Below are positions 1 through 64,000 of a stretch of 64,000 bases of DNA, in pieces. Location of the stretch: assembly GCA_016213775.1 (NCBI GenBank), contig JACQZR010000102.1, positions 1-64,000 of the forward strand. Reading direction: 5' to 3'. The position numbers and the translations under genes are program-made. Source of the stretch: Acidobacteriota bacterium. GTDB taxonomy: Bacteria; Acidobacteriota; Terriglobia; Bryobacterales; Bryobacteraceae. The notes below the pieces were generated by a model, which saw only the letters and a program-made list of their open reading frames with translations, was not told the DNA's origin and did no database searches. Positions within the stretch are counted from its first letter, which is position 1, and each line of letters starts with the position of its first letter.

Positions 1-4
1 CGTT

Positions 5-166
5 CTAACCGACATGCTCGATCACCTCCTCTTCGCCCGAAGCGGACGGATCACACTGCGACCAGCCGGCGTTCATGGCCGGAACAAGAACCTCCGGTTT
101 TGCTTCAAACGCTTTCGGCTCGCCCTGTCGGAACGGAGGAGCAAGCCACACAGTCTCTTCAGTCAT
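5..166 (-). CDS. Small phage protein downstream of the U-like gene
   Basis: A 53-residue acidic protein starting MTEETVWLAPP. The start is chosen because its ATG overlaps the stop codon of the preceding U-like gene (ATGACTGA), the usual translational coupling in this operon. No domain is recognised. It sits where lambda has the junction between tail genes U and V, so a tail-related role is possible but unproven. Longer reading upstream would run into the U-like gene and is unlikely. Confidence 0.55.
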   Translation of the reverse strand: MTEETVWLAPPFRQGEPKAFEAKPEVLVPAMNAGWSQCDPSASGEEEVIEHVG

Positions 167-632
167 CGCCAATCTCCGTAAAGGTAATGGGCACCTCGAA
201 GTAGTCGAGCCCTTCCGCATCGGTCTGTCGCTGAATGAGCGGCAGGTCCATCGGATGGCAGGATGCGTGGACGGTGGCATTCAGCATCGGCACGTCGGCC
301 GATGCTGGTACGCCTTTCGTGACGAGGCGGAACAGTCGGTAATAAGCCGTTGGTGGTTCGCCGTCGAAGGTCTCGCGAGCGCGCAGGTAGAGCGTGACTT
401 GGTGCTTCCACACTTCTGCAGTGCCGAAGGATCCGGGCGCCGTGCCCTGCCAAACCGCCATCACCGACGGCGTCGGCATCTGGTGAATCGCATTGGCGAG
501 GCTCGACCGCTTCGGATACTGATCGTGGTAAGCAAAGATGCGCTGCTCGTCGCCACCCATCTCGGCCACCAGCTCTGGTATGCCGCGAAGCAGCGCGACC
601 AAGTTTTCGACAAGTTCGGCCGGATCAATCAT
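159..632 (-). CDS. Phage minor tail protein, lambda U-like position
   Basis: A 157-residue protein. It begins with a helical stretch (residues 4-24, DPAELVENLVALLRG) and then has a beta-rich body, compatible with tail-terminator proteins such as lambda gpU (131 residues), which cap the tail tube and join it to the head. The assignment rests mainly on gene order: head protein E, FII-like, Z-like, then this gene, exactly as in lambda. It overlaps its neighbours by 4 to 8 bases on both sides, so it is translated as part of the late operon. Sequence similarity alone would not prove the function. Confidence 0.55.
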   Translation of the reverse strand: MIDPAELVENLVALLRGIPELVAEMGGDEQRIFAYHDQYPKRSSLANAIHQMPTPSVMAVWQGTAPGSFGTAEVWKHQVTLYLRARETFDGEPPTAYYRLFRLVTKGVPASADVPMLNATVHASCHPMDLPLIQRQTDAEGLDYFEVPITFTEIGDD

Positions 633-1084
633 CGCTGCTTGCCTCCGAGCATCCGCTCAACCAATAAGCGGTCCTTCATCTCATTCACAACTCGCCGCGC
701 CGCTTCAAGCACGGCCTCCTTGTTCTTCGGCGAGAAGACCGCCCACGCTTCGATCTTCTGGTTGACCCATGCCTTGATCCGGTCCTTGCGCGTCGAGAGG
801 CTCGCTTTGGCCTTGTTCTCGCTTACGGTCCGGACCATGAAGTTGCGGAGCATGTCGCCAGTGAACGAGAGGTTCCGGCGATTGCCCTTGCCGAGTTTGG
901 TCTTCCGAATGGCATAGCGCTTCGTGAGCGGTTTCGCCGGTGAGTCGTTGGGCCCAAGCGCCGCCGTGACGCGGTTCTTCACCGCCGCCACACCAACGTT
1001 GCCGACCTTGAACATCGCCGATTGGCGGATATTCAAAAGGTCAAGCCGGATCTGCTTCTTCTGGTAGATACGAACCGAGGGCAT
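629..1084 (-). CDS. Phage virion morphogenesis / minor tail protein, Z-like
   Basis: A 151-residue very basic protein (many Lys/Arg, for example residues 55-70) with the SFTGDMLRNF segment typical of phage virion-morphogenesis (gpG/HK97 gp10/lambda Z) proteins, in which newly joined tails are completed for attachment to heads. It lies between the FII-like and U-like genes, matching the lambda order, and overlaps the next gene by four bases. Family-level identification is moderately secure; which of the head-tail completion functions it performs is inferred from position. Confidence 0.6.
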   Translation of the reverse strand: MPSVRIYQKKQIRLDLLNIRQSAMFKVGNVGVAAVKNRVTAALGPNDSPAKPLTKRYAIRKTKLGKGNRRNLSFTGDMLRNFMVRTVSENKAKASLSTRKDRIKAWVNQKIEAWAVFSPKNKEAVLEAARRVVNEMKDRLLVERMLGGKQR

Positions 1085-1090
1085 AGTGCC

Positions 1091-1393
1091 TCACACTTGC
1101 CGAAGCCGGAGGACGATGCCTCCGCCGCCGTCAGCTTCGATATCGAAAACCTTATAGAGAGTGCCGTCGATTGAGACCTCGTCACCCCGCTCGGGCGGTT
1201 TAGGCAGGTCCACCGAACGGAGAAACATGGCCGCATAGACGCCGGGCGCTATCTCTTCCGTCTGCTTCGCCGTCTCGACGATTGCGCGGATCGTGAAGGC
1301 GTCGCCGGATGAAGGGACATAGGAGACCTCCCTGCCGAACACTCCGATCGCGGTGGAGTTCAGAGAGCCCAGCAAGGAGGTCCAATCCGCCAT
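1091..1393 (-). CDS. Head-tail joining protein, FII-like
   Basis: A 100-residue protein starting MADWTSLLGSL. It is rich in beta-strand-like segments (GREVSYVP, FTIRAIVE, DEVSIDGTLYKVFDI), as in the small barrel of lambda FII-type connectors (117 residues), which form the last ring of the head to which the tail binds. It follows the major capsid gene with a 9-base gap and precedes the Z-like gene, the position of FII in lambda. No FI-like gene is visible between E and this gene. Confidence 0.6.
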   Translation of the reverse strand: MADWTSLLGSLNSTAIGVFGREVSYVPSSGDAFTIRAIVETAKQTEEIAPGVYAAMFLRSVDLPKPPERGDEVSIDGTLYKVFDIEADGGGGIVLRLRQV

Positions 1394-1402
1394 GGGGACA
1401 CC

Positions 1403-2407
1403 TCAGGCCTTCGTGCCTTTGACCAACACTTCCGGCCGCAGGCAGATCGGCAGCGGGTTCGACTGCGTGTGGATGTCGGTACCTCGCTCGAACTTACGCG
1501 GCGCCTGCTTGGCGTACAGCGGCAAGCCCAGCGTGTTTGCGGTCTCGTTGAAGTCCGCCGGCGAGTAGTATGTGCGAAACGTCGAAGCCGTTCCCAACGG
1601 GAAGAAATGTGCCTCATCGTCAGCGATGAACTTCCGCACAGTTCCTCCAGCGTCGGTCGCTTGGCCGCGATACTCCTCGAATACGATCCCGCCGAAGCTG
1701 AAGTTCGTGCGGTTGTCGGAGAACAGGATCTGTCCGTTCTGCCAACGCTGGTACGCCTCCTTCACCTTCGAGTGCGTCGTGAGGGCGTCAAAGAAGCCCT
1801 GCGAGCAGAGGCACATGATGCCGGTCATGAACTCGCCGCGGAGGTTGTCCTCGATATGGCGTTTCACCTCGAGCACCTTGCTGATCACTTCGGTCGTGTT
1901 GGTGGACAGGGCGAAGTTGACCGTCTTCTGCGTGATCCCGAACTCCGAGTACAGGTCGTAAATCGTCGAAGCGTCGGCATCCAGGATCACGCCCTTCAGA
2001 GCGCCCATCCGCAGGTGCTCAAGCGTGATGGCGTGCTTGTTGCGCATGTTCTGGAGCTTCTTCGCGATCAGGTTCGACAAGGCTTCCAGCTCGTTCTCCG
2101 AGCCGAACGCGCGCAAGCCCTGGACTTCCTCCGGAAGCACAACATCGTCAAGCGGGATGTGCGGGATCACGAAGGAGCGCACCTTGCGTTTCCCCTGAGT
2201 GCCAAGCGAACCTGGCGCGCCCACGGGCATCGTCGGCAGCAAGTTCAGCACCCCGCTCATCTCCTCAATGAGGATCGTGCGAGTCCGTACTCCCTCGGGC
2301 GACATGAGGTTCAACTGCTCTAGTCGCCCGTAGTTGTTCGGAATCTTGTTGATGGCGGCCGTCAAGGCCACCATGTTGAAAGCATCATTCGAAAAGGGAT
2401 TCAGCAT
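1403..2407 (-). CDS. Major capsid protein, lambda gpE family
   Basis: A 334-residue protein close in size to lambda gpE (341). It shows the family layout: an N-terminal arm (MLNPFSNDAFNMVALTAAINKIPNNYGRL), an early segment on promoter-like loops, and a long central helix (ENELEALSNLIAKKLQNMRNK region, about residues 104-124) ahead of a beta-rich C-terminus with GIVFEEYRGQ. It forms the HK97-fold icosahedral shell together with the decoration protein encoded just upstream (4-base gap). High confidence from both sequence style and lambda synteny. Confidence 0.9.
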   Translation of the reverse strand: MLNPFSNDAFNMVALTAAINKIPNNYGRLEQLNLMSPEGVRTRTILIEEMSGVLNLLPTMPVGAPGSLGTQGKRKVRSFVIPHIPLDDVVLPEEVQGLRAFGSENELEALSNLIAKKLQNMRNKHAITLEHLRMGALKGVILDADASTIYDLYSEFGITQKTVNFALSTNTTEVISKVLEVKRHIEDNLRGEFMTGIMCLCSQGFFDALTTHSKVKEAYQRWQNGQILFSDNRTNFSFGGIVFEEYRGQATDAGGTVRKFIADDEAHFFPLGTASTFRTYYSPADFNETANTLGLPLYAKQAPRKFERGTDIHTQSNPLPICLRPEVLVKGTKA

Positions 2408-2411
2408 GGAT

Positions 2412-3080
2412 TTACGCTCCTTGGCGGACCAGGATGCCCAGAGACTTCAGTTGGGCGATGGCCGCATTCTTCTGGTCGGCGGTTGCGCCAGCCGGCCAGG
2501 TGATGCCGTTGTCAGACACGATCGCGTTGCGCACAACAGCCACGGCCGATCTGTCCGCACCATTGGATGCTGTCGTGTCCTCGGTCAGCAGACCACAGGC
2601 GACATCCGAACCGTCGGCAGCGGCGAAGTCGATCTGCTTCACCTTGCCGGATCCGGTGGCGACCGTGATGGTGAACGCGTCTCCGGCGACAAAGTCGGTT
2701 CCGCCGTCGGCGAGGGTGAACGTCAAATGCGTCGTGAATTGCACGCCCACGGTGGCAACACCGATCAAGATGCCGTCAGGATCCTCGACAGAGAACTTAC
2801 CGGCGTTGGCGGCGGGCTCGATGCAGACGAGCTGGTAGACGCCGGCCTTGGCGCCTTGCCCGACAGTCGGATTCGCCGTGATGGCGCCGTTGCCAGTGTT
2901 GCCCGCAACAGCCGCGCTTGTGGCCGTTCCCGTCGTGGCACGACCGAGCACCATCCCGTTGGTCAGCACGCGGTCCGAGCCGCCCCCAGCCAGCACCGTG
3001 ACGATGTCGCGGCTGTACTGATTCTCCTGCTCCCACTTGAGCCAATCGCCCAAGCGCTTCGATTCGGTGATGACGGACAT
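2412..3080 (-). CDS. Head decoration protein, lambda gpD family
   Basis: A 222-residue Gly/Ala/Thr/Val-rich beta protein. Lambda gpD is only about 110 residues; this longer form fits the HDPD subgroup seen in other lambdoid heads, with an N-terminal capsid-binding tail and a large beta domain. The C-terminal part (AVAVVRNAIVSDNGITWPAGAT, then a helix with QLKSLGILVRQ) is characteristic. It trimerises on the expanded shell to stabilise packaged DNA. It is placed between the scaffold and major capsid genes, as in lambda. Confidence 0.82.
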   Translation of the reverse strand: MSVITESKRLGDWLKWEQENQYSRDIVTVLAGGGSDRVLTNGMVLGRATTGTATSAAVAGNTGNGAITANPTVGQGAKAGVYQLVCIEPAANAGKFSVEDPDGILIGVATVGVQFTTHLTFTLADGGTDFVAGDAFTITVATGSGKVKQIDFAAADGSDVACGLLTEDTTASNGADRSAVAVVRNAIVSDNGITWPAGATADQKNAAIAQLKSLGILVRQGA

Positions 3081-3083
3081 GAC

Positions 3084-3428
3084 TTACTTGCCTCCTTTCG
3101 TGGCGCCGGCCATCCGCTCCACGGCCTTGACCACCGGGCTGCTCTCGCCCGATACGTCAACTCGGGTGCCTGTCTCCGGCATGACGTGCGAATGGATCTC
3201 TGGCGCGTCTTCCGCGACGAGAGCCTCAAGCAGTTGCTGGCGGACCTCGGCGACGGTCGCGTTGCGGACGAGCAGCCCTATCGCACGGTTGGGCATGCGC
3301 GCGAGCGCGCAAAGCTCCACAATTTCGCGTGCTTCGGCGTATCCTTGCTGACGCGCGTCGCCGCGGATCCTCTCAACGTCAATTGGCGGTGGATCGGGAC
3401 TTTCGACCCGAGCCGTTTCTTCGGTCAT
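3084..3428 (-). CDS. Nested capsid scaffold protein, Nu3-like (C-terminus of the protease frame)
   Basis: A 114-residue acidic, helix-rich, Pro-containing protein. Its reading frame is the direct continuation of the C-terminal half of the S49 protease gene upstream, and it starts at an internal ATG preceded by a perfect AGGAGG nine bases away. This copies lambda, where scaffold Nu3 starts inside gene C in the same frame. It should guide shell assembly and be removed by the protease. Because the upstream protease frame is interrupted, this start is also the only obvious way to make this protein here. Confidence 0.75.
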   Translation of the reverse strand: MTEETARVESPDPPPIDVERIRGDARQQGYAEAREIVELCALARMPNRAIGLLVRNATVAEVRQQLLEALVAEDAPEIHSHVMPETGTRVDVSGESSPVVKAVERMAGATKGGK

Positions 3429-4258
3429 AGTGTGGTTGCCTCCTGGTTTTGTTGAAATAGTGGGGCCGACACTGACCCCGGACTTTCGCGTGGCGGTAAT
3501 CAGATCGGAGAGGGCGTCACGGAACGTGCCTGTGCGGTCGGCCAGTCCTGCGGTGACTGCTTCCGGCCCGTACTTGAGCGCGGCGCCGAGTTCACGGACC
3601 GTGTCCTCCGTCAGATCGCGACGTGCCGCTACGGTGACACAAACAGGCCATACAGCCGTGCGACCTCAGCCTCGAGGGTGGCGCGAGCTGCGTCCGATAA
3701 TGGCTCGTCTGGATTGCCGTCCGTTTTGCCTTCGCCCTCGGCGATGTAGGTTACTTTCACGCCGAGCTTGCGGTTGTACTCGCTCCAATCCACATGCTGG
3801 GCGTAGACGCCGATTGAGCCGACGCCGCCTGTGTACTCGGGGATGTAGACGCGCGCCGCCGAGCTGGCCAGCAAATATGCCGCACTGAACATCGAGTTAT
3901 CCGCGACGGCCCAAAGCAGCTTTTGCTTGCCGAGCCGCGCCAGCGCGACGGCCGTCTCGAACGCACCGTCGGAATCACCGCCAGGCGAGTTCACCCGCAG
4001 CAGGATGCCTCGCACTTCCGGATCGGCGATGGCTTGTTCGACTTCATCGAGGATCTGGCCGTAAGCCGTCGCTCCGTAAACGATGACGTCGAACAGCGAA
4101 GGTTCGTTCGCCAGGACGCCAGCGATGTCGATAATGGCAATTCCGTTTTGAAGTGCGTACGGCCGGCGCGTCGCGTATACAGCATCCAGTTTCGCCGCCT
4201 CAATCAAGAGGGGCTTTGCACCGAACAGGCGTAGAACTTCGTTGCATCGAGTGGTCAT
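3084..4258 (-). pseudogene. Capsid maturation protease gene C with a single-base frameshift
   Basis: Joined across the lesion, this is one 391-codon gene like lambda C (439 residues): an S49 (SppA-like) protease followed by the scaffold. The intact first part covers 3629-4258 (209 residues) with NSPGG at 90-94, the nucleophile Ser125 in FSAAY and a candidate base Lys178. It then ends LYGLFVSP-stop. One base further along, the other frame continues without a break as TVAARRDLTEDTVRELGAAL and runs into the scaffold start. One missing base near 3637 explains everything. No canonical slippery heptamer is present, so a mutation or sequencing error is likelier than programmed shifting. Confidence 0.8.
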
Positions 4259-5697
4259 GTTTCGCTCTCGGCGGATGCGTCGGAATTGTCGGGTCGCGGA
4301 TCGGTGTCGTAGCTCTGTCCAAGCGAGTCAGCCCGCGCGTTGTCCGCAGCGATCTCCCGGTCGGTTGCTTCGACGTCGTAACCTAGCTCGGACACAACCT
4401 CAGCGCGGCTCTTGAAGCCTGCACGCACCGCCATGATCTGGGCCTTGATGTCCTTGAGTGGATCGACCCATGCAAAGCCGGGTGGAATCCATTTCGCGTT
4501 GTAGTAAGGGACAACGTCGCCCTGCTTCGGCAGCGCGCCACTGATGATTGCCAGTTCGATCCATCGCCGCCAAATCGGACGGCACATCTGGAAGACGATC
4601 ACCTGGTGCTGAAACTGCTCGCAGCGGCGTCGGAATTCCAGCAGGCCCGCGCGGATCGAGGAGTAGTTGACGCCGGTGAGATCGCCGGTCAACTGCTCGT
4701 ACGTAATGCCCATGCCGGCGGCGATCGAGCGCAACTGCACCCGCATGAAGGTCTCGTAACTGGCCCCTACGTCCGCCGGATTCGAGAACTTGATGTCTTC
4801 GCCGGGAAGGAGAATCTGAAGCGTGCCCGGCTCGAGGCTAGCCACTGGCGTTCCACTGCCGCTTGCCTTTTCACCAAGGATGGGGCTCCCTGGCGAGCTC
4901 TTCACAACGAAGCCGGCGAACATCGCGGCCGTCTTCTTTCGCACCAATTCCGCATCATCATATTGGTCCAGCTCATGCAGCTTCAGAAGAACCTGGGTCA
5001 GCCATGGCTGGCCCCGGAGTTGACCGGGCCGGATGGGGCGGAACAGGTGCAGCACCCATTCGGCAGGCACTCGTACCAGTTCGCTCGACGCCATAGGGTT
5101 CGAAACATCGCCTGGATGCTCGCGGTAAAGGCGATACGCCACACGCTGGCCGATGCGGTTGAACTCGATGCCCGAGCGAATGTAGTTGCCATTTTCCAGT
5201 CGCCGTGTTTCGATCGTTGGCAGGTGCTCGGGCTCGAGCAACTGGAGCTGCAACGGAACCGACAGACCATCCTTGGGCAGGCGCGGCCGCATCCTTATCA
5301 AACACTCGCCCGCCTCCATCACCGTTCGGCAGGCCAGCGCCTGCAAACCGTAAAAGTCGGTCAGGCCGGTGGCATCGGCTTCGTCGGTCCAGCGCAGCCA
5401 CAGCGCTTGGATCTTCTCCTTCAAAGCCAAGTCCGAATGCGCGGATTGCGGCTTGATACCAACGCCGATAGCATTGCCCACAAAGGCGTCGAGCGCGTTG
5501 GTCGCCCAGGCATTGCGGCGAACCATATCGCGCGAGCGCGGCCGCAGGCTCTCGATGCCACCGGCGAGCAGCGAGTTGATGTCACCAGTGGATGGATTCC
5601 ACCCGTAGGTGCGGCGGCTAGCTGATGCGGCTTCAAAGCCATACATCCCCTTTCGCCGCGGAAACACGGCGGCCTGGATTCGTTTCCAAATGTTCAC
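4255..5697 (-). CDS. Phage portal protein, lambda gpB family
   Basis: A 480-residue protein (lambda gpB 533) forming the dodecameric portal through which DNA is packaged. Family hallmarks seen here: an N-terminal segment with SLRPRSRDMVRRNAWATNALDAF, the central EWVLHLFRPIRPGQLRGQPWLTQVL stretch and the region GMGITYEQLTGDLTGVNYSSIRAG near residues 320-345. Its start overlaps the stop of nothing upstream but lies five bases from the W-like gene; its end overlaps the protease start by four bases. Function is well supported by family and context. Confidence 0.92.
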   Translation of the reverse strand: MNIWKRIQAAVFPRRKGMYGFEAASASRRTYGWNPSTGDINSLLAGGIESLRPRSRDMVRRNAWATNALDAFVGNAIGVGIKPQSAHSDLALKEKIQALWLRWTDEADATGLTDFYGLQALACRTVMEAGECLIRMRPRLPKDGLSVPLQLQLLEPEHLPTIETRRLENGNYIRSGIEFNRIGQRVAYRLYREHPGDVSNPMASSELVRVPAEWVLHLFRPIRPGQLRGQPWLTQVLLKLHELDQYDDAELVRKKTAAMFAGFVVKSSPGSPILGEKASGSGTPVASLEPGTLQILLPGEDIKFSNPADVGASYETFMRVQLRSIAAGMGITYEQLTGDLTGVNYSSIRAGLLEFRRRCEQFQHQVIVFQMCRPIWRRWIELAIISGALPKQGDVVPYYNAKWIPPGFAWVDPLKDIKAQIMAVRAGFKSRAEVVSELGYDVEATDREIAADNARADSLGQSYDTDPRPDNSDASAESET

Positions 5698-5701
5698 GCT
5701 G

Positions 5702-5908
5702 TCAGAGGCCTTTGCTGGTTGAAACGTGGATCTGCCGACTCGGTGCGGCGCCGCTCTGTTCCGCCAGTTCTGCTTCCGCCGTATCGATGATTGCCTGCAT
5801 CTCTTTGAATGAGCGGTACTCCATCTCGCGGTCGGCGAAGCGCACTCGCAGCACGCCGCTCGCGAGTGCGTTCTTCATGGCGGCAATCTGTTCGACCGTG
5901 TAGGGCAC
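5702..5908 (-). CDS. Head completion protein, gpW-like
   Basis: A 68-residue protein, exactly the length of lambda gpW, located between the terminase large subunit and the portal as in lambda. It has two helices (VEQIAAMKNALASG and SFKEMQAIIDTAEAELAEQ) separated by a short beta hairpin (VLRVRFADREMEYRS), which is the gpW fold. gpW seals the portal after packaging and provides the platform for FII. The 2-base spacing to the terminase gene indicates coupled translation. Confidence 0.85.
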   Translation of the reverse strand: MPYTVEQIAAMKNALASGVLRVRFADREMEYRSFKEMQAIIDTAEAELAEQSGAAPSRQIHVSTSKGL

Positions 5909-5910
5909 TG

Positions 5911-7809
5911 TTACCTGTCCAGGAACCGCGAACGCACGACCCGTCTTGCCGGGCTGTCTCCGGCTTCATCTGTTGCCGGCGCCAGGTTGCGTTCTAACAC
6001 CCGCCAGTCGTCTTCGGTGAAGCGATCCATGCCAAAGATGGCCGCCGCCGCGCGTGCGTAGACGCGGGCGTCCAGGACCTCATTGCGACGATTTGGCAGC
6101 GGCTCCCAACGGCCTTCTACCGCACTCTCCGAGGTTAACTGCCGGAAGTACTCTTCGTCATAGCGGGGAAAGTGGCAGAATCCGGCCAGATAAGACTCGC
6201 CGCTCTCATTCGTCGGCTTGCGCAGGCGGAGCCAGTTGTAGAGCTGCTGCTTGGCTACCGGAGTCCCGAGCAGCCATAACCGCACACCCCATCGCCGGCT
6301 TCCGCCATCGATCACGGTCGGGCGTACCAGCAACCGATCCGTCGCGCCGGTACCCTTCACGGCAACCGCAGTCTTCGGATACGGTGCGGCGGAGCCCGCT
6401 GCTTCTGACGCGGCGCCCCAGGAGGCTTGCGGATGACGGCGCACCCAGTCGTAAACCACCTCCGGGTTGTAGCCGGCATCCACGCACATGACGCGGATCG
6501 GCATCGCGCGGCCGGAGGCCTGCGGAAACTCGCGATCGAGGATTGCGTCCAACTGCCGCCAGATCGCGGGTTCCGCCGTGTCGCCGGGCAGCACAATGTA
6601 ATCCACCGACCACGACTCTTTGTTGCGGCCCCATCCGACGATCTCAACTTCGATGCGATCTCGTTGAACATCAGTGCCGGCGGTGAGGAACAGCACGCCG
6701 TTAGGGACCGTGGCGACGCGGTAATCCTCGCGCCGATCGTACAGCGGCAGCCAGTCCGGCGCATCCCCACGTTGCTGCCACGATTCGCCCAGCACCAGGT
6801 TCACGAACGACTTCAGCAACTCGACGTCTTTCTGCGCTTTCTCCCAGTCGTCGGCAGCGCGCTCCCATGCGTACCAGCCGACCGGGCTGTAGAGGCTCGA
6901 CAGATGATAGCCACGCGTCCGACCATCTCCCTCAGCCGAAGCGCGCCATTCACCTCGCGGCAGCATCCAGCTTTTCTGGTGATTGGAGATGGCGTGCTCG
7001 CAGTGCTCGCAGAAGTAGGCCGCTTTCCCCGGTTCTCCCTTGGGCCAGCGAAGCCGATCGAACTTGAGCACCTGGTGCTGCTGGCAGTTCGGGCACGGCA
7101 CCCAGAACCGTCTTTGATCACTTTCAGCGAGGACGGCCTCGATGCGGCTCTCGCCCATGATTAGCGGCGTCGAGACCATGTAGATCTTGCGGCGGGAGAA
7201 CGTGCGTGTGCGTGCGCACGCAAGATTGACTGGGTCGCCTTCACCGTCGACGTCACCCGGGTATGCATCCACCTCATCGAGAAACAGGTACCGGACGGCC
7301 ATCGAGCGCAAGCCCACGGCGCTGTTGGCTCCGGTCATTACCAACACACCGCCAGGGAACTGTTTCGACAGGACAGTGTTGCCCGAGTCGCGCGAACGCG
7401 GACTCTTCACCAGCGCTCGCAACACTTCGCTCTCTTCAATCAGTGGATCGACGCGCTGCTTCGAGTTGCGCTTGGCGAGCTCGACGGTCGGCTGCACCAC
7501 CATCATCGGCCCAGGCGCCTTGTGCACCACGTAGCCGACCCAGTTGTTCCCCCCTTCTGTCGCCCCGAGCTGTGCGCCTTTGGCGAATACCACGCGCTCC
7601 ACCGGGCAGGACGGTGACAGCGAATCCATAATCTCCCGCATGTACGGTGTGCGGTCGCTGCGGTAGGGTCCGGGCTCACTCGCAGCCTTACCCGACAGCC
7701 GGCGATAGCGGTCTGCCCATTCGGAAACCGTCAACAAAGGGTCGGGCCGAAGGCCGGCGTTGAACGCATCGCCGTAGATCTGCTCGACAGAATGCTGAGT
7801 ATCAGCCAT
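5911..7809 (-). CDS. Terminase large subunit, lambda gpA family
   Basis: A 632-residue packaging ATPase/nuclease (lambda gpA 641). The degenerate Walker A typical of GpA proteins is visible at about residues 76-86 (AKGAQLGATEG) and the Walker B at 174-181 (YLFLDEVD). A zinc-like cluster CPNCQQH...CEHCEH lies near 235-270, and the nuclease part begins around GTDVQRDRIEVEIVGWG. It cuts concatemeric DNA at cos-like sites and drives packaging through the portal. It overlaps the small subunit gene by eight bases. Confidence 0.95.
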   Translation of the reverse strand: MADTQHSVEQIYGDAFNAGLRPDPLLTVSEWADRYRRLSGKAASEPGPYRSDRTPYMREIMDSLSPSCPVERVVFAKGAQLGATEGGNNWVGYVVHKAPGPMMVVQPTVELAKRNSKQRVDPLIEESEVLRALVKSPRSRDSGNTVLSKQFPGGVLVMTGANSAVGLRSMAVRYLFLDEVDAYPGDVDGEGDPVNLACARTRTFSRRKIYMVSTPLIMGESRIEAVLAESDQRRFWVPCPNCQQHQVLKFDRLRWPKGEPGKAAYFCEHCEHAISNHQKSWMLPRGEWRASAEGDGRTRGYHLSSLYSPVGWYAWERAADDWEKAQKDVELLKSFVNLVLGESWQQRGDAPDWLPLYDRREDYRVATVPNGVLFLTAGTDVQRDRIEVEIVGWGRNKESWSVDYIVLPGDTAEPAIWRQLDAILDREFPQASGRAMPIRVMCVDAGYNPEVVYDWVRRHPQASWGAASEAAGSAAPYPKTAVAVKGTGATDRLLVRPTVIDGGSRRWGVRLWLLGTPVAKQQLYNWLRLRKPTNESGESYLAGFCHFPRYDEEYFRQLTSESAVEGRWEPLPNRRNEVLDARVYARAAAAIFGMDRFTEDDWRVLERNLAPATDEAGDSPARRVVRSRFLDR

Positions 7810-8350
7810 GATCGGGCAGCCCCGCGATCTCCACCAGAACCGTACGGATCTCTAATGTCAGCAGGCCGTGAATGTGATCGAGATCGATCTTCGCCAAGGC
7901 CATCTCGGCAGTTTGGGCCGGTGTGCCGAGCTCCCGGCAGGCTGCGGTCAAGGCGCTGGCCAAGTCGGCGCGGATCTGCGCCGAAACACGGTCCGGAATG
8001 ATCATCATGTGGTCGCGGACGGTCCGGCCCTTTGTGAACCCGGCAATGGTGACCTGGTCCGCCGGCACCAGTTTGCCGATGCGCTCCTCGTATTCGAGCT
8101 TCGCTAACCGGGCGGTGTACACTTCGCGCACCGCTCGTGATTGCGCATAGCTGGGCCCGGACACGGACGCATCGCCCGTAGCAACCGAACCTCCATAGTT
8201 GGTGTTCCGCTCCCAGTCGCGGTCGGCCTGCTCAACGTCGATCTTGCCGTCGGCCGCTGTGCGAATCCGTCCCGCTTTGATCGCCTTCTGCACGGCCGCA
8301 AGGCTGACACCACGATGCTTCGCATAAGCGCGCTGGCTGACGAGTGCCAT
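7802..8350 (-). CDS. Terminase small subunit, Nu1-like
   Basis: A 182-residue DNA-binding protein (lambda Nu1 181). The N-terminus (residues 1-45, ending IDVEQADRDWE) is a winged helix-turn-helix-like domain with RAYAKHRGVSLAAVQKAIKAGRI, as in Nu1; the C-terminal half is helical and would contact the large subunit. It recognises the packaging site and loads terminase. It is the first gene of the head operon and is divergent from the plus-strand DUF3489 cassette. Confidence 0.8.
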   Translation of the reverse strand: MALVSQRAYAKHRGVSLAAVQKAIKAGRIRTAADGKIDVEQADRDWERNTNYGGSVATGDASVSGPSYAQSRAVREVYTARLAKLEYEERIGKLVPADQVTIAGFTKGRTVRDHMMIIPDRVSAQIRADLASALTAACRELGTPAQTAEMALAKIDLDHIHGLLTLEIRTVLVEIAGLPDHG

Positions 8351-8407
8351 TGATCTTTCTTTCCGGAAAGTCGAACTTCAGCCTTGCTATTCGGGTGGAC
8401 CGAAGCG

Positions 8408-8653
8408 ATGAATGGGTTCGCCATGATCACCCGCGACGAACTGATCGCCTGGGCCACACGGAAGGGCTGGAAGCTCGACCGCTGGGGCCACCTTAAGAAG
8501 GAATTTGACAACGGAACGCATCGGCTCAAGCTGAGCCGCATCGCCGCCCGGCATGAGATCGCGACACCGTTCGGCTACGCACGCCTTGCCAGCGGCTATT
8601 ACAGGAACCTCACCATTACCGCCGACGGAAATATCACCGGCCTAAAGTTTTGA
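8408..8653 (+). CDS. Conserved hypothetical phage protein
   Basis: An 81-residue basic protein (MNGFAMITRDELIAWATRKGW...). The start is uncertain: ATG codons lie at 8384, 8408 and 8423 and none has a clear ribosome binding site. The ITRDELIAWATRKGWKLDRWGHLKKE stretch resembles a short DNA- or RNA-binding helix pair, but I recognise no family. It is one of two plus-strand genes inserted between minus-strand terminase and lysis-like genes and is probably co-transcribed with the DUF3489 gene 21 bases downstream. Confidence 0.6.
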   Translation: MNGFAMITRDELIAWATRKGWKLDRWGHLKKEFDNGTHRLKLSRIAARHEIATPFGYARLASGYYRNLTITADGNITGLKF

Positions 8654-8674
8654 CACGAAAGGAACAACCGAATC

Positions 8675-9223
8675 ATGAGACTGTTTGCCATCGATACCGA
8701 CAACAACATCACCGCCTTCCCTGCCGCCGAGCAGGTTCCCGAAGGCCAGGAGCACTTCGCTACCGAGAAGGAGCTTGCCAAGCTCGCCGCCAACTGGCCC
8801 GCCGACCGCCTGACCCAGGTCTGGAACAGCTTCGCCGGCGTGGCGCCCTTCGACGAACTGAAGCCGGTCAAGAAATTCACCGACCGCAAGACGGCCGTGG
8901 CCCGAGTCTGGAAGGCCGTCCAGCGACTGGACGCCACCCCCGCGCCACAGGCGGCCGACGTTGCGCCGAAGGCCAAGAGGTCGAGGAAGGCGGCCAAGGC
9001 CGAGGACGGCACGCCCACGGCGCGCGAAGGCAGCAAGAAGGCGACCGTAATTGATCTGCTGAAACGCCCGGAGGGCGCGACGATGGCCGAGATTGCGGAA
9101 GCCACCGGGTGGCAGCCGCACAGCGTGCGCGGCTTCATCAGTGGGAGCCTCAACAAGAAAATGGGCCTCAACGTGGAGTCCTCGAGACGCGATGATGGGG
9201 CACGCATTTACCGCATAGCGTAA
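8675..9223 (+). CDS. DUF3489 domain protein
   Basis: A 182-residue protein with a good ribosome binding site (AAAGGAAC). The N-terminal half is a phage-like domain of unknown role; a basic Lys/Ala/Arg-rich linker (about residues 95-125) leads to the DUF3489 winged-helix-like domain (KKATVIDLLKRPEGATMAEIAEATGWQPHSVRGFISG), which is likely to bind DNA. Such proteins are common in mobile elements. It is followed at once by a strong hairpin terminator, so this plus-strand cassette is an independent transcription unit, a likely phage moron. Confidence 0.82.
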   Translation: MRLFAIDTDNNITAFPAAEQVPEGQEHFATEKELAKLAANWPADRLTQVWNSFAGVAPFDELKPVKKFTDRKTAVARVWKAVQRLDATPAPQAADVAPKAKRSRKAAKAEDGTPTAREGSKKATVIDLLKRPEGATMAEIAEATGWQPHSVRGFISGSLNKKMGLNVESSRRDDGARIYRIA

Positions 9224-9244
9224 GACGTGCCGCCGCCAAATCCA

Positions 9245-9277
9245 CCGCCGCCGGTTTCACTCCCCGGCGGCGGTTTT
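9245..9277 (+). terminator. Rho-independent terminator of the DUF3489 cassette
   Basis: Ten perfect base pairs (CCGCCGCCGG / CCGGCGGCGG) with a nine-base loop, followed by TTTT on the plus strand. It lies 22 bases after the DUF3489 stop and overlaps the last codons of the opposing minus-strand gene. Confidence 0.85.
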
Positions 9278-9517
9278 GCTCTTCAGCTCGTCGGAAATCG
9301 AGGCCAGTCTCTCATGCACCAGCTCCTCCCTGAGTGCACACTCGCCCCGTCTCACGTACGTTCCATTTATGCGTAAAATCAAGCGATTTTCGAGCTCCGC
9401 GATCTCCTTGCGGACCTCGGCCAACAATGCACGGTTCTGCAGGCCGACGTATGCGCCGATCAGTCCCGAGACCAGCCCGGTCGCCGGAATCAAATATCGC
9501 AGGATTTGTTCTTCCAT
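9257..9517 (-). CDS. Small membrane protein, possible lysis accessory (holin/spanin-like)
   Basis: An 86-residue protein. The start MEEQILRYLIPATG is chosen because GGAGAGA lies upstream and it puts one membrane helix (residues 6-25, LRYLIPATGLVSGLIGAYVG) at the N-terminus. The rest is a charged helical segment (RALLAEVRKEIAELENR) that could be a coiled coil. This layout is seen in phage holin-like and spanin-like proteins, but no endolysin is found beside it, so the lysis role is only a possibility. Confidence 0.6.
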   Translation of the reverse strand: MEEQILRYLIPATGLVSGLIGAYVGLQNRALLAEVRKEIAELENRLILRINGTYVRRGECALREELVHERLASISDELKSKTAAGE

Positions 9518-9705
9518 GCTTGTCTCTCCAGGATTCGCAGTTCCGCAGACCAGTCGGACAGCGCAAGGCAAAGGCCGACCACATCCGGGTGCCCGTTTTT
9601 GAGCAACGCTTCTGCACTGGCAATCTCGGCACGGCAGCGGTCGATGTCACGCCGGCGCTGAGCTTCGTTCGGCGGCGACGTCGCCGAAAGTCCGTCCGTC
9701 ATCAA
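9490..9705 (-). CDS. Small hypothetical phage protein
   Basis: A 71-residue helical, charged protein overlapping the start of the small membrane protein by 28 bases and the end of the methyltransferase gene by 59 bases. The helix NEAQRRRDIDRCRAEIASAEALLKNG suggests a coiled coil. Function unknown. The dense overlap on both sides is typical of phage genes, but some of the overlap could reflect a later true start. Confidence 0.5.
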   Translation of the reverse strand: MMTDGLSATSPPNEAQRRRDIDRCRAEIASAEALLKNGHPDVVGLCLALSDWSAELRILERQAWKNKSCDI

Positions 9706-10903
9706 GCGTCGCCTCCTTCCCGGTAAACTCCTGCCAGCGCCGCACGATCACGTCGCAGTACTTGGGCTCCAGCTCAATGAGCCGTGCCAGCCGGCCGGAT
9801 TTCTCGCACGCGATCAACGTCGAGCCTGAGCCACCGAAGGGATCGAGGACGGTGTCGCGTCCCTTGCTGCTGTTGCGAATCGCGCGCTCAACGAGCTCGA
9901 CGGGCTTCATCGTCGGATGCAGGTCGTTCGAGACCGGCTTCTTGACGAACCATACATCACCCTGATCGCGCGCGCCGCACCAGTAGTGATCCGTGCCTTC
10001 CTTCCAGCCGTAGAGAATCGGCTCATACTGCCGCTGGTAATCAGAACGTCCGATGGTGAAAGTGTTCTTGGCCCAGACGACGAACGTGGACCAGTGCCCG
10101 CCGCCCTCCCGAAACACCTTGTGCAGCGTGTGCAGCTCCGATGACGACATGCAGATGTAGATGGCGCCCTTCGTCACCGTCAGGATGTTCACGCAGGCAT
10201 CGTGAAGGAACCGTTCGAACCCCTCTCCCAGATTGTCGTTGGCTAATTTGCGCTTCTTCGCACGGAGCCGATCCTTCATAGCTACACCGTAGTTGACGTT
10301 GTACGGCGGATCGGTGAACACCATGTCGGCGAGGCCTCCGGCGAGCACCTTCTCCACAGCCTCCATCTGGGTGGCATCGCCACACAGCAGCCGGTGATCG
10401 CCGAGAAGCCAAACATCGCCAACGACGCTGATGGCGACTTCCGGCATCTCCGGCGCCGCGTCATCATCCGTCTGCCCCGCAGCGGATGAAGTTTCCGATT
10501 CCTCAAGCAGATCCTTCAGTTCTTCATCCGTGAAGCCGACGACCTCAAGGTTGAAATCGTCTTCCTCAAGCGCAGCGAGTTCGACGCGCAGCATCTCCTC
10601 ATCCCAACCGGCATTTAATGCAAGCCGGTTATCAGCCAGAACAAGAGCGCGCCGTTGTGTTTCGGTCAAATAGTCGAGGACGATGACCGGCACTTCGGTC
10701 ATGCCCAGTTTGCGAGCGGCCAGCAGGCGTGCGTGGCCGGCGATGACGATTCCGTCGGCACCGGCAAGTATCGGATTCGTCCAGCCGAATTCGGCGATCG
10801 ACGCCGCGATCTGGGCGATCTGTTCGTCACTATGCGTGCGCGCATTCCGGGCGTAGGGAATCAGTTTCTCGACCGGCCAGCGCACCACCTGAAGGTCCGT
10901 CAT
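9647..10903 (-). CDS. ParB-N domain fused to a DNA methyltransferase (DPPY type)
   Basis: A 418-residue protein. Residues 1-95 are a ParB/sulfiredoxin-like nuclease domain (ARTHSDEQIAQIAASIAEFG, then the signature AGHARLLAARKLG). After an acidic linker comes a beta-class methyltransferase with the catalytic motif DPPY at 198-201 and the S-adenosylmethionine-binding motif DPFGGSGST near residue 360, the order expected for N6-adenine or N4-cytosine enzymes. A C-terminal RRWQEFTGKEATL segment is common in these fusions. It probably modifies phage DNA against host restriction. It is a paralogue of the gene at 11844. Confidence 0.9.
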   Translation of the reverse strand: MTDLQVVRWPVEKLIPYARNARTHSDEQIAQIAASIAEFGWTNPILAGADGIVIAGHARLLAARKLGMTEVPVIVLDYLTETQRRALVLADNRLALNAGWDEEMLRVELAALEEDDFNLEVVGFTDEELKDLLEESETSSAAGQTDDDAAPEMPEVAISVVGDVWLLGDHRLLCGDATQMEAVEKVLAGGLADMVFTDPPYNVNYGVAMKDRLRAKKRKLANDNLGEGFERFLHDACVNILTVTKGAIYICMSSSELHTLHKVFREGGGHWSTFVVWAKNTFTIGRSDYQRQYEPILYGWKEGTDHYWCGARDQGDVWFVKKPVSNDLHPTMKPVELVERAIRNSSKGRDTVLDPFGGSGSTLIACEKSGRLARLIELEPKYCDVIVRRWQEFTGKEATLDDGRTFGDVAAERSSAPA

Positions 10904-11175
10904 GGTTTGGTGGGTAGAGCGGATTTCTGGAACAGACCGAGCGCGTTATGCAGCGCCACGATCTGGTTGATCATCGGCACGACAAGAGTGATCAGCTTCT
11001 CGAGGGAGAATTCCTTCGAAAGGCTGGTGCTCGCGTCGTAAGCGGACTTGATCACGTCGAGAACGAGATCGAGTTTCTGTTTCCCCTGACCCGGTAGCGG
11101 GATGGCTTCTTCAACGGCCTTAACGGCAGCCAACACGAGCGGCAGGAGCTTCAATGCGGTGAGGAGCGTCTTCAT
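10900..11175 (-). CDS. Hypothetical hydrophobic phage protein
   Basis: A 91-residue protein starting MKTLLTALKLLPLVLAAVKAVEEA, whose N-terminal 20 residues could be a membrane segment or signal. The rest is a mixed helix (LEKLITLVVPMINQIVALHNALG) that could be a second membrane segment, so a holin-like role is conceivable. An alternative GTG start at 11211 would begin inside a strong hairpin and is less likely. It overlaps the downstream methyltransferase gene by four bases. Confidence 0.6.
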   Translation of the reverse strand: MKTLLTALKLLPLVLAAVKAVEEAIPLPGQGKQKLDLVLDVIKSAYDASTSLSKEFSLEKLITLVVPMINQIVALHNALGLFQKSALPTKP

Positions 11176-11198
11176 CGGTTTGGTGTCCACGAAAGTTA

Positions 11199-11229
11199 CG
11201 GGGCGGCCCACTTGACTGCGGCCGCCCCG
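11199..11229 (-). terminator. Strong intergenic hairpin
   Basis: Ten base pairs (CGGGGCGGCC / GGCCGCCCCG) around an 11-base loop, between the stop of the 11245 gene and the start at 11175. The T-tract is poor on the minus strand, so it may attenuate or protect a transcript end rather than terminate fully. Confidence 0.5.
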
Positions 11230-11244
11230 GTTAGGAAGAAATCG

Positions 11245-11799
11245 CTACGCCGTCTTCGGCTGCGACTGGTTGACGACGTTGGCGATCGACGTAGTAGCGG
11301 TGGCCAGCGCCTGAACGATCTGCTGGAGCGTGGCCAGCACCGGAGTGATGGTGGCGTCCACCTGCTTGGCAACCGCTGCGGCGACGGCCTGGGCATCGAC
11401 ACCCACACCGGCGGCACTCACATCGGTGGCGCGGTTGGCAGGTACAGCGCCCGCGGTCAGGTTCATACCGGCGCCGCTGGCCACGGGATTCCAGAACGAA
11501 TCGTGAGCCAAGTTGTTCAGCTCGATGCTCCGCTTCCCGACCATATTGGCCGTCTCGACGGCGTTTTGCAGGGCCTGCGACGCGATCTGGTTCAGCCGCG
11601 TTTGTTCGGTCAATGCCTGGCGCGCGGCCTGGATGTCCAGATCCTGGTAGACGTCGTAGGTGCGCTTGATGTTGGCGTATGTCACCCGCTGATTCTCAGT
11701 GTGCGTGGCGCTCGCGCTGGCGTTGACGGTCTTGAAAGATTCGTCCGAACCAGTCTCGAACTCGCGTTCGGCCTGGTTCGGAGTAGCAACTTCGGGCAT
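11245..11799 (-). CDS. Hypothetical phage protein with long helical repeats
   Basis: A 184-residue Ala/Val/Thr/Gln-rich protein without cysteine. It has an acidic N-terminus (residues 1-25), a central helical region (AARQALTEQTRLNQIASQALQNAVETANMVGKR in part), a Gly/Ala loop and a C-terminal amphipathic helix ending NQSQPKTA. The alternation of Ala-rich helices recalls small R-body (RebB-like) and phage fibre-associated proteins, but the resemblance is too weak for a call. It has its own intergenic hairpin downstream. Confidence 0.6.
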   Translation of the reverse strand: MPEVATPNQAEREFETGSDESFKTVNASASATHTENQRVTYANIKRTYDVYQDLDIQAARQALTEQTRLNQIASQALQNAVETANMVGKRSIELNNLAHDSFWNPVASGAGMNLTAGAVPANRATDVSAAGVGVDAQAVAAAVAKQVDATITPVLATLQQIVQALATATTSIANVVNQSQPKTA

Positions 11800-11843
11800 A
11801 GGTGATTCTCTCCTTGTCAGTTGGTTGTGTTGAGTGTTTGCCG

Positions 11844-13370
11844 CTACCGAACGCCGCCCTTGGGTGCGTAGCAGGGCATGCCGTTCGGTTTTCGGCGGAT
11901 CGACTTCGCGTCACGAAGCCGTAGATCACCGGCAGCAGTGGAACCACGCTGCGCGGCAATGTCGTTGAACTTCTCTCCGGTCGCGAGCACCGGCTCGAGG
12001 CCGGTCAGATGCTCGATCCGGCGCAGGATCACATCGCAATACGCCGGGCTGATCTCGATGCCATAACCGACGCGACCAAGCACGTGCGCGGCGGCCATCG
12101 TTGTTCCACTTCCCAGGAACGGGTCGAGGACGTTGTCGCCCAGGTCCGAGAACGCCGTGATGAAGAACTCGACGAGCGCCCGGGGGAACGGAGCCGAGTG
12201 CGATCCCTGGTTACTCTCGGTCCGGACTTCGATCACGTTACTCGGCCGCGCGATTCCGGTGTGGCGGCCGTCATTGTCGCAAGCGCCATCGTCGCCTGCC
12301 GCAGTGCCTCGCGGTCCGGTGCCAAGCAGGCCGCTGCCCGACGTCGACTTCGGATTGTCGGGCGAGTAGTCGAAGCAGTCCTCTGAAACATGTCCGACAG
12401 CTTTCGGCCGGAACTTGATCGCCGGTTGAACGCAGAAGTGGAAAACCGGCTCAAACGCATTCTTGAAGCGATTGTTCCAGCCGCCCGGAACACCGTTGTC
12501 AGTCTTGCGCCAGCAGAATTCATCGACGAAACGCCAGCCCCACTGCCGTTTGTGCGCAATGACGAGATCCTTTACGTAAAGGTGGCGTTCGCCATCGGCC
12601 GCATGCTCCTTAATGTTTAGGAAGTACGATCCATCCTCGGCCAGCACAACCCGGATGTTGGCGGCCACATCCCGGTACCAATCGGCATACTTCTCCGGCG
12701 GGATCGGTTCAAACCCACTCGACGGATCGTACTCGCGCTGCGTCGCGTACGGCGGTGACGTCACCACCACATTCGCCTTCGCTCCTGCCAGAAGGCGCTC
12801 GACCGTGGACGAGTCGCGGCAGTCGCCGCACAGCAATCGGTGAGGCCCAATCACCCAAAGATCGCCAGGCTGGGTGACCGCGACAGCCGGTGTATCCGGT
12901 ATCTCCTCCGCTCTTTCGGACTCCTCCTGCGCCGGCGCCTCCTGGGCCAACATGCCTTCGAGCTCGGCATCGGTGAATCCGATGACGCCGAGCTCAAATC
13001 CGTCCGCCTCGAGCCCTGCCAACTCTTCGGCCAGCAGTTCGTCGTTCCAGCCCGCGTTCAGCGCGAGCCTGTTGTCTGCCAGGACGTACGCGCGGCGCTG
13101 GATCTCGGTCAGGTGATCGAGCACGATCACCGGCACTTCGGTCAGCCCGAGCTTCTTCGCCGCGAGCAAACGCCCGTGCCCGGCAACGATGCCGGCGTTG
13201 GAATCGATCAGGATCGGCGAATTGAAACCGAACTCAACGATCGACGCCGCGATTTGTGCGACCTGCGCGTCCGAGTGTGTCCGAGCGTTTTTCGCGTAAG
13301 GGACCAGCCGATCCACTGGCCACAGTTCGATCCGCTTCGCCATCGCGGGTTTAATGTGCACGTCCGTCAC
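11844..13370 (-). CDS. ParB-N domain fused to a DNA methyltransferase (SPPY type)
   Basis: A 508-residue protein with the same architecture as the gene at 9647: a ParB-like N-domain (AGHGRLLAAKKLGLTEVPVIVLD, about residues 62-85), an acidic linker, then a methyltransferase with SPPY at 205-208 and DPFLGSGTT near residue 415. SPPY is usual for N4-cytosine and some N6-adenine enzymes, so its specificity should differ from the DPPY paralogue. The insert between the motifs (with NKRQWGWRFVDEFCWRK-like text) probably holds target recognition. The start overlaps the radical SAM stop by four bases. Confidence 0.9.
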   Translation of the reverse strand: MTDVHIKPAMAKRIELWPVDRLVPYAKNARTHSDAQVAQIAASIVEFGFNSPILIDSNAGIVAGHGRLLAAKKLGLTEVPVIVLDHLTEIQRRAYVLADNRLALNAGWNDELLAEELAGLEADGFELGVIGFTDAELEGMLAQEAPAQEESERAEEIPDTPAVAVTQPGDLWVIGPHRLLCGDCRDSSTVERLLAGAKANVVVTSPPYATQREYDPSSGFEPIPPEKYADWYRDVAANIRVVLAEDGSYFLNIKEHAADGERHLYVKDLVIAHKRQWGWRFVDEFCWRKTDNGVPGGWNNRFKNAFEPVFHFCVQPAIKFRPKAVGHVSEDCFDYSPDNPKSTSGSGLLGTGPRGTAAGDDGACDNDGRHTGIARPSNVIEVRTESNQGSHSAPFPRALVEFFITAFSDLGDNVLDPFLGSGTTMAAAHVLGRVGYGIEISPAYCDVILRRIEHLTGLEPVLATGEKFNDIAAQRGSTAAGDLRLRDAKSIRRKPNGMPCYAPKGGVR

Positions 13371-14347
13371 TGCAGCAAAGGAAGTAGTTCAGGCCGCTGG
13401 GGGCTGCCCAGCCTACGAGGCTCGAACTTACTGGCCGACCACTCCGACCAGGGAACGCGCTTGTCATACGCGCCCACTACCCACCGCTGAAACCCGACGA
13501 GTTCCGGAGTCCGAACATATGGCATCGGATAGGGCCGCGCCCCGAAGTCGCGTAGCCGCTGGCGCCGGTAATCGCGGTCGCCATGCGTCTCACCGGGCCA
13601 GTAACCGATGAGCATGTAGACCATGATGTGGTCCGGCTTCACGCCGTGCTTCACCAATCGGTTCAACCCAGCGAAGACCTGCGCCTCGTCGGCCTTGCTG
13701 TCCCACGCGGTGTAGATCCGCTTCGCCTGCATGGAGTCGTCACGATAGTCCACCGACGCGATGGCTTCCGCTGCTTCCTCGGCCAGGCAGCGGCAGTTGA
13801 TCCCTTGGTTGAAAGAAACTTTGAAGCGTCCATCGCGGATTTCACGTATGCGATCCCGCCAGCGAGGCTGACCGAAGAAATCGTTGTCGAGAAGTAACAG
13901 CTCGCGCGGCCACGGATCGCCGCGCCAGATCTCGTAGACCGTCCGCTCTTGTCTGACTCGTCCCTCCTTTTCCGGAACAACACAGAAAGGACAACGCAAC
14001 CGGCATCCCCGCTGCGTAAATCCGATCGACTGACGGAAGACCGGGTAGAGCGAGTAATCGAGATCTCGTGATTTGATGCCGTGGCTTTCGATGGTGGACC
14101 GTACGTCGTACCCAGTACCGCCGACCACGGCCCTCGGATAGACAGAGAAGAGCCTCGCCACAAGCGGCCTGGTCTTGATGAAAATCGCGGAACCGTAGAC
14201 TGCTCCGAACTCGTCCCAAAGGCCAACTTCAAACTGAGCACCGAACCGGAGCTCACACCTGTCGCCAAGCTGCCGGTGATGAGAGGCGATCCGCATGAGT
14301 GCGATGTTGGGCAATTTCCCGTCAAGCTGAATCAGAAGTACTCGCAT
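13367..14347 (-). CDS. Phage-encoded radical SAM protein
   Basis: A 326-residue enzyme with the canonical CX3CX2C cluster at Cys115, Cys119 and Cys122 (GCRLRCPFC), followed by VVPEKEG, a pattern close to methylthiotransferases and B12-type radical SAM proteins. Residues 1-100 look like a Rossmann-type (B12-binding-like) domain without an obvious cobalamin His motif. The substrate is unknown. It is translationally coupled to the SPPY methyltransferase, which points to nucleic acid modification, but peptide or tRNA targets are not excluded. Confidence 0.82.
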   Translation of the reverse strand: MRVLLIQLDGKLPNIALMRIASHHRQLGDRCELRFGAQFEVGLWDEFGAVYGSAIFIKTRPLVARLFSVYPRAVVGGTGYDVRSTIESHGIKSRDLDYSLYPVFRQSIGFTQRGCRLRCPFCVVPEKEGRVRQERTVYEIWRGDPWPRELLLLDNDFFGQPRWRDRIREIRDGRFKVSFNQGINCRCLAEEAAEAIASVDYRDDSMQAKRIYTAWDSKADEAQVFAGLNRLVKHGVKPDHIMVYMLIGYWPGETHGDRDYRRQRLRDFGARPYPMPYVRTPELVGFQRWVVGAYDKRVPWSEWSASKFEPRRLGSPQRPELLPLLQ

Positions 14348-14362
14348 GCACGGCGCGCGCTC

Positions 14363-14725
14363 TCAACTATTCCAATTCGGGACCCAGATCCAGTAGGCAA
14401 CGATCAATCCCTCACCCGCTGTGTTGGCGTCGATGTAGTAGTCCGCGGGCCGCAGCAGATCGCCGCTTGACGACTCAATCACACACTCATCAGCCACTCC
14501 GCCGCCCGCGCCCGTCGGCCAGAACTCTTTGATTACGCCAGCGCCAGTTGCCTTGTTCATCCCGGCCACGCCGAGGAAAGCGCGCCCGACCTCACCGATC
14601 AAGGGAGCGAAACGGAGCCTCGCGACGCGGAGACTGGCGTCCGATGTCAGCCTTACCGGTGTGCCCGGCGTCGGCACGGCAATCTTGCCGAACGACCGCG
14701 GTTCAAGATGTGGAGCGTTAACCAC
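14363..14725 (-). CDS. Hypothetical phage structural-type protein
   Basis: A 120-residue beta-rich protein with many Gly, Ala, Val and an aromatic C-terminus (AYWIWVPNWNS). Such small barrels occur as head fibre or decoration proteins, but the gene is far from the head module and no family is recognised. It is followed 15 bases downstream by the radical SAM gene, so the two are likely one transcript. Confidence 0.65.
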   Translation of the reverse strand: MVNAPHLEPRSFGKIAVPTPGTPVRLTSDASLRVARLRFAPLIGEVGRAFLGVAGMNKATGAGVIKEFWPTGAGGGVADECVIESSSGDLLRPADYYIDANTAGEGLIVAYWIWVPNWNS

Positions 14726-14943
14726 GACGAAGTCTTTCCTGTGACCACCAGGTGGTCAACAACGGCAACATGCGACGGCCGCAAATCTATGAAACGGCGC
14801 GCGCCTCGCGCTGCGGGTGACAACCGACAACCGCTTCATTGCTGAAACGCTACCGAGGTTGTGCCATCCTTTAACCCGAGCCTGAGAGGCCCAGGAAGGA
14901 CCCAAGATTGCTACGCGTCTGGCCTGCCATCTGAGGAATTTCC
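14726..14943. other. 218-base gap containing a 21-bp perfect palindrome
   Basis: No credible gene is seen between the 14725 start and the 14944 stop. Most of the 21-bp palindrome described below (14929-14949) lies at its right edge. A minus-strand open frame here (MEVETARQGRR...) lacks a ribosome binding site and looks spurious. Confidence 0.5.
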
Positions 14944-14949
14944 TCAGAT
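14929..14949. promoter_or_regulatory. 21-bp palindrome, copy 1
   Basis: ATCTGAGGA-ATT-TCCTCAGAT, nine perfect pairs around three bases. An identical 21-bp copy lies at 25499-25519 inside the ParB-like gene. Flanks differ, so the palindrome alone is conserved. Likely a protein-binding site (ParB-like protein or phage regulator). Confidence 0.6.
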
Positions 14950-15285
14950 ACTCCCGCCGCTCGCCATACAATCCGTTACGACTGCCAGGAAGATCGGCCG
15001 CAGCTCGTCTCCCTTGCCGAGCCGTTTCAACTTCCATGCAAACGGTCCACTCTCCAGACGCTCACGATAGCTATAGCGAGTGCCACCGCGCACCGTCTGC
15101 TCAACCGACGATGATCCGTCGCGTCGCCTGGCGAAGATCGCCTTCAAATGGCCCTTTCGGCCATAGGCGGGACTGACGAGATCAAGATCAAGAAGACGCC
15201 GCGCGGACTCCGGTGAGCGATAGCCCATCGGAGTCCCGTCCGCGGCGTAAAAGGGGATTTGCTGATGCACCTGCTGAGAAGACAC
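14944..15285 (-). CDS. Hypothetical phage protein, first gene after the 15.4 kb promoter-like repeat
   Basis: A 113-residue basic protein (MSSQQVHQQIPFYAADGTPMGYRSPESARRLLDLDLVSPAYGRKGHLKAIF in part). The stretch SPESARRLLDLDLV resembles a helix-turn-helix-like recognition helix and YGRKGHLKAIFARR is strongly basic, so nucleic acid binding is plausible. No family is recognised. Its stop codon lies inside the palindrome at 14929-14949. Confidence 0.65.
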   Translation of the reverse strand: MSSQQVHQQIPFYAADGTPMGYRSPESARRLLDLDLVSPAYGRKGHLKAIFARRRDGSSSVEQTVRGGTRYSYRERLESGPFAWKLKRLGKGDELRPIFLAVVTDCMASGGSI

Positions 15286-15411
15286 TTCTGCTCCAGGATG
15301 GAAAGGAGGGAAAGGGATTAACGAGCGTCCCGTCGCTCGGCCGAGCTGTTGGGTGGAGGCTCCTTCGTGGCGTGCGCTTTGCGCTTGGCCTCTCGAACCG
15401 AGTCTCCGATG

Positions 15412-15445
15412 AATAGATACTCACGAGACCAGCAAACTGTCCAAT
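15412..15445 (-). promoter_or_regulatory. 34-bp promoter-like repeat, copy 1
   Basis: Seventeen identical bases (AATAGATACTCACGAGA), five variable, then twelve identical (AAACTGTCCAAT), shared exactly with 33897-33930. Read on the minus strand it gives TTGGACA near -35 and GTATCTAT near -10, 127 bases before the 15285 start. It may be a phage promoter/operator for the late genes; an attachment site is the alternative. Confidence 0.6.
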
Positions 15446-15458
15446 GGAAACTGCGCGA

Positions 15459-16253
15459 TTAGCGAACGCGCCGTATCCAGGGCTGATCTATGTTTGGATT
15501 GTAAAACCGTTGGCGCACGTTGTTCACGAGGATGATCTCGATGGAGTGCGTAGTCACCTCTCCAATCCGGTCATCGGGCCGGAGATAACACACCAAGCCT
15601 CGTTCCCGGCCCATCGTGAAACGCGACGAGCCGCCGGTTGCGTACAGACTGTCGTGTGTCCAGCCGAGCGCCAGCGCCCGATCTCGGATGGCATCTACCA
15701 ATGCCAGAGCGTGGCCGAACGCCACCTCAGCGGCGCCAGGCGTGCGGCGCGGTGTGTCCGGTTCCGCGACCGGCGGGCGATAGTCGCGCGCGTCGAGCGT
15801 GCGAACAGCCTCCGATAACGCCAGTTCGCCAAAATGCTCCATGGCCCAGGTATGCATGGCATTGAACCGGGAACGCAGCTCGTCAAACTGATCACTCCCG
15901 AGTCTGCCGGCGTCGGCGGCCATCTTCGCCAGGTTCATTCGTGACCGCAGCCACGCATAGTATTCGGGATCAAGCCGACGATACGCCGTGTCGCTGATCT
16001 GAACGTCGCTCGCGAAGACGTGGGGCTGGTCGGTGGCCCATGACTCCAGCGTTGTTGCGACAAACATAGCGGTGTCGCGTCCCAGTGTCCCAGTCGTGGA
16101 TTTTTGTTTCGTGGAGACAGGGACGCCGGAACCTGCTGACACTGCTTCAGTTATCGGACCGCGTCCCAGCGTCCCAGCTGTCCCAGTAGCATCACAAGAA
16201 TTCCTATAAGAATTCGAAGTATGTGCGTCCATCTGCGTGTCCGGATCTTGCAT
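15459..16253 (-). CDS. Hypothetical protein spanning the left half of the iteron array
   Basis: A 264-residue protein. I chose the ATG at 16253 (MQDPDTQMDAHTSN) because longer starts run through the repeat array and would encode low-complexity Arg/Ser text. The first 60 residues are Thr/Gly/Ser-rich and include GTLGRGP and GTLGRD, which are simply translated repeats. The rest is helical (MFVATTLESWATDQPHVFASD, LDPEYYAWLRSRMNLAKMA). Function unknown; the position beside the primase suggests a replication role such as origin binding. Confidence 0.6.
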   Translation of the reverse strand: MQDPDTQMDAHTSNSYRNSCDATGTAGTLGRGPITEAVSAGSGVPVSTKQKSTTGTLGRDTAMFVATTLESWATDQPHVFASDVQISDTAYRRLDPEYYAWLRSRMNLAKMAADAGRLGSDQFDELRSRFNAMHTWAMEHFGELALSEAVRTLDARDYRPPVAEPDTPRRTPGAAEVAFGHALALVDAIRDRALALGWTHDSLYATGGSSRFTMGRERGLVCYLRPDDRIGEVTTHSIEIILVNNVRQRFYNPNIDQPWIRRVR

Positions 16254-16382
16254 GTATTTTTCTCTTACACGTGCGCGCGCGTAAATATACTGGGACGCTG
16301 GGACACCGCCCTGAAAACAAACGGCTTGAGACTGGGACGCAAGAGTGGGACGCGGACTGGGACGCGCCCGAGACTGGGACGC
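16077..16382. repeat. Iteron-like array, candidate replication origin
   Basis: Eleven copies of TGGGACGC or one-base variants. Five read on the minus strand (starting 16077, 16085, 16161, 16169, 16178) and six on the plus strand (16291, 16299, 16333, 16346, 16358, 16375). The two sets flank an AT-richer core of about 100 bases (16186-16290) that also holds two direct AAGAATTC repeats (16196 and 16208). Tandem pairs at 16077/16085, 16161/16169 and 16291/16299 have exact 8-bp spacing. The symmetric layout beside the primase suggests an origin. Confidence 0.6.
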
Positions 16383-16410
16383 CGAGCGGCAGGTCCGGAT
16401 CGAACGAGCG

Positions 16411-19167
16411 TCATCCCGGCCTCCGATAGCGCCAATCCCGAGAGCCTCTGACACCGACTCGATAACGTGTCCATTTATGTGCCCGAAGGCAACGCGCCAC
16501 ACGGATCCTGTCCAACTGCGTCCACTGATCCTTCTTCTTCTCAAGGCAACTCGTGAGAACCTCGGCGATGGAAACCGACTCCCGGTCCGCGGCCCATGGC
16601 AGTATCAACTCATCCCACGCGTCGCCTTCATACCGGTCGGCCTGTTCCTGGGCGGCCTCGCGGTTGAGTTCCACGGAATCCAGCCACCATGATTTCCCAT
16701 CGAAGTACAGTGACATCGCCTCAGCCCAAAGCTGGTCGCGTACCTCCGCGAGCGCCTCAACGTCGATGACCGCCGCCTTACACTCGACCGGCCAGAATCG
16801 GCGCCCGCCCGTCTCGTCCCGCAGATAAGTCCCGTGATTCACGCTGCCGGCAAACACGCATTGGCGCGGTGAATCGATCGGCCGCTTTCCGTACGGTGGC
16901 CGGAAGCGGTCGGTCATCCGGCTCATGAACGCTTTGATCTTGCCAATGTCCGAACGCGACATTGAGTCGAGCTCCGCGATCTCGATCACCCAAACTCCGC
17001 GCGTCTGGAGCGCCGCGTCTTTCGATCCCAGGTCGGCGATCTCGTCTGTGAACCATGGCTGGGCGAGTACGCGCAGCGCGGTGGATTTCCGGATGCCCTG
17101 TTCGCCCTCGAGAATCAAACAGCAGTCGGCTTTGCAGCCGGGCTCGAACACGCGCGCCACCGCCGAGATGATCCAGCGCGAACCGACCGCGGCCGAGTAA
17201 GGCGATGGATCGACGCCGAGGTAGTCCGGCAACCAGGATTCGAGCCGATGTTTGCCGTCCCACGTGAGATCTTTCAGATAGGCCCGAACCGGGTGAAACG
17301 GGCGTTCTCGCGCCACGGCCTCCACCGCCTGGCCAGTCACATCGATGGACACGAAGATGCCCTGGTGGTGCAGCCATTCGGTAGTGAGGGTGTCGTGGTT
17401 GGGCGTCCAATCCGGCGGGACTTCGACGTCAGGCTTCATCCACGGAGCGGGTTTCTGAAGCACGGTAAAGTGGGCGAACTCGTTGTAAGCCAGCACGCCC
17501 GCCCACTCCGGCGCGCCACGCAGCGCAGTAATCACGTTGGCGAGCACCGGTTTGACCGTACCATTGAGATTGAGAAGCAGCCTGTCGCGCCAAGTGGCGG
17601 ACTCACCATCCGCGGCGGGCGCCGTCTGTGGGCCCGGCCCACGACCGTTCGCCGATCGACGCTCCTTCCCGTTGCGGCTATCGATCCGAACGACCTTCAT
17701 CTGCTGACGCAACGCGGAGATCGGGGTACGGCTCTTGCCGCACCTGTCTTGAATGAGGCGCAACAGTCGCGGCTGTTCAATGGGATCGAGGTGTCGCACT
17801 TCAGCGAGGATCGGCTCCAGGATCCGCGCGAGATCCGCGTCCGGCGTCTCCGAGGATAATTTTGAGATCGCGAGTTCGAGTGGTGTCTGCGCGGTCGCAA
17901 GTATCCGCTCGAAATCGGCCGCTGTGCTACCGGAAGCAAAGAACTCGTTGACGTCGATCTTGGCGTCAGCGAGAAGCGCATCCGCTTCCGTGCTTCCCTC
18001 CGGCAGTCCGGCTAGTTTCTCGCGCGCGGCCCGCTGCTTATCGCCGAGCGGCAAAACGGCCACTCGGGTCGCGATGCTGTGGCCAGCCAGGATCCGCGCC
18101 GTCTTCAAGGCTCCTTGGAGGCCGGCTTCGGACACCTCGTTGTCCTGGCAGATGAAAACGGTCCTCACGCCGGCGAGCTTCGGCAGCAGGCGCTCCCAAT
18201 CGGCCTCGCGGATCTGCACGGTGACCGGAGACACCGCTGGGAATCCGTGCTCCATCAGGGAAACGCAATCCGTCACACCCTCGGTGATGACAACCCGCTC
18301 CGGTCGCGTCAGGAGCACATCCTCGTTGTATAGGACGTCGTTCCGGATGCACTCCGCGACATGGCTATTGTTCCGGTCATTCCGGACGGCGAGTTTCTTG
18401 TACTTCGATTTCTCCCACTCGTGATCCGGCGTCCAGGGAGTCCGGCGGCCAATCATGAATACAACGTGTCCGCGGCTCCAGTACGGAAACACGATCCGAC
18501 CGTCGAAGAACGGGACGACGCCGTCCTGCGCAGTGGGCCTGAAGGCGGATGTGGCGGTCAACTCGCGCATCGTGAACGCGCCGGGGCCATCCATCAACGT
18601 ACGTGCCACACTCGGCTCAGCGTTGTCGGCGAAGCCGATTTTCAAACGCGCAATCGTATCCTCACCGATGCCGTACTTTGTCTGAAACCAGGAGAGGACT
18701 TCGGCATTCGCCGTCAGCTGGCCATGGTACAAGTCCGCCAGGGCGGTCAGCGTCTCGCGGACACGGAGCGTGAGCTGGTATGCCTCCTCAGTCTCCTCGG
18801 GGCTCCCGGACGCGAGCTTCGATAGCGCCGGCACCCGGGCCCGCGCAGCCAGGAAATCCCGTGCCTGGCGGTGAGATTCGGGCATCCGGCCGGACTGGCC
18901 ACGAGTGACGACACCGTGATGGACGAATTCCACCAATTGCAGGACGTCGCCACCGACACCGCAACCGTGGCAGTACCAGCCCTGTTTGTCGAGCCAGACG
19001 TGCAGCGACCGATGAGACTGACTGCGGTGATTCGGGCAGTCGCAAAACAGCGTTTGCCGGGATTGCTGGGCGATGCGGTCGCCAAGCAACTCGCGGGCGA
19101 GTTCGCCGATATCCACATCGGTGATCTGGCGGTAGTATGAATGGACGTCAACTGAAGGCGCGGTCAC
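16411..19167 (-). CDS. Primase-helicase (CHC2 zinc finger, Toprim, VirE/P4-like ATPase)
   Basis: A 918-residue replication protein. The N-terminal zinc finger shows Cys44-X2-His47 ... Cys66-X2-Cys69; a Toprim domain follows near residues 290-370 (VVITEGVTDCVSLMEHG, then FICQDNE). After a Gly/Pro-rich linker near residue 510 comes a VirE-family helicase with the Walker A GEQGIRKST (an Arg replaces the usual Gly) and IAELDSMSRSDIGKIKAF. It should prime and unwind phage DNA. The iteron array begins just downstream. It overlaps the RecD2-like gene by four bases. Confidence 0.9.
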   Translation of the reverse strand: MTAPSVDVHSYYRQITDVDIGELARELLGDRIAQQSRQTLFCDCPNHRSQSHRSLHVWLDKQGWYCHGCGVGGDVLQLVEFVHHGVVTRGQSGRMPESHRQARDFLAARARVPALSKLASGSPEETEEAYQLTLRVRETLTALADLYHGQLTANAEVLSWFQTKYGIGEDTIARLKIGFADNAEPSVARTLMDGPGAFTMRELTATSAFRPTAQDGVVPFFDGRIVFPYWSRGHVVFMIGRRTPWTPDHEWEKSKYKKLAVRNDRNNSHVAECIRNDVLYNEDVLLTRPERVVITEGVTDCVSLMEHGFPAVSPVTVQIREADWERLLPKLAGVRTVFICQDNEVSEAGLQGALKTARILAGHSIATRVAVLPLGDKQRAAREKLAGLPEGSTEADALLADAKIDVNEFFASGSTAADFERILATAQTPLELAISKLSSETPDADLARILEPILAEVRHLDPIEQPRLLRLIQDRCGKSRTPISALRQQMKVVRIDSRNGKERRSANGRGPGPQTAPAADGESATWRDRLLLNLNGTVKPVLANVITALRGAPEWAGVLAYNEFAHFTVLQKPAPWMKPDVEVPPDWTPNHDTLTTEWLHHQGIFVSIDVTGQAVEAVARERPFHPVRAYLKDLTWDGKHRLESWLPDYLGVDPSPYSAAVGSRWIISAVARVFEPGCKADCCLILEGEQGIRKSTALRVLAQPWFTDEIADLGSKDAALQTRGVWVIEIAELDSMSRSDIGKIKAFMSRMTDRFRPPYGKRPIDSPRQCVFAGSVNHGTYLRDETGGRRFWPVECKAAVIDVEALAEVRDQLWAEAMSLYFDGKSWWLDSVELNREAAQEQADRYEGDAWDELILPWAADRESVSIAEVLTSCLEKKKDQWTQLDRIRVARCLRAHKWTRYRVGVRGSRDWRYRRPG

Positions 19168-21341
19168 GGACGAGTCTCCTGGTGAAGCAGGAATGACAGG
19201 AACGTGTTGCGGCGGTCCACCTGGCGTTTCGAGGCGCAGTTATCGATGCCCCACCGGTCACCGAGAATGACGACGGCTTCCTTGGCGCGGGTCACTGCGG
19301 TGTAGAGCAAGTTGCGGTGGTGCATGAAGGAGTGCGACTTGTGCGCGATGACGACCGCGCACGGAAACTCCGAACCTTGCATTTTGTGGATCGACGTCGC
19401 GTATCCCAGTTGCAGGTTCCCAATCGCGTCCGAGTCCTTGCCGATCTCCATAGGCATCCCATCGAAGTTGACTGTGAGGCCACCGCTGCTCTCGGCGCCC
19501 ACCACGACGCCCATGGCGCCATTCATGACACCCAGCTCGTAGTCGTTCTTCGTCTGGATCAGCTTGTCGCCGGGGTAGAAACGTGGTCTGTGGCCCGGCT
19601 CAACATCAGGCGGCTCGAAGCCATATAGCTTCCTCTGAAGCAGGCGCTGCAACTCGACATTCAGCTCGACTGTCCCGAGTGGCCCCTTGTGCGTCGGCGT
19701 CAGCACCTGCACGTCGCGGATCAGGTCATAGCCGAGGCGCTCCTGAAGCACCTCGTCAAACAGAAGGAGGAGCATGCGACGCACATCTTCGCGGTCGGTG
19801 AACTTGTCGATGACGTACCACGGCCGCCGCGCGCCCACCTGCACATCCGACGTCGGGCGAACTTCGCCGGACAGAACGGCCGTCGAATTCTCTTTCAGCA
19901 CGCCCGCCTGGCGAATGATCCTCGTGAGCAGCACTGTCGGGATCGCATGCGATCGCGTCAGATCCCGAAGAAGATTGCCCGGGCCCACCGGCGGCAACTG
20001 ATTGTGGTCGCCAACGAGGACGACGGCGGTCCGCTTGAGGTCCACAGCTTGGAAGAGCCGCCACGCGAGAGGCACGTCCACCATCGAGACTTCATCCACG
20101 ACGAGGATGTCAGCCTCGATCGGATTCAGCGCGTCACGGGAATACGTGTGGCCGTTGAAACCCAGAAGCCGATGAATCGTGCTCGCTTCGTGGCCGACAA
20201 CTTCCTCGAGCCGCTTGGCTGCCTTGCCGGTGGGTGCCGCCAGGACCACTTTCGACTCCAGCCGCTCGGCGATGCTGGTAATGGTCGAGACGGCATACGT
20301 CTTTCCGCTCCCGGCGCCGCCGGTCATGAGCGAGATGGAGAAGCTCACTGCGTTCCTGACGGCTTCTCTCTGTTCGGGATTCAGTTCGCTGCCCTCGGCA
20401 TCGAGCAACTGCTCTACCTCGGCCACCGCGTGCGGGTTCCGCTCATGCGCAGTCTTCAACACACAGGCAAGTTCGGCCTCCATGCGGTGAATTTCCGGAT
20501 CAGCCACCACCAGCCGCTCAAACGGATGGCTGATGAGAAGGCCTTCAGCCAACAGCGCTTCGAGATGCCCTTCAATCACCTCACGGCTGTCGAGCGCGTC
20601 CATAACCAGCAGCGTATTGGCTCGATCGAGCAAGTCTTCGTACTCCACCCAGCAATCGCCGTCATCGAGCGCAGCGAGCACACAGTAATGAAGCCCGGCG
20701 CGAATCCGCGAAGGCAGGTCCTTTGGCACGCCCATCTTCCGCGCGATCTTGTCGACACGCTTGAAACCGAAGCCGGTGATCTCGCGCATGAGCACGTAGG
20801 GATCGCGCTCCAGGATCGGCACAACCTGGCTGCCGAACTTCCCCACCAGCGTGGTCACTTGATGATGCGTCAGTCCGAACGCGGCGAGATACGCCATGGC
20901 GGTGTTGAAGTCGCTGTTGGCAATCCAAATTTGCTGTAGGTCCAGGACGTTCTCGATGGGGACCTTGGCAACTGCCGCCACGGCCTCCGGCTGGGCCCTT
21001 ATCACAGCGTCAAAACGCGAGCCGAATTCATCTGCGATGAGTCGCGCCTTCGCCGGTCCAATCCCCTTAACGTCCGGATGGTTGGCGAGGAAGTTCGCCA
21101 GACCCTCCGGGTTCATCTCCAGGTCGTGGCCCATGAACTCGGCTTCGAACTGGCGTCCGTACTTGGGGTGCTCCACCCAGTGCCCCTCGAGCCGAACCCG
21201 ATCCGATTCCCGGACGAACACTTTGCCCGCGAATTTCACGATGGCGCCATTCGCAGTGCGAAGACGGCCAGCGCTGAAAGTAGGCCCCGAGTAGAAGACC
21301 GTCTCCACGACGCCGCGTATGCTCGCGCGTTCCTGTGTCAT
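19164..21341 (-). CDS. RecD2-type ATP-dependent DNA helicase
   Basis: A 725-residue superfamily 1B 5'-3' helicase of the RecD2/RecD-like family (usual length about 720-850). The start MTQERASIRG is chosen from the ATGA overlap with the ERCC4 gene. Residues 1-70 form an OB-like domain, 85-110 and 120-140 helix-hairpin-helix segments (VKGIGPAKARLIA), Walker A is GGAGSGKT at 341-348, the DEVSMVD motif follows, and TSIHKMQGSEFPCAVV is the C-terminal motif VI region. It probably works in phage recombination-dependent replication. Confidence 0.92.
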   Translation of the reverse strand: MTQERASIRGVVETVFYSGPTFSAGRLRTANGAIVKFAGKVFVRESDRVRLEGHWVEHPKYGRQFEAEFMGHDLEMNPEGLANFLANHPDVKGIGPAKARLIADEFGSRFDAVIRAQPEAVAAVAKVPIENVLDLQQIWIANSDFNTAMAYLAAFGLTHHQVTTLVGKFGSQVVPILERDPYVLMREITGFGFKRVDKIARKMGVPKDLPSRIRAGLHYCVLAALDDGDCWVEYEDLLDRANTLLVMDALDSREVIEGHLEALLAEGLLISHPFERLVVADPEIHRMEAELACVLKTAHERNPHAVAEVEQLLDAEGSELNPEQREAVRNAVSFSISLMTGGAGSGKTYAVSTITSIAERLESKVVLAAPTGKAAKRLEEVVGHEASTIHRLLGFNGHTYSRDALNPIEADILVVDEVSMVDVPLAWRLFQAVDLKRTAVVLVGDHNQLPPVGPGNLLRDLTRSHAIPTVLLTRIIRQAGVLKENSTAVLSGEVRPTSDVQVGARRPWYVIDKFTDREDVRRMLLLLFDEVLQERLGYDLIRDVQVLTPTHKGPLGTVELNVELQRLLQRKLYGFEPPDVEPGHRPRFYPGDKLIQTKNDYELGVMNGAMGVVVGAESSGGLTVNFDGMPMEIGKDSDAIGNLQLGYATSIHKMQGSEFPCAVVIAHKSHSFMHHRNLLYTAVTRAKEAVVILGDRWGIDNCASKRQVDRRNTFLSFLLHQETRP

Positions 21342-21793
21342 GTGCTCCACCTCGTGTGCGCGGCGAGCAGGTAGGCCTGTGTGAAATGGCAGGCCGCCTG
21401 GCGACTCCCGCAGAAGAAGACGGGAACGCGATAGTCGAGGACGATCGACAGCGCATTCCCGAGCACCGCATTGGGATGTGCCCGGCCGCGGAAACGGCTT
21501 TGCAGCACGTCCGGCAGTCCCGCCTCTACAACGACGCATGCGGCTCGGTAATCGCCTAGCTTCCGAAGTTCCTCACGAAACCGGCTCCGGCTGTGAATCA
21601 CCGTCGAGACGAAGTCATCGATGGTCTTCCGCTCTACCGCAACGATCCCTTCGAGTCCGTCGACGGAGTAATCCCCGGCTGGCAGCGCCCGCCGCGTCGC
21701 GGCCGCCAACCGGGGATCGAACGAATACGGCTCCTGTTCCCGCGTGTCGATGACGATCGTGGCCAACCGCCGGTCAGAATGGCTTGAGGGCAT
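21338..21793 (-). CDS. ERCC4-domain (XPF-like) nuclease
   Basis: A 151-residue protein with the XPF/ERCC4 active-site series TREQ at 17-20, GDY at 40-42 and VERKT at 53-57 (GDX(n)ERKX3D type). These nucleases cut branched DNA such as replication or recombination intermediates. The start MPSSHSDRRLATIVI is used because it overlaps the upstream DUF669 gene by 20 bases; a longer start is possible. No helix-hairpin-helix domain is attached, as in phage forms. Confidence 0.88.
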   Translation of the reverse strand: MPSSHSDRRLATIVIDTREQEPYSFDPRLAAATRRALPAGDYSVDGLEGIVAVERKTIDDFVSTVIHSRSRFREELRKLGDYRAACVVVEAGLPDVLQSRFRGRAHPNAVLGNALSIVLDYRVPVFFCGSRQAACHFTQAYLLAAHTRWST

Positions 21794-22232
21794 CGCCCGC
21801 TTCCTGGCGGAACTTCCCCGGCGCCCGGTCATTCTCGATGCGATGGTTGAAGAAGATGTTCTCGTTCTCGCCCTTGGTCTTCTTGGTGACTTCGAGCTTC
21901 ACGTCCAGCAGTTTCTTCAGGTGCTTTGGCAACTCGGAGATTTTGTCGAGGTCGAGCCCGCACGTGTGCAGGTCGGTCTTCACGTACTTCAGCGTGTTAT
22001 GTGTGATGACGCTGTTGCGCCACATCAGCCGGTTGACGAACTTCGGCGCGATGACGCGCAGCGTCCACTTCAGCATCGGATTCCCGCTGCTCTGCGACTC
22101 GACCAACTCCACCTTCTCGACGTTCACCTGGTACTTTCCGTCGGGCACGCTCTCGAAATCGCCGCGCTCCTCGGGCTGCTCGGAGCGGAACTCTTCGTCG
22201 AATTGCGATAGATCAATTGCACGTTTGCTCAT
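21774..22232 (-). CDS. DUF669 phage protein, possible ssDNA-binding
   Basis: A 152-residue acidic/basic protein matching the DUF669 pattern: DFESVPDGKYQVNVEKVELVES, then GNPMLKWTLRVIAPKF and LMWRNSVIT. Members sit beside Sak4-type ATPases in phage recombination modules, as here, and are thought to act as single-strand DNA-binding partners. The C-terminus is basic/acidic (KTKGENENIFFNHRIENDRAPG). Its 5' end is 22 bases from the Sak4-like gene stop. Confidence 0.85.
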   Translation of the reverse strand: MSKRAIDLSQFDEEFRSEQPEERGDFESVPDGKYQVNVEKVELVESQSSGNPMLKWTLRVIAPKFVNRLMWRNSVITHNTLKYVKTDLHTCGLDLDKISELPKHLKKLLDVKLEVTKKTKGENENIFFNHRIENDRAPGKFRQEAGDALKPF

Positions 22233-22254
22233 AGTCTCTTCTCCTGTTGGGAAC

Positions 22255-23007
22255 TCACTTCACCGCAGGTTCTTTGGCAGCGGTCTGTTGCGCCTGCGGC
22301 CGCGCCACGACTGCGTTGAAGCCGCCGAAGAACTTCTGGAAATCGAGGTCCAGCGTCTCGGGCAACCGGCCCGTGCGGTCGCCGGCCTCGTAGTACAGGC
22401 TCGGCTTGGTGCGGATTACTCTCCTCATGACCTGCGCGCCGTCGTCGCCGGTAGAGGGATCGAGATCGCAGTACAGGACCATGTCCACCATGCCGAGCAC
22501 GATTTTGCGAGCCTTATCGGGTAGGGTCGGCACGATGCGCGTGTACTTGCCCGTGCGGCTGTCGATCTCGATTTCCTTGGCGTGCGAGATCAGGAACAAC
22601 CCGTACGGCAGGAATGCCAGCTTGGTCAGCACACGCTGGAATTCGTTGTTGACGAGCGCGTAGCCTTTGCCGTAGCCGAGGTCCGACTCGTGCTCGATCT
22701 TGTATTTCTTCACGATGTAATCGGTGCAGAACTTGTACGCGTTGTCGATCGTGTCGATGATCACTGTCTTGAATGGGTGCTTGCCCTCGACAATCTCGGC
22801 ACAGGTGTTGAGCAGGTCATCCCAGGACTGGATGGGCACCTGGAAGACATCCAGTGCGTTCAAGCCCGGTTCGGTGGCGAGAAAAATCGCGCCCTCGGAC
22901 TGTGAGCAGAACGTGGACTTTCCGATTTTCGTTTGCCCGTAGACCATCACGGTCAGATCCGCGAGGTTGGGCTTTGGCTCTGTTTTGGCGGTTGGCAGAA
23001 TGGACAT
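22255..23007 (-). CDS. Phage RecA-like ATPase, Sak4/AAA_24 family
   Basis: A 250-residue nucleotide-binding protein with Walker A GQTKIGKST at 24-32 and Walker B TVIIDTIDN. The start MSILPTAKTE follows a perfect AAGGAG. Sak4-type proteins are minimal RecA folds that pair single strands with help from an SSB-like partner, here probably the DUF669 protein. The C-terminal tail is Ala/Gln-rich (ARPQAQQTAAKEPAVK). Confidence 0.9.
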   Translation of the reverse strand: MSILPTAKTEPKPNLADLTVMVYGQTKIGKSTFCSQSEGAIFLATEPGLNALDVFQVPIQSWDDLLNTCAEIVEGKHPFKTVIIDTIDNAYKFCTDYIVKKYKIEHESDLGYGKGYALVNNEFQRVLTKLAFLPYGLFLISHAKEIEIDSRTGKYTRIVPTLPDKARKIVLGMVDMVLYCDLDPSTGDDGAQVMRRVIRTKPSLYYEAGDRTGRLPETLDLDFQKFFGGFNAVVARPQAQQTAAKEPAVK

Positions 23008-23018
23008 AGTTCTCCTTT

Positions 23019-24038
23019 TCAAAAAACTGGGGCCGGCGTTTCGCTCGGCAGCACGCGCAGTTCCTCGTTGGGCGCGACGCGTTCGTAGAAGTTGTCGATC
23101 AAGTTCGGATTGCCGTTGGAGCGGCACAGCGCGAAGTACGGGCAAGGCCGCTGGTAGTTGAAGCAGAACGCTGTGTTCTGGTAGAAAACCCCGCGCCGTC
23201 GCGCATCGAGGAATGCCTGCGTGAGCTCCCATAACTCAGCGCGCAGGATGTCGAACCGGTCGCGAGACAGGTAAAGCATCTCGCGGTGGAGCATGGTGGG
23301 TTCGGTGTACTTCTCGACGAGGCGCTGCTGATATTCCTCGTCGGTCTCCGGCATCCGGCGCTTCGCCGTGCTTCGCCCAGTTTTCGATTTCGCCAGCAGC
23401 TCTGCGCGCCGCTCCTGGAACTCCTGTTCCGTCTCACCCTTGCCCTGCTGGAGCTTCGCCTTTACCAGGACGTTGTAGAGAATCCCGGTGATCGGGATGC
23501 CCATCGTCTGCTCGATGTAATAGGAGTAGATGGTGATCTGGAAGTCGGTCCACAGCTTCTCCAGGTAATCCGAGTCGATCTGGGAGGCGGTCTTGTGTTC
23601 GAGCACGAAGTACTCGCCACAGAGTCGGACGATTCCATCAACCTTGCCGGCGAGCACGAAGCTGCGCGACGCCGCGCCGGTAGCCGGATTGACGATCGGG
23701 CCCTCGAAGGTCTTCTCCAGAGCAATGACCTCGAACTCCTCGACCGCGTACCGCGTGGAGTACGCCCGCATCATCGCGGTTGCGAGGTGCCAGTCCCGGC
23801 GCTGGTTCTCATCCTGGAGCCGATTGGGGCACAGCCGGTCGATGAGCGCCAAGACCTCGGCCAGGTCACGCCGCTGGTGCCACGTCTGCAGGCACTCATG
23901 AATGAGGGAGCCGAAGTGCAGGTTGCGGTCGCGCTGGAGCGTTACAAGCTGCTCGACGTAGCGCCACTCGACTGCCTTGCGGCAATTCCGGAACAGAGAC
24001 CACATCGAATATGTCGTGATCATGGGAGCGCTGGCCAT
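23019..24038 (-). CDS. PD-(D/E)XK exonuclease with Cas4/AddB-like iron-sulfur cysteines
   Basis: A 339-residue nuclease. The N-terminus YSMWSLFRNCRKAVEW has the first Cys (20) of the Cas4/AddB pattern, HFGSLIHECL at 41-50 supplies the motif His, Asp134 (GKVDG) and Glu147-His-Lys149 (LEHKT) form the active site, and CFNYQRPCPYFALC at the C-terminus gives three more Cys for a 4Fe-4S cluster. It likely makes single-stranded ends for the Sak4 recombinase. The start MASAPMITT has an upstream GAGGG. Confidence 0.88.
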   Translation of the reverse strand: MASAPMITTYSMWSLFRNCRKAVEWRYVEQLVTLQRDRNLHFGSLIHECLQTWHQRRDLAEVLALIDRLCPNRLQDENQRRDWHLATAMMRAYSTRYAVEEFEVIALEKTFEGPIVNPATGAASRSFVLAGKVDGIVRLCGEYFVLEHKTASQIDSDYLEKLWTDFQITIYSYYIEQTMGIPITGILYNVLVKAKLQQGKGETEQEFQERRAELLAKSKTGRSTAKRRMPETDEEYQQRLVEKYTEPTMLHREMLYLSRDRFDILRAELWELTQAFLDARRRGVFYQNTAFCFNYQRPCPYFALCRSNGNPNLIDNFYERVAPNEELRVLPSETPAPVF

Positions 24039-24049
24039 GCGGATTGCCC

Positions 24050-25090
24050 TCACAGCGCCACGCGGGTCCCACCCTGAAATGGACCCGTCCCCGCCAGCCG
24101 GCGCGTGCGCTTGCCGGAGTTGAGATGATCGACGATGAGCCGGCTGAGCAGAGCCATGCTCGACGTGGTACACGCCATGGCTCGGACGCTCGGATCGTGC
24201 AAGCCAAACTGCCCGACCTTCTTCTGCATTTCACGGTCGATGCGGAGACTCTTACCGGACCAGAACGCCGGATACTCGGAAATCACATCCGCGAGTGCGA
24301 AGAGAAATCCGGTCTTCAGATGAGTTGCACGGTCTTTGTAGAGGATGTTGCGGATACCCCACGCGGCGTCGATGAGATCGAAGAACGTCTTGATGTTCTC
24401 GACCATCGTGCTCTGTCCAACGTTCGCCATCATGGGCGGGAGTGCCTGCCAAATGCCCGGTAGCACGCCATAACGGCCCGCGCCGAATTGGGCATGAAGC
24501 CTCATTACCGTCTTCAGGAACGAGAGCGCTGTCAGCAGTTCCTCGCGGCGCATGTATTGCGACCACGAGACTCGCTGATAAAGCACGAACGACTCGTCCA
24601 AACAGAGCTGGGAGAGGCGGTGCAGCGAGGGGCACTGGGCGGTGCGGTTGTGGAGCAGGACATTCGGGGAAAGCCGCGTCCTCCGCATGTTCAGGATGTC
24701 GAAGCGCTCTCGCTCCCACGGCTCGGTGGTCGCAAAGTGGATCATCGCGCCGACCAGGGGTTTTCCGCCCTCAGACGTAAAATGTCGGGCGGCACTGATC
24801 CTCTGCAGACCGTCGATGATGTACACGTCTCCGGTGATCGTGTACGTCCCATCGGAGTCCGTGCACCCGTACTGGTTGCCGCGGACGGCGAGCTCCACAT
24901 CGGGCACCCGACCGGCGCCTTCGCGGAACGCTTCCATCAGTCCCTCAATCGTTGCCTTCCGCAGCGTCTCGCGTTGATAGTCGGGCTTAAGCAAACCCGT
25001 CAGTGATGTGGGGTCGATCACCCCGCGCAAAACAATCTGGCCCTCCGTCAACTCGTCCAGCGCGCCAGACAAGACTCTTAGTGCGTTCAT
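24050..25090 (-). CDS. DGQHR/ParB-like protein of the phage early operon
   Basis: A 346-residue protein with VYIIDGLQRISAARHF near residues 90-105. That is the variant DGQ(H/Q)R signature of DndB-like, DUF262 and ParB-superfamily proteins, which bind or cut nucleic acid or a nucleotide. The remainder is helical with many Arg. The same operon encodes a canonical ParB-like protein just upstream and the sigma-like factor. Precise function unknown; DNA binding or a regulatory role is likely. Confidence 0.7.
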   Translation of the reverse strand: MNALRVLSGALDELTEGQIVLRGVIDPTSLTGLLKPDYQRETLRKATIEGLMEAFREGAGRVPDVELAVRGNQYGCTDSDGTYTITGDVYIIDGLQRISAARHFTSEGGKPLVGAMIHFATTEPWERERFDILNMRRTRLSPNVLLHNRTAQCPSLHRLSQLCLDESFVLYQRVSWSQYMRREELLTALSFLKTVMRLHAQFGAGRYGVLPGIWQALPPMMANVGQSTMVENIKTFFDLIDAAWGIRNILYKDRATHLKTGFLFALADVISEYPAFWSGKSLRIDREMQKKVGQFGLHDPSVRAMACTTSSMALLSRLIVDHLNSGKRTRRLAGTGPFQGGTRVAL

Positions 25091-25959
25091 GATTTCTTCT
25101 CCTGGATTCCCAACCGAAATGCGTTCAGAGGATCGGCGGCGATGGCCTTTCGCTCGATCTCGGCGCTCACCGCGCCGATGGCCTTGATGGTGTTCGACAG
25201 AAATGCTTCGGCCTCGTCAAACTCGCCGGCGGTCTCGCCGAGCCATCCGATCAAGTGCGCGAAATGCTTTGTGGCCTCGACGAAGGTGAGGGTCAGCCGG
25301 GCTAGGCGGTCAACGCGCTGCGAGCGCGCAGAGCGAGCGGGGGCGGCAGGGTCAGCGCTTTCATCTTTATGCTCGACCGGTTCCGCGGCTGCCCCAGGCG
25401 TACGGCGCGGCGCACGTCTCCGCTTGCGATTGCTCTGGCCAATCGTGCTTGTGTCCTGTGTGTAGGTCTTGCCTTTGCGATTTGCAGTGCGAGCGGCTAT
25501 CTGAGGAATTTCCTCAGATGCCTCGAGTTGCTGCCGCCAGTTCGTGACGGTCTTCTGGTCAACCCCTACGTGCCGCGCGATCTGGCGGTCGCTCGCAGCA
25601 GCTCCATTTGCATGAAGGAGAGCCGCCTTTACAGCCCGTTGCTTGTCCTGAGTTGTGCGCCGAAGTCCGTTCGACTTGTTGGCGCTGAAGCTGTACCATC
25701 TCGCGTCTTCGAGTGTTCCCTGGCGGATATCGCATTCAAGGGATTTGAGGCCGGCAGCTTCGGCCGCCTTGACGCGATGAAAACCATCTGCAAGCCAGTA
25801 GCGCTCGCCATCGTAGAACACGGTCACCGGCGGGAACTTCGCGCCATTGCTCATCGCCTTCGCGTAGTCATTGATCGCGTCGGGATCGAGCGCGGCCCTG
25901 GGCTGCGTGCCACCGTCGAGCCGGATATTCGCGACAGGAAGCGTTTCTCCGTGCTTCAT
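25087..25959 (-). CDS. ParB/RepB/Spo0J-family protein
   Basis: A 290-residue protein with the ParB N-domain (LPVANIRLDGGTQPRAALDP, then ADGFHRVKAAEAAGLKSLECDIRQG) and a helix-turn-helix (AAASDRQIARHVGVDQKTVTNWRQQLE, about residues 118-144). A basic linker KRRRAPRRTPG leads to a helical C-terminus. ParB-type proteins act in partition or as phage regulators. A perfect 21-bp palindrome lies within its own coding region (25499-25519). The start has a strong GGAGG. Confidence 0.85.
   Translation of the reverse strand: MKHGETLPVANIRLDGGTQPRAALDPDAINDYAKAMSNGAKFPPVTVFYDGERYWLADGFHRVKAAEAAGLKSLECDIRQGTLEDARWYSFSANKSNGLRRTTQDKQRAVKAALLHANGAAASDRQIARHVGVDQKTVTNWRQQLEASEEIPQIAARTANRKGKTYTQDTSTIGQSNRKRRRAPRRTPGAAAEPVEHKDESADPAAPARSARSQRVDRLARLTLTFVEATKHFAHLIGWLGETAGEFDEAEAFLSNTIKAIGAVSAEIERKAIAADPLNAFRLGIQEKKS
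25499..25519. promoter_or_regulatory. 21-bp palindrome, copy 2
   Basis: Identical to the palindrome at 14929-14949 (ATCTGAGGA-ATT-TCCTCAGAT). Here it is inside the ParB-like gene, encoding SEEIPQI just after the helix-turn-helix, so any DNA-binding role is layered on coding sequence. A parS-like or operator role is inferred. Confidence 0.6.
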
Positions 25960-26459
25960 GCGGCGCCTCCGCAGTTCCGGAGCATGTCCGACGTGACACC
26001 CGCCTTCATGAAGGCCGTCCGGATCTCTTGGATGAGCTGATATACCCGCGACCTCGACTTGCCAGTCATGCGCGCAGCTTCACGCGGCGTACGCTCGGAC
26101 AGCAGGAGGGCGAGTCCTTGCAGGTGCTCCGGCAAACGCGAGACCGCGGCTTCAACATCGAGGCGCACGTCGTAATTCGCTTCCGTATGCGGGTGGGACG
26201 CGCGGCCGTTATCGGCAACCCACTGAGCTTGCCGGCGGTGCTGGGCTGCCAACTGCGCGGCTCGATGCCGCACTACGCCGAACATGAAGCCGCGCAGGTC
26301 GCCGCGATCCGGATCAAACTGGGGGAGCCGCTCCAGGTAATCAAGAAGAAGATCCTGGCGAAGGTCCTCCCAATCGTCGCGCCTGAAGCCGTTGCTGCTG
26401 ACCATCCGGCTTGCACGAATCTCAGCCTGCTGAATGACGAAGGGGTCTACGGAGGTCAC
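25956..26459 (-). CDS. Phage sigma-70-like (ECF-type) factor
   Basis: A 167-residue protein with region 2 (RDDWEDLRQDLLLDYLERLPQFDPDRGDLRGFMFGVVRHRAAQL, about residues 25-70, quoted only as key text DLRQDLLLDYLERLPQFD and GVVRHRAAQ) and region 4 (SRLPEHLQGLALLLSERTPREAAR and GKSRSRVYQLIQEIRTAF). This is the two-domain layout of ECF-like or phage sigma factors. It would redirect RNA polymerase to phage promoters; the repeats at 15412 and 33897 are candidate targets. It starts in an operon with the ParB-like genes. Confidence 0.82.
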   Translation of the reverse strand: MTSVDPFVIQQAEIRASRMVSSNGFRRDDWEDLRQDLLLDYLERLPQFDPDRGDLRGFMFGVVRHRAAQLAAQHRRQAQWVADNGRASHPHTEANYDVRLDVEAAVSRLPEHLQGLALLLSERTPREAARMTGKSRSRVYQLIQEIRTAFMKAGVTSDMLRNCGGAA

Positions 26460-26785
26460 TGCTCCACCTCCGCGGGCATGGCTTCAATCACCATGCGGAA
26501 GGGAAGTCCGTGCCGGACTTCGATCATCTCGACGGTGCCCTGGTTGAGGCGGCCAATCTGCATGAAGAAACGTTCGACCTGGCTCCGCAGACGAAAACGG
26601 TCGAGCCGGAATTCGTTACGTGGAACGTCATCGACGTCCAGCTTCAGTTCCACGAATACGCGCGGCGCCGGGCTGAACTGCGGTTCACCATCGCGGATCT
26701 CAAGTTCCTCAATGCGTCCGAAGTTGATCGCCTGAAACAGCCGGAGGAGTCTTTGCTTTGCGGGGGAGAGGTCCTGAAGGTCCAT
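26456..26785 (-). CDS. Hypothetical protein, early operon
   Basis: A 109-residue protein (MDLQDLSPAKQRLLRLFQAINFGRIEELEIRDGEP in part). A helical N-terminus is followed by a beta-rich segment with FVELKLDVDDVP and VEMIEVRHGLPFRMVIEA. It overlaps the sigma-like gene by four bases and follows the 26789 gene by three, so it belongs to the same transcript. No family recognised; the phage-early position is the only clue. Confidence 0.65.
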   Translation of the reverse strand: MDLQDLSPAKQRLLRLFQAINFGRIEELEIRDGEPQFSPAPRVFVELKLDVDDVPRNEFRLDRFRLRSQVERFFMQIGRLNQGTVEMIEVRHGLPFRMVIEAMPAEVEQ

Positions 26786-26788
26786 CGT

Positions 26789-27118
26789 TCACTCCCCCAT
26801 CCGGCCGCGATTGCGCGCGAGGAATTCATCGACGGCTGCATGCGCGCGCGGCGGCCGCATCGATGCCGGCTCGAAGTCCCCGCGCACGGTACCGCCCTGA
26901 AGACTGCGAAGCAGCTTCACCCGGATCCGGTCGAGCCGCTTCATCAGCGACCAAAGGATGTCGTCGTCGAGACTGTGAATGGCGGCGATGCTGCCGACCA
27001 GCAGTGCAATGTCGTAGAAGGCGTCGCGGATCAGCGCTTCGTGCTCGGCCGAGACCGGTCCCGAAGTCACCGCCGCGTCGGCCACCGACCGCTTGGCGTT
27101 TGTAGCAGGTGAAATCAT
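26789..27118 (-). CDS. Hypothetical protein, first gene of the early operon
   Basis: A 109-residue protein, helix-rich, with a basic stretch (LMKRLDRIRVKLLRSLQGG) and a C-terminal RNRGRMGE. It is the promoter-proximal gene of the operon that runs to the primase. Its start has AGGGAAC upstream, and a perfect 24-bp operator-like palindrome ends 17 bases before the start codon. Function unknown. Confidence 0.65.
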   Translation of the reverse strand: MISPATNAKRSVADAAVTSGPVSAEHEALIRDAFYDIALLVGSIAAIHSLDDDILWSLMKRLDRIRVKLLRSLQGGTVRGDFEPASMRPPRAHAAVDEFLARNRGRMGE

Positions 27119-27134
27119 CTTGTTCCCTGCTAAG

Positions 27135-27158
27135 CCATTTGTGAAATCTCACAAATGG
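27135..27158. promoter_or_regulatory. Operator-like palindrome, site 1
   Basis: CCATTTGTGA-AATC-TCACAAATGG, ten perfect base pairs, centred about 29 bases upstream of the 27118 start codon. Its position over the putative -10 of a TTGACA promoter suggests repressor binding. No repressor gene is identified nearby. Confidence 0.65.
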
Positions 27159-27244
27159 CCGGTTCTCGGCCTGGTGTCAAAGCCTAAGTCATTGAAACCA
27201 CAGATTCAAATTCTCGAAAGATTTTTTCGGGAGGGCCTTCAGCA

Positions 27245-27262
27245 ATTGTGAAATTCACAAAT
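27245..27262. promoter_or_regulatory. Operator-like palindrome, site 2
   Basis: ATTGTGAAATTCACAAAT, with TTGTGAA/TTCACAA arms around one central base. It shares the TTGTGA...TCACAA half-sites of site 1 with one base less spacing, 94 bases away, so the two may be bound co-operatively and also control the divergent plus-strand genes. Confidence 0.55.
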
Positions 27263-27483
27263 CGCCGTTCGCAGCTGGAATCTTTTGAAACTCTATTCCG
27301 CCGTCGCTCAATGGCTTACCGGCGAGCAGGCCACTGGTCTATTGATTCGCCTTCTGTTCGCCTGCTAAGATCGCGTTACATGGAATTCATTCCGGACTGC
27401 TCGGGCAACATCGCCAACGCTCAGGCCACTCGGTAGAACTTCGTCTCGCGGCGTCTTGGCCCCTTCAGTCCGAGGGGACAATT

Positions 27484-28650
27484 ATGCCGATGTACTACAC
27501 GCCTAAAGTGCTTCTGCGGCAAGTGCCAAACGGACTGCTGTGGGACTATTTCGTAGTTAAACGAAAACAGCTTCGAGATGTTTCGTGGGGACGGCTGCGG
27601 GAGACCGATGTGGAGCCGATCCACGATGCACTGCTCAAACTGCCCGAAGCCGACCGCCGTGAGATCGGCGGCCACTTCCGAGCCATCGCCGAAATGGCCA
27701 GGAGGGAATTCACCCCATGGTTGATCCGCGTCGCCCGTGAGCGCGACATCGATCTGGTGAAACCATTTCACCGGAAGTCGTGCGCTTATGAGCGCGCCTT
27801 CTGGATGTTCCTGAAGCATCCGGGTGTGTTCGAAGAGGCCCGCACCTTGGCTCAGTGGGAGCGGCTGCCGCGCCGTTCGATGGAGAAACGAATCGGCTTG
27901 CCGGCGATGGAGCCTGAGATCACTCCGGAGGTTCTGGAGCAATTCGGCCGCGCCATGGCCGACTACTACCAGGAAAACCAAGGGCGCGGCGACCACTGCA
28001 AGGTCGAGCATTTCCTGCGGTCGGGTCACATGGATTTCTTCTTCGCGTATCCGGCGGATTACGCCGACGTGCTGATCGGCTACGAGGACGGCGGTAACTT
28101 CGCGCGCAGGGAGTGGAAGCCCGCCTTCGAGGTGATCATCGGCTTTGACCGGCTGGCGGGATCGCTCGATCTCTACGCCGAAGGCACGCGAGACGTCCGG
28201 GATGAACTGGTCTCGATCTTCGCGCGAACCGTCCTGAAATTGAATTTCGAGCCGCCCCGCGCCACCAAGGCGCCCTACAATCTCCAGTTGTTGCTACAGC
28301 CGGGATTCCAGTTCCCCACGGCGCCCGAGGACAATGTCCGCTGGATCAAGATGCGGACAATCCGGGTGCGAAAGGAGACCAGCATCGAGCAGATTCTATT
28401 CGACGTTGGAAGCGGGGAGGCCAGCCGGGACATCCATGATCTCATCGATGAGGCGCTGAATCAGATGAATCTGCCGCTGGAACGGCTCGTTGCGACTCAG
28501 GCGTCGTTCCAAGCAGGTTTCGAAACAGGCAGGAAGCAGCCGAAGACAGTCAACTTCACCATCACCCATCCGTCCGGCTGCACCCTGCGTGACAGCGATG
28601 AAGACCTCACGCTGCGCCGCTATCTGCGTCAGTGGAATATCGCATCATGA
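27484..28650 (+). CDS. Uncharacterised protein, gene 1 of the accessory trio
   Basis: A 388-residue protein (MPMYYTPKVLLRQVPNGLLWDYF...). I recognise no family. It has a long charged helical middle, a DVLIGYEDGGNFARREWKPAFEVIIGF segment, and a repeated theme of acidic plus aromatic residues; no cleavable signal or membrane helix is apparent. It shares an ATGA overlap with the next gene, so the pair is made together. Being the only large plus-strand genes in a minus-strand prophage, they are a likely moron; defence is possible but unsupported by any known motif. Confidence 0.75.
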   Translation: MPMYYTPKVLLRQVPNGLLWDYFVVKRKQLRDVSWGRLRETDVEPIHDALLKLPEADRREIGGHFRAIAEMARREFTPWLIRVARERDIDLVKPFHRKSCAYERAFWMFLKHPGVFEEARTLAQWERLPRRSMEKRIGLPAMEPEITPEVLEQFGRAMADYYQENQGRGDHCKVEHFLRSGHMDFFFAYPADYADVLIGYEDGGNFARREWKPAFEVIIGFDRLAGSLDLYAEGTRDVRDELVSIFARTVLKLNFEPPRATKAPYNLQLLLQPGFQFPTAPEDNVRWIKMRTIRVRKETSIEQILFDVGSGEASRDIHDLIDEALNQMNLPLERLVATQASFQAGFETGRKQPKTVNFTITHPSGCTLRDSDEDLTLRRYLRQWNIAS

Positions 28651-30098
28651 CCGACTTGGTTCGGCGGTTCTGGCTGCGCTGCGAAGAAACGGAACCACTC
28701 TTTTCCGCAGACGAAATCCGGTGGACACCACCGGAGCAGTTTGATCTGCTGCGCGGCCATGGACTCCTGCGAGAAGCGGCAAGGGCTACGTGGGCAGTCT
28801 GCGACGCGTGCGGCGAAGGCCACGCTGAGGAAGTCGTGTGGATCAGTCGTGGCGCGCCGGGAAGCCTGACGCCATTCATCCCGTGCCCGGCGGTTGGAGG
28901 CGTGCCGATCGAACCGGAACGGCTGCGCCGATGGGCAGCCGATTTGGACCTGACCGCGCTCAAGCTTCGCGAAACCTTGGGCTTGATCGGCGGTTTGTCG
29001 CTGCTGTTTCCGGGGCGCGTTTGGAGCTTAGGCCGACGCCACTTGGCCGGGCGCTTCCGCGATTTCTTTCTCGTATGCGGCGCCGCCCGCGAGGACGCTC
29101 ACGCGATCTGGGAACGGTGCCGTCACATTGTCGACGCGCCCTCACCCGTCATCCTGGTGCCGGCGCGGTCTCCCCAACAGAAGCCGTGGCCGGCGTTCCG
29201 CCTTGCTGACATCACGGCGATCACTGAAGGGGGCCTGACCCTCGACATGGATTACATCGCCGATGCCGTACCGCGGGACAGCTATGCTATGCCGGCAAAG
29301 ACCGTCGCGAGTTTTCCGGTTGGTGATGATGCGAGGTGGGAGGACCTCCGTATCACCATCGGTGAGGGCTCCATTTTCGCGGAGCTTCGTAACGAGCAGC
29401 GAGAGTTCAGTCTGGACGACCTTCAGTTCACTGGCAGCGACGACCGGCTGTGGCAACTGCTCCGCGCATTTGGACGATTTGGCGGCGAGACGCCTGCGCG
29501 CAGTACATCAGTGTCCGGCAAGGACGCTGCCACGTTCCGGAAGCAGGTCAGCGATCTCCGCCAACGCCTGACCACGGTTTTCCCAATCGCGGGCGAGCCT
29601 ATCCGCGCAGTGCACGGCAAGGGAGCCTATCGCTGCCTCTTCCAGATCGGCCTCGACCGCCGGGACGGGTTCCCAGTGCGGCCAGAGCGTTGGGAGGATT
29701 GTCAGCTCCTCGAACTCCGGGATGGTCGTATTCAAATCTCGGTGAAGTCGAAGGAGGTGTTTGCGGCGAGGTCCAGGGACGAAGAGAGCCAACGGCTCAC
29801 GGCAATCGATGCCGGTGAACGTGAAACGGTGCGATCTGAAGAATACGATCTACGTATCCTCGGCTTGGCCACCGAGGCTGGCATTCCAACTGCGGAAGGA
29901 GCCGTGCTGCTCGAGTTCCTGCGCAGCGGCGGCAAGATCTACCGCCGTGGAGACGACAAGGATGTATTGCGGTTCCGTCAACGCCTGCGGGCCTGGATGG
30001 GTATGGATTCTGATCCGTTGCAGTTCATACCGAATCGACGGCTGTGGACGGCCAAATTCGAGTGCGCGACCGTGCGACGGCAAGCAGAGCCAGAATAG
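28647..30098 (+). CDS. Uncharacterised protein, gene 2 of the accessory trio
   Basis: A 483-residue protein starting MTDLVRRFWLRCEETEPLFSADEI; the start is fixed by the ATGA overlap with gene 1. Residues 52-60 (VCDACGEGH) have a CXXC plus His that could bind zinc. The middle is a mixed domain, and the C-terminus (LEFLRSGGKIYRRGDDKDVLRFRQRLRAWM) is basic and may bind nucleic acid. No family recognised. Co-expressed with gene 1 and the downstream DUF433 gene. Confidence 0.75.
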   Translation: MTDLVRRFWLRCEETEPLFSADEIRWTPPEQFDLLRGHGLLREAARATWAVCDACGEGHAEEVVWISRGAPGSLTPFIPCPAVGGVPIEPERLRRWAADLDLTALKLRETLGLIGGLSLLFPGRVWSLGRRHLAGRFRDFFLVCGAAREDAHAIWERCRHIVDAPSPVILVPARSPQQKPWPAFRLADITAITEGGLTLDMDYIADAVPRDSYAMPAKTVASFPVGDDARWEDLRITIGEGSIFAELRNEQREFSLDDLQFTGSDDRLWQLLRAFGRFGGETPARSTSVSGKDAATFRKQVSDLRQRLTTVFPIAGEPIRAVHGKGAYRCLFQIGLDRRDGFPVRPERWEDCQLLELRDGRIQISVKSKEVFAARSRDEESQRLTAIDAGERETVRSEEYDLRILGLATEAGIPTAEGAVLLEFLRSGGKIYRRGDDKDVLRFRQRLRAWMGMDSDPLQFIPNRRLWTAKFECATVRRQAEPE

Positions 30099-30112
30099 GA
30101 GAGGCCCTCTTG

Positions 30113-30427
30113 ATGCAACGCGAATACGTCGAAATGCGCAATGGCGCCTATTACCTGGCTGGCAGCCGGGTTTCATTGGCGTCCATCATCTACGAACATC
30201 GGGATGGAGCCACAGCGGAGACGATCCGCGAGAACTTCCCCACGCTGTCCCTCGAACAGATCGAGGGTGCCATTGCCTATTACCTCGGACATCGGGAAGC
30301 GGCCGAAACGTATCTCCGCGACCTTGAGAGAAAGTGGGAGGAGTTGGAGCGCGCCGCCAAGCCCGCAGATACGGAACTCCAGCGCCGGATCGAGGAAGTG
30401 AAGAAGCGTTCAGGTCATGAGTCGTAG
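30113..30427 (+). CDS. DUF433 protein, antitoxin-like
   Basis: A 104-residue protein starting MQREYVEMRNGAYYLAGSRV, with AGGAG upstream. The core VSLASIIYEHRDGATAETIRENFPTLS followed by LEQIEGAIAYYL is the DUF433 winged-helix pattern, common in VapB-type or orphan antitoxins. It lies 14 bases after gene 2 of the accessory trio. No toxin-like partner is obvious; a transcriptional role for this cluster is plausible. It overlaps the end of the convergent aspartic-protease gene by 13 bases. Confidence 0.82.
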   Translation: MQREYVEMRNGAYYLAGSRVSLASIIYEHRDGATAETIRENFPTLSLEQIEGAIAYYLGHREAAETYLRDLERKWEELERAAKPADTELQRRIEEVKKRSGHES

Positions 30428-30831
30428 AGGCTCAGGAACAGCAAGCGATCATAGTCGATAATTCCAACGCGCAGACGGTCCAGCCAACCAGTCCGGCCGA
30501 CAAAGCTCTTGCTGAATGCCCAGTCATGAGCAAAGTAGACGACTGCTGAGAACTCAACGCCGAGAGTATGCAGGGGCACTTCATGTTCGTTGGCCACAAA
30601 TGACCCCGCCATGGTGATGAAACGCCGAACCAGCCCCGATTCGACATCCAAGCGGAGCGCTTCAGCGTACTTGCGCTCGAAGATACAGTACGCTGCGCCT
30701 GTATCGAGTCTCGCCAGCAGTTCGACTTTTCGGTTGCCAAAATGGAGCTCGATAGGTACGTCGATTCCATCGGCCGCTGCATAGCGATGTGAGACATTGA
30801 ATTCGAGCGATAGAGGCATCCTTATAGCCAA
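30415..30831 (-). CDS. Retropepsin-like aspartic protease domain protein
   Basis: A 138-residue protein with LLARLDTGAAYCIFERKYAEALRLDVE, the Asp-Thr-Gly active site of retroviral-type aspartic proteases near residue 43, and a C-terminal FVGRTGWLDRLRVGIIDYDRLLFLSLYDS that resembles the second conserved block. Single-domain proteins of this kind dimerise. They are often next to DUF5678 genes, as here (10-base overlap). Substrate unknown. Confidence 0.75.
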   Translation of the reverse strand: MAIRMPLSLEFNVSHRYAAADGIDVPIELHFGNRKVELLARLDTGAAYCIFERKYAEALRLDVESGLVRRFITMAGSFVANEHEVPLHTLGVEFSAVVYFAHDWAFSKSFVGRTGWLDRLRVGIIDYDRLLFLSLYDS

Positions 30832-31151
30832 GCCGGAACGAACGGGAGTGGATCTTCTGGAAGGACGTGTATTAGGAACGGGACTTCAATGCCCGCCGCA
30901 ATTGCGGCATCGTATGCCTTGACTCCGTCCGGATCTGCCGCGACCAAGCGGTCACCTTCCACAACTACCCACTGATCCAGATACTTGGCGCGGTTTTCCT
31001 TGAGCCACTCAATTTCGCGGCTACGGTCGCGGAACGGCACCATTCTAGCGGGAGGCCGGTGCTGCAGACGGTCCGCGAAGCGCAGAACCTCCTCCTGCTT
31101 CGCCGGCGGGAGGTGGCGGACTTTTTCCAGAATGGCTTCCTCGAGGCTCAT
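30822..31151 (-). CDS. DUF2281-like/DUF5678 protein
   Basis: A 109-residue protein. Residues 1-30 (MSLEEAILEKVRHLPPAKQEEVLRF) are the DUF2281/antitoxin-like helical start; residues 56-95 (KYLDQWVVVEGDRLVAADPDGVKAYDAA) match DUF5678. Both modules are frequent in pairs with aspartic protease or PIN genes. Here the partner is the retropepsin-like gene. It overlaps the upstream HTH gene by four bases, so it is transcribed with the recombinase cassette. Confidence 0.75.
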   Translation of the reverse strand: MSLEEAILEKVRHLPPAKQEEVLRFADRLQHRPPARMVPFRDRSREIEWLKENRAKYLDQWVVVEGDRLVAADPDGVKAYDAAIAAGIEVPFLIHVLPEDPLPFVPAWL

Positions 31152-31585
31152 GCTTCGCCTCTATTGATAGTACCGGAGCCGGCACCGGCGAGCACACCGC
31201 GCCACTGTTCGCGTTGATCCTCCCACAGTGGCAGACTTGCGATCTTCCGCAATGTTCCTTCCGAAACCGGGAACCGCCCGCCCGGCACCTGGGGAAGCCG
31301 CAAGACTGATTCCTGAATGTCAGGCGCAAGCCAAACGAGCACCATGATCTGGCTGACCCGTTCCCGGCTGATGCACCCGAGTCTGGCCAGATCGGAGTGC
31401 TGGCGGATCTCGCCGCAGTCGATCATCTCCTGAAATTGAAGCGCGAGCGCCACGACCTGCGTGATCCTCGGGTACCGCGTGTACTTCGGCAACTGGGGCG
31501 CGGCCGGCGCCGTCGTCTTCGGCGGGCGGCTGATCTCCCGAACCGCCAGTCGCAGACTGAAACTCACTTCGAAGCTGTTGTTCAC
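31148..31585 (-). CDS. HTH protein associated with the serine recombinase
   Basis: A 145-residue protein. The helix-turn-helix is HSDLARLGCISRERVSQIMVLVWLAP (about residues 62-87), similar to the DNA-binding domain of ParB-like recombination helpers. Pro-rich start (PPKTTAPAAPQLP). Its start overlaps the recombinase stop by four bases; proteins of this kind regularly follow DUF2924-linked recombinases. It may be a recombination directionality factor or a regulator. Confidence 0.75.
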   Translation of the reverse strand: MNNSFEVSFSLRLAVREISRPPKTTAPAAPQLPKYTRYPRITQVVALALQFQEMIDCGEIRQHSDLARLGCISRERVSQIMVLVWLAPDIQESVLRLPQVPGGRFPVSEGTLRKIASLPLWEDQREQWRGVLAGAGSGTINRGEA

Positions 31586-33147
31586 TTTCCGTTCGACCTC
31601 ATATCAAGACAAAGTTGCCGGATGCCCGCCGTCCGGAAGCCGACGGTGACCGTACCGGTGGCACCGTCATACGTCACGCGCTCGACGAGCGTCTTCACGA
31701 ACTTCTCCTGTTCGCGTGACGTCATCTCCGACCAAAGGGCATCGAAATCACGGAGCGCCTTCCGTACACACGCCGTGTCAGTTGTCTGGCTCACCGATTC
31801 AGCCAACTGGTCTCGCACTTCACGAAGTTGGCGCTCGACGACGGACACGCGTTCCTGCAGCTCCGCCATGCGGTCGGTCGCCAGCTTGCCATTCGTGCGA
31901 ATCACACCGGCGATCTCTTCGCCGAGACGTTGCAGCTCCTTCTCCATCACACGCTTTTCGCGCTCCAGCGCTTCGATCCCCGCAACGCGCTGTTCATCAA
32001 GCTGCCGGACGACCTCGTCGACTACAGTGGGATTCGCAGCGATCCCACGAATCTGGTCCACCACGGCTTGCTCGATCACGGGTGCCGAGACGGACCGCGT
32101 CTGGCACGCATTGTATCCCTTCTGGTGTGCGTTCACGCAGACGTAGTAGCGGTAGAGCTTGCTGGGCGTCTTCTGCGTGTAGGTGTGGATCATCCCGGCT
32201 TGACAACTCCCGCATAGCAGGATGCCCTTGAGGACCGCACCGTATTTGTTACGGATCTGTCGTCCGCCGGTCTTGCCGTCAAAGCGCAGGCGGTCCTGGA
32301 CGCGCTGCCAGACCTCGGGATCGACAATGCTCTGATGCTCGCCGTCGTAAACTTGCCCGCCAAATTCGATCTTCCCGACGTAGACCATGTTCGTCAGCAG
32401 GTTGTACAGCCGGTTCTTCATGAAGACTTGACCGCCGGCCGGCGTGCCCTTCCGGGTCGTCCATTCCTTCATGCACCATCCGCGCCGGTTCAGTTCCTGC
32501 ACGACGGGAATCAGGGAACCGTGCTCAAGGTATAGATCGAAGATGGCCCGGACTCGGGCTGCTTCATCTTCATTCACAACCAACGCCGCGCCCTTGTCGC
32601 TCAGATCATAGCCGAGCATCGGAATGCCACCGACCCATCGACCCTTGCGACGCGCGGCCGACATCTTATCCTTGGTGCGCTCCGCGATCATTTCGCGCTC
32701 GAACTGCGCGAACGATAACAGGATGTTCAGCGTCAGCCGCCCGAGTGAACTGGTCGTATTGAACTGCTGTGTGACCGAAACAAAGCTGGCGCCGTGCTTG
32801 TCGAGCACCTCCATGATGCGCGTGAAGTCGAGCAAGGACCGCGTCAGGCGGTCAACCTTGTAGACCATCACGCAGTCGACCAGACCGTCACGGACATCCT
32901 GGAGCAGCTTCTGCAACGCGGGGCGGTCCATGTTCGCGCCGGTAAATCCACCGTCATCGTAGTGACCAGGCAGCGCCACCCATCCCTCACCTCGCTGGCT
33001 GCGGATGAACGCCTCCGCCGCATCGCGCTGAGCGTCCAGCGTGTTGAACTCTTGCTGCAATCCCTCCTCGGTGGACTTGCGCGTATAGATGCCGCATCGG
33101 ATGGCTGAGCGCCGCGGACCTGCGACGATCCCGTTACCGGCGGCCAT
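31582..33147 (-). CDS. Large serine recombinase (phage integrase)
   Basis: A 521-residue large serine recombinase. The catalytic Ser25 lies in YTRKSTEEG; DRPALQKLLQDVRDGLVDCVMVYKVDRLTRS and FAQFEREMIAERTKDKM complete the resolvase domain. The recombinase domain and zinc ribbon follow (LLCGSCQAGMIHTYTQKTPSKLYRYYVC), then a long coiled-coil. It should integrate and excise the element through short attachment sites. Overlaps the DUF2924 gene by 14 bases. Confidence 0.95.
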   Translation of the reverse strand: MAAGNGIVAGPRRSAIRCGIYTRKSTEEGLQQEFNTLDAQRDAAEAFIRSQRGEGWVALPGHYDDGGFTGANMDRPALQKLLQDVRDGLVDCVMVYKVDRLTRSLLDFTRIMEVLDKHGASFVSVTQQFNTTSSLGRLTLNILLSFAQFEREMIAERTKDKMSAARRKGRWVGGIPMLGYDLSDKGAALVVNEDEAARVRAIFDLYLEHGSLIPVVQELNRRGWCMKEWTTRKGTPAGGQVFMKNRLYNLLTNMVYVGKIEFGGQVYDGEHQSIVDPEVWQRVQDRLRFDGKTGGRQIRNKYGAVLKGILLCGSCQAGMIHTYTQKTPSKLYRYYVCVNAHQKGYNACQTRSVSAPVIEQAVVDQIRGIAANPTVVDEVVRQLDEQRVAGIEALEREKRVMEKELQRLGEEIAGVIRTNGKLATDRMAELQERVSVVERQLREVRDQLAESVSQTTDTACVRKALRDFDALWSEMTSREQEKFVKTLVERVTYDGATGTVTVGFRTAGIRQLCLDMRSNGK

Positions 33148-33646
33148 TTTTCTTCTCCGTCAATCCGAAAAACAGCAGCCCGTTCCACTTGGTGCCGGTG
33201 ATCTCCTGCGCGATCGCGCTCAGCGATTTGTATCTCTGGTCGTCATACTCGAAGCGGCCGTCATCAAGCACCTTCACGACGATGGTCTCTCCCTTGAACT
33301 GCTTCACGATCAGACCGCCGGGCATCGGCAACCGTGAGTCGTGGCCAGGGCAGATCGTGGTGACCGCGGTCTGCTCGGTCGGGAGGCCAGCACGCCGCTT
33401 CTCGGCATTGGTCACCACGCGCGTACGGAGCGGCGTGTCGCGGGCGATTCCTCGGGCGAGTTCTCGCGCGGACTCCGGCAGCCCGCCTTCATGATCGGCC
33501 TGCAAGCGCCAGGCGATCTTGCGGAAAAGGAACTGGCGATGCGAGCTCACCGGCTCCTCGCCGAACAGCTTCCGGTGCTCCTCCCGCAGTGCCGGGACGT
33601 TCATCGCGGCGAGCTCGGCGATCTGATCCCGGAGAGTCTTCTTCAT
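33134..33646 (-). CDS. DUF2924 protein, recombinase partner
   Basis: A 170-residue basic protein (MKKTLRDQIAELAAMNVPALREEHRKLFGEEP in part) with the DUF2924 hallmarks SSHRQFLFRKIAWRLQ and YDDQRYKSLSAIAQEITGTKWNG (the last resembling a small DNA-binding motif in phage recombinases). DUF2924 genes nearly always precede serine recombinases. It may help choose attachment sites or be an excision factor. Confidence 0.92.
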   Translation of the reverse strand: MKKTLRDQIAELAAMNVPALREEHRKLFGEEPVSSHRQFLFRKIAWRLQADHEGGLPESARELARGIARDTPLRTRVVTNAEKRRAGLPTEQTAVTTICPGHDSRLPMPGGLIVKQFKGETIVVKVLDDGRFEYDDQRYKSLSAIAQEITGTKWNGLLFFGLTEKKNGRR

Positions 33647-33831
33647 GCGTCAACCTCATTGACATGAGGGCTCTCCGGGCGCGGGTTATCAAGTTCTCCG
33701 TTGACGGATTCTGATGCGCTCGGGGCGGCAGTTTCGACGCGCCGCGCACGTCGGTAACGCTGGTAGGCAACGCCAAGGAGGTGCGCGATTTCGGCGACGG
33801 CGTCGCGGGTCTGGCGGTCTCGGAAATCCAT
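33643..33831 (-). CDS. Small acidic protein upstream of DUF2924
   Basis: A 62-residue protein (MDFRDRQTRDAVAEIAHLLGVAYQRYR...) whose stop overlaps the DUF2924 start by four bases. The N-terminal helix ends in a basic YQRYRRARRV patch; the rest is acidic and disordered. No family recognised. Likely the first gene of the integration cassette, 66 bases from the promoter-like repeat. Confidence 0.6.
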   Translation of the reverse strand: MDFRDRQTRDAVAEIAHLLGVAYQRYRRARRVETAAPSASESVNGELDNPRPESPHVNEVDA

Positions 33832-33896
33832 GTGTGCCGGTCCTTCCGACCCACAACGGTTTCCGCTTTGCGGCCTGCCCGCTGTCTGGTGCTGTC

Positions 33897-33930
33897 AATA
33901 GATACTCACGAGAGTTCGAAACTGTCCAAT
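33897..33930 (-). promoter_or_regulatory. 34-bp promoter-like repeat, copy 2
   Basis: Same 17 + 5 + 12 pattern as 15412-15445, 66 bases upstream of the 33831 start. The variable five bases are GTTCG here (CCAGC in copy 1). Proposed promoter/operator of the integration cassette. Confidence 0.6.
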
Positions 33931-34013
33931 CGGGGTGCCTCTCTCAAACGGGCTGTCAACAAACAGGCAGGCGTCAACGGAGAAAACGGAGAGTTTGGAG
34001 GGTTGAGAGTGGC

Positions 34014-34046
34014 CAACGCTCTGAACCATGGTGGTTGAGAGCGTTG
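34014..34046. terminator. 33-bp near-perfect hairpin at the element edge
   Basis: CAACGCTCT and AGAGCGTTG pair perfectly; after one G-G mismatch the inner AACCA/TGGTT arms also pair, leaving a three-base TGG loop. It has no T-tract, so a site for protein binding or recombination is as likely as a terminator. Confidence 0.5.
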
Positions 34047-34339
34047 CCCGGTCGGAGGTATTTCCAACTGGAGAAACGCGCCGAAACGCAAATATCCGCG
34101 AATGTTTGGGATACGGGCGCGGCTTCAGACGGCGATTGCGTCAACGAGATCGGGCTGCGGGAAGTTACGGTTTCGGTAGGTGGCTCCCCAGGAATCGCAA
34201 ATACGAACCGGGTCTCCATAAGCCTGACGAATCTCGCCTACGGTGAACATTAAAAGTCGAAATTTTAGAATGGGACCGCCTCGAATCTCAATCGTCGCAG
34301 TCTCGGTCCGACGAAGCACGCGCCGATTTGCCCAACGGC

Positions 34340-34440
34340 GCTGGAGATTGGAGGGCGACGTTGAAAAGCAGAGCATTCTCGGCTTGCAAGCGGGCTTCGC
34401 GATCGATACTGACATCGTTTCCATCAATTCTTAACCGGTA
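34340..34440 (-). pseudogene. Possible flagellar FlgB C-terminal fragment
   Basis: On the minus strand a frame reads RIDGNDVSIDREARLQAEN then ALLFNVALQ. DGN-x-V-x-I-D-x-E followed by AEN-x-L is the signature of the FlgB rod protein C-terminus. Upstream there is a stop and downstream the frame is unrelated, so if homologous this is a relic of about 30 codons. Confidence 0.35.
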
Positions 34441-34811
34441 AGTTGTCCACCTCGCGGATCATGGACGTGCCGGGAGGGCATTCCGAAACTCCGACTAGCA
34501 GGTTGCGGAAAACCCTTTTTCCTACAGCGCGAATACTCGCGGTTGTGATCGATTTTGACGGAGCGTCCCTACAAGAGTCCCTACACTCGCGGATCAGAAG
34601 TGCGGTACATGCTCCGTCATTTCACCAGGGGTTGATTGAGAGGCGGAGGGAGAGGCGGACGAATTGGCCGACCGGCTTTTCAATCCGGCGCAACTCTGAA
34701 GTAAAGTAAGGTCGCAGCGCACGATTCGACTCTGACACCGAACGCGGTGCACCACTCGGCAAGGTCACGAAGAACCCGAGGAGTCACCTAAAGGGGTACA
34801 ATGAGGAAACT

Positions 34812-35174
34812 GTGCGCGGCCTATTCCATCTGGGCGTAGTGGCGAGCCTGCTCCTCTCTTTTGGGCAGGCGCCGTTCCAGCACTCACACGCTAGCGATCC
34901 GCACCACGAGCATGCCCGAGGTTTCACACACACCCACTGGAAAGGTCACCCTGACGGCCGTTCCTTGGAAGCCGGCGACCACGATTCCGACGCCCGGATG
35001 ATCAATTGGCTCGCCGGAGACGGAAGTGCTCCAGCAAGATTCCTCGTGGTGCTGCCAGAGTCTATCGAGCAGGCCGTTGTCACGGTCCAAGTCGCTCGGA
35101 TTGCGGAACTAACGCGACACAACCACGACCCTCCGTGGCGTCTGACCCTTTATCTGCGCGGCCCACCTGCCTAA
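34812..35174 (+). CDS. Small secreted His-rich protein preceding the RND operon
   Basis: A 120-residue exported protein with GTG start (GAGG seven bases upstream) and signal peptide (RGLFHLGVVASLLLSFGQAP). The mature part is histidine-rich (HSHASDPHHEHARGFTHTHWKGH) with a likely metal-ion binding role, then a basic C-terminus ending LRGPPA. It immediately precedes the outer-membrane factor, the place of CzcI-type accessory proteins. The second RND operon is led by a comparable small secreted protein. Confidence 0.75.
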   Translation: MRGLFHLGVVASLLLSFGQAPFQHSHASDPHHEHARGFTHTHWKGHPDGRSLEAGDHDSDARMINWLAGDGSAPARFLVVLPESIEQAVVTVQVARIAELTRHNHDPPWRLTLYLRGPPA

Positions 35175-35186
35175 CCCACCTGTCAG

Positions 35187-35203
35187 GCGCACGTTTCGTG
35201 CGC
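35187..35203 (+). promoter_or_regulatory. Hairpin between the His-rich gene and czcC-like gene
   Basis: GCGCACG-TTT-CGTGCGC, seven perfect pairs with a three-base loop. No T-tract follows. It could attenuate or stabilise the downstream message. Confidence 0.45.
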
Positions 35204-35247
35204 GTTCATTCCATTAGTTCGAACAATTGATTGAATTGAGGTGGCGC

Positions 35248-36462
35248 ATGCATTCGCCTAATCGCGCCGCCACTCTAGCGCTGTTACTGGCCGCGATGGG
35301 CCTCGGTTCCGCGCAGGAGTGGACGGAAGCTGTCGTCGTTCAGAAGTTCCTTGATCAAAGTCCGCAGGCTCGCGAGGCGCGAGCCCGTGTTGCCATCACC
35401 GAGGCGGAGACACGAGGACGGACGCTGTACGCAAACCCGAGCGTGAACTATAGCCGCGAGGGCGCTGGGCGCACCGAGTTTTTTCAGGCCGAGCAATCCC
35501 TTCCCCTCACGGGGCGCCTGAAGCTGTTGCGCCACGCGGGTGCGGCAATGGTGGCTGTCACCGAAGCCGAGGGAGCCTTTTCTTTATGGCAGGCACGAAG
35601 CAGTTTGAGGCGAGCGTTCTACCGCGTTCTGGCCGCGCAGCAAAGTGAGTCGATCTACGCGTCAGGTCTGAAAGACATCGAGAATGTCATCCGAGTGCTT
35701 GCCGACCGGGAGCGCGAGGGTGAAGGCTCGAAGTTCGATCGCCTGCGCACGGAACGCGAGCGGGCTGAGTTGCTGGCCGAGTTGGCACTCCTGCGCGCTG
35801 CAACCGCACTCGAACGCGCGCAGTTGTTGGCCTTCCTTCCCGACGGTACGGACATCGGGGCTCTCTCGGGCCAGATCGAAGCACAGCCATTGGTGTTGAA
35901 TGGGACCGAGTTGACGCAGCGGGCCCTGGCATTAAGAGATGACTACCGGGCCGAGCAACGGCGGCTGGAACAGTATCAACTCGAACGGCGCGCGGCGGAG
36001 CGCCTGCGCTTTCCCGAGCCGATTCTCAACGCGGGGTTGAAACGCGCCGACATCGGACCACGCGTCGCCAGCGGACCGGTCGTCGGAATTACAATACCGC
36101 TCCCTCTTTTCAACAAGGGGCAGACGGAAGTGGCCCGTTACTCAGCCGAACAGGAACGCACGTCGGCTCGTCTCGATGTGCTCGCGCGACAGATTCGCGC
36201 TGCTGTGGATGGAGCGATTCAGGCCTTCACGATCCGCCGGCGGGCGCACGACGAATATCGCAGCCAGTTGGCGGGGACCGGTCCGGAACTGGTGCGGATT
36301 GCGACGGTCGCCTACCAGGAGGGCGAGATCGGGATCCTTCAATTGTTGGACGCGTATCGCGTCCAACGTCAAGCGCAACTGCGAATGCTCGCGATCCAGG
36401 CTGCCGTGAAGGAATCGCAGATTGAGTTGGAACGGGTCATCGGAGAGGAGTTTGGAAGATGA
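35248..36462 (+). CDS. Outer-membrane factor of a metal RND pump, TolC/CzcC-like
   Basis: A 404-residue TolC-family protein. Start MHSPNRAATLA is chosen for its GAGGTGG ribosome binding site; a signal peptide follows to about SAQ. The mature chain shows the paired helical repeats of OMF proteins, for example EARARVAITEAETRGRTLYANPSVNYSREG and the second-half copy ILNAGLKRADIGPRVASGPVVGITIPLPLFNKGQ. It trimerises as the outer-membrane channel for the adaptor and RND pump downstream. The stop overlaps the adaptor start by four bases. Confidence 0.9.
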   Translation: MHSPNRAATLALLLAAMGLGSAQEWTEAVVVQKFLDQSPQAREARARVAITEAETRGRTLYANPSVNYSREGAGRTEFFQAEQSLPLTGRLKLLRHAGAAMVAVTEAEGAFSLWQARSSLRRAFYRVLAAQQSESIYASGLKDIENVIRVLADREREGEGSKFDRLRTERERAELLAELALLRAATALERAQLLAFLPDGTDIGALSGQIEAQPLVLNGTELTQRALALRDDYRAEQRRLEQYQLERRAAERLRFPEPILNAGLKRADIGPRVASGPVVGITIPLPLFNKGQTEVARYSAEQERTSARLDVLARQIRAAVDGAIQAFTIRRRAHDEYRSQLAGTGPELVRIATVAYQEGEIGILQLLDAYRVQRQAQLRMLAIQAAVKESQIELERVIGEEFGR

Positions 36463-37988
36463 AGTGGACCGCCTGCCTATTTCTCGTCATCCTCGCGACG
36501 GGATGCCAGAAGCCGAAAACGGTCGCCACAGCCCCACAGGAACCAGAACCTCATCCGGAGAGTTTCACCAACTGGACGACTAAGACGGAGCTCTTTATGG
36601 AGTATCCGCCGCTGGTTTCAGGCCAGACCAGCCGGTTCGCGATTCACTTGACACGCCTCGACAACTTCAAGGCAATCTCGAAAGGCAGAGTCGAGGTCCG
36701 GCTTACGACGGCTGGCGGAAAAACTGACGTCGCCGCAGCCGATGCGCCCTCCCGCCCTGGAATCTTCGGCGTGGATGTGAAAGCGCCCTCCGCGGGCGAT
36801 TATCGGCTCAGCGTGCATTTCACTGGTGAAGGAATCACCGACGTTCACGATCTGGGAGAGATCGCGTCGTCTCCGACAAAGGCGGCAGCCACGCACGAGC
36901 ACGGCGCTGAAACTCAGGAAACGATCGCGTTTCTCAAAGAGCAGCAGTGGACGCTGGACTTCGGCACGGCAATCGTGGAGGACCGTCGGATCAAGTCCGG
37001 CCTCCGCGTCCCGGCGGAAGTGATTCCGCGCTCGGGAGGACAGGCGGAAGTTACGGTACCATTCGACGGTCGAATCGTCGCATCCGCGCTACCCGTGATC
37101 GGCGCTCGTGTGGAGCAAGGGCAGGTTCTAGCGAGCCTCCTGCCGCCGACAAGTTCCCCGAGCGATCTTGCGTCACTCGAGTTGGCGAAGAATGAAGCGA
37201 GCCTCTCATTGCAACTCGCGCGGAGGGACCGCGAGAGAGCCGAGAGGCTGGTGAAAGCGGGAGCGGCGCCGGCAAAGCGGCTCGATGAGGCGCAAACCGT
37301 CGAAGCCACCGCCGAGGCGAGGTTGAAAGCGGCTGATACCCGGATCGCCCAATACGAGGCATCGATCTCGGCGGAGCCGGCCGCACCGGGCGCAAAGCTA
37401 TTCGCACTCCGCGCGCCGATCTCCGGTGTGATCGTCGGGACTCACGCTGCCCCAGGTGCGAATGTCAAATCCGGCGAGACCCTTTTCAAGATTGTCGATC
37501 TCGAAACAGTCTACGTGTCGGCGGTTGTTCCCGAAGCGCAACTGCCGCGCATCCGGAATCTCAGCGGTGCGGAACTCGATGTGCCAGGCTCACCGCGGCC
37601 GAGACGGCTTGGCCGGCTGATTACGGTGGGGCAAGTTGTGGACCCGGCTTCGAGGACCTTTCCGGTGATCTACGCGATGGACAACAGCGACCGCCGCGTG
37701 GCGATCAATCAAGCGGTCCAGGTGCGTCTTCTCACAACCGCCAACGTCGTCGCTCCGGCGGCGCCCGAATCGGCGATCGTTGACGACGGCGGACGTCCGG
37801 TTGTCTTCATCCAGGCGGCAGGCGAAGCTTTCTTGCGAAGGCCGGTTCAGCTTGGCCTCCGCGAGGGGGGCTACGTGCAGGTGCTCGAAGGGGTTTTCCC
37901 CGGCGAGCGGATCGTCACCCGCGGCGCGCACCTGATCCGTTTGGCCGCGATGTCGAACCAAGTGCCGGCTCACGGGCACGTTCATTAG
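36459..37988 (+). CDS. RND periplasmic adaptor lipoprotein, CusB/CzcB-like
   Basis: A 509-residue membrane-fusion lipoprotein. The lipobox is LATGC near residue 16. An extra N-terminal domain of about 110 residues precedes the usual layout: beta-barrel/lipoyl part (AEVTVPFDGRIVASALPVIGARVEQGQVLASL), an alpha-hairpin (DLASLELAKNEASLSLQLARRDRERAERL), and FALRAPISGVIVGTHAAPGANVKSGETL. The C-terminus ends PAHGHVH, a likely metal ligand. It links the outer-membrane factor to the RND pump and may deliver metal. Confidence 0.9.
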   Translation: MKWTACLFLVILATGCQKPKTVATAPQEPEPHPESFTNWTTKTELFMEYPPLVSGQTSRFAIHLTRLDNFKAISKGRVEVRLTTAGGKTDVAAADAPSRPGIFGVDVKAPSAGDYRLSVHFTGEGITDVHDLGEIASSPTKAAATHEHGAETQETIAFLKEQQWTLDFGTAIVEDRRIKSGLRVPAEVIPRSGGQAEVTVPFDGRIVASALPVIGARVEQGQVLASLLPPTSSPSDLASLELAKNEASLSLQLARRDRERAERLVKAGAAPAKRLDEAQTVEATAEARLKAADTRIAQYEASISAEPAAPGAKLFALRAPISGVIVGTHAAPGANVKSGETLFKIVDLETVYVSAVVPEAQLPRIRNLSGAELDVPGSPRPRRLGRLITVGQVVDPASRTFPVIYAMDNSDRRVAINQAVQVRLLTTANVVAPAAPESAIVDDGGRPVVFIQAAGEAFLRRPVQLGLREGGYVQVLEGVFPGERIVTRGAHLIRLAAMSNQVPAHGHVH

Positions 37989-38000
37989 GGAGGGACCGGA

Positions 38001-41000
38001 ATGCTCGACGCTTTAATTCGCTGGTCCTTGCATCATCGTGCTGTCGTCCTGTTTCTGGCGGCATTGCTGCTCATTTGGGGCGGATATTCGGTGAGGGACA
38101 TTCCTCTCGACGTGCTTCCCGACCTGACGGCGCCGACGGTAACGATTCTGGTCGAGGCACGAGGCATGGCGCCGACTGAAATGGAATCGCTGGTGACTTT
38201 TCCGATCGAATCCGCCATCAACGGCGCGCCCGGTGTACGGCGAGTGCGTTCGGCGACTGCGGTCGGCGTAGCAGTGATATGGGTCGAGTTCGATTGGGGC
38301 CAGGATGTTTATCGAGCTCGCCAAACGGTGAACGAGAAGCTCTCTCTTGTCTCCGCAACGCTTCCCCCCAACGTGGATCCACCGTTCCTGGCGCCGATTT
38401 CGTCGATCATGGGCGAGATTCTATTCATCACGTTGGAGTCCGGCCGGCATTCGGCGATGGAGATTCGCACCGTAGCCGACACCATGTTGAGGCGGCGCAT
38501 TCTCGCCGTCCCAGGCGTGGCGCAAGTCGTGCCCACAGGCGGTGAACAGAAACAGTATCAGGTACTCATCTCGCCGCATCTGCTGCGCGAATACTCGGTG
38601 TCGCTGGACGAAGTTGAAAATGCCCTGCGGCGAGGCAGTCAAAACTCCTCGGCAGGTTTCCGCGTCGCAGGCGGCCAGGAGTACCTTATCCAGGGCGTTG
38701 GGCGCGCCGGTACTCCCGAAAGCATCGGCCAGATCGCGGTGACGTCGCGAGAGGGCCGCCCGATACTCGTTCGGGACGTAGCGGAGGTGAGGATTGGACC
38801 GGCTCTGAAGCGTGGCGAAGGATCACACAATGCAGAACCCGCGGTCGTCCTGGGAATCCAAAAGCAGCCGGGTGCGAACACGCTCGAACTCACGCGAAGG
38901 CTCGATGCTACGCTCGACGAGATTCAAAAGGGTCTACCGCCGGGAATGGTGATCGACAAGCAAGTCTTCCGGCAGGCGGATTTCATCCAGCGGTCCCTGG
39001 AGAATCTGACGGCGGCGCTGCGGGACGGCGCGATCCTTGTGGTGATCGTCGTCGTCGTTTTCCTGATGAACATGAGAGCGGCAATCATCACGCTGCTGGC
39101 GATTCCACTTTCCGTGCTGACGGCGGTGATCACGATGAACTGGTTCGGATTCACCATCAACAGCATGAGTTTGGGCGGCTTGGCGATCGCGATCGGCGAA
39201 CTGGTGGATGACGCCATCATCGACGTCGAGAACGTCATGCGCCGTCTGCGGGAGAACGCTCTGAGGCCGGAAGGGGAACGCCTGCCGGCCGTCGAGGTAA
39301 TCTACCGTGCAAGCACCGAGATCCGCGGATCGGTCGTCTTCGCCACCATCATCGTCGTGCTGGTCTTCTTACCGCTGTTCGCATTGAGCAGCGTCGAGGG
39401 CCGGCTGCTGGCGCCACTGGGATTCGCCTACATTGTCAGCCTCTCAGCATCGCTCGTGGTCGCGCTAACAGTTACGCCCGCCCTCTGTTCCTTTCTGCTG
39501 CCGAACGCGCGGTCCGTGCTAGGCGGGCACGAACCGTGGCTCGTCAGCCGGCTAAAGCGGGTCTTTCAGCCTTCGCTTCGCTGGTCGCTGGATCACCCGA
39601 GGATCGTAGTGCTGTCCTCAATGCTGTTACTGATCGGCGCCGGAATCGCGCTTTCCCGTACCGGCCGCGCGTTCCTGCCGGAGTTTAACGAGGGCACTCT
39701 CACGGTCAGTGCGGTAACGCTGCCAGGGACAAGCCTTGCGGACTCCGACGGTCTCGGACGGGGGCTGGAGCGGATTCTACTGGGTGTTCCGGAGGTCGTC
39801 TCGACCGCGCGACGCACGGGCCGGGCGGAACTCGACGAGCATGTACAGGGCGTAGAGTCCGCCGAGGTGGATGTGATGCTGCGGATGCGCGAGCGGCCGA
39901 AAGAGGAAGTGCTCGTCGAGATTCGCGAGCGCGTGACATTACTACCAGGGATGAACGTGACCGTCGGGCAGCCGATTTCGCACCGCATTGACCATATGCT
40001 CTCCGGCACGCGCGCCAATATCGCGGTTAAGGTTTTTGGCGACGACCTCACGGTGCTTCGATCGCTGGCCCGCCAGGTGGAAGCCGCGATGAGAGGGATC
40101 GACGGTGTGGTCGATCTGTCGATGGAGCAGCAAACCGATATTCCCACGGTGCGTGTCCGTGTGCGTCCGGAAGATGCGGCCCGCTACGGTTTGCAACCCG
40201 GCGAAGTCACCACGATGATTCAGACTGCCTTTGTCGGAATCGAAGTGAACCGCGTCCTGGAGGGGCAGATCAGTTTCCCGATGGTGATCCGGTATCCCGA
40301 GACAGACCTCCACGATTTAGAAGCGATTGGCCGCACGCTGCTCGACTCGCCGTCCGGGGCCAAGGCGCCGTTGGATGCTGTCGCCGACATCCACGAAGAC
40401 CGCGGCCCTAACTTCATCAGCCGGGAAGGTGTCCAGCGGAAGATCGTGGTGCAGTGCAACGTCGCCGGCCGCGATCTGCTGGGGGTCGTTAACGAGATCC
40501 GAGCGGCAGTGACAGAGAAGGTGACGCTGCCGCAAGGCTACCGCGTCGAATACGGTGGTCAGTTTGAGAGCGAAGCAGAAGCGTCACGCCGTCTATTGAT
40601 CCTTGGCGCCGGGGTGATCGCGGGCATTCTGCTGATCCTGGCGACGGCGTTCCAATCGACGCGCGATGCACTGATCATCATGCTGAACCTTCCGCTGGCG
40701 CTGGTGGGCGGAGTTGCCGGAGTCTACCTGGCCGGGGGAATACTCTCCGTGGCGTCGCTGATCGGTTTCATTACGCTGTTCGGCATTGCTACGCGCAACG
40801 GCATCATGCTGGTGTCGCATATTCGGCACTTACGAGAGGCGGAGGGCGTTGCCGACTTGCGGGAAGCCGTGATACGCGGCGCGTCGGAACGTCTTGCGCC
40901 GATTCTGATGACGGCGCTCGCCGCAGGCCTCGCGTTGATTCCGATCGCGGCAGGCATGGGCAAGCCTGGGAGCGAGATCCAGGCGCCAATGGCCATTGTG

Positions 41001-41093
41001 ATTCTGTTTGGTTTGTTTACATCCACCGCCTTGAACATGGTGGTGGTCCCGGCCGTGTACTATGCGGCTTGGCGTCACAGGATGAGCGCCTGA
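38001..41093 (+). CDS. Heavy-metal RND efflux pump, CzcA/CusA family
   Basis: A 1030-residue RND transporter with 12 expected membrane helices and two periplasmic loops. The helix-4 signature is AIGELVDDAIIDVEN, not the DFGxxxDG of zinc/cobalt/cadmium pumps. It therefore resembles the AxxxxxD...EN monovalent (Cu/Ag) group or an unassigned class. Other marks are PDLTAPTVTILVEARGMAP, the loop with TLPGTSLADSDGL, and GIATRNGIMLVSHIRHLREAEG late in the protein. The local copper-type genes favour Cu/Ag, but this is inference. Confidence 0.9.
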   Translation: MLDALIRWSLHHRAVVLFLAALLLIWGGYSVRDIPLDVLPDLTAPTVTILVEARGMAPTEMESLVTFPIESAINGAPGVRRVRSATAVGVAVIWVEFDWGQDVYRARQTVNEKLSLVSATLPPNVDPPFLAPISSIMGEILFITLESGRHSAMEIRTVADTMLRRRILAVPGVAQVVPTGGEQKQYQVLISPHLLREYSVSLDEVENALRRGSQNSSAGFRVAGGQEYLIQGVGRAGTPESIGQIAVTSREGRPILVRDVAEVRIGPALKRGEGSHNAEPAVVLGIQKQPGANTLELTRRLDATLDEIQKGLPPGMVIDKQVFRQADFIQRSLENLTAALRDGAILVVIVVVVFLMNMRAAIITLLAIPLSVLTAVITMNWFGFTINSMSLGGLAIAIGELVDDAIIDVENVMRRLRENALRPEGERLPAVEVIYRASTEIRGSVVFATIIVVLVFLPLFALSSVEGRLLAPLGFAYIVSLSASLVVALTVTPALCSFLLPNARSVLGGHEPWLVSRLKRVFQPSLRWSLDHPRIVVLSSMLLLIGAGIALSRTGRAFLPEFNEGTLTVSAVTLPGTSLADSDGLGRGLERILLGVPEVVSTARRTGRAELDEHVQGVESAEVDVMLRMRERPKEEVLVEIRERVTLLPGMNVTVGQPISHRIDHMLSGTRANIAVKVFGDDLTVLRSLARQVEAAMRGIDGVVDLSMEQQTDIPTVRVRVRPEDAARYGLQPGEVTTMIQTAFVGIEVNRVLEGQISFPMVIRYPETDLHDLEAIGRTLLDSPSGAKAPLDAVADIHEDRGPNFISREGVQRKIVVQCNVAGRDLLGVVNEIRAAVTEKVTLPQGYRVEYGGQFESEAEASRRLLILGAGVIAGILLILATAFQSTRDALIIMLNLPLALVGGVAGVYLAGGILSVASLIGFITLFGIATRNGIMLVSHIRHLREAEGVADLREAVIRGASERLAPILMTALAAGLALIPIAAGMGKPGSEIQAPMAIVILFGLFTSTALNMVVVPAVYYAAWRHRMSA

Positions 41094-41607
41094 GACGGGA
41101 GAACTCACTGAATCGGATGCTGATGACGGAGCCATTAGCCTGATCCGTTCGGCCCATATGCCGCCGCTGGATTGGCTTCGACCTCGTCCAGAAGAAATGG
41201 CCTCTGCCAGTGGTGAGCCGATCGCGACCGTGACCGCTGAAAAACACGGCCCGATCAGCGGGCCGATTTGGTCGGGAACGGGATTGAGGGAAGAAACCAT
41301 TCGTCCGCTGTGGTCAGCCTGGAGTGCGCCGAGGGGTCGAGATTACAGCCGAGGTTTGACACCGGAAGTTGCGCGGCCACTACGGCTGAGGTCGCCAGCA
41401 AACATTCCACGGCGGAGATTCTTAAAGACATCCGCCAGATCGTAGTCACTTCGTGCGAAAGCCGTCCGATATTCGTTCGTGCAAATCTCAATCGTCGTAT
41501 GCCGAATGGCGCTTGTCCCAATGCGCGGCCGCAACGGGGTGAAACGGCTCGAATTCGACGCCGGGCCTTCCGCAACAGCCGAACCTTCACGTCGCCTGCT
41601 CACGGAG
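41094..41607. other. 514-base region between convergent units; contains a terminator
   Basis: No credible gene. The only clear structure is the GC-rich hairpin at 41247-41265. Short open frames on both strands lack start signals. Confidence 0.55.
41247..41265 (-). terminator. Terminator for the minus-strand FecR/outer-membrane unit
   Basis: CGGCCCG-loop-CGGGCCG, seven pairs, followed on the minus strand by TGTTTTTC. On the plus strand it is followed by ATTT only, so it works best for the minus strand and may also stop read-through from the RND operon. Confidence 0.7.
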
Positions 41608-42822
41608 TCACTGCCGGATGCGCGGGAAAAGGAGGCGCCCGAAATTGAAGCCGAGGCCGACGCGGACGGTGGTGAGGTCGAAATCGAAACTGCGCGCCAC
41701 ACCAATCTGGATGGAGAGGGCCGGGTGAATAGCGATGGAAGTCCACGTGTTCACGCCGCGGTCCTGCAAGTCCGAGGCCTGCACGGTCGCATGGCTCACT
41801 TGCATGAACGGCGGAAGGCCCGGCTGAAGCACTCCACTTGAGCCTCCCGGCATGTGCCCCACGCCAGGCATAGCACCGGAATTGTGCCCCATGGCTGACG
41901 GCGTCACGGAGGCGGATGCCGACGACGCGCCCTGCATCACCTCGCGGCTCGTAATCTGCTGATCGCCAAACGGCGCGACAGCAAATCCGCCGATGCCGAG
42001 ACTGGTGCGTCTACCGAGACCAATCGTCAGCCCCCCGGAGAAGTGTGCGGCGCCGCCCGTGCTAATGTAGGGCCGTTGGTAGGCGACGTTGTTGAATACG
42101 TAGTTGGCAAGACCGGCTCTCACGAATGGGCGCAGCCGGCTCTCGAACGTGCGTGCCACCGTAACGGTTCCATCAACGGTGAGCTTTCCGGCACCGAGGC
42201 CGCGACCGGATTCCCCTGTCGGGAAGCCGACGGTCAGCGTCGGGCTGAAATCGAATCCACGAGCGCGCGCCAGTAACTGGCCTTGGGTATAGATATCGCC
42301 GACACCCGAGACTTTGCGGCTAGTGAGATCGTTGAAATAGAGCGGCAGCCCCACCACGACGGAGCCCCGGCTCCCTTCCACTCCAACCTCCGGAGTGGCT
42401 GTGTAGAAGGTCGCCGCGGAATTGCGATCCACAGTCGTGCTTAGGAATCCGATTGCACGCAGAGGCGGGCTGCCTCCTTCGGCTGGCGAGCGTGAGAGGG
42501 ACTTTAGCTCGCGATCAATCTGGTTGTTGAGTTCGCGGATTGCCGTCAAGATCGCGTCGCCGGTCTTGCTCCTTGCACGCAGTTCGCCGACGAAGAGTGT
42601 GCTGTAGGCTTGGCCGGTTTGCTTGCGGAGAAGGATCAGGTGGTTCCGGTGGACGTTTAACCTATCCGCCATGAGTGCCGCAACAATGAGGCGGCCATCC
42701 GGGGTGGTCGCGTAGGAATCGAGTCTTGCCGCCTCCGCCGCGAGGCGAGGCTCCACGGGCTGCGCGCCGACGATAAACGCCAGCGCCAGAATCAAGGTTG
42801 CGACCTGAAATGCCCTCCGCAT
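41608..42822 (-). CDS. Secreted outer-membrane-like protein with Met/His-rich insert
   Basis: A 404-residue exported protein (signal LILALAFIVGAQP). The start MRRAFQ overlaps the FecR stop by four bases. The body shows many short beta strands typical of a transmembrane barrel (GVEGSRGSVVVGLPLYF, RPFVRAGLANYVF, GFNFGRLLFP at the end). A Met/Gly/His-rich loop (SAMGHNSGAMPGVGHMPGGSSG) may bind metal. Role unknown; it is coupled to FecR and downstream of an NtrC-type regulator, and could be an outer-membrane metal-related barrel. Confidence 0.65.
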   Translation of the reverse strand: MRRAFQVATLILALAFIVGAQPVEPRLAAEAARLDSYATTPDGRLIVAALMADRLNVHRNHLILLRKQTGQAYSTLFVGELRARSKTGDAILTAIRELNNQIDRELKSLSRSPAEGGSPPLRAIGFLSTTVDRNSAATFYTATPEVGVEGSRGSVVVGLPLYFNDLTSRKVSGVGDIYTQGQLLARARGFDFSPTLTVGFPTGESGRGLGAGKLTVDGTVTVARTFESRLRPFVRAGLANYVFNNVAYQRPYISTGGAAHFSGGLTIGLGRRTSLGIGGFAVAPFGDQQITSREVMQGASSASASVTPSAMGHNSGAMPGVGHMPGGSSGVLQPGLPPFMQVSHATVQASDLQDRGVNTWTSIAIHPALSIQIGVARSFDFDLTTVRVGLGFNFGRLLFPRIRQ

Positions 42823-43565
42823 CAATGCACCGGCCCCGAACGCGGCATCGCGCCGCCCATGCTTTGAGAACCGGCAAGACCCATCATGTCCATGCCCGCC
42901 ATTCGCCCGCCCGGTGGTGCGCCCATCGGTTCGCCCGAACCGGCTTGGCGCCCAAGGCCCGGAATCAAGTCCGCACGTTCGGACCGCCCTCGAAACCGTT
43001 GCGCCACCACCGGCGGCTGGCCGCGCTGGACCCACGTACGTTGGCCTTTGCGTAAGATTACCTCTTGCGACGGCGACGCCACGTTCGCGACGGAGACCTC
43101 GCCTTCGTCGACCGCGACAAGGGTGGCCTCCGTCTCGTCCACAAACACACTGAACGTGGTTCCACGAACCGCGATTACCGCTGTTGGCGTCGTCATCTTT
43201 TGAGGATTGGGCCGGCCGCTCAACTTCTCGATGTGTACCTTAATAGACCCAAGAAACAGGTGCAGGAATTCCTGGATGTCGGCCGAGCGCTCGTTAAAGA
43301 TGACGTGCGAATCAGGGAAGACGCGAACCGTGCTGCCATCCCACGCCTGGATCATTGCCTCGGAGTTCTGCCCCGTGATCAATTCATCCCCGGACGCGAC
43401 CGCGTCTTGCAGCCGAAGGGGCCTGGCGGCTTCGCGAGATCTCCTGACGGTCAAAGTGCCCGTCAGGGAAACGACCTTGGCTGGCCGCGCGAAGTCCCAC
43501 TGCGCAGCCAAGGGCAGTGCGAACACCGCCGCCAGGACCAAGAGAAACATCTGCCGTCGGACCAT
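42822..43565 (-). CDS. Secreted FecR-domain protein
   Basis: A 247-residue exported protein (signal FLLVLAAVFALPLAAQ). The FecR domain is GTLTVRRSREAARPLRLQDAVASGDELITG followed by SEAMIQAWDGSTVRVFPDSHVIF and AVIAVRGTTFSVFVDETEATLVAVDEGEVSV. FecR-type domains sense or scaffold at the periplasm. The C-terminal 45 residues are Gly/Met-rich (GRMAGMDMMGLAGSQSMGGAMP), a possible copper ligand. A sigma-54-like promoter lies just upstream. Confidence 0.85.
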   Translation of the reverse strand: MVRRQMFLLVLAAVFALPLAAQWDFARPAKVVSLTGTLTVRRSREAARPLRLQDAVASGDELITGQNSEAMIQAWDGSTVRVFPDSHVIFNERSADIQEFLHLFLGSIKVHIEKLSGRPNPQKMTTPTAVIAVRGTTFSVFVDETEATLVAVDEGEVSVANVASPSQEVILRKGQRTWVQRGQPPVVAQRFRGRSERADLIPGLGRQAGSGEPMGAPPGGRMAGMDMMGLAGSQSMGGAMPRSGPVH

Positions 43566-43587
43566 GGTTTACTCCACCGCTGCTGTA

Positions 43588-43603
43588 TGCACGCGGGCTG
43601 CCG
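43588..43603 (-). promoter_or_regulatory. Sigma-54 (-24/-12) promoter-like element for fecR
   Basis: Minus-strand CGGCAGCCCGCGTGCA; GG and GC are in the exact 10-base spacing of -24/-12 promoters. About 24 bases from the FecR start codon. The -24 C departs from consensus T. See the sigma-54 finding. Confidence 0.55.
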
Positions 43604-43633
43604 TGGATTCCTGCTGTGTTTTCAACGCGCCCA

Positions 43634-45010
43634 TCATTGGTCCCGGAGCGTCCCGGGCACACCGGCGTGCCCGGATTGCGCCCGCTCCATCCTTGCCAAT
43701 TTCTTGTAGAGGGTCCGGCGCTGAATTCCCAAAATCTCGGCGGCGCGCGTCTTGTTGCCGTCCGCCTGTTCCAGAACACGCAGGATGTGCCTGCGTTCGA
43801 GATCACCGAGCGCCCCGGTGTCTTCTTCTTCTGTCTCGACGGATTGCTCGGGCAGGGACAACTCCTTTCTTACATCGCCCTCTGTGACGGGACCCGGGAG
43901 CGAGAACGCTACAATCCGGTGGAGCGTGTTGCGCAGTTGCCTGACGTTTCCAGGCCAATCGAATTGTTCCAACGCCCCAAGCGCATCCGGCTCCAGCCAG
44001 ATCTGTTTTCCGGCGGCGATGGCGGCTTGTTCCATAAACCGACGCACAAGGAATGGGATATCCGATCGCCGCTCCCGGAGAGGCGGAACGTCGATACGCA
44101 GAACGTTCAGACGATAGAAGAGGTCCTCGCGAAACTTCCCGTCCCTTACCATCGATTCCAGATTGCGGTTGGTAGCGGTGATGATCCGAACGTCCGCTTT
44201 CCTGGCGACTGGCGAGCCGACAGGCCGGTACTCCTTTTCCTGCATGAACCGCAGCAGCTTCGACTGGAACTCCAGAGGGATCTCACCGATCTCGTCGAAA
44301 AACACGGTCCCGCCGCGCGCCGCGTCAATTACGCCCTGGCGATCGCGGTCGGCGCCGGTAAACGCGCCACGCAGGGCGCCGAAGATCTCCGACTCCCACA
44401 GCGAGCCGGTCACGGCGCCGGAATCCACGGCGGCAAACGGCTTGGAGGACCTCGCACTCTGCTCGTGGATGGACCTTGCGACCAGTTCCTTGCCACAACC
44501 CGTCTCGCCCACCACCAGCACCGTGTCATCCGTCCGGGCGCAGCGGGCCATCTTCTTGTAGACGTCAACCATGCACGGGGCGAAACCGATCAGCCCACCG
44601 AAGCATTGGAGGTCCTCTCCAGGTTCGGTTGGCCGAGGAGCGGTGGCTCGTTGCGCTCGTTCCACGACTTCCAGCAGCGCCTTCATCTCAAAAGGCTTGG
44701 CCAGGTAATCGAAGGCACCTCCCATCTCGGCCTCCATGGTGGTGCGCGCCGACCCGCGAGCCGTCATCAGGATTACAGCCGCACTTGGGTTGGCGTTTTT
44801 GGCTTCGGTCAAGACGCGCAGGCCAGTCACGCGGTCGATGTAGATGTCGCTGAGGATGATGGGGAACCGCCCCGTGCGGACCTGATCCAACGCCTCCTCG
44901 CCGTCGAGCACGACTTCCACTTGGTAGCCCTTGGCGCGGAGGAACACGGAGACGGTAGAAGCAATGGCCTCGTCGTCGTCGATGACCAGAACGGGTACCG
45001 GTTTCATCAC
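43634..45010 (-). CDS. NtrC-family sigma-54-dependent response regulator
   Basis: A 458-residue regulator. Receiver domain 1-120 with Asp55 (LSDIYID), AAA+ domain with Walker A GETGCGKE at 168-175, the sigma-54 contact loop GAFTGA at 215-220 and FFDEIGEI, then a Fis-type helix-turn-helix (NKTRAAEILGIQRRTLYKKLARM). It is encoded after its CHASE2 kinase with a four-base overlap (ATGA). It should activate sigma-54 promoters, of which seven candidates lie within 12 kb. Confidence 0.95.
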   Translation of the reverse strand: MMKPVPVLVIDDDEAIASTVSVFLRAKGYQVEVVLDGEEALDQVRTGRFPIILSDIYIDRVTGLRVLTEAKNANPSAAVILMTARGSARTTMEAEMGGAFDYLAKPFEMKALLEVVERAQRATAPRPTEPGEDLQCFGGLIGFAPCMVDVYKKMARCARTDDTVLVVGETGCGKELVARSIHEQSARSSKPFAAVDSGAVTGSLWESEIFGALRGAFTGADRDRQGVIDAARGGTVFFDEIGEIPLEFQSKLLRFMQEKEYRPVGSPVARKADVRIITATNRNLESMVRDGKFREDLFYRLNVLRIDVPPLRERRSDIPFLVRRFMEQAAIAAGKQIWLEPDALGALEQFDWPGNVRQLRNTLHRIVAFSLPGPVTEGDVRKELSLPEQSVETEEEDTGALGDLERRHILRVLEQADGNKTRAAEILGIQRRTLYKKLARMERAQSGHAGVPGTLRDQ

Positions 45011-46878
45011 GCCGCTCCTTCTTCCGGAGGCATTCCTTCCGGTAGGACAATGGTGAATCGCGAACCCTGTCCGAGATTGCTTTCAACCGTCACCTTGCCT
45101 CCATGCTGCACGGCGATCTCCTTGACGAGGGCGAGGCCGACTCCGGCCCCGTCCTCCGTGCCCGTCTGGTCCCTACTGACACGATAGAACTTATCGAAGA
45201 TCCGTTGCTGATCCTGGGGCGGAATGCCGTAGCCTTCATCGCTCACCGTGATCTGAACACCGCCGCCGCTCGGCTCCGCGCGGAGCGTGATGCGCGTCTG
45301 CTTCGGGCTGTACTTCACCGCATTCGTCAAGAGGTTGTAGATGGCGAAAGACAGCAACTCAGGGTCGGCCAGCACGGTCAGTTGCGGAACGTCGGCAACG
45401 ATCTCTGTTTTCTTTCGCGACGCGAAGAGCCTGCCACGCTCCACAACCTCGTCGCACAGATCGTGAAGAGGAACGGGGCGTTTCTCCAGTTTCAGGGAAC
45501 CGCTGGCCATGCGCTCCACATCGAGAAAGGTATGGAGAATCTGGGTGAGCCGCTTGGATTCCCTGAACAAGAGACCGGCCATCCGGGCGCGCTCATTCTC
45601 CGGCATGGTGCTGTCGGCGATGAGTTCGCTCTGGCCTTGAATGGCCGTCAGCGGCGTCTTGATCTCATGAGCAATGGCTTGCACGCGGAACGCATACTCC
45701 GACCGTTTCTCCTCCGAAGAGCGCAGGGCCAGCCGGACGAGACCATATTCCGAGGCGCCTGAGACAGCCGATGCGACCATCAGCACCGCCAACATGGATC
45801 CTACGGGCCAGACATATCCCGATCGAAGACCGAGCCAACCCGCAGTCAGAATCGCCACGGCGAGAGAGAACCAGAGGAGCGGGAGGCGCCAGCCTCGCAG
45901 GCGCCAGGTTCCGAACGCGCAAAGGGACAAGATCGAGGCCGCCAGCGCGAGCTCAGCCGGAGGCGAAGGAGACACGAGGAAGGCGCGGTCGAGAATCGTG
46001 CGTGCAATATTGGCGTGGATCTCGATACCGCTCATTCCTATTCCTGACGACACAGGGGTGAACAGGCGGTCTCCACCACCCTGAGCCGTGACTCCCACGA
46101 TCACAATCCGATTTCGAAGCTCGGCCAGATTCGCAGTACCATCGAGGACCGCAGAGAATGCCACGCGGCGAAAGGCCCCTTCCGGCCCGGCATAATTGAT
46201 GCGCAGCCGGCGGTCTTCCCGGGATCTTGCCGCGATGCGGATGTCGTCGAGGACGATGGAATCGGCACGCTCCACCAGGACGCTCCCGGACAGGAACAGA
46301 CGGCAGGCTTCGAGGGCGAGCGCCCAAAGCCGCCTGTCCTCGGTCAGTTTGGCTAGCAGTACGCTCCGGACACTACCATCGGGGTCTGGAGCGGCGTGGA
46401 CATGCCCCGCGACAGCGTGGCTTCCGAGACCAGCGAGAGGCAGGATCCATGAAGGATTCGCCATTGAGTCGCTGGCGAGGGCGGCACTCAACACAACACG
46501 CGGGAACCGCTCGAGTGCCGCGGCAAGCTTCTTGTCATCCCCCGGCGGACCGGGTTCGGAGATCAAGAGGTCAATCACCAAGACACGCGGCGCCGCTTCC
46601 GCAATTCTGTCAAGGCCCGCCGCAAGCAACGACCGCTTCAACGGGAGCGGACCATAGCGGGCGGCGGTTCCATCGTCGATGGCGACCAGGACGATGGAAT
46701 CCACACCGCTGGTCCGCACTGGTGACCGAAGCCTAAACAGGATATCGCTGAAGGACGCGTTGAACTGCCCGACGAAGCTGTTCCAGAGTAGAACGGGCAC
46801 CGTGGCCAGCAGGAGCGACAGGTAGACGATGCGAAAAACCCAGAGCCGTCGCCGGTCCTGTTTCCACGGGTGATTCAT
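45007..46878 (-). CDS. CHASE2-domain sensor histidine kinase
   Basis: A 623-residue membrane kinase. One N-terminal membrane helix (WVFRIVYLSLLLATVPVLLW) precedes a CHASE2 sensor (about 40-320: DSIVLVAIDDGTAARYGPLPLKRSLLA, then the three C-terminal membrane helices near 330-400). The kinase core has AIAHEIKTPLTAIQ (phospho-His), NLLTNAVKYSP and GAGVGLALVKEI. Start MNHPWKQ is used because the longer frame runs into the intergenic region. A sigma-54-like element sits 26 bases upstream. The stimulus is unknown; extracytoplasmic metal or envelope stress is inferred. Confidence 0.92.
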   Translation of the reverse strand: MNHPWKQDRRRLWVFRIVYLSLLLATVPVLLWNSFVGQFNASFSDILFRLRSPVRTSGVDSIVLVAIDDGTAARYGPLPLKRSLLAAGLDRIAEAAPRVLVIDLLISEPGPPGDDKKLAAALERFPRVVLSAALASDSMANPSWILPLAGLGSHAVAGHVHAAPDPDGSVRSVLLAKLTEDRRLWALALEACRLFLSGSVLVERADSIVLDDIRIAARSREDRRLRINYAGPEGAFRRVAFSAVLDGTANLAELRNRIVIVGVTAQGGGDRLFTPVSSGIGMSGIEIHANIARTILDRAFLVSPSPPAELALAASILSLCAFGTWRLRGWRLPLLWFSLAVAILTAGWLGLRSGYVWPVGSMLAVLMVASAVSGASEYGLVRLALRSSEEKRSEYAFRVQAIAHEIKTPLTAIQGQSELIADSTMPENERARMAGLLFRESKRLTQILHTFLDVERMASGSLKLEKRPVPLHDLCDEVVERGRLFASRKKTEIVADVPQLTVLADPELLSFAIYNLLTNAVKYSPKQTRITLRAEPSGGGVQITVSDEGYGIPPQDQQRIFDKFYRVSRDQTGTEDGAGVGLALVKEIAVQHGGKVTVESNLGQGSRFTIVLPEGMPPEEGAA

Positions 46879-46903
46879 CTTACTTGATCTTCGCTCAGTA
46901 ACG

Positions 46904-46919
46904 AGCACGCGGTGTGCCA
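46904..46919 (-). promoter_or_regulatory. Sigma-54 promoter-like element of the kinase/regulator operon
   Basis: Minus-strand TGGCACACCGCGTGCT: a perfect TGGCAC at -24 and GTGCT at -12 with correct spacing, 26 bases upstream of the kinase start. This suggests auto-activation of the two-component operon. Confidence 0.7.
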
Positions 46920-46982
46920 TTCGACTGCCGGGAGAGCCGGGGGAGTGTGCCCAAAACGCACTGCTCGCCTGTCCCAGAGGCT

Positions 46983-47000
46983 GCAAGTTATTGAAAACTT
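46983..47000. promoter_or_regulatory. Candidate activator-binding palindrome
   Basis: CAAGTT-ATTGAA-AACTTG, six perfect pairs around six bases, placed between the divergent sigma-54-like promoters of the kinase operon and the multicopper oxidase. It is a natural place for an NtrC-type enhancer site serving both. Confidence 0.5.
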
Positions 47001-47013
47001 GTGAAGTGATCGA

Positions 47014-47029
47014 TGGAAACTCGTGTGCT
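47014..47029 (+). promoter_or_regulatory. Candidate sigma-54 promoter of the multicopper oxidase
   Basis: TGGAAACTCGTGTGCT has TGG and GTGCT in -24/-12 spacing. The predicted transcript start would leave only about six bases to the chosen ATG, so this is weaker than the others or the real start is downstream. Confidence 0.4.
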
Positions 47030-47044
47030 GACCAGCTACACAGG

Positions 47045-48436
47045 ATGATTCCTATAAAACGTCGGCAATTCATGCGATATGCGGTCGGGGCACTGGTGAT
47101 GCCGGTGTCGAGGATTGTGCGGGCCGATCCCGCGGCAAACGAGCCAGGACTGGTTGAACTCGGCATTGAGGCAGGCGAGAGTCGGGTGGACGGCGATTCC
47201 TGGGCGGGTTGGCTCTACACATACAACAGCCAGTTGCCGGGGCCGGTGTTGGAAGCGCGATCAGGGGACACGGTTCGCATTCGGCTCCTGAACCGCCTTG
47301 GCGAGGCAACCAACCTCCACTTCCACGGATTGCACGTGCCGCCGACCGGGGCGGCGGACAACGGCTTCCTCATGGTGCCGCCCGGAGAGGTCAGCAACTA
47401 TGAGTTCAGGATTCCGGCTAACCACCCCGCTGGCACTTTCTGGTATCACCCGCACGTGCATGAAAGCACGGCGCGGCAGGTGTCGCGAGGCCTCGCCGGA
47501 GCAATCCTGATCCGCGGCGATCTCGATGCCGTACCGGCGGTGGCGGGCGCGCCAGAGTATATCCTCGTTTTGCAGGATCTCGATCTGGACTCGCGCGGGT
47601 ATCCTCGCGAGCCGAACATGATGGAACGTGTGACCGGCCGGGAGGGGAATCTGGTCACGCTGTCGGGTACGTTCAATCCCACCATCGCCATAGCCGCCGG
47701 CGGGTGGGTTCGACTGCGGCTGATTAACGCCTCGGCCTCGCGGTTCTACCGGCTCAAGGTTGAAGAACACGCGATGGCCCAGATCGCCAGCGACGGCGGC
47801 CCGCTCCCGTCCCCGCAGTACCTGGACGAACTCCTGCTGGCTCCGGGTGAGCGTGCGGAGGTGATGGTCGAAGGCACGAGAACGCCGGGTGCCTACCGGG
47901 TCCTCAATCTCCCATACAATCGCGGCGGCATGGGGATGATGGGCGCGTTCCGGGGCACCGAGGTCCTGGCTTCTCTTGTCTATGATGGCAACGCGGACCG
48001 GAGAATCGCGCTCCCGGAACGGCTGTTTCCGTTCGATGCTCTGCCGCAACCCAGCCGGCGGAGATCGTTTGTGCTCGGCCAAGGAATGGGGATGGGCATG
48101 GGCATGATGGGCGGGACGAATTTCTCAATCAACGGCCGGACCTACAATCCGAACCGCGTCGACACGCAAGCTCGTCTCGGCGATGTCGAGGAGTGGGAGT
48201 TTGTGAATCCATCCATGATGGACCACCCGATGCACATCCACACCAACTCATTCCAGGTGATCGACGCCAGCGGCGGCGTACAGACGGCTTGGAAAGACGT
48301 GGCACTGGTCCGAGCGGGCAGCAGAGTTCGAGTGCGAATGAAGTTTTCGGATTATGCTGGCCGCACTTTCTACCACTGTCACATACTTGACCACGAGGAC
48401 CTCGGCATGATGGGCATTCTGGAGATACAGGGGTAG
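47045..48436 (+). CDS. Secreted multicopper oxidase (CueO/CotA-like)
   Basis: A 463-residue oxidase. Start MIPIKRRQFMRYAVGALVMP resembles a TAT-type signal with KRRQF. Four copper-ligand motifs are present: HFHG (92-95), WYHPHVH (134-139), HPMHIHTN near residue 400 and HCHILDHEDLGMM at the C-terminus. The Met-rich MGMGMMGG and GMGMMGAFRG segments recall CueO's Met-rich copper-binding insert. It probably oxidises Cu(I) or other substrates in the periplasm. It is flanked by copper-type genes. Confidence 0.92.
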   Translation: MIPIKRRQFMRYAVGALVMPVSRIVRADPAANEPGLVELGIEAGESRVDGDSWAGWLYTYNSQLPGPVLEARSGDTVRIRLLNRLGEATNLHFHGLHVPPTGAADNGFLMVPPGEVSNYEFRIPANHPAGTFWYHPHVHESTARQVSRGLAGAILIRGDLDAVPAVAGAPEYILVLQDLDLDSRGYPREPNMMERVTGREGNLVTLSGTFNPTIAIAAGGWVRLRLINASASRFYRLKVEEHAMAQIASDGGPLPSPQYLDELLLAPGERAEVMVEGTRTPGAYRVLNLPYNRGGMGMMGAFRGTEVLASLVYDGNADRRIALPERLFPFDALPQPSRRRSFVLGQGMGMGMGMMGGTNFSINGRTYNPNRVDTQARLGDVEEWEFVNPSMMDHPMHIHTNSFQVIDASGGVQTAWKDVALVRAGSRVRVRMKFSDYAGRTFYHCHILDHEDLGMMGILEIQG

Positions 48437-48441
48437 GGTAG

Positions 48442-48978
48442 CTACTCTCCGCTTCTGAACTCCAGCGCGGCGGGTAAAAGGTCACCGTGTCGAATCCTGA
48501 GAATTCCTTCAGTGGTCTGCGCTGCCACCGGAACTGGCGTGCAGTCCTTCTCCTTCGGGAGACGTTGTCCCGGACCAGGCATTGGCATGCCCTCCCGGCA
48601 ATGACCGCAGACGAGGCGGCCAGCCAAGTAACGGCTCGGCTTGCCGTGGGACCAACATCGCCGACATACAGAGAACACCGTTTGGATGTGGCCCTGCGGC
48701 TGTCGTACCACAAGCAGCCGATGCGGCTCCGGCAGCCTCTCGAAGTCAAGATAAAGGGCCGGCTGCTTGTCCAAGCGCGCAATCGGCACATCCGCATCCT
48801 CGCCGGCGGGGACCGAGACGACCTCCGCGCGGTCGGTCATCTGTTCCTGGTGAGACCACACCATCCCAACGACGGCTACGAGCATCAGGACGAGAAACGG
48901 TAGCAGGCTCAGCTTCTCGCGGCGCGTCAGTTCGAGCTTTCTGGCTCGTCGTTTCACGCCCGCACCTCGGGGAGCCAT
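48442..48978 (-). CDS. DUF2318-type membrane-anchored Cys protein
   Basis: A 178-residue protein with a basic N-terminus, one membrane helix (KLSLLPFLVLMLVAVVGMVW, about 23-42) and a periplasmic domain with VCRRCWSHGK and VCGHCREGMP. These CXXC pairs match DUF2318, a domain thought to bind iron or another metal. It belongs to a minus-strand group with 48954 and 49267. Its end is five bases from the multicopper oxidase stop (convergent). Confidence 0.65.
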   Translation of the reverse strand: MAPRGAGVKRRARKLELTRREKLSLLPFLVLMLVAVVGMVWSHQEQMTDRAEVVSVPAGEDADVPIARLDKQPALYLDFERLPEPHRLLVVRQPQGHIQTVFSVCRRCWSHGKPSRYLAGRLVCGHCREGMPMPGPGQRLPKEKDCTPVPVAAQTTEGILRIRHGDLLPAALEFRSGE

Positions 48979-49208
48979 AAGATCTCGGCCGGCACGTCAT
49001 CGCTTACATATCCCTCGAGCAACCAAAGCGGATCATGCACACCAAACACAGGCGAATGGCCAAGGCCAATGGGAAGCCGGTTCCGGAAGATAGCCTCGCA
49101 CTCCATCTCGAACGCCAGTATAAGACCGAGTGGCTTAAGTGCCGCTCGATGCTTGCGCAGCATTTGAGGCAGAGGCTTCGGGCTGTGTAGCGCGTGCTCC
49201 AATGCCAT
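48954..49208 (-). CDS. Truncated DUF302-like protein
   Basis: An 84-residue protein (MALEHALHSPKPLPQMLRKHRAALKPLGLILAFEMECEAIF in part). The pattern VFGVHDPLWLLEGYVSDDVPAEILWLPEV resembles the later half of DUF302, a family also present at 54498. A GTG start at 49241 would add 11 residues. It overlaps the DUF2318 gene by 25 bases. Homology is suggestive only. Confidence 0.55.
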   Translation of the reverse strand: MALEHALHSPKPLPQMLRKHRAALKPLGLILAFEMECEAIFRNRLPIGLGHSPVFGVHDPLWLLEGYVSDDVPAEILWLPEVRA

Positions 49209-49266
49209 GATCACGAATGACCCTCGATTCCCGTACTGCACGCAGGCTGCCAGTAATGGTCACGGC

Positions 49267-49605
49267 CTAGTGCTTGTGGCCGGAAGGCTGTTGGCCGGCG
49301 GGCTGTGAGTTCCGCCGGGTGTCGGAGCGCGCGATTCGTTCAGCCATGAAGTCCCCGTCAGCCGTCACGCGGCAAGTCACGCTGACAATATCGCCAGCGT
49401 TAAGACCTGCCGGATTGAAGCGTTCGCTGAAGAGGATCGTGCGGACCCCTCGCGCCAGTTCCAGTTCCATCGACTCGGCGCCGATTGCCGAGATTCGGCC
49501 CGTCAGCAAGATCTGTTGGGTGCGCCGCGAGCCGCATCCGGCCCAGGCCGACTCGGCGGCAGCCGCGGATGCCACGGCAGCGATGAGTATTCTTCGAGTG
49601 ATCAT
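49267..49605 (-). CDS. Small secreted DUF5666-like protein with His tail
   Basis: A 112-residue exported protein with an AGGGAGG ribosome binding site and a signal ending SAWA. The core (TQQILLTGRISAIGAESMELELARGVRTILFSERF) is the small beta-domain seen in DUF5666-like proteins, and the C-terminus ends GHKH. It is a paralogue of 51181 and probably binds periplasmic copper or similar ions. It leads a minus-strand group with the DUF302-like and DUF2318 genes. Confidence 0.7.
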   Translation of the reverse strand: MITRRILIAAVASAAAAESAWAGCGSRRTQQILLTGRISAIGAESMELELARGVRTILFSERFNPAGLNAGDIVSVTCRVTADGDFMAERIARSDTRRNSQPAGQQPSGHKH

Positions 49606-49823
49606 GTTGGTTACCTCCCTGTTTGTCAGGCGATCTTTGTTGGTGAGTTGACGGACCGCCAAGAGACACAATGCGGTCCAACTCGGTTGCGATCTCCTGG
49701 CCGCTAAACTGTTCACGAGAACCCGGTCGCCGATAAGGACTGTCGGCGTTTTCGGACATCGCCCGTGAGCCTGTCTGAAAGTCGGCCTCGACTGCCCGGT
49801 GAACAGCACGTCACATGCCAGGA

Positions 49824-50543
49824 TCAGGTGCAAGCTTGATCCTGTGGAATGAGTTCGTATCTGGACTTTGGGGGCACCGAGTGCAGGCCGAATTGACGAT
49901 CGAATTCCTCGTCAAATAGGACTGGAATGTCATCCAGAGCTTTGATCGCAACTGCCAGACTGTTCAGGGCTTGCTCAGGGACGTCCGGATGCTGCCTTCC
50001 TTCGACTCGAAGAACTTGTTCAGTGGTGCACAGCAGGTCTCTGACCGCCATCACCTTCTTGACGACAGACTGCCCGAGAAGCGCCATCGCTGACAGTTTT
50101 GAGGCAGCGGCGAACTGCTGGACGGTCAGCGTGAGCTGTTCGCCGAGCCCGTTGAATGCCTGTGTCAGTTGTCCGATTTCGTCCTTTCGGGGAACAGGGA
50201 TGGCAGCCTTCCAAGTGCCGCGCCCCATGTAGTTGATGTGGCGAAGCAAGTCGTCGAGTGGCGACAGGACGATCCGGTCGCAAAGAGTACCCAGCACGAT
50301 GACCAATGCCAGGACAGTCACCCCGGCATGAATGACATGGAGCCATCCCAGTCGTGTAAACAGGCCTTCGCGCCCCCGCTCTAGGTTCGCTACGAGGTCC
50401 GCTCGGTCCATCTCGACCTCCATGAGCGCTGCATGGTCTCTGAGGAAAGCGGCTGTCTGACGGTGGCTGAGCCATTCGGAGAACCCGAGGATTGATAGAA
50501 CTGCGAACGCAGTGGTGAGGAACAGTCTGGTCTTGAGCTTCAT
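49824..50543 (-). CDS. Kinase-like membrane protein lacking catalytic domain (HAMP)
   Basis: A 239-residue protein with two membrane helices (about 6-24 and 68-90), a periplasmic loop between them, a HAMP domain (LSPLDDLLRHINYMGRGTWKAAIPVPRKDEIGQLTQAFNGLGEQL in part) and a helical part that aligns with a histidine-kinase DHp (SKLSAMALLGQSVVKKVMAVRDLL) but has no phospho-acceptor His. The ATPase domain is absent; the protein ends within what would be the DHp. It may be a signalling adaptor or a degraded kinase. Confidence 0.75.
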   Translation of the reverse strand: MKLKTRLFLTTAFAVLSILGFSEWLSHRQTAAFLRDHAALMEVEMDRADLVANLERGREGLFTRLGWLHVIHAGVTVLALVIVLGTLCDRIVLSPLDDLLRHINYMGRGTWKAAIPVPRKDEIGQLTQAFNGLGEQLTLTVQQFAAASKLSAMALLGQSVVKKVMAVRDLLCTTEQVLRVEGRQHPDVPEQALNSLAVAIKALDDIPVLFDEEFDRQFGLHSVPPKSRYELIPQDQACT

Positions 50544-51180
50544 TGTGCACTCCAGGTTCCAGGAACAACTTTTCGTGCGGCACTACAATTGCGCCGGTAC
50601 AGATCAACAGGATACAGGGCCGCTCATTGCACAGGCATAAGATAAGAAACATACCCCGGGGATGAAAACGGGCGGCCGGCTCGGAGGAACACCGGCCCGC
50701 CCGCAGCCCAGCGCGCCGCATGGTTCGGAGGATACCGATGCTCGCGTGGGGAAAGAGCCGCGAGGGAGGCCAAGCGGGTGATCAGTGGAATCAGCCCGCA
50801 GTGGCGCGAGCTGTGAGGGAAGAATACCTGATCTCATTTCCTGGCTCTCGATTCAACCGGCTCATGCGAATTCTAACTGCAACTCAGCATCCAGGCTCCG
50901 AAACTCCTGAATTGCCGCGCCAGAGGTGTGACGCTGTGCCGGAATGGACAACAACTGTGCAATTTGAGGCAGGGCCAGAGTTCCATTCGTTCCCGATCCC
51001 TGGACACGCGGAATCACCAACCTCGCGATCGTTCACGATGGCTCGCGCGATCGCCAGACGACCTGCTCGCCACGGGAGAGTTGCTCCGCTCGCATTGGAA
51101 AACCGGGCGCGTTTCTGTTCGCGCGCCAACCTGGTTTTTGGCTGATCGCGATTTGACACGGATTCCGTCCTTCAGATGAA
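50544..51180. other. 637-base region with no secure gene
   Basis: A plus-strand frame of 141 codons at 50720-51145 has no recognisable family, no clear ribosome binding site and no close neighbour, so I do not call it. A GC hairpin (50670-50702, arms GGGCGGCCGG and CCGGCCCGCCC with one bulge) is the only feature. Confidence 0.5.
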
Positions 51181-51546
51181 TCAGTGCGCGTGGCCGCTAT
51201 GTCCCGAAGGCATTGGCGTTTGCGGATTTGTTGGGGGAGCCGGCAGGCGGATCTCCCGTGCCACGATTTCCCCAGAGTCCTCGAACTTGCCGACAACGGT
51301 CACCTTCATGCCGCGCTTCAAAGCAGAAGCCGAGACTTCTGTTTCACCCATCGCGATGCGCGGCTTCTGAGTGAGAAGGACGGTCACCGTGCCCTTCTTG
51401 GTCTTGAGTTGCAGGCGATCGTCGCCGACCCCGACAATCTCGCCATTTGTCTTCTGGTCCTTCGGCTTGTTGGAGCCGGCGGCTGCCACCCCGGCGGGGA
51501 GCAACAGAGCGGCCATCGCCATCACTGTTAGAGATCTGCGCGTCAT
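51181..51546 (-). CDS. Small secreted DUF5666-like protein with GHSGHAH tail
   Basis: A 121-residue exported protein (signal LTVMAMAALLLPAGVAAAG; AGGAAGG ribosome binding site). The fold GEIVGVGDDRLQLKTKKGTVTVLLTQ with a KRGMKVTVVGKFEDSGEIVAREIRL domain marks the DUF5666-type beta-barrel. The C-terminus GHSGHAH is a likely metal ligand. A sigma-54-like promoter (TGGTCCGCAACTTGCT) is about 79 bases upstream. It is a paralogue of 49267 and of the decayed copy near 52.6 kb. Confidence 0.75.
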   Translation of the reverse strand: MTRRSLTVMAMAALLLPAGVAAAGSNKPKDQKTNGEIVGVGDDRLQLKTKKGTVTVLLTQKPRIAMGETEVSASALKRGMKVTVVGKFEDSGEIVAREIRLPAPPTNPQTPMPSGHSGHAH

Positions 51547-51624
51547 GGAAACCTTCCTGTAACGGAAATTGGAGCGCCTTAGAGCCGATCCTCGTTCAGG
51601 CGACCGGCTCACGCTGACATAGAG

Positions 51625-51640
51625 AGCAAGTTGCGGACCA
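51625..51640 (-). promoter_or_regulatory. Sigma-54 promoter-like element for the DUF5666-like gene
   Basis: Minus-strand TGGTCCGCAACTTGCT, TGG at -24 and TTGCT at -12 with exact spacing, about 80 bases upstream of the start. Confidence 0.55.
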
Positions 51641-51888
51641 CACGATGAAGTCCCGGACCAGGCGATGTTACGAGCATCCGGGCGGCAGTGAGGCGGGAAC
51701 GGTCTTCGGCAGGTTGTCCGGAAGGAGCCAGGCACTGTGCGCTTTGGGGCAATTCAGTTGGGGGCGATCTGGAGTTCCCACTACGCGCCAGACGCTCACC
51801 ATCCGCGTGGATCTGACAGCACCGCGGTTGGGCTCCAGTGGACAGCGATGCGGGTAGATTCAGAAGTAAAGACACGAGGCCTCCGCGC

Positions 51889-51904
51889 TGGTCATGATCT
51901 TGCA
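51889..51904 (+). promoter_or_regulatory. Sigma-54 promoter-like element of gene 51933
   Basis: TGGTCATGATCTTGCA; -24 TGG and -12 TTGCA are in the exact spacing. The -12 is about 30 bases before the start codon, leaving an 18-base leader with AGGAGG. Confidence 0.6.
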
Positions 51905-51932
51905 CTAAAGAAAACGAAGGTAGGAGGCTACC

Positions 51933-52364
51933 ATGCCAGTCCAACCTCTTGAACTTCGGGCCATCATCGACAAGCACAGCGTGAAGTACGAGACGTGGCC
52001 CCACTATGAAATCCATGAGGGTAAGCGTGTGATGGTTGGCTTCGATCTCGAGTTGCACGGTACCCACGGCCACGGCCAGACTTGGCTCCGGCCTGGCTGC
52101 GATCTCTGCAAGCAGACGTATGATGACTTGACGAAGATCGCGGTTGAGATTCTGCCCCACGAAGAACGCCCCTCGAAATACGAAATCCAACCGTTTGACA
52201 ACAGCATCCATTTTGACCGGCGGGGACCTGGTGAGGTTGTGCTGGCGATCCGCATCTATCACCGGCATGAGTATTTCTCACCGGTGGACAGATGTGAAGA
52301 GCGCTGCCTCGGGGAGATGGAGAACAAGCTAGGCGAATTCGGCATACCCGGGCGGCGGCACTAG
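51933..52364 (+). CDS. Hypothetical protein with CDLC motif
   Basis: A 143-residue protein, no signal peptide, with a strong AGGAGG. Its centre has GCDLCKQT and scattered His/Cys (RHEYFSPVDRCEERC) that could coordinate a metal. The N-terminal RAIIDKHSVKYETWPHYEI and the beta-like middle are compatible with a small sensor or chaperone, but no family is recognised. It is preceded by a sigma-54-like promoter, linking it to the island's regulon. Confidence 0.7.
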   Translation: MPVQPLELRAIIDKHSVKYETWPHYEIHEGKRVMVGFDLELHGTHGHGQTWLRPGCDLCKQTYDDLTKIAVEILPHEERPSKYEIQPFDNSIHFDRRGPGEVVLAIRIYHRHEYFSPVDRCEERCLGEMENKLGEFGIPGRRH

Positions 52365-52439
52365 ACCTTGCCGCACCTTGATTTCCGTCTCCGGGGTCTT
52401 GGCAGGGGAATCCACGGATGCCGTCCTTGCGGCTCACGG

Positions 52440-52771
52440 GCCCGTGTCCCCAAGGTCGCTGATGTTTTTGCAGGCCCCAGCAGGCTACTCTCAGGTGCTG
52501 CGACTTCCCAAGAGCCATCGGCTTACCCTACAGCCTTATGCTGCGCCTCAAAGCAAAAGCCGAGAGTTCTGTTTCGCCGATCACGACGACGGGAAGTTCC
52601 TGAGTGAGCTGTGTCATTCTCATTCACGAACTTGAAGGCGATCACTTGCGATCCCAATAATTTCGCCGACGTTTCAAGCAGTCTGGGTGGCAGCGAGGCG
52701 GGCACGGCCATCGGCGGGTTGTCCGAAAGGAGGCAGGCAATGTGCACTTTGGGGCGATTCGGTCGGGCTAA
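52440..52771 (-). pseudogene. Decayed copy of the DUF5666-like gene with upstream segment
   Basis: Part of the DUF5666-like gene (51310-51430) is recognisable at about 52535-52680, on the minus strand, with clear shared runs such as CAAAGCA then AAGCCGAGA and TTCTGTTTC. The sequence upstream of that gene (51664-51765) also recurs at 52670-52771. No open frame is preserved, so this is a relic of tandem duplication. Confidence 0.6.
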
Positions 52772-53328
52772 TTCCATCGAAAGAACACACCAGTTGCCGT
52801 TCGGCCGTACCATTCGATGTCCATCGCCTTCACGGCTCGAAGATCCAGGAATACCCCCACGTTGCGACGAAGCTTGCACTCGATCCCGCCGCCCGGGGAG
52901 ACAGCGAACTTTGCAGTGGAGCCGCCAGCGCTTGCAGCGGTCCCCATCATGCCAGTCCATCCGCCCCTAACGCCGGTCTGTCCTGAGACCGATGTCGTGA
53001 CCGCGCCAGCGGCCAGTGCCCCGTAGGGCGTTACACGCGAACGATTCGCCGCCGAGATCCGTACACCGCCCATTACCTCATGCCGCCGCGCGCTGTACAT
53101 CCCCAGATTATTGTTCGCGTAACTCCCGGTGATGGCAAGTAACCTGGAAAGGCCAAACGCGACCTCCGTTCCGGCGGTCGGCGCAACTGTGTCCATAAGG
53201 CCAGTGTTGGAGCCGAAGCTGAGACCCGCGAACCCTCTCAGTTCTCCTCGGCCACGATTCAGATCCCCATCCTGCGAAAAAGCGGGCGCGATGGACAGGG
53301 CGCCGCATAAAACCAATCTGATAAACAT
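52768..53328 (-). CDS. Secreted outer-membrane beta-barrel-like protein
   Basis: A 186-residue exported protein (signal IRLVLCGALSIAPAFSQ; ATG preferred over an upstream TTG because the latter would sit against the ribosome binding site). The beta-rich, Gly-rich body with GVFLDLRAVKAMDIEWYGRTATGVFFRWN at the end and an aromatic C-terminus is typical of small outer-membrane barrels. Function unknown; gene order suggests a metal-stress role. It may be transcribed with 53444. Confidence 0.65.
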   Translation of the reverse strand: MFIRLVLCGALSIAPAFSQDGDLNRGRGELRGFAGLSFGSNTGLMDTVAPTAGTEVAFGLSRLLAITGSYANNNLGMYSARRHEVMGGVRISAANRSRVTPYGALAAGAVTTSVSGQTGVRGGWTGMMGTAASAGGSTAKFAVSPGGGIECKLRRNVGVFLDLRAVKAMDIEWYGRTATGVFFRWN

Positions 53329-53397
53329 GGTTAACAACCCCTTTCACCCTTAGACTGTCGAAAGACGGTCGAACCGCGTGCGGCACGCAAGACAGAA

Positions 53398-53417
53398 GCG
53401 GGGCTTGCGGGCCCCGC
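53398..53417 (-). terminator. Hairpin downstream of the Met-rich gene
   Basis: GCGGGGC-TTGCGG-GCCCCGC, seven pairs. On the minus strand it is followed by TTCTGTCTT, a weak T-tract. A second imperfect stem (GACTGTC/GACGGTC) lies just downstream. Confidence 0.55.
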
Positions 53418-53443
53418 ATCGAGGTAAAGTCGTTCTGAGCGGC

Positions 53444-54226
53444 TTAGCGGGGTGGAATCCCCACCATCGTCTGGCCGATCTTGACCTTGAACTTCAGACT
53501 GCCGTCGGGCAGGAAAGCATAGAGAGTTTTTTCGCCTGCCGGGATCGAGTCCCGGTCGTCGACATTGCTTCCCCTGCTCGGCATATCCATCCCAGTCACG
53601 TAGATGACGTAGTCGGCGGGGCTCAGTCCGGTGCTGACGACCTGCGGCGCGCCGAGAATGTCCGAGTCGACTACCAACGTTCTCGTGATTACTGCCGATG
53701 TTGCGGTCGCTGAGATGACCAGAAACCGGGACTTGGTGGACTGAGCTGAAGTGCCCGGATTCATCATCCCGCCGCCCTGCTGGCCTTGTGCCATCATCTG
53801 TCCATCATCGAGCCCAAGAAAGAGCTTGCCATCCTTTCCCACTACTAGTTCCGACATGTGGCTGCCGGTCAACTCCAGCTTCCAGCGGACAGTCCCGTCA
53901 GCAGGGCTGATCGCTGCCAGTTCCTGCTTGAACGCATACTGCTGCGACGGGTTGCCGGGCGTTAAGGGGGCCTGTGCCTGCACTGGACGGACAACATAGA
54001 CGGTCCCGTCCGGGCCGACCGTGAGGTCGTTCATCATCCCGCTGCCCATGCTGGCGTCCATCATGCCGTTGGCGCCCATCATCCCTGCACCCATGCCAGT
54101 GCCTGGCTGGCCGGAACCTTGCATCCCGCCGCTGCCCATGCCGGAACCCATCTGGGCAAAAGCGGTCGCGGTGAGCAGGGTCAGAGTCAGGACTGAAACT
54201 AGTGCCATGCGGATCTTGTCGATCAT
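53444..54226 (-). CDS. Secreted Met/Gly-rich protein with PQQ-like beta-propeller repeats
   Basis: A 260-residue exported protein (start MIDKIRMALV with TAAGGAG; signal to about AFA). After the signal comes a 50-residue Met/Gly/Gln-rich segment (MGSGMGSGGMQGSGQ style), a likely copper or metal ligand. The rest has two or more blade-like repeats such as DLTVGPDGTVYVVRPVQA and GSHMSELVVGKDGKLFLGLDDG. A strong sigma-54-like promoter is 50 bases upstream. It may act as a periplasmic metal chaperone. Confidence 0.75.
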   Translation of the reverse strand: MIDKIRMALVSVLTLTLLTATAFAQMGSGMGSGGMQGSGQPGTGMGAGMMGANGMMDASMGSGMMNDLTVGPDGTVYVVRPVQAQAPLTPGNPSQQYAFKQELAAISPADGTVRWKLELTGSHMSELVVGKDGKLFLGLDDGQMMAQGQQGGGMMNPGTSAQSTKSRFLVISATATSAVITRTLVVDSDILGAPQVVSTGLSPADYVIYVTGMDMPSRGSNVDDRDSIPAGEKTLYAFLPDGSLKFKVKIGQTMVGIPPR

Positions 54227-54274
54227 TGCGAATCTCCTTATGAATTGTATTAGCGGCTTCACGCACTCTTTGTA

Positions 54275-54290
54275 TGCATCGCGCGTGCCA
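54275..54290 (-). promoter_or_regulatory. Sigma-54 promoter-like element of the Met-rich gene
   Basis: Minus-strand TGGCACGCGCGATGCA: perfect TGGCACG at -24 and ATGCA at -12. About 50 bases upstream of the start with room for a leader. The best of the set together with the kinase promoter. Confidence 0.7.
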
Positions 54291-54393
54291 AAGGCAAGTT
54301 GGTGATTCTGCGTGAGGGGGCCACTTGCAGGAGATCATGACCGCTCAATGCGGGCACGCGTAGTGTGCCCTCCGTGCACCCAGGGCCTGGAGC

Positions 54394-54485
54394 CTACTCG
54401 CTTCCGGGCAGGCCGAACTGCTCCATGCGATAGTTGAGGACTTGCGGCTAATATCGAGGTATTCGGAGGCGAGGTCAAACGCCAG
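54394..54485 (-). pseudogene. Relic of an NtrC-type regulator (Fis C-terminus, frameshifted)
   Basis: The minus strand first reads RERLAFDLASEYLDISRK and, after a one-base shift, continues VLNYRMEQFGLPGSE-stop. Both parts together are the Fis-like C-terminus of an NtrC-family regulator. The rest of the gene is absent. Confidence 0.6.
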
Positions 54486-54497
54486 TCTTTCCCGCCT

Positions 54498-54977
54498 TCA
54501 TTTTTTGGTCACTTCCTGCGGGCATACGTCAAACACCGGGCTCTTCGGAACCGGGGTGCCCTCTTGCGCACGCTTGGCAGAATGAGCGCCTACCGATGTG
54601 AGAGCCTCCCCGACGCGCCGCAGTGTACGGTGGACAGGGATCGATATGGCTGCGGAGACGCCCGCTGTTCGAAGGGCCTGAGGCGCGAGGATGCGCGCCT
54701 GGGTTTCCGGGCCGTGTTCGGACAGAACGACGTGAAGCGGGAAGAAAACGCCGGCGGCGCCATCGGCAACGAATGCCTCCAGCAGCTCATACGGACAATC
54801 CACTCCCAAGACCGAACATTTCGGCAATCGCACTCCGGCTGTGCGAAGGATCCCGCCGGCGAGGTCGAAGTCGAATGCGATTTGGAGGCCCTGCTTCTCC
54901 AGCATCGCCCGTATCCGCCCGCGAGCCTGCTCATAGGGCTGGTTCAGAACCAAGGTGTAGCTGCATTCGGGGTTCAT
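54498..54977 (-). CDS. DUF302 protein
   Basis: A 159-residue protein. I use the start MNPECSYTLVLNQPYEQ because a sigma-54-like promoter lies just upstream (54999-55014) and a longer start would overlap it. The DUF302 pattern is complete: QARGRIRAMLEKQGLQIAFDFDL, then KCSVLGVDCPYELLEAFVADGAAGVFFPLHVVLSEHG. DUF302 domains bind or respond to small ligands; several occur in metal-tolerance clusters. The C-terminal tail is basic. Confidence 0.75.
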   Translation of the reverse strand: MNPECSYTLVLNQPYEQARGRIRAMLEKQGLQIAFDFDLAGGILRTAGVRLPKCSVLGVDCPYELLEAFVADGAAGVFFPLHVVLSEHGPETQARILAPQALRTAGVSAAISIPVHRTLRRVGEALTSVGAHSAKRAQEGTPVPKSPVFDVCPQEVTKK

Positions 54978-55327
54978 GGGCGTCCTGGAATTCATCATTG
55001 CAATCCAGTCACCAGCCCCAAGTGAGATTGTTTCGAGGTGATTCTGGAGATTCTGAGACACCTGGTGTCCGGAATTGGCCAACGAAGGAGCGGCGATTAA
55101 CGCTGCCTACCCAAGCATTGGCCTCTTCCGAACGGCGCCGTTGTGCTCGCATGGGAACAGGGCGGCGCAGTCGTTGCCAAAAGGCCGGACTGAACCACCT
55201 CCGAGGACGAGATTCTTACGCTACCAACACCACGCAACACACGGAAGAGGAGGAATTGTTCCCGCCCGCGAAATGCGCAGCAAACGGTGGGGCCATCTTC
55301 CTTCCAGGTGGCTGCGATTCCCACTTG
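54978..55327. other. Intergenic region with a sigma-54-like promoter, otherwise empty
   Basis: Contains the element below. Minus-strand frames of about 75 codons here (for example 55097-55324) lack start signals. Confidence 0.5.
54999..55014 (-). promoter_or_regulatory. Sigma-54 promoter-like element of the DUF302 gene
   Basis: Minus-strand TGGTGACTGGATTGCA: TGG at -24 and TTGCA at -12, exact spacing. The predicted leader to the 54977 start is about 12 bases. Confidence 0.6.
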
Positions 55328-55597
55328 CTACCCGGCGTTGCCAAGGCCGGCACTGCGCAATGCGATCTCATTCGGGCCGGCGCCGGTACAGCAGGTCGCC
55401 AGCTTCCCGTTGATCGCCACGGCTGGCACGGTCTTAACGCCATACTGCCTGGCTTTTGCGGCGACCTCGGGCTTGTTCATGTCAAGCACCTCGATCTCAC
55501 ATGAGGAGCAGGCAATCTGCTGGACGAGTCTTACTGTTTCGTCGCACGCCGGACACCCAGCGCTAAACACTTCAACTTTGCGTTTGATGGTATTCAT
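55328..55597 (-). CDS. Thioredoxin-like protein with CPAC motif
   Basis: An 89-residue small thioredoxin fold (MNTIKRKVEVFSAGCPACDETVRLVQQI). The redox pair is GCPAC near residue 15, then a second Cys pair in IACSSCEIEVLD and GVKTVPAVAINGKLATCCTGAG (the cis-Pro loop and two more Cys). Such redox-active disulfide proteins pass metal or electrons. It overlaps the MerC fusion stop and is likely part of that operon. Confidence 0.85.
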   Translation of the reverse strand: MNTIKRKVEVFSAGCPACDETVRLVQQIACSSCEIEVLDMNKPEVAAKARQYGVKTVPAVAINGKLATCCTGAGPNEIALRSAGLGNAG

Positions 55598-56358
55598 GAT
55601 GATTTCTCCGTAGCGCTCACTTGGACAAGCTCCGTGCCCGAAGGAGCGCATCGCGGGCACCGTCCTGCCCCGGGATGCGGCCGGCTATTCCACAAAGAGG
55701 AACTAATCAGGAGTCCCACGCCTGCGTAGGCCAAGATGTTAGACCCCAGTGAAAACTTTCCGTAAAGGATGAAGATCGCGGCAACCAGGCCAAGTGTAAA
55801 CGGGCCGTATCCGCGCCGCGAACTTGCTCGAAAGGCGAGAAGAACGACCGAGCCAAACAGAAAGAGAGCGGTAAGAGGCAGCAGGTAGGCCGATGAGAGT
55901 AAGAAGCCGAGTCCCAGCGTAGAAAGTACCCCGGCGTATATCGGCCAGCACGCGGGACAGCCCCCAAACGGGAGGACGCTCAGTACAATGCCAGGAGCAG
56001 CGAAGATGCTGAGCTTCCATGTGCCAGTAATCTCAGCCGGGGCAGCACTGAGCGCTGCCTTGCGGAAAGAAGCCTCTATGAGTTCCACGGCGGGAACTCC
56101 GGAGTAGTGCCCATCTGAGGTGGCGTAGAGTCGGCAGCAGGAGATACTCTCCGTCGAGTTTTCCCCCTCTATGTCGCGCCCATCCACAAGTATCGTCGGT
56201 GAACCGAAGCGAGTGACGTAGACAGCGCTGGAGGCTGACGACCGTTCCCACTCCGTCCACTTCGCTTCGAGCCGGGTCGCTGTGAAAGCCCGTAAGAGAT
56301 TTGCTCGCGTCTGCGCTACATTCGGGCAACCCGTATCGTAGATGAGCTCAACTCTCAT
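55594..56358 (-). CDS. Thioredoxin-like/MerC fusion mercury-type transporter
   Basis: A 254-residue protein. Residues 1-90 form a thioredoxin-like domain with YDTGCPNVAQTRANLL and SPTILVDGRDIEGE. Residues 105-230 form four predicted membrane helices with FGGCPACWPIYAGVLSTLGLGFLL, the MerC metal-transfer pair CPAC in a membrane context. The C-terminal RCPRCAPSG adds a third CXXC. The fusion would take up or pass Hg(II) or another thiophilic metal to the cytosol. It overlaps the MerR gene by four bases. Confidence 0.85.
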   Translation of the reverse strand: MRVELIYDTGCPNVAQTRANLLRAFTATRLEAKWTEWERSSASSAVYVTRFGSPTILVDGRDIEGENSTESISCCRLYATSDGHYSGVPAVELIEASFRKAALSAAPAEITGTWKLSIFAAPGIVLSVLPFGGCPACWPIYAGVLSTLGLGFLLSSAYLLPLTALFLFGSVVLLAFRASSRRGYGPFTLGLVAAIFILYGKFSLGSNILAYAGVGLLISSSLWNSRPHPGAGRCPRCAPSGTELVQVSATEKSS

Positions 56359-56768
56359 CGCGCTTCCTTTGCTTCGATGCTTTCGAGAATCGGACACTCA
56401 TTCGCCGGCCCACAGCCGGGGCACAGTTCGCTAAGCCCAGCCAGCACCCGCTTCATCGATTCCAGAGTACGAATCTTTTCCTCAATATCAGCTACCTTTG
56501 CCTTTGCTAGCCGCTGTACATCTGAGCAGTCCTTCTGCGGGTCAACCTGAATCGAGAGTAGATCCCGAATTTCCGCGAGAGAAAAGCCGAGCTCCTGTGC
56601 GCGTTTGATGAACCGTACCCGGCGCACTGTCTGCTCGGGGAACATTCGGTAGCCGGAGGCGAGCCGCGGGGGCTTCGGAAGAAGCAGTTCTCGTTCGTAG
56701 TAGCGAATCGTCTGGAGGTTTACTCCGCCGCGTGCCGCAACCTCGCCAATCTTGAGGGCCTTCACCAA
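56355..56768 (-). CDS. MerR-family metal-responsive regulator
   Basis: A 137-residue MerR protein. N-terminal winged helix KIGEVAARGGVNLQTIRYYERELLLPKP, dimer helix, and metal-binding Cys: KDCSDV (around residue 82), LCPGCG (about 117-120) and ECPIL (about 126), the arrangement of Hg(II)-type MerR. It should repress or activate a 19-bp-spacer promoter that reads its own operon. The first two downstream genes are coupled by overlaps. Confidence 0.9.
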   Translation of the reverse strand: MVKALKIGEVAARGGVNLQTIRYYERELLLPKPPRLASGYRMFPEQTVRRVRFIKRAQELGFSLAEIRDLLSIQVDPQKDCSDVQRLAKAKVADIEEKIRTLESMKRVLAGLSELCPGCGPANECPILESIEAKEAR

Positions 56769-56791
56769 TTCTCCGTTCGTCCCAATTTCAG

Positions 56792-56822
56792 CCTAAACCC
56801 TGTACCTGGGTATAGAGTCAAG
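56792..56822 (-). promoter_or_regulatory. MerR-type promoter/operator
   Basis: On the minus strand TTGACT (56817-56822) and TTTAGG (56792-56797) are separated by 19 bases, the long spacer of MerR-regulated promoters. The spacer holds GTAC-N4-GTAT (plus strand, 56802-56813), close to the mer operator dyad. Confidence 0.65.
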
Positions 56823-56902
56823 TGCCATTCTCACATTTCCAAATCTCCTCGGGACGACGATGCCAAGATAAGATGGTGTGGGAGAATGAGAGGGACGGGC
56901 GC

Positions 56903-57205
56903 ATGCCATCGCGAATCACAATCTTCCGGACCGTGGCGGTCGCAGTCCTGCTGCTGACCGGGGTGGAGTTGTTTGCCTGTGAGATGGTGTCCCCCGTCAC
57001 CTGTGAGATCGCGGGCATCCCGAGCGAGGGCGGTTCTTCGCAGCCGTCCGATGGTGACAATTGCCTTTGTTGCTGTTTTCACATCGTCGTGAGCCCACAA
57101 ATCGAGCTGACTCCGACGTTTGATACGGCGCCCACCTTCGTTTTGTCGCAGTGCGAACCCCCCTCAGCGGAATCCCCGCACATCTACCACCCTCCGCGCG
57201 TCTAA
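56903..57205 (+). CDS. Small secreted Cys-rich protein preceding the second RND operon
   Basis: A 100-residue exported protein (signal FRTVAVAVLLLTGVELFA). Cys are clustered (ACEMVSPVTCE, then NCLCCCFHIVV and SQCEP). It matches its counterpart at 34812 in size, export and place directly before a TolC-type gene, and ends HPPRV versus RGPPA, so I infer a shared CzcI-like accessory role in metal binding. Confidence 0.7.
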   Translation: MPSRITIFRTVAVAVLLLTGVELFACEMVSPVTCEIAGIPSEGGSSQPSDGDNCLCCCFHIVVSPQIELTPTFDTAPTFVLSQCEPPSAESPHIYHPPRV

Positions 57206-57249
57206 CAGCTCCTCCTCTTTCTTCTACGACTTCAGTTCAGGAGTGAGTT

Positions 57250-58545
57250 ATGTCATCAAAAGTGACTCTGTCACTGGTGGCGCCATTCGTGTGTGCCCTC
57301 GTGGTGGCGCAGAACGCGAGTGCCCAGGTGTATTCCGCCAATGATCTGGTTCAGATCGCGATCGAGAGAAGCCGCGAGCTGCAGGCGATGCAGCAGCGAG
57401 TAGTTGAGGCGCGTGGACTTCTTCGCCAGGCCGGAATGAGGCCGACCCCGAGCCTTCAGTTCGAAGGGGCCACCGGCCGCCCGCTCGGGTCTCCTGGAGA
57501 GGAGGAGTATACCGCCGGATACTCGCAGCCACTGGAAATGGCTGGCAAACGCGACAAGAGAATCCGCGTGGCTGAGAAGGGCGTCGCACTGGCCGAAGCA
57601 GAACTCAGCGAGCGCACCCGCCAGTTAGTGATCGATGTCAAGCTCCGCTATGTGGATGCGGTGACCGAACGGGCCAAGCTTGCCGCTCTCGACCGGCTGA
57701 TCGGGACATACAAGGAATCGGCGAAATTGACCGAGGCTCGTGTTCAGCAGGGTGATGCCGCTCCATTGGACGGCCAACTGCTATTGGTGGAACTGAACCG
57801 TGCTGAGGCCCTGCGCCGAACCATCACGGGAAGGGTGGGCGTGGCGCTGGCTGACCTGCGCCGGCTCTGTGGCTTTTCCATCGCCGAACCAATGAACCTC
57901 TCCGTCGATTCAGCCCGCGCTCCCGCCAGCAAATACACGCTCGACGAGCTCGTTTCATCGGCGCTGGCGCAGAGGCAGGATCTGCATGTCGCGCGGATTG
58001 TAGAAGAACGAGCATCTGCCGAGGTGAACCTAACGGAAGCCCAATCCCGCGCTGATCTGACTCTGACGGCGCGATATTCCCTGAGAAACGGGCAATTCAG
58101 CGGCCTGCATGGATTCACGGCTTCCGGCCAGCCGGCGGCCCTGCGAGACAGGGACAACATCCTTGCATTCGGAGTCTCGTTCCCGCTCCTTTCGAGAAAG
58201 CGAAACCTAGGCAATATCGAGGCAGCGGCGGCCCGGGCGACAGGCTCCAGGTCTCTGAAGCAGCATCTGGAGGCAACGATCCCGCTCGAGGTGCAGGCAG
58301 CGTGGCAGCACTGGGACGCCGCTACCCAGTCGCTCCGCATCCTCAGCAGCGGGGTTCTTCAGCAATCCGAGAAGAATATTGACGTGATCCGGCAGGCCTA
58401 TGCTCTGGGTCAATTGCGGTTGCTCGACGTCTTGAACGAGCAACGCCGGCTGATCGACATACAAATGAATTTCATCGACGCGGAAGCCGACGTCCGCCGA
58501 GGTGTAGTGGAGTTGGAGCGGGCGGTGGGAGGAGATCTGAAATGA
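57250..58545 (+). CDS. Outer-membrane factor, CzcC-like
   Basis: A 431-residue TolC-family protein with signal peptide (to ASA) and SD-type AGGAGTGAG. The helical repeats (ELQAMQQRVVEARGLLRQAGMRPTPSLQFEG; the later copy ARVQQGDAAPLDGQLLLVELNRAEALRR) are well preserved. It is the outer-membrane channel of the second metal RND pump. Overlaps the adaptor by four bases. Confidence 0.92.
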   Translation: MSSKVTLSLVAPFVCALVVAQNASAQVYSANDLVQIAIERSRELQAMQQRVVEARGLLRQAGMRPTPSLQFEGATGRPLGSPGEEEYTAGYSQPLEMAGKRDKRIRVAEKGVALAEAELSERTRQLVIDVKLRYVDAVTERAKLAALDRLIGTYKESAKLTEARVQQGDAAPLDGQLLLVELNRAEALRRTITGRVGVALADLRRLCGFSIAEPMNLSVDSARAPASKYTLDELVSSALAQRQDLHVARIVEERASAEVNLTEAQSRADLTLTARYSLRNGQFSGLHGFTASGQPAALRDRDNILAFGVSFPLLSRKRNLGNIEAAAARATGSRSLKQHLEATIPLEVQAAWQHWDAATQSLRILSSGVLQQSEKNIDVIRQAYALGQLRLLDVLNEQRRLIDIQMNFIDAEADVRRGVVELERAVGGDLK

Positions 58546-59717
58546 AGAGGAAATGGATAGTGATATCGTTCTGTCTCTTGGGTGCGGCTTGTTCAAGAAC
58601 GAAGCCCGAGGCGGCGCAAGAGAAGGAGGCGAAAGAATCATCCGGGTTCATCACCATGGAAGAGGTGGCGCAGAAAAATGTTGGCCTGCAAGTCTCCGCG
58701 GTGAAGATTACTCAATTGTCGGAGTATCTCCAGGTCACTGGCACCGTACAGCCTGTGGACAGCCGCGTCGGCCAGGTTCGCTCACTGGCGCGCGGACGCC
58801 TCCAGGATGTGCTGGCGCGGATCGGCGACCGGGTTAGCCAGGGGCAGGAACTCGCGCGCATCGACAACCTGGAAGCTGGTGAGCTCACGGCGCAACTCGC
58901 TTCTGCGCGCGCCGAACTCCAGCGGTTAAGGGTGCTCCTGACACTTCAGGCAAAACAGGTGGAACGAAACCGCAAGCTTTCGGAGATTGGGGCGGCCCCA
59001 GCGAAAGACTATGAGCAGAGTCGCGCGGAGTATCAGGCACTGGAAGAGAACACTCGGGCTCAGGAAGGCATCATCTCGGGCCTTGGCACCCGGTTGCGTC
59101 GATTTGGCGGACCGGACACCGATCCCAATACGCCGGTGATCACGGCAATCACCGCGCCGTTCGCCGGAATCGTAATCAAGGCGTTTGCTTCGCCGGGCGG
59201 AGTCGTCGAATCCGGCACTGAACTGTTCACGGTGGCTGACCTCTCGCGCGTTTGGGTGCAGGCCGAGGTCTACGAAAAAGACATCGGAAGCGTCCAGGTC
59301 GGCCAATCGGCAATTATCCACGTGGACACCTATCCAGGCGAACCGTTCTCTGGGAAGGTCACCTACATCAGCGACGTACTCGATCCGCAGACCCGCACGG
59401 CGAAGATCCGCTGCGAGGTGCCCAACAGCAAGGTGCTGCTGAAACTCGACATGTTCGCTTCCGTTCAACTGCCAACCACATTCCGACGGCAGGCGCTGAC
59501 GGCGCCGGTCGGAGCCATTCAGCAGCTCGACGGCAAGACTGTCGTGTTCGTCCGGAGTGGAGCCACCCGGTTTGAAACGCGGGAGATCCAGGTGGGGAAG
59601 ACCGTGAACGGCCAGGTCGAGATTCTCTCCGGACTTCGTGAAGGCGAACCCGTGGCCACGGTGGGCGCATTCCACTTGAAGTCGATTGTTGCAGGCAAGG
59701 AACTGGAGGAAGAGTAA
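58542..59717 (+). CDS. RND periplasmic adaptor lipoprotein, CzcB-like
   Basis: A 391-residue adaptor with lipobox LLGAAC. Standard MFP layout: lipoyl/hairpin (VGQVRSLARGRLQDVLARIGDRVSQGQELARI and LTLQAKQVERNRKLSEIGAAPAKDYEQ), beta-barrel (VWVQAEVYEKDIGSVQVGQSAIIHVDTYPGEPF) and membrane-proximal part (QILSGLREGEPVATVGAFHL in style). Lacks the extra N-terminal domain of the first adaptor. Confidence 0.92.
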   Translation: MKRKWIVISFCLLGAACSRTKPEAAQEKEAKESSGFITMEEVAQKNVGLQVSAVKITQLSEYLQVTGTVQPVDSRVGQVRSLARGRLQDVLARIGDRVSQGQELARIDNLEAGELTAQLASARAELQRLRVLLTLQAKQVERNRKLSEIGAAPAKDYEQSRAEYQALEENTRAQEGIISGLGTRLRRFGGPDTDPNTPVITAITAPFAGIVIKAFASPGGVVESGTELFTVADLSRVWVQAEVYEKDIGSVQVGQSAIIHVDTYPGEPFSGKVTYISDVLDPQTRTAKIRCEVPNSKVLLKLDMFASVQLPTTFRRQALTAPVGAIQQLDGKTVVFVRSGATRFETREIQVGKTVNGQVEILSGLREGEPVATVGAFHLKSIVAGKELEEE

Positions 59718-59719
59718 CC

Positions 59720-62700
59720 ATGGAACGAATCGTCGCCTGGGCCCTCTCCTACCGCTTCATCGTCATTCTAGCGGCCGTCTTCGTGGCCGGTGCAGGCCTC
59801 TACTCCCTGCAGAAGCTGCCGATTGACGCCGTCCCCGATATCACGCCGAATCAGGTTTTGGTGCTCACCCGAGCTCCAAGCCTCTCTCCTCTCGAAGTGG
59901 AGAAGTTCTTGACGTTTCCGGTGGAAACCTCAATGAGCGGACTTCCGGGCATTGAAAAGATCCAGTCGGTTTCCAAGTTCGGTCTCTCCTACGTGGCCGT
60001 TTACTTCAAGGAAGGCATGGACCCCTATCTCTGTCGGCGGCTTATCATGGAGCGGCTGCCGCAGGCCAAAGAGGCGATTCTGCCTGGCATGGGCACGCCC
60101 GAAATGGGTCCGATCACTACTGGCCTGGGCGAGGTGTACATGTTCAAGGTGACGGGCAAGGGGCGATCGCTGATGGAACTGCGCAGCATCCTCGACTGGG
60201 AGGTCGCGCCGAAGCTGCGCTCCACCCCTGGGATCGTGGAGGTGAATTCCCATGGTGGAGAACTGAAAACCTACGAAGTCGAAGTAGACAATTACAAACT
60301 CGCTGGCTACCACATCACGCTCCGCCGGGTCCTGGAGGCGTTGGAACGCAACAACGCCAATGCCGGCGGCGCCTATCTGGAAAGGGTCGAGCAGCAATCA
60401 CTCATCCGTGGGGAGGCACTGATCACAAGCCTGTCGGACGTGGAGAACATTGTGGTGGGCGCATCTCCGAGCGGCACCCCCATCCTGATCCGGAATCTTG
60501 CCGATGTCCGGTTCGCTCCGATGGTGCGTCAGGGGTTTGCCACTCAGGACGGAAAAGGCGAAGTCGTTCTCGGCATTGCCATGATGCTGCTGGGCGAGAA
60601 CTCGCGAACGGTGGTTGATCGCGTGAAGGAACGTCTTGTAGCGATCCAGCGAACCCTTCCGGCCGACGTGCGGATTGAACCCTTTTATGATCGTACGGAC
60701 CTGGTGCGAAGGACTATCCAGACTGTCAGCCGCAATCTCCTCGAGGGAGGACTGCTGGTGATCGCGGTTCTTCTGCTCTTACTGGGCAGTTTCATGGGCG
60801 GACTCATCGTCGCTCTGGCCATTCCGCTATCGATGCTGTTTGCATTCACTGGGATGGTGCAGGCAGGAATTTCGGGGAACCTCATGAGCCTCGGCGCGAT
60901 CGACTTCGGCCTCATCGTCGATGGGTCCGTGGTGATGATGGAGAACATTCTCCGCCGGTTGCGCCACCGCCAAGCGGAGGAGAACGCCCTGGATGTTGTG
61001 CGGCAGGCCGGTAAGGAAGTGGCCCGCCCGATCTTCTTCGGCATTGTCATCATCTTCCTGGTCTACGTGCCGGTCCTGACGTTGACCGGCGTGGAAGGCA
61101 AAATGTTCGATCCTATGGCAATCACAGTTCTCTTCGCCGTAGGTGCATCGCTGGTGATTGCGCTGACGCTAATGCCAGTGCTTGGATGGTACGCCTTCCG
61201 ACGTAAGGCAACGGAGAAGACAACCTGGTTGATGCGTAAGGTGAGCGGCATCTATGGTCCGGTGCTGGACCGCGCCCTGCGGTTTCCCATCGCGACGGCC
61301 ACAGCTGCGGCATTGGTCTTCGTGGTGTCTCTGGGAATCATCCCGTTTCTGGGAGCGGAATTTCTGCCGAGGTTAGACGAGGGGTCCATTCTGGTGATGA
61401 TGTACCGCGTGCCGGGCATCTCCATGAATGAGTCGTTGCATGGCAACGAAATCATCGAGAGTGTTCTCAAGCGGTTCCCGGAAGTCGACAAAGTGGTGTG
61501 TCGCACCGGGCGGCCTGAGGTGGCGGTCGATCCGATGGCAATCGATCAGAGCGACGTCTATGTCATGCTCAAACCCGTTTCGGAATGGACGGCCGGACGA
61601 TCAAAAGATGATCTGGTCACTGCGATGAAGCAGGCACTTGAAAAAGAGGCGCCCGGCGCCGCTTACGGCTTTCTCCAGCCGATTGAAATGCGGATGCAGG
61701 AATTGATGGAGGCCGGCGTCCGTTCCGATATCGCGATCAAGTTATACGGAGCCGACCTCGATGTTCTTCGCGAGAAAGCGCAACAGATTGTCAAAGCCGT
61801 GGAGAAGGTACCTGGCGCCGCCGACGTTCGCGCGGAGCGTGTTGCGGGACTCCCATACCTGCGCATACGCGTCCGGCGCGACGCCATCGCTCGGCATGGC
61901 CTCGATGCTCAAGAGGTTCTGAACACGGTGGAGGCGATCGGCGGGAAAGTCGCGGGTCAAGTCGTCGAAGGGAACCGGAGGTTCGCGCTGCAGGTGCGCT
62001 TTGCGCCCAATCACCGCGCGACGGTTGAATCAGTCCAGAACCTGTTGGTTGGCGACAGCGAGGGCCATTTCATCCCCCTCGCGCAATTGGCCGACATCTT
62101 CGAGGAAGAGGGACCCGCACAGATTAGCCGCGAGAATGCGCAGCGGCGAATCAGCGTTGAAGTGAATGTGCGCGGACGGGACCTTGCGGGATTTGTCTCC
62201 GAGGCGAGACGGGTATTGGAGAGCAAAGTCAAAATCCCGGAAGGCTATACACTCGAATGGGGCGGCAAGTTCGAGCAACTGGAAAGCGCCGGCCGCAGGC
62301 TCGCCATCACCATTCCGATTGCCTTGCTGCTGATCTTCGTGTTGCTGTACTTCAACTTTCACGCCGTGTTGCCAGCAGTACTCATCTTCCTCAATGTTCC
62401 GCTGGCGGCTACCGGTGGAATCCTCGCGCTCTGGGGTAGGGGGATGCCATTCAGCATTTCTGCCGGTGTCGGCTTTATAGCCTTGTTCGGTATCGCCGTT
62501 CTGAACGGCATCGTCCTGCTGACCTACATTGCGCAGCTTCGCGAAGGCGGTCTGGCCGCGGAAGCCGCTGTGGAACAGGGTGCCAAGACCAGGCTGCGAC
62601 CCGTATTGATGACTGCGCTCGTCGCGAGCCTGGGCTTTCTGCCGATGGCTCTTTCACACGGCGCCGGAGCAGAGGTTCAGCGCCCATTGGCCACCGTGGT

Positions 62701-62794
62701 CATCGGAGGATTGGTAACTTCGACGGCCTTGACCCTACTTGTGTTGCCGGCAATCTATCTGTGGATCGAGAGGAGGCGAGATGCCAGTGCCTGA
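59720..62794 (+). CDS. Heavy-metal RND efflux pump, CzcA type (DFGxxxDG)
   Basis: A 1024-residue RND transporter. The helix-4 signature SLGAIDFGLIVDGSVVMMEN has DFG-X3-DG-X5-EN, the divalent cation (Zn/Co/Cd/Ni) motif absent from the first pump. Other family segments: ALSYRFIVILAAVFVAGAGLYS, PGIEKIQSVSKFGLSYVAVYFKEGMD, GIAVLNGIVLLTYIAQLREGG. It is followed at once by a P-type ATPase gene with a 14-base overlap, as in cad/czc clusters. Confidence 0.94.
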   Translation: MERIVAWALSYRFIVILAAVFVAGAGLYSLQKLPIDAVPDITPNQVLVLTRAPSLSPLEVEKFLTFPVETSMSGLPGIEKIQSVSKFGLSYVAVYFKEGMDPYLCRRLIMERLPQAKEAILPGMGTPEMGPITTGLGEVYMFKVTGKGRSLMELRSILDWEVAPKLRSTPGIVEVNSHGGELKTYEVEVDNYKLAGYHITLRRVLEALERNNANAGGAYLERVEQQSLIRGEALITSLSDVENIVVGASPSGTPILIRNLADVRFAPMVRQGFATQDGKGEVVLGIAMMLLGENSRTVVDRVKERLVAIQRTLPADVRIEPFYDRTDLVRRTIQTVSRNLLEGGLLVIAVLLLLLGSFMGGLIVALAIPLSMLFAFTGMVQAGISGNLMSLGAIDFGLIVDGSVVMMENILRRLRHRQAEENALDVVRQAGKEVARPIFFGIVIIFLVYVPVLTLTGVEGKMFDPMAITVLFAVGASLVIALTLMPVLGWYAFRRKATEKTTWLMRKVSGIYGPVLDRALRFPIATATAAALVFVVSLGIIPFLGAEFLPRLDEGSILVMMYRVPGISMNESLHGNEIIESVLKRFPEVDKVVCRTGRPEVAVDPMAIDQSDVYVMLKPVSEWTAGRSKDDLVTAMKQALEKEAPGAAYGFLQPIEMRMQELMEAGVRSDIAIKLYGADLDVLREKAQQIVKAVEKVPGAADVRAERVAGLPYLRIRVRRDAIARHGLDAQEVLNTVEAIGGKVAGQVVEGNRRFALQVRFAPNHRATVESVQNLLVGDSEGHFIPLAQLADIFEEEGPAQISRENAQRRISVEVNVRGRDLAGFVSEARRVLESKVKIPEGYTLEWGGKFEQLESAGRRLAITIPIALLLIFVLLYFNFHAVLPAVLIFLNVPLAATGGILALWGRGMPFSISAGVGFIALFGIAVLNGIVLLTYIAQLREGGLAAEAAVEQGAKTRLRPVLMTALVASLGFLPMALSHGAGAEVQRPLATVVIGGLVTSTALTLLVLPAIYLWIERRRDASA

Positions 62795-64000
62795 TGATAC
62801 TCAATTCAAGATTCACGGTATGGATTGTGCCGAGGAAGTTGCCATCCTGCGGCGTGAGCTCGGCCCGCTGGTTGGGGGTGAGCACAACCTGGTTTTCGAT
62901 TTGCTCCAGGGACGGCTGGTGGTATCTGGCTCGCGCTGCGACGCCTCGATGATCATCGACGCTGTCCGCCGGACAGGCATGCGCGCCGAACCCTGGCAAG
63001 CCAAGGACGCATCAACGCCAGTCGCGTCTCGCGGGTGGGACGGCAGAACGGTTGTGACTATCGCAAGCGGCGTGCTGACTGTGGCCGGTTTTGCCACCCA
63101 TGTTTCCATGAGCGGGGGCGTGGCCGCCGCCCTGGCGTCGGAGGGGCTCGGAGCCGGGAAAGCGGTCCCTCTGATCGCGAGGCTGCTCTACATGGGAGCG
63201 GTGCTGTCCGGCGCCTGGTTCGTGCTGCCGAAGGCCTTGTACTCACTGCGCCGGTTGCGGCCGGACATGAATCTGCTGATGACGATTGCCGTAATGGGCG
63301 CCATTGGCATCGGGGAATGGTTCGAAGCAGCCACGGTCAGTTTCTTGTTCGCTCTCTCCTTGGCGCTAGAGTCCTGGAGCGTGGGCCGGGCCAGGAAAGC
63401 GGTGGAAGCTCTAATGAAGATTGCTCCAGAGTCGGTGAGTGTCGTGCTAGCCGACGGGACGAGCCAGGCGACATCCGCGGCGCAAGTGGCCGTTGGCACT
63501 GCTTTTCGTGTTCCACCTGGCGAACGAATCGGCCTCGACGGAACGGTGACTCAAGGCACTACGGAAGTGAACCAGGCACCGATCACCGGAGAAAGTCTGC
63601 CTGTGACCAAGGAACCTGGCTCCACCGTCTTCGCCGGCACCATCAACGGCAACGGCTTGATTGACGTGCGCTCAACTAAGATCGCATCAGACACTACGCT
63701 GGCCCATGTGATTCGCTTAGTCGCGGAAAGCCAGGGCCGGCGTGCTCCGGCCGAGCAGTGGGTGACCCGGTTTGCTCAGATCTACACGCCGGTGGTCTTT
63801 GCCGTTGCGGTTCTTGTGGCGGCGATCCCGCCCCTCCTGTTCCACCAGGCTTGGGGCGTATGGCTCTACCAGGCGCTGGTTCTGCTCGTGATCGGCTGCC
63901 CCTGCGCGCTGGTGATCTCGACGCCGGTCAGCATCGTCGCGGGCCTTGCGGCGGCCGCGCGCAACGGAGTTCTCGTGAAGGGCGGATTGGCTCTCGAACT
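62781..64000 (+). CDS. P1B-type metal ATPase, Zn/Cd type (partial)
   Basis: The first 406 codons of a P-type ATPase truncated by the window. An HMA domain begins GMDCAEEVAILRRELG (Cys16) and the sixth membrane helix has IGCPCALVISTPVSIVAG (CPC at 373-375), the Zn/Cd (P1B-2) type rather than copper (CPC with other flanks). The actuator TGES is at 269-272. It should export Zn/Cd from the cytosol into the periplasm for the CzcA pump. Confidence 0.9.
   Translation, partial: MPVPDDTQFKIHGMDCAEEVAILRRELGPLVGGEHNLVFDLLQGRLVVSGSRCDASMIIDAVRRTGMRAEPWQAKDASTPVASRGWDGRTVVTIASGVLTVAGFATHVSMSGGVAAALASEGLGAGKAVPLIARLLYMGAVLSGAWFVLPKALYSLRRLRPDMNLLMTIAVMGAIGIGEWFEAATVSFLFALSLALESWSVGRARKAVEALMKIAPESVSVVLADGTSQATSAAQVAVGTAFRVPPGERIGLDGTVTQGTTEVNQAPITGESLPVTKEPGSTVFAGTINGNGLIDVRSTKIASDTTLAHVIRLVAESQGRRAPAEQWVTRFAQIYTPVVFAVAVLVAAIPPLLFHQAWGVWLYQALVLLVIGCPCALVISTPVSIVAGLAAAARNGVLVKGGLALE

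Follow-up and report, generated by a model that had tools for sequence, protein, structure and literature searches.

The window analysed here is a stretch of 64,000 nucleotides from a soil bacterium, in which a CHASE2 sensor histidine kinase and an NtrC-family response regulator are encoded beside a FecR-domain protein, a multicopper oxidase, a Met-rich protein and several smaller proteins, Table 1. The regulator combines a receiver, an AAA+ domain and a Fis-type helix-turn-helix (HTH), as expected for its family, and the GAFTGA motif reported for it in an earlier note was seen in its translation. The genome also encodes rpoN (one Sigma54_DBD match, E 1.3e-55).

Table 1. Predicted features of the locus in window coordinates
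Feature	Position	Strand	Remarks
FecR-domain protein	42822..43565	-	Pfam; signal-peptide-like N-terminus by eye; commonest target across loci
Sigma-54 element of fecR, CGGCAGCCCGCGTGCA	43588..43603	-	CGG version
NtrC-family response regulator	43634..45010	-	Pfam: receiver, Sigma54_activat, HTH_8 (Fis-type HTH); recognition helix GIQRRTLYKKLAR
Palindrome GGGCAC-N6-GTGCCC, proposed enhancer	43655..43672	.	In the regulator gene's last codons; 51 bp upstream of fecR element
CHASE2 sensor histidine kinase	45007..46878	-	Pfam; start taken as ATG 46878
Sigma-54-like element of kinase, TGGCACACCGCGTGCT	46904..46919	-	Doubtful promoter
Degenerate palindrome, GAGCCGGGGGAGTGTGCCC	46934..46952	.	3 mismatches; kinase/oxidase divergent region; exact copies in several orthologs
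Sigma-54 element of multicopper oxidase, TGGAAACTCGTGTGCT	47014..47029	+	61 bp from degenerate palindrome
Multicopper oxidase	47045..48436	+	Pfam; CueO/laccase-like; twin-arginine-like N-terminus by eye; Met-rich stretch
DUF5666-like protein	51181..51546	-	Sub-threshold in Pfam; start assumed at ATG 51546
Sigma-54-like element of DUF5666-like gene, TGGTCCGCAACTTGCT	51625..51640	-	Weak: 2/5 homologs
Sigma-54 element of 143-aa gene, TGGTCATGATCTTGCA	51889..51904	+	Without palindrome
143-aa protein	51933..52364	+	No Pfam match at E 0.01
Met-rich protein	53444..54226	-	Signal-peptide-like N-terminus by eye; PQQ-like propeller repeats
Sigma-54 element of Met-rich gene, TGGCACGCGCGATGCA	54275..54290	-	Strongest support of the seven elements
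Palindrome GGGCAC-N7-GTGCCC, proposed enhancer	54352..54370	.	61 bp upstream of Met-rich element
DUF302-like protein	54498..54977	-	Sub-threshold in Pfam; start assumed at ATG 54977
Sigma-54 element of DUF302-like gene, TGGTGACTGGATTGCA	54999..55014	-	Without palindrome

All seven 16-base elements listed by eye in the earlier note were found at their places and on their strands, six as strict matches to TGG-N9-TGC[AT] and that of fecR as CGG-N9-TGCA. In each, a constant distance separates GG at -24 from GC at -12, as required of a sigma-54-dependent promoter. The spacer had been given as N10, which is wrong: N10 yields 11 matches in the window with 15.1 expected, and the true spacer, N9, yields 28 with 13.9 ± 3.5 expected, a number reached in none of 100 shuffles. 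The six strict matches listed are real, but the list was incomplete since the region from 46.8 to 55.1 kb holds 15. When 197 spacings from N3 to N199 (N9 included) were counted in this region (mean 2.5, sd 2.0), N9 came top with 15 and the runner-up had 9; as the region was picked post hoc, weight is put on conservation in other genomes and not on this count. The strict matches at 48219 (multicopper oxidase codons for MDHPMH, coding in the orthologs too), 54108 (inside the Met-rich gene) and 50546 (too near its ATG) are unlikely to be promoters. Before the projected starts of the scored homologs of the RND and MerR operons, said previously to lack the element, a strict element was found in 0 of 3-4 each, and the same was found for the TolC and adaptor homologs. 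Matches to TGGCACGNNNNTTGCW with up to one mismatch showed no enrichment genome-wide (98 matches, 109 for a reversed control), so a single element is no proof by itself, and orthologous loci were examined instead. The element of the Met-rich gene has one mismatch to TGGCACGNNNNTTGCW in the window, and the other listed elements have at least two.

A palindrome of 18-19 bp, GGGCAC-N6/7-GTGCCC, was found about 50-85 bp upstream of sigma-54 elements. Only three exact copies exist in the 10.96 Mb genome, two of them at the fecR and Met-rich promoters, and the composite of palindrome and element occurs twice, in the island at these same two genes; at the oxidase the putative enhancer site is degenerate. 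A de novo search for inverted repeats (up to one mismatch), run per gene group, returned the same palindrome at 7/7 Met-rich, 8/9 oxidase and 14/17 fecR regions, where ten shuffles of each group gave at most 2, 2 and 4, respectively. In many genomes all three genes carry both the palindrome and a -24/-12 element. Among 33 exact palindromes drawn from 24 loci of genomes carrying the kinase-regulator system, 31 had YGG-N9-TGC within 45-100 bp on either side; 17 other spacers gave 1-10. The distances between palindrome and element are not independent of each other and no claim is made on helical phasing. The NtrC enhancer of enteric bacteria is a dyad of similar size, also read by a Fis-type HTH and situated upstream of sigma-54 promoters, which differs in half-site sequence and function from the palindrome described here.

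The composite was then counted in 237 genomes. It was present in 16 of 19 carriers of the system and in 11 of the 218 genomes lacking it (Fisher p 4e-15), and in 10 of the 12 carriers that had played no part in the discovery of the palindrome (p 2e-10), though these p-values overstate independence because the genomes are related. The carriers include G043 and G274, which were admitted on incomplete evidence at the edges of contigs; taking the regulator alone as the criterion for a carrier gave 14/17 against 13/220. L041 and G192, having an identical gene set, were treated as one genome. A reversed-control composite matched in seven genomes. No exact composite was found in carriers G084, G240 and G296, where near versions are present. 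Most composites in carriers (26/29) lie beside a homolog of one of the queried proteins and three do not.

At fecR, the strict element was found at 14 of 17 loci, not counting the CGG version in the window. The palindrome was absent at fecR in G067, G290 and G291, and in G044 and G229 it was present without an element within 45-90 bp. The order regulator, palindrome, element, fecR is repeated beside two regulator orthologs in another family (two genomes), where the 18-20 kb read showed the fecR site only and contained no recognisable homolog of the oxidase or of the Met-rich protein. For the Met-rich gene, it was predicted beforehand that homologs outside the discovery set would carry the palindrome. 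The exact palindrome was observed in five such genomes (G239, G273, G223, G275 and G274), with an element 61-62 bp away showing no mismatch to TGGCACGNNNNTTGCW. Two further loci of the 16 examined have the palindrome and, 51 bp away, an element that is weaker, and at five of the 16 (37-42% identity) it is absent. Profile matches of the Met-rich protein were to PQQ propellers, the strongest being to designed repeat proteins, with Pfam PQQ_2 falling below the cut-off; a plasmid search gave no match. The prediction from sequence of a sigma-54 two-component regulon containing fecR and the Met-rich gene is thus well supported.

Membership of the multicopper oxidase in this predicted regulon is supported by the orthologs; counting against its element in the window as a promoter, the predicted start leaves a leader of only ~5 nt. 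The system had been proposed to be self-amplifying, which was not supported: only 4 of 17 loci have a strict kinase-direction element, and the palindrome sits close against it, 1 bp away in the relatives where this was observed and 14 bp away in the window. In G239, G240 and G273 the palindrome is ~20 bp from where the kinase gene is projected to start, and the sole kinase-direction element in range is 87 bp further, within the projected gene. Possibly, and we suggest this only tentatively, the one palindrome has two opposite roles, such that the phosphorylated regulator would activate the oxidase via sigma-54 from ~60 bp away and, on the opposite side, where the palindrome would overlap or adjoin the start of the kinase gene, would itself repress the kinase operon.

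The palindrome was not found at the DUF302-like, 143-aa, HAMP and DUF5666-like genes. The element is kept in 9 of 11 DUF302-like homologs and in 3/3 homologs of the 143-aa gene, suggesting that these two genes are probably sigma-54-dependent too; as they lack the palindrome, they are perhaps under another activator. In L042 and L137 the HAMP/DUF5666-like genes have a second NtrC-type regulator as a neighbour. The HAMP gene has the element in 3/3 homologs and was not counted because the positions are scattered (-18, -156 and -35). Searching these four groups for a second shared palindrome gave weak dyads only (pooled best 4/24). A CGGGGC dyad in 4/10 DUF302-like regions (three related genomes) and an AGCCGG dyad in 4/9 DUF5666-like regions compare with 2-3 in shuffles, and nothing was drawn from them. 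Thus the local sigma-54 regulon that the earlier note placed under the adjacent two-component system is supported for fecR, the oxidase and the Met-rich gene, and for the DUF302-like and 143-aa genes only in part.

These observations suggest that the sensor-regulator pair activates a few exported proteins, which probably handle copper. The CHASE2 kinase would phosphorylate the adjacent regulator, which would bind the palindrome and, as an AAA+ enhancer-binding protein, open sigma-54 RNA polymerase at -24/-12 elements ~50-85 bp downstream, the distance being 60-62 bp for the oxidase and most Met-rich genes. The elements would mark transcription starts, predicted in the window close to 54264 for the Met-rich gene, 43577 for fecR, 47040 for the oxidase, 54988 for the DUF302-like gene and 51915 for the 143-aa gene. 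Core targets would be fecR with its following gene, the oxidase and the Met-rich propeller-like protein, joined by other exported proteins in some relatives. What is sensed at the cell surface may be copper (or silver), a suggestion made only because of the neighbouring multicopper oxidase and CusA/CzcA-type pumps. We put the probability of this explanation as a whole at about 0.83, on the sequence evidence of domains, elements, palindromes, spacing, co-occurrence of the system and the recognition helix.

Were all seven elements instead a single self-amplifying regulon of the regulator, kinase operon included, the conserved DUF302-like and 143-aa elements would be accounted for, as would the kinase-direction element seen in the window and three relatives and, as a variant, in a fourth. 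Given the four genes without a palindrome, the scarcity of the strict kinase element and a palindrome abutting it, an odd spot for an activating enhancer, this is unlikely. It is less likely still that the palindrome belongs to some other island-borne regulator, for example a metal-responsive repressor, with the sigma-54 promoters driven otherwise. Its place by the kinase start does resemble an operator, and binding by the present regulator is a prediction. However, the palindrome tracks this regulator, adjoins it in another family as well, and keeps a constant 60-62 bp to the sigma-54 elements at two targets, which suits an enhancer and not an operator; moreover, the recognition helix GIQRRTLYKKLAR is found in 17/17 regulator orthologs of the family and is replaced by IERKTLYRKL in all 21 fetched paralogs covering the position.

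That the elements are chance matches chosen by eye in a GC-rich genome would fit the lack of genome-wide enrichment of the consensus and the post hoc choice of region, but it is very improbable in view of the spacing specificity in the island, the conserved positions in orthologs and the matches in genomes outside the discovery set. Equally hard to credit is that the fecR palindrome is kept as code for the C-terminal peptide GHxxVP of the regulator and not as DNA. It is in frame within the regulator gene in 7/19 loci (one with a mismatch), but in G192, G230, G289 and others it lies between regulator and fecR, outside the regulator reading frame, and at the oxidase and Met-rich loci it is upstream of the gene.

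Control of this type is known, and the earlier statement that it was not described in this form must be narrowed: CorSR/curA (PMC3707914) and ZraPSR (PMC4987338) are close precedents, and against the portions of these papers considered here it is the particular version that looks new. In Myxococcus xanthus, the copper-induced CorSR/curA cluster contains four putative sigma-54 promoters and has envelope-protein targets (PMC3707914). It shares with the present locus a kinase and a sigma-54-type response regulator of the same three Pfam domains next to a multicopper oxidase, and its cluster has a PQQ-repeat lipoprotein, the Met-rich protein here having profile matches to PQQ propellers. That paper's table gives CorS a HAMP domain but no CHASE2, whereas the kinase here has CHASE2. 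curA forms one operon with a CopA P-type ATPase and DUF305, neither of which was matched among the window proteins scanned; here there are several targets, each with its own palindrome and element, the FecR-domain gene being the commonest. In the main text of PMC3707914 neither 'palindrom' nor 'inverted repeat' nor 'upstream activating' occurs. In Escherichia coli and Salmonella, ZraPSR responds to zinc and envelope stress, includes the ZraP chaperone, and has divergent sigma-54 promoters for the periplasmic metal-binding protein and for the sensor-regulator genes (PMC4987338). It too is a two-component system linked to metals and acting through a sigma-54 activator. The present locus differs in having oxidase and propeller-like proteins in place of ZraP (no Pfam match to a ZraP-type chaperone among the island proteins scanned), and zraSR is itself transcribed from a sigma-54 promoter, whereas the existence of one for the present kinase is doubtful.

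A list of -24/-12 boxes made by eye has thereby become a regulon prediction that specifies the activator, a site of 18-19 bp, a tight geometry and the target genes in some twenty genomes. It would extend metal-responsive sigma-54 control, known in Myxococcus and enteric bacteria, to this little-studied bacterial group, and it groups the Met-rich propeller-like proteins and the FecR-domain protein, which are little-known and exported, as likely metal-protection proteins. If the dual role of the palindrome is true, the switch would be homeostatic and not self-amplifying, and the sigma-54 activator of a copper-protection regulon would double as its own repressor; the regulator and fecR site of that regulon occur in two bacterial families.

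All seven of the -24/-12 elements that an earlier note had claimed as one self-amplifying sigma-54 regulon are present, though with a spacer of N9 and not the N10 given there. The strict pattern TGG-N9-TGC[AT] has 15 matches in 46.8-55.1 kb, the highest of 197 spacings (mean 2.5), and 28 in the whole window against 13.9 in shuffles; the 15 include some that are clearly no promoters. A genome-wide scan with the sigma-54 consensus showed no enrichment over its reversed control, and the case for the elements must therefore rest on conservation.

The genes concerned lie in a metal island of a 10.96 Mb assembly of 314 contigs, where RND pumps and a MerR group enclose the kinase-regulator and target genes. 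The same island was found in a relative, Bryobacter sp. (L041). Identity to another genome of the family, G043 (L044:18058-19492), is 96% for the MerR gene, 87% for the thioredoxin-like and 76% for the MerC-like gene, as against 53% for the kinase, so that from these identities the island looks to be a mosaic. A decayed duplicate of a DUF5666-like gene and its upstream region also lies within it.

Features of the window in and beside the metal island
Feature	Position	Content or remark
Phage-like segment	4255-33147	left part of window, neighbours the island; portal, large terminase, VapE-like protein, RecD-like helicase, two DNA methylases, serine recombinase
Metal island	about 35-63 kb	
RND pumps	island	two, CusA/CzcA-type
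Gene row	island	CHASE2 histidine kinase, NtrC-type response regulator, FecR-domain protein, one further protein
Multicopper oxidase	island	divergent from kinase gene row
Possible 84-aa ORF	48954-49252	ahead of FtrD-like gene
FtrD-like protein	island	
DUF5666-like proteins	island	two
DUF5666-like duplicate pair	51663-51762 / 52667-52767	82% over 101 aligned positions
DUF5666-like duplicate pair	51240-51375 / 52477-52608	73% over 139 aligned positions
HAMP, 143-aa, Met-rich and DUF302-like proteins	island	
MerR-type regulator, thioredoxin-like and MerC-like genes	55328-56768	

In orthologous loci the elements keep their position even though their surroundings have in large part diverged. In a count per gene over at most 21 loci, the strict element was found upstream of fecR in 14/17, the Met-rich gene in 6/8, the 143-aa gene in 3/3, the DUF5666-like gene at 51181 in 2/5 and the DUF302-like gene in 9/11, always 36-39 bp ahead of the projected start. 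For the oxidase it was strict in 4/9 loci, TGG-N9-TGC in 7/9 and YGG-N9-TGC in 9/9. The strict form was absent from the regulator gene and the gene after fecR (0/17 each), the FtrD-like (0/5), 189-aa (0/4), other DUF5666-like (0/3) and thioredoxin-like (0/2) genes and, as the earlier note had stated, from the RND and MerR operons (0/4 each for RND, TolC and adaptor genes; 0/3 for MerR). The possible 84-aa ORF, with TGGCAGCCTGCGTGCA upstream, was scorable in one locus only. L040 and L130, which hardly differ around the DUF302-like and Met-rich genes, are not independent loci. L040, from a groundwater MAG named Planctomycetota, holds Met-rich, 189-aa and one DUF5666-like gene at about 76-84% identity, reflecting either transfer of these genes or misbinning of the contig.

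A palindrome, GGGCAC-N6/7-GTGCCC, was spotted upstream of both the fecR and the Met-rich element. Its exact form occurs three times in the genome, two of these at the fecR and Met-rich promoters, the only places where palindrome and element occur together. The third copy (C33:1399-1417) has no sigma-54 element at the tested distance. An inverted-repeat search of each gene's upstream regions separately, with one mismatch allowed, recovered the palindrome for the Met-rich gene (7/7), the oxidase (8/9) and fecR (14/17), and only weak dyads for the remaining genes. The one oxidase miss was the window's own copy, which is degenerate with 3 mismatches yet lies at the right distance, 61 bp. The TGG lies 60-62 bp from the palindrome in the case of the oxidase and 61-62 bp for most Met-rich genes, with 51 bp for two divergent ones; for fecR the range is 50-85 bp. 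In 24 loci of carriers, genomes with the kinase-regulator system, YGG-N9-TGC lies 45-100 bp to one or the other side of 31 of 33 exact palindromes; 17 other spacers gave 1-10.

Data outside the discovery set were then examined. Carriers were defined by a regulator ortholog with 58% identity or more (17 of 237 family genomes; next best 52%), to which were added G043, whose partial regulator is at a contig edge, and G274, which has an ortholog of the kinase close to the end of a contig. The exact composite of palindrome and element at a set distance was present in 16/19 carriers and in 11/218 other genomes (Fisher test), in 10/12 carriers when the seven used for palindrome discovery were left out, and in 14/17 versus 13/220 with the regulator alone as criterion; the reversed control pattern was found in 7/237 genomes. 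There were 40 composites. Of the 29 in carriers, 26 adjoin fecR, the oxidase, or a gene of the Met-rich or of a second, propeller-like protein family; the other three have no adjoining homolog of the proteins queried, and one of them, in G289, stands ahead of an ORF whose start resembles a signal peptide. None of the 11 elsewhere adjoins a homolog of the queried window proteins. Met-rich homologs were found at 16 loci in 15/237 genomes. Nine of these combine the palindrome, exact in eight and with one mismatch in the ninth, with an element at 61-62 bp. In two an exact palindrome is followed after 51 bp by a weaker element, and five, all at most 42% identical, have neither. At the previously unexamined Met-rich loci of G239, G273, G223, G275 and G274 the elements match TGGCACGNNNNTTGCW with 0 mismatches.

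The regulator's recognition helix, GIQRRTLYKKLAR, is the same in 17/17 family orthologs, while all 21 fetched paralogs covering that stretch have IERKTLYRKL. Two genomes of another family, from 399 sampled across the class, have regulator orthologs (54-55% identity) with nearly the same helix, GIQRRTIYKKLQR and GIQRRTLYKKLER. The order there is an exact palindrome at the end of the regulator, an element (TGG in one genome, CGG in the other) at 70-71 bp, and fecR; the 18-20 kb read at these loci yielded neither an oxidase nor a Met-rich homolog.

The palindrome at fecR might be conserved as coding sequence, as in 7/19 loci, one with a mismatch, it falls within the last codons of the regulator (GHxxVP or near). 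Other carriers have it between the regulator and fecR genes, outside the regulator's reading frame, and the remaining targets have it ahead of the gene. Because of these copies, constraint at the DNA level is the better reading. Self-amplification is doubtful: the strict kinase element is present in just 4/17 loci, and in the relatives seen to have a kinase-direction element the palindrome abuts that element by 1 bp. In nine loci 20-29 bp separate the palindrome from the projected start of the kinase, and a site so placed might equally serve to repress the kinase operon. Nor does a single regulon of all seven elements hold in full, as the conserved sigma-54 elements of the DUF302-like and 143-aa genes have no accompanying palindrome. 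In two relatives a second NtrC-type regulator (L042:64-1416 and L137), 38-44% identical to that of the window, adjoins DUF5666-like or HAMP homologs and may be the activator of such palindrome-less genes.

Presumably the regulator binds the palindrome and, so bound, would activate the sigma-54 polymerase by looping. The target proteins look exported, judging by eye from signal-like N-termini. They include a CueO/laccase-like multicopper oxidase with a Met-rich stretch, the FecR-domain protein with its downstream partner, and the Met-rich protein (8% Met), which has PQQ-like propeller repeats (top-scoring matches are designed repeat proteins; the Pfam match is below cut-off). Some relatives have under the same signals a long propeller-like protein (weak Pfam matches), visibly Met-rich in 2/3 sequences. 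The company of these targets suggests copper or silver as the signal.

The closest known system is Myxococcus CorSR/curA (PMC3707914), which shares the regulator domains and a multicopper oxidase, and has a PQQ lipoprotein and four putative sigma-54 promoters in the curA cluster; the words palindrome, inverted repeat and upstream activating do not occur in the main text of that article. ZraPSR follows the same logic for zinc (PMC4987338). Among open-access literature titles no description of the present system in this bacterial group was found. The predicted regulon is new and well supported, and is a variant of the metal-linked sigma-54 two-component control already known.
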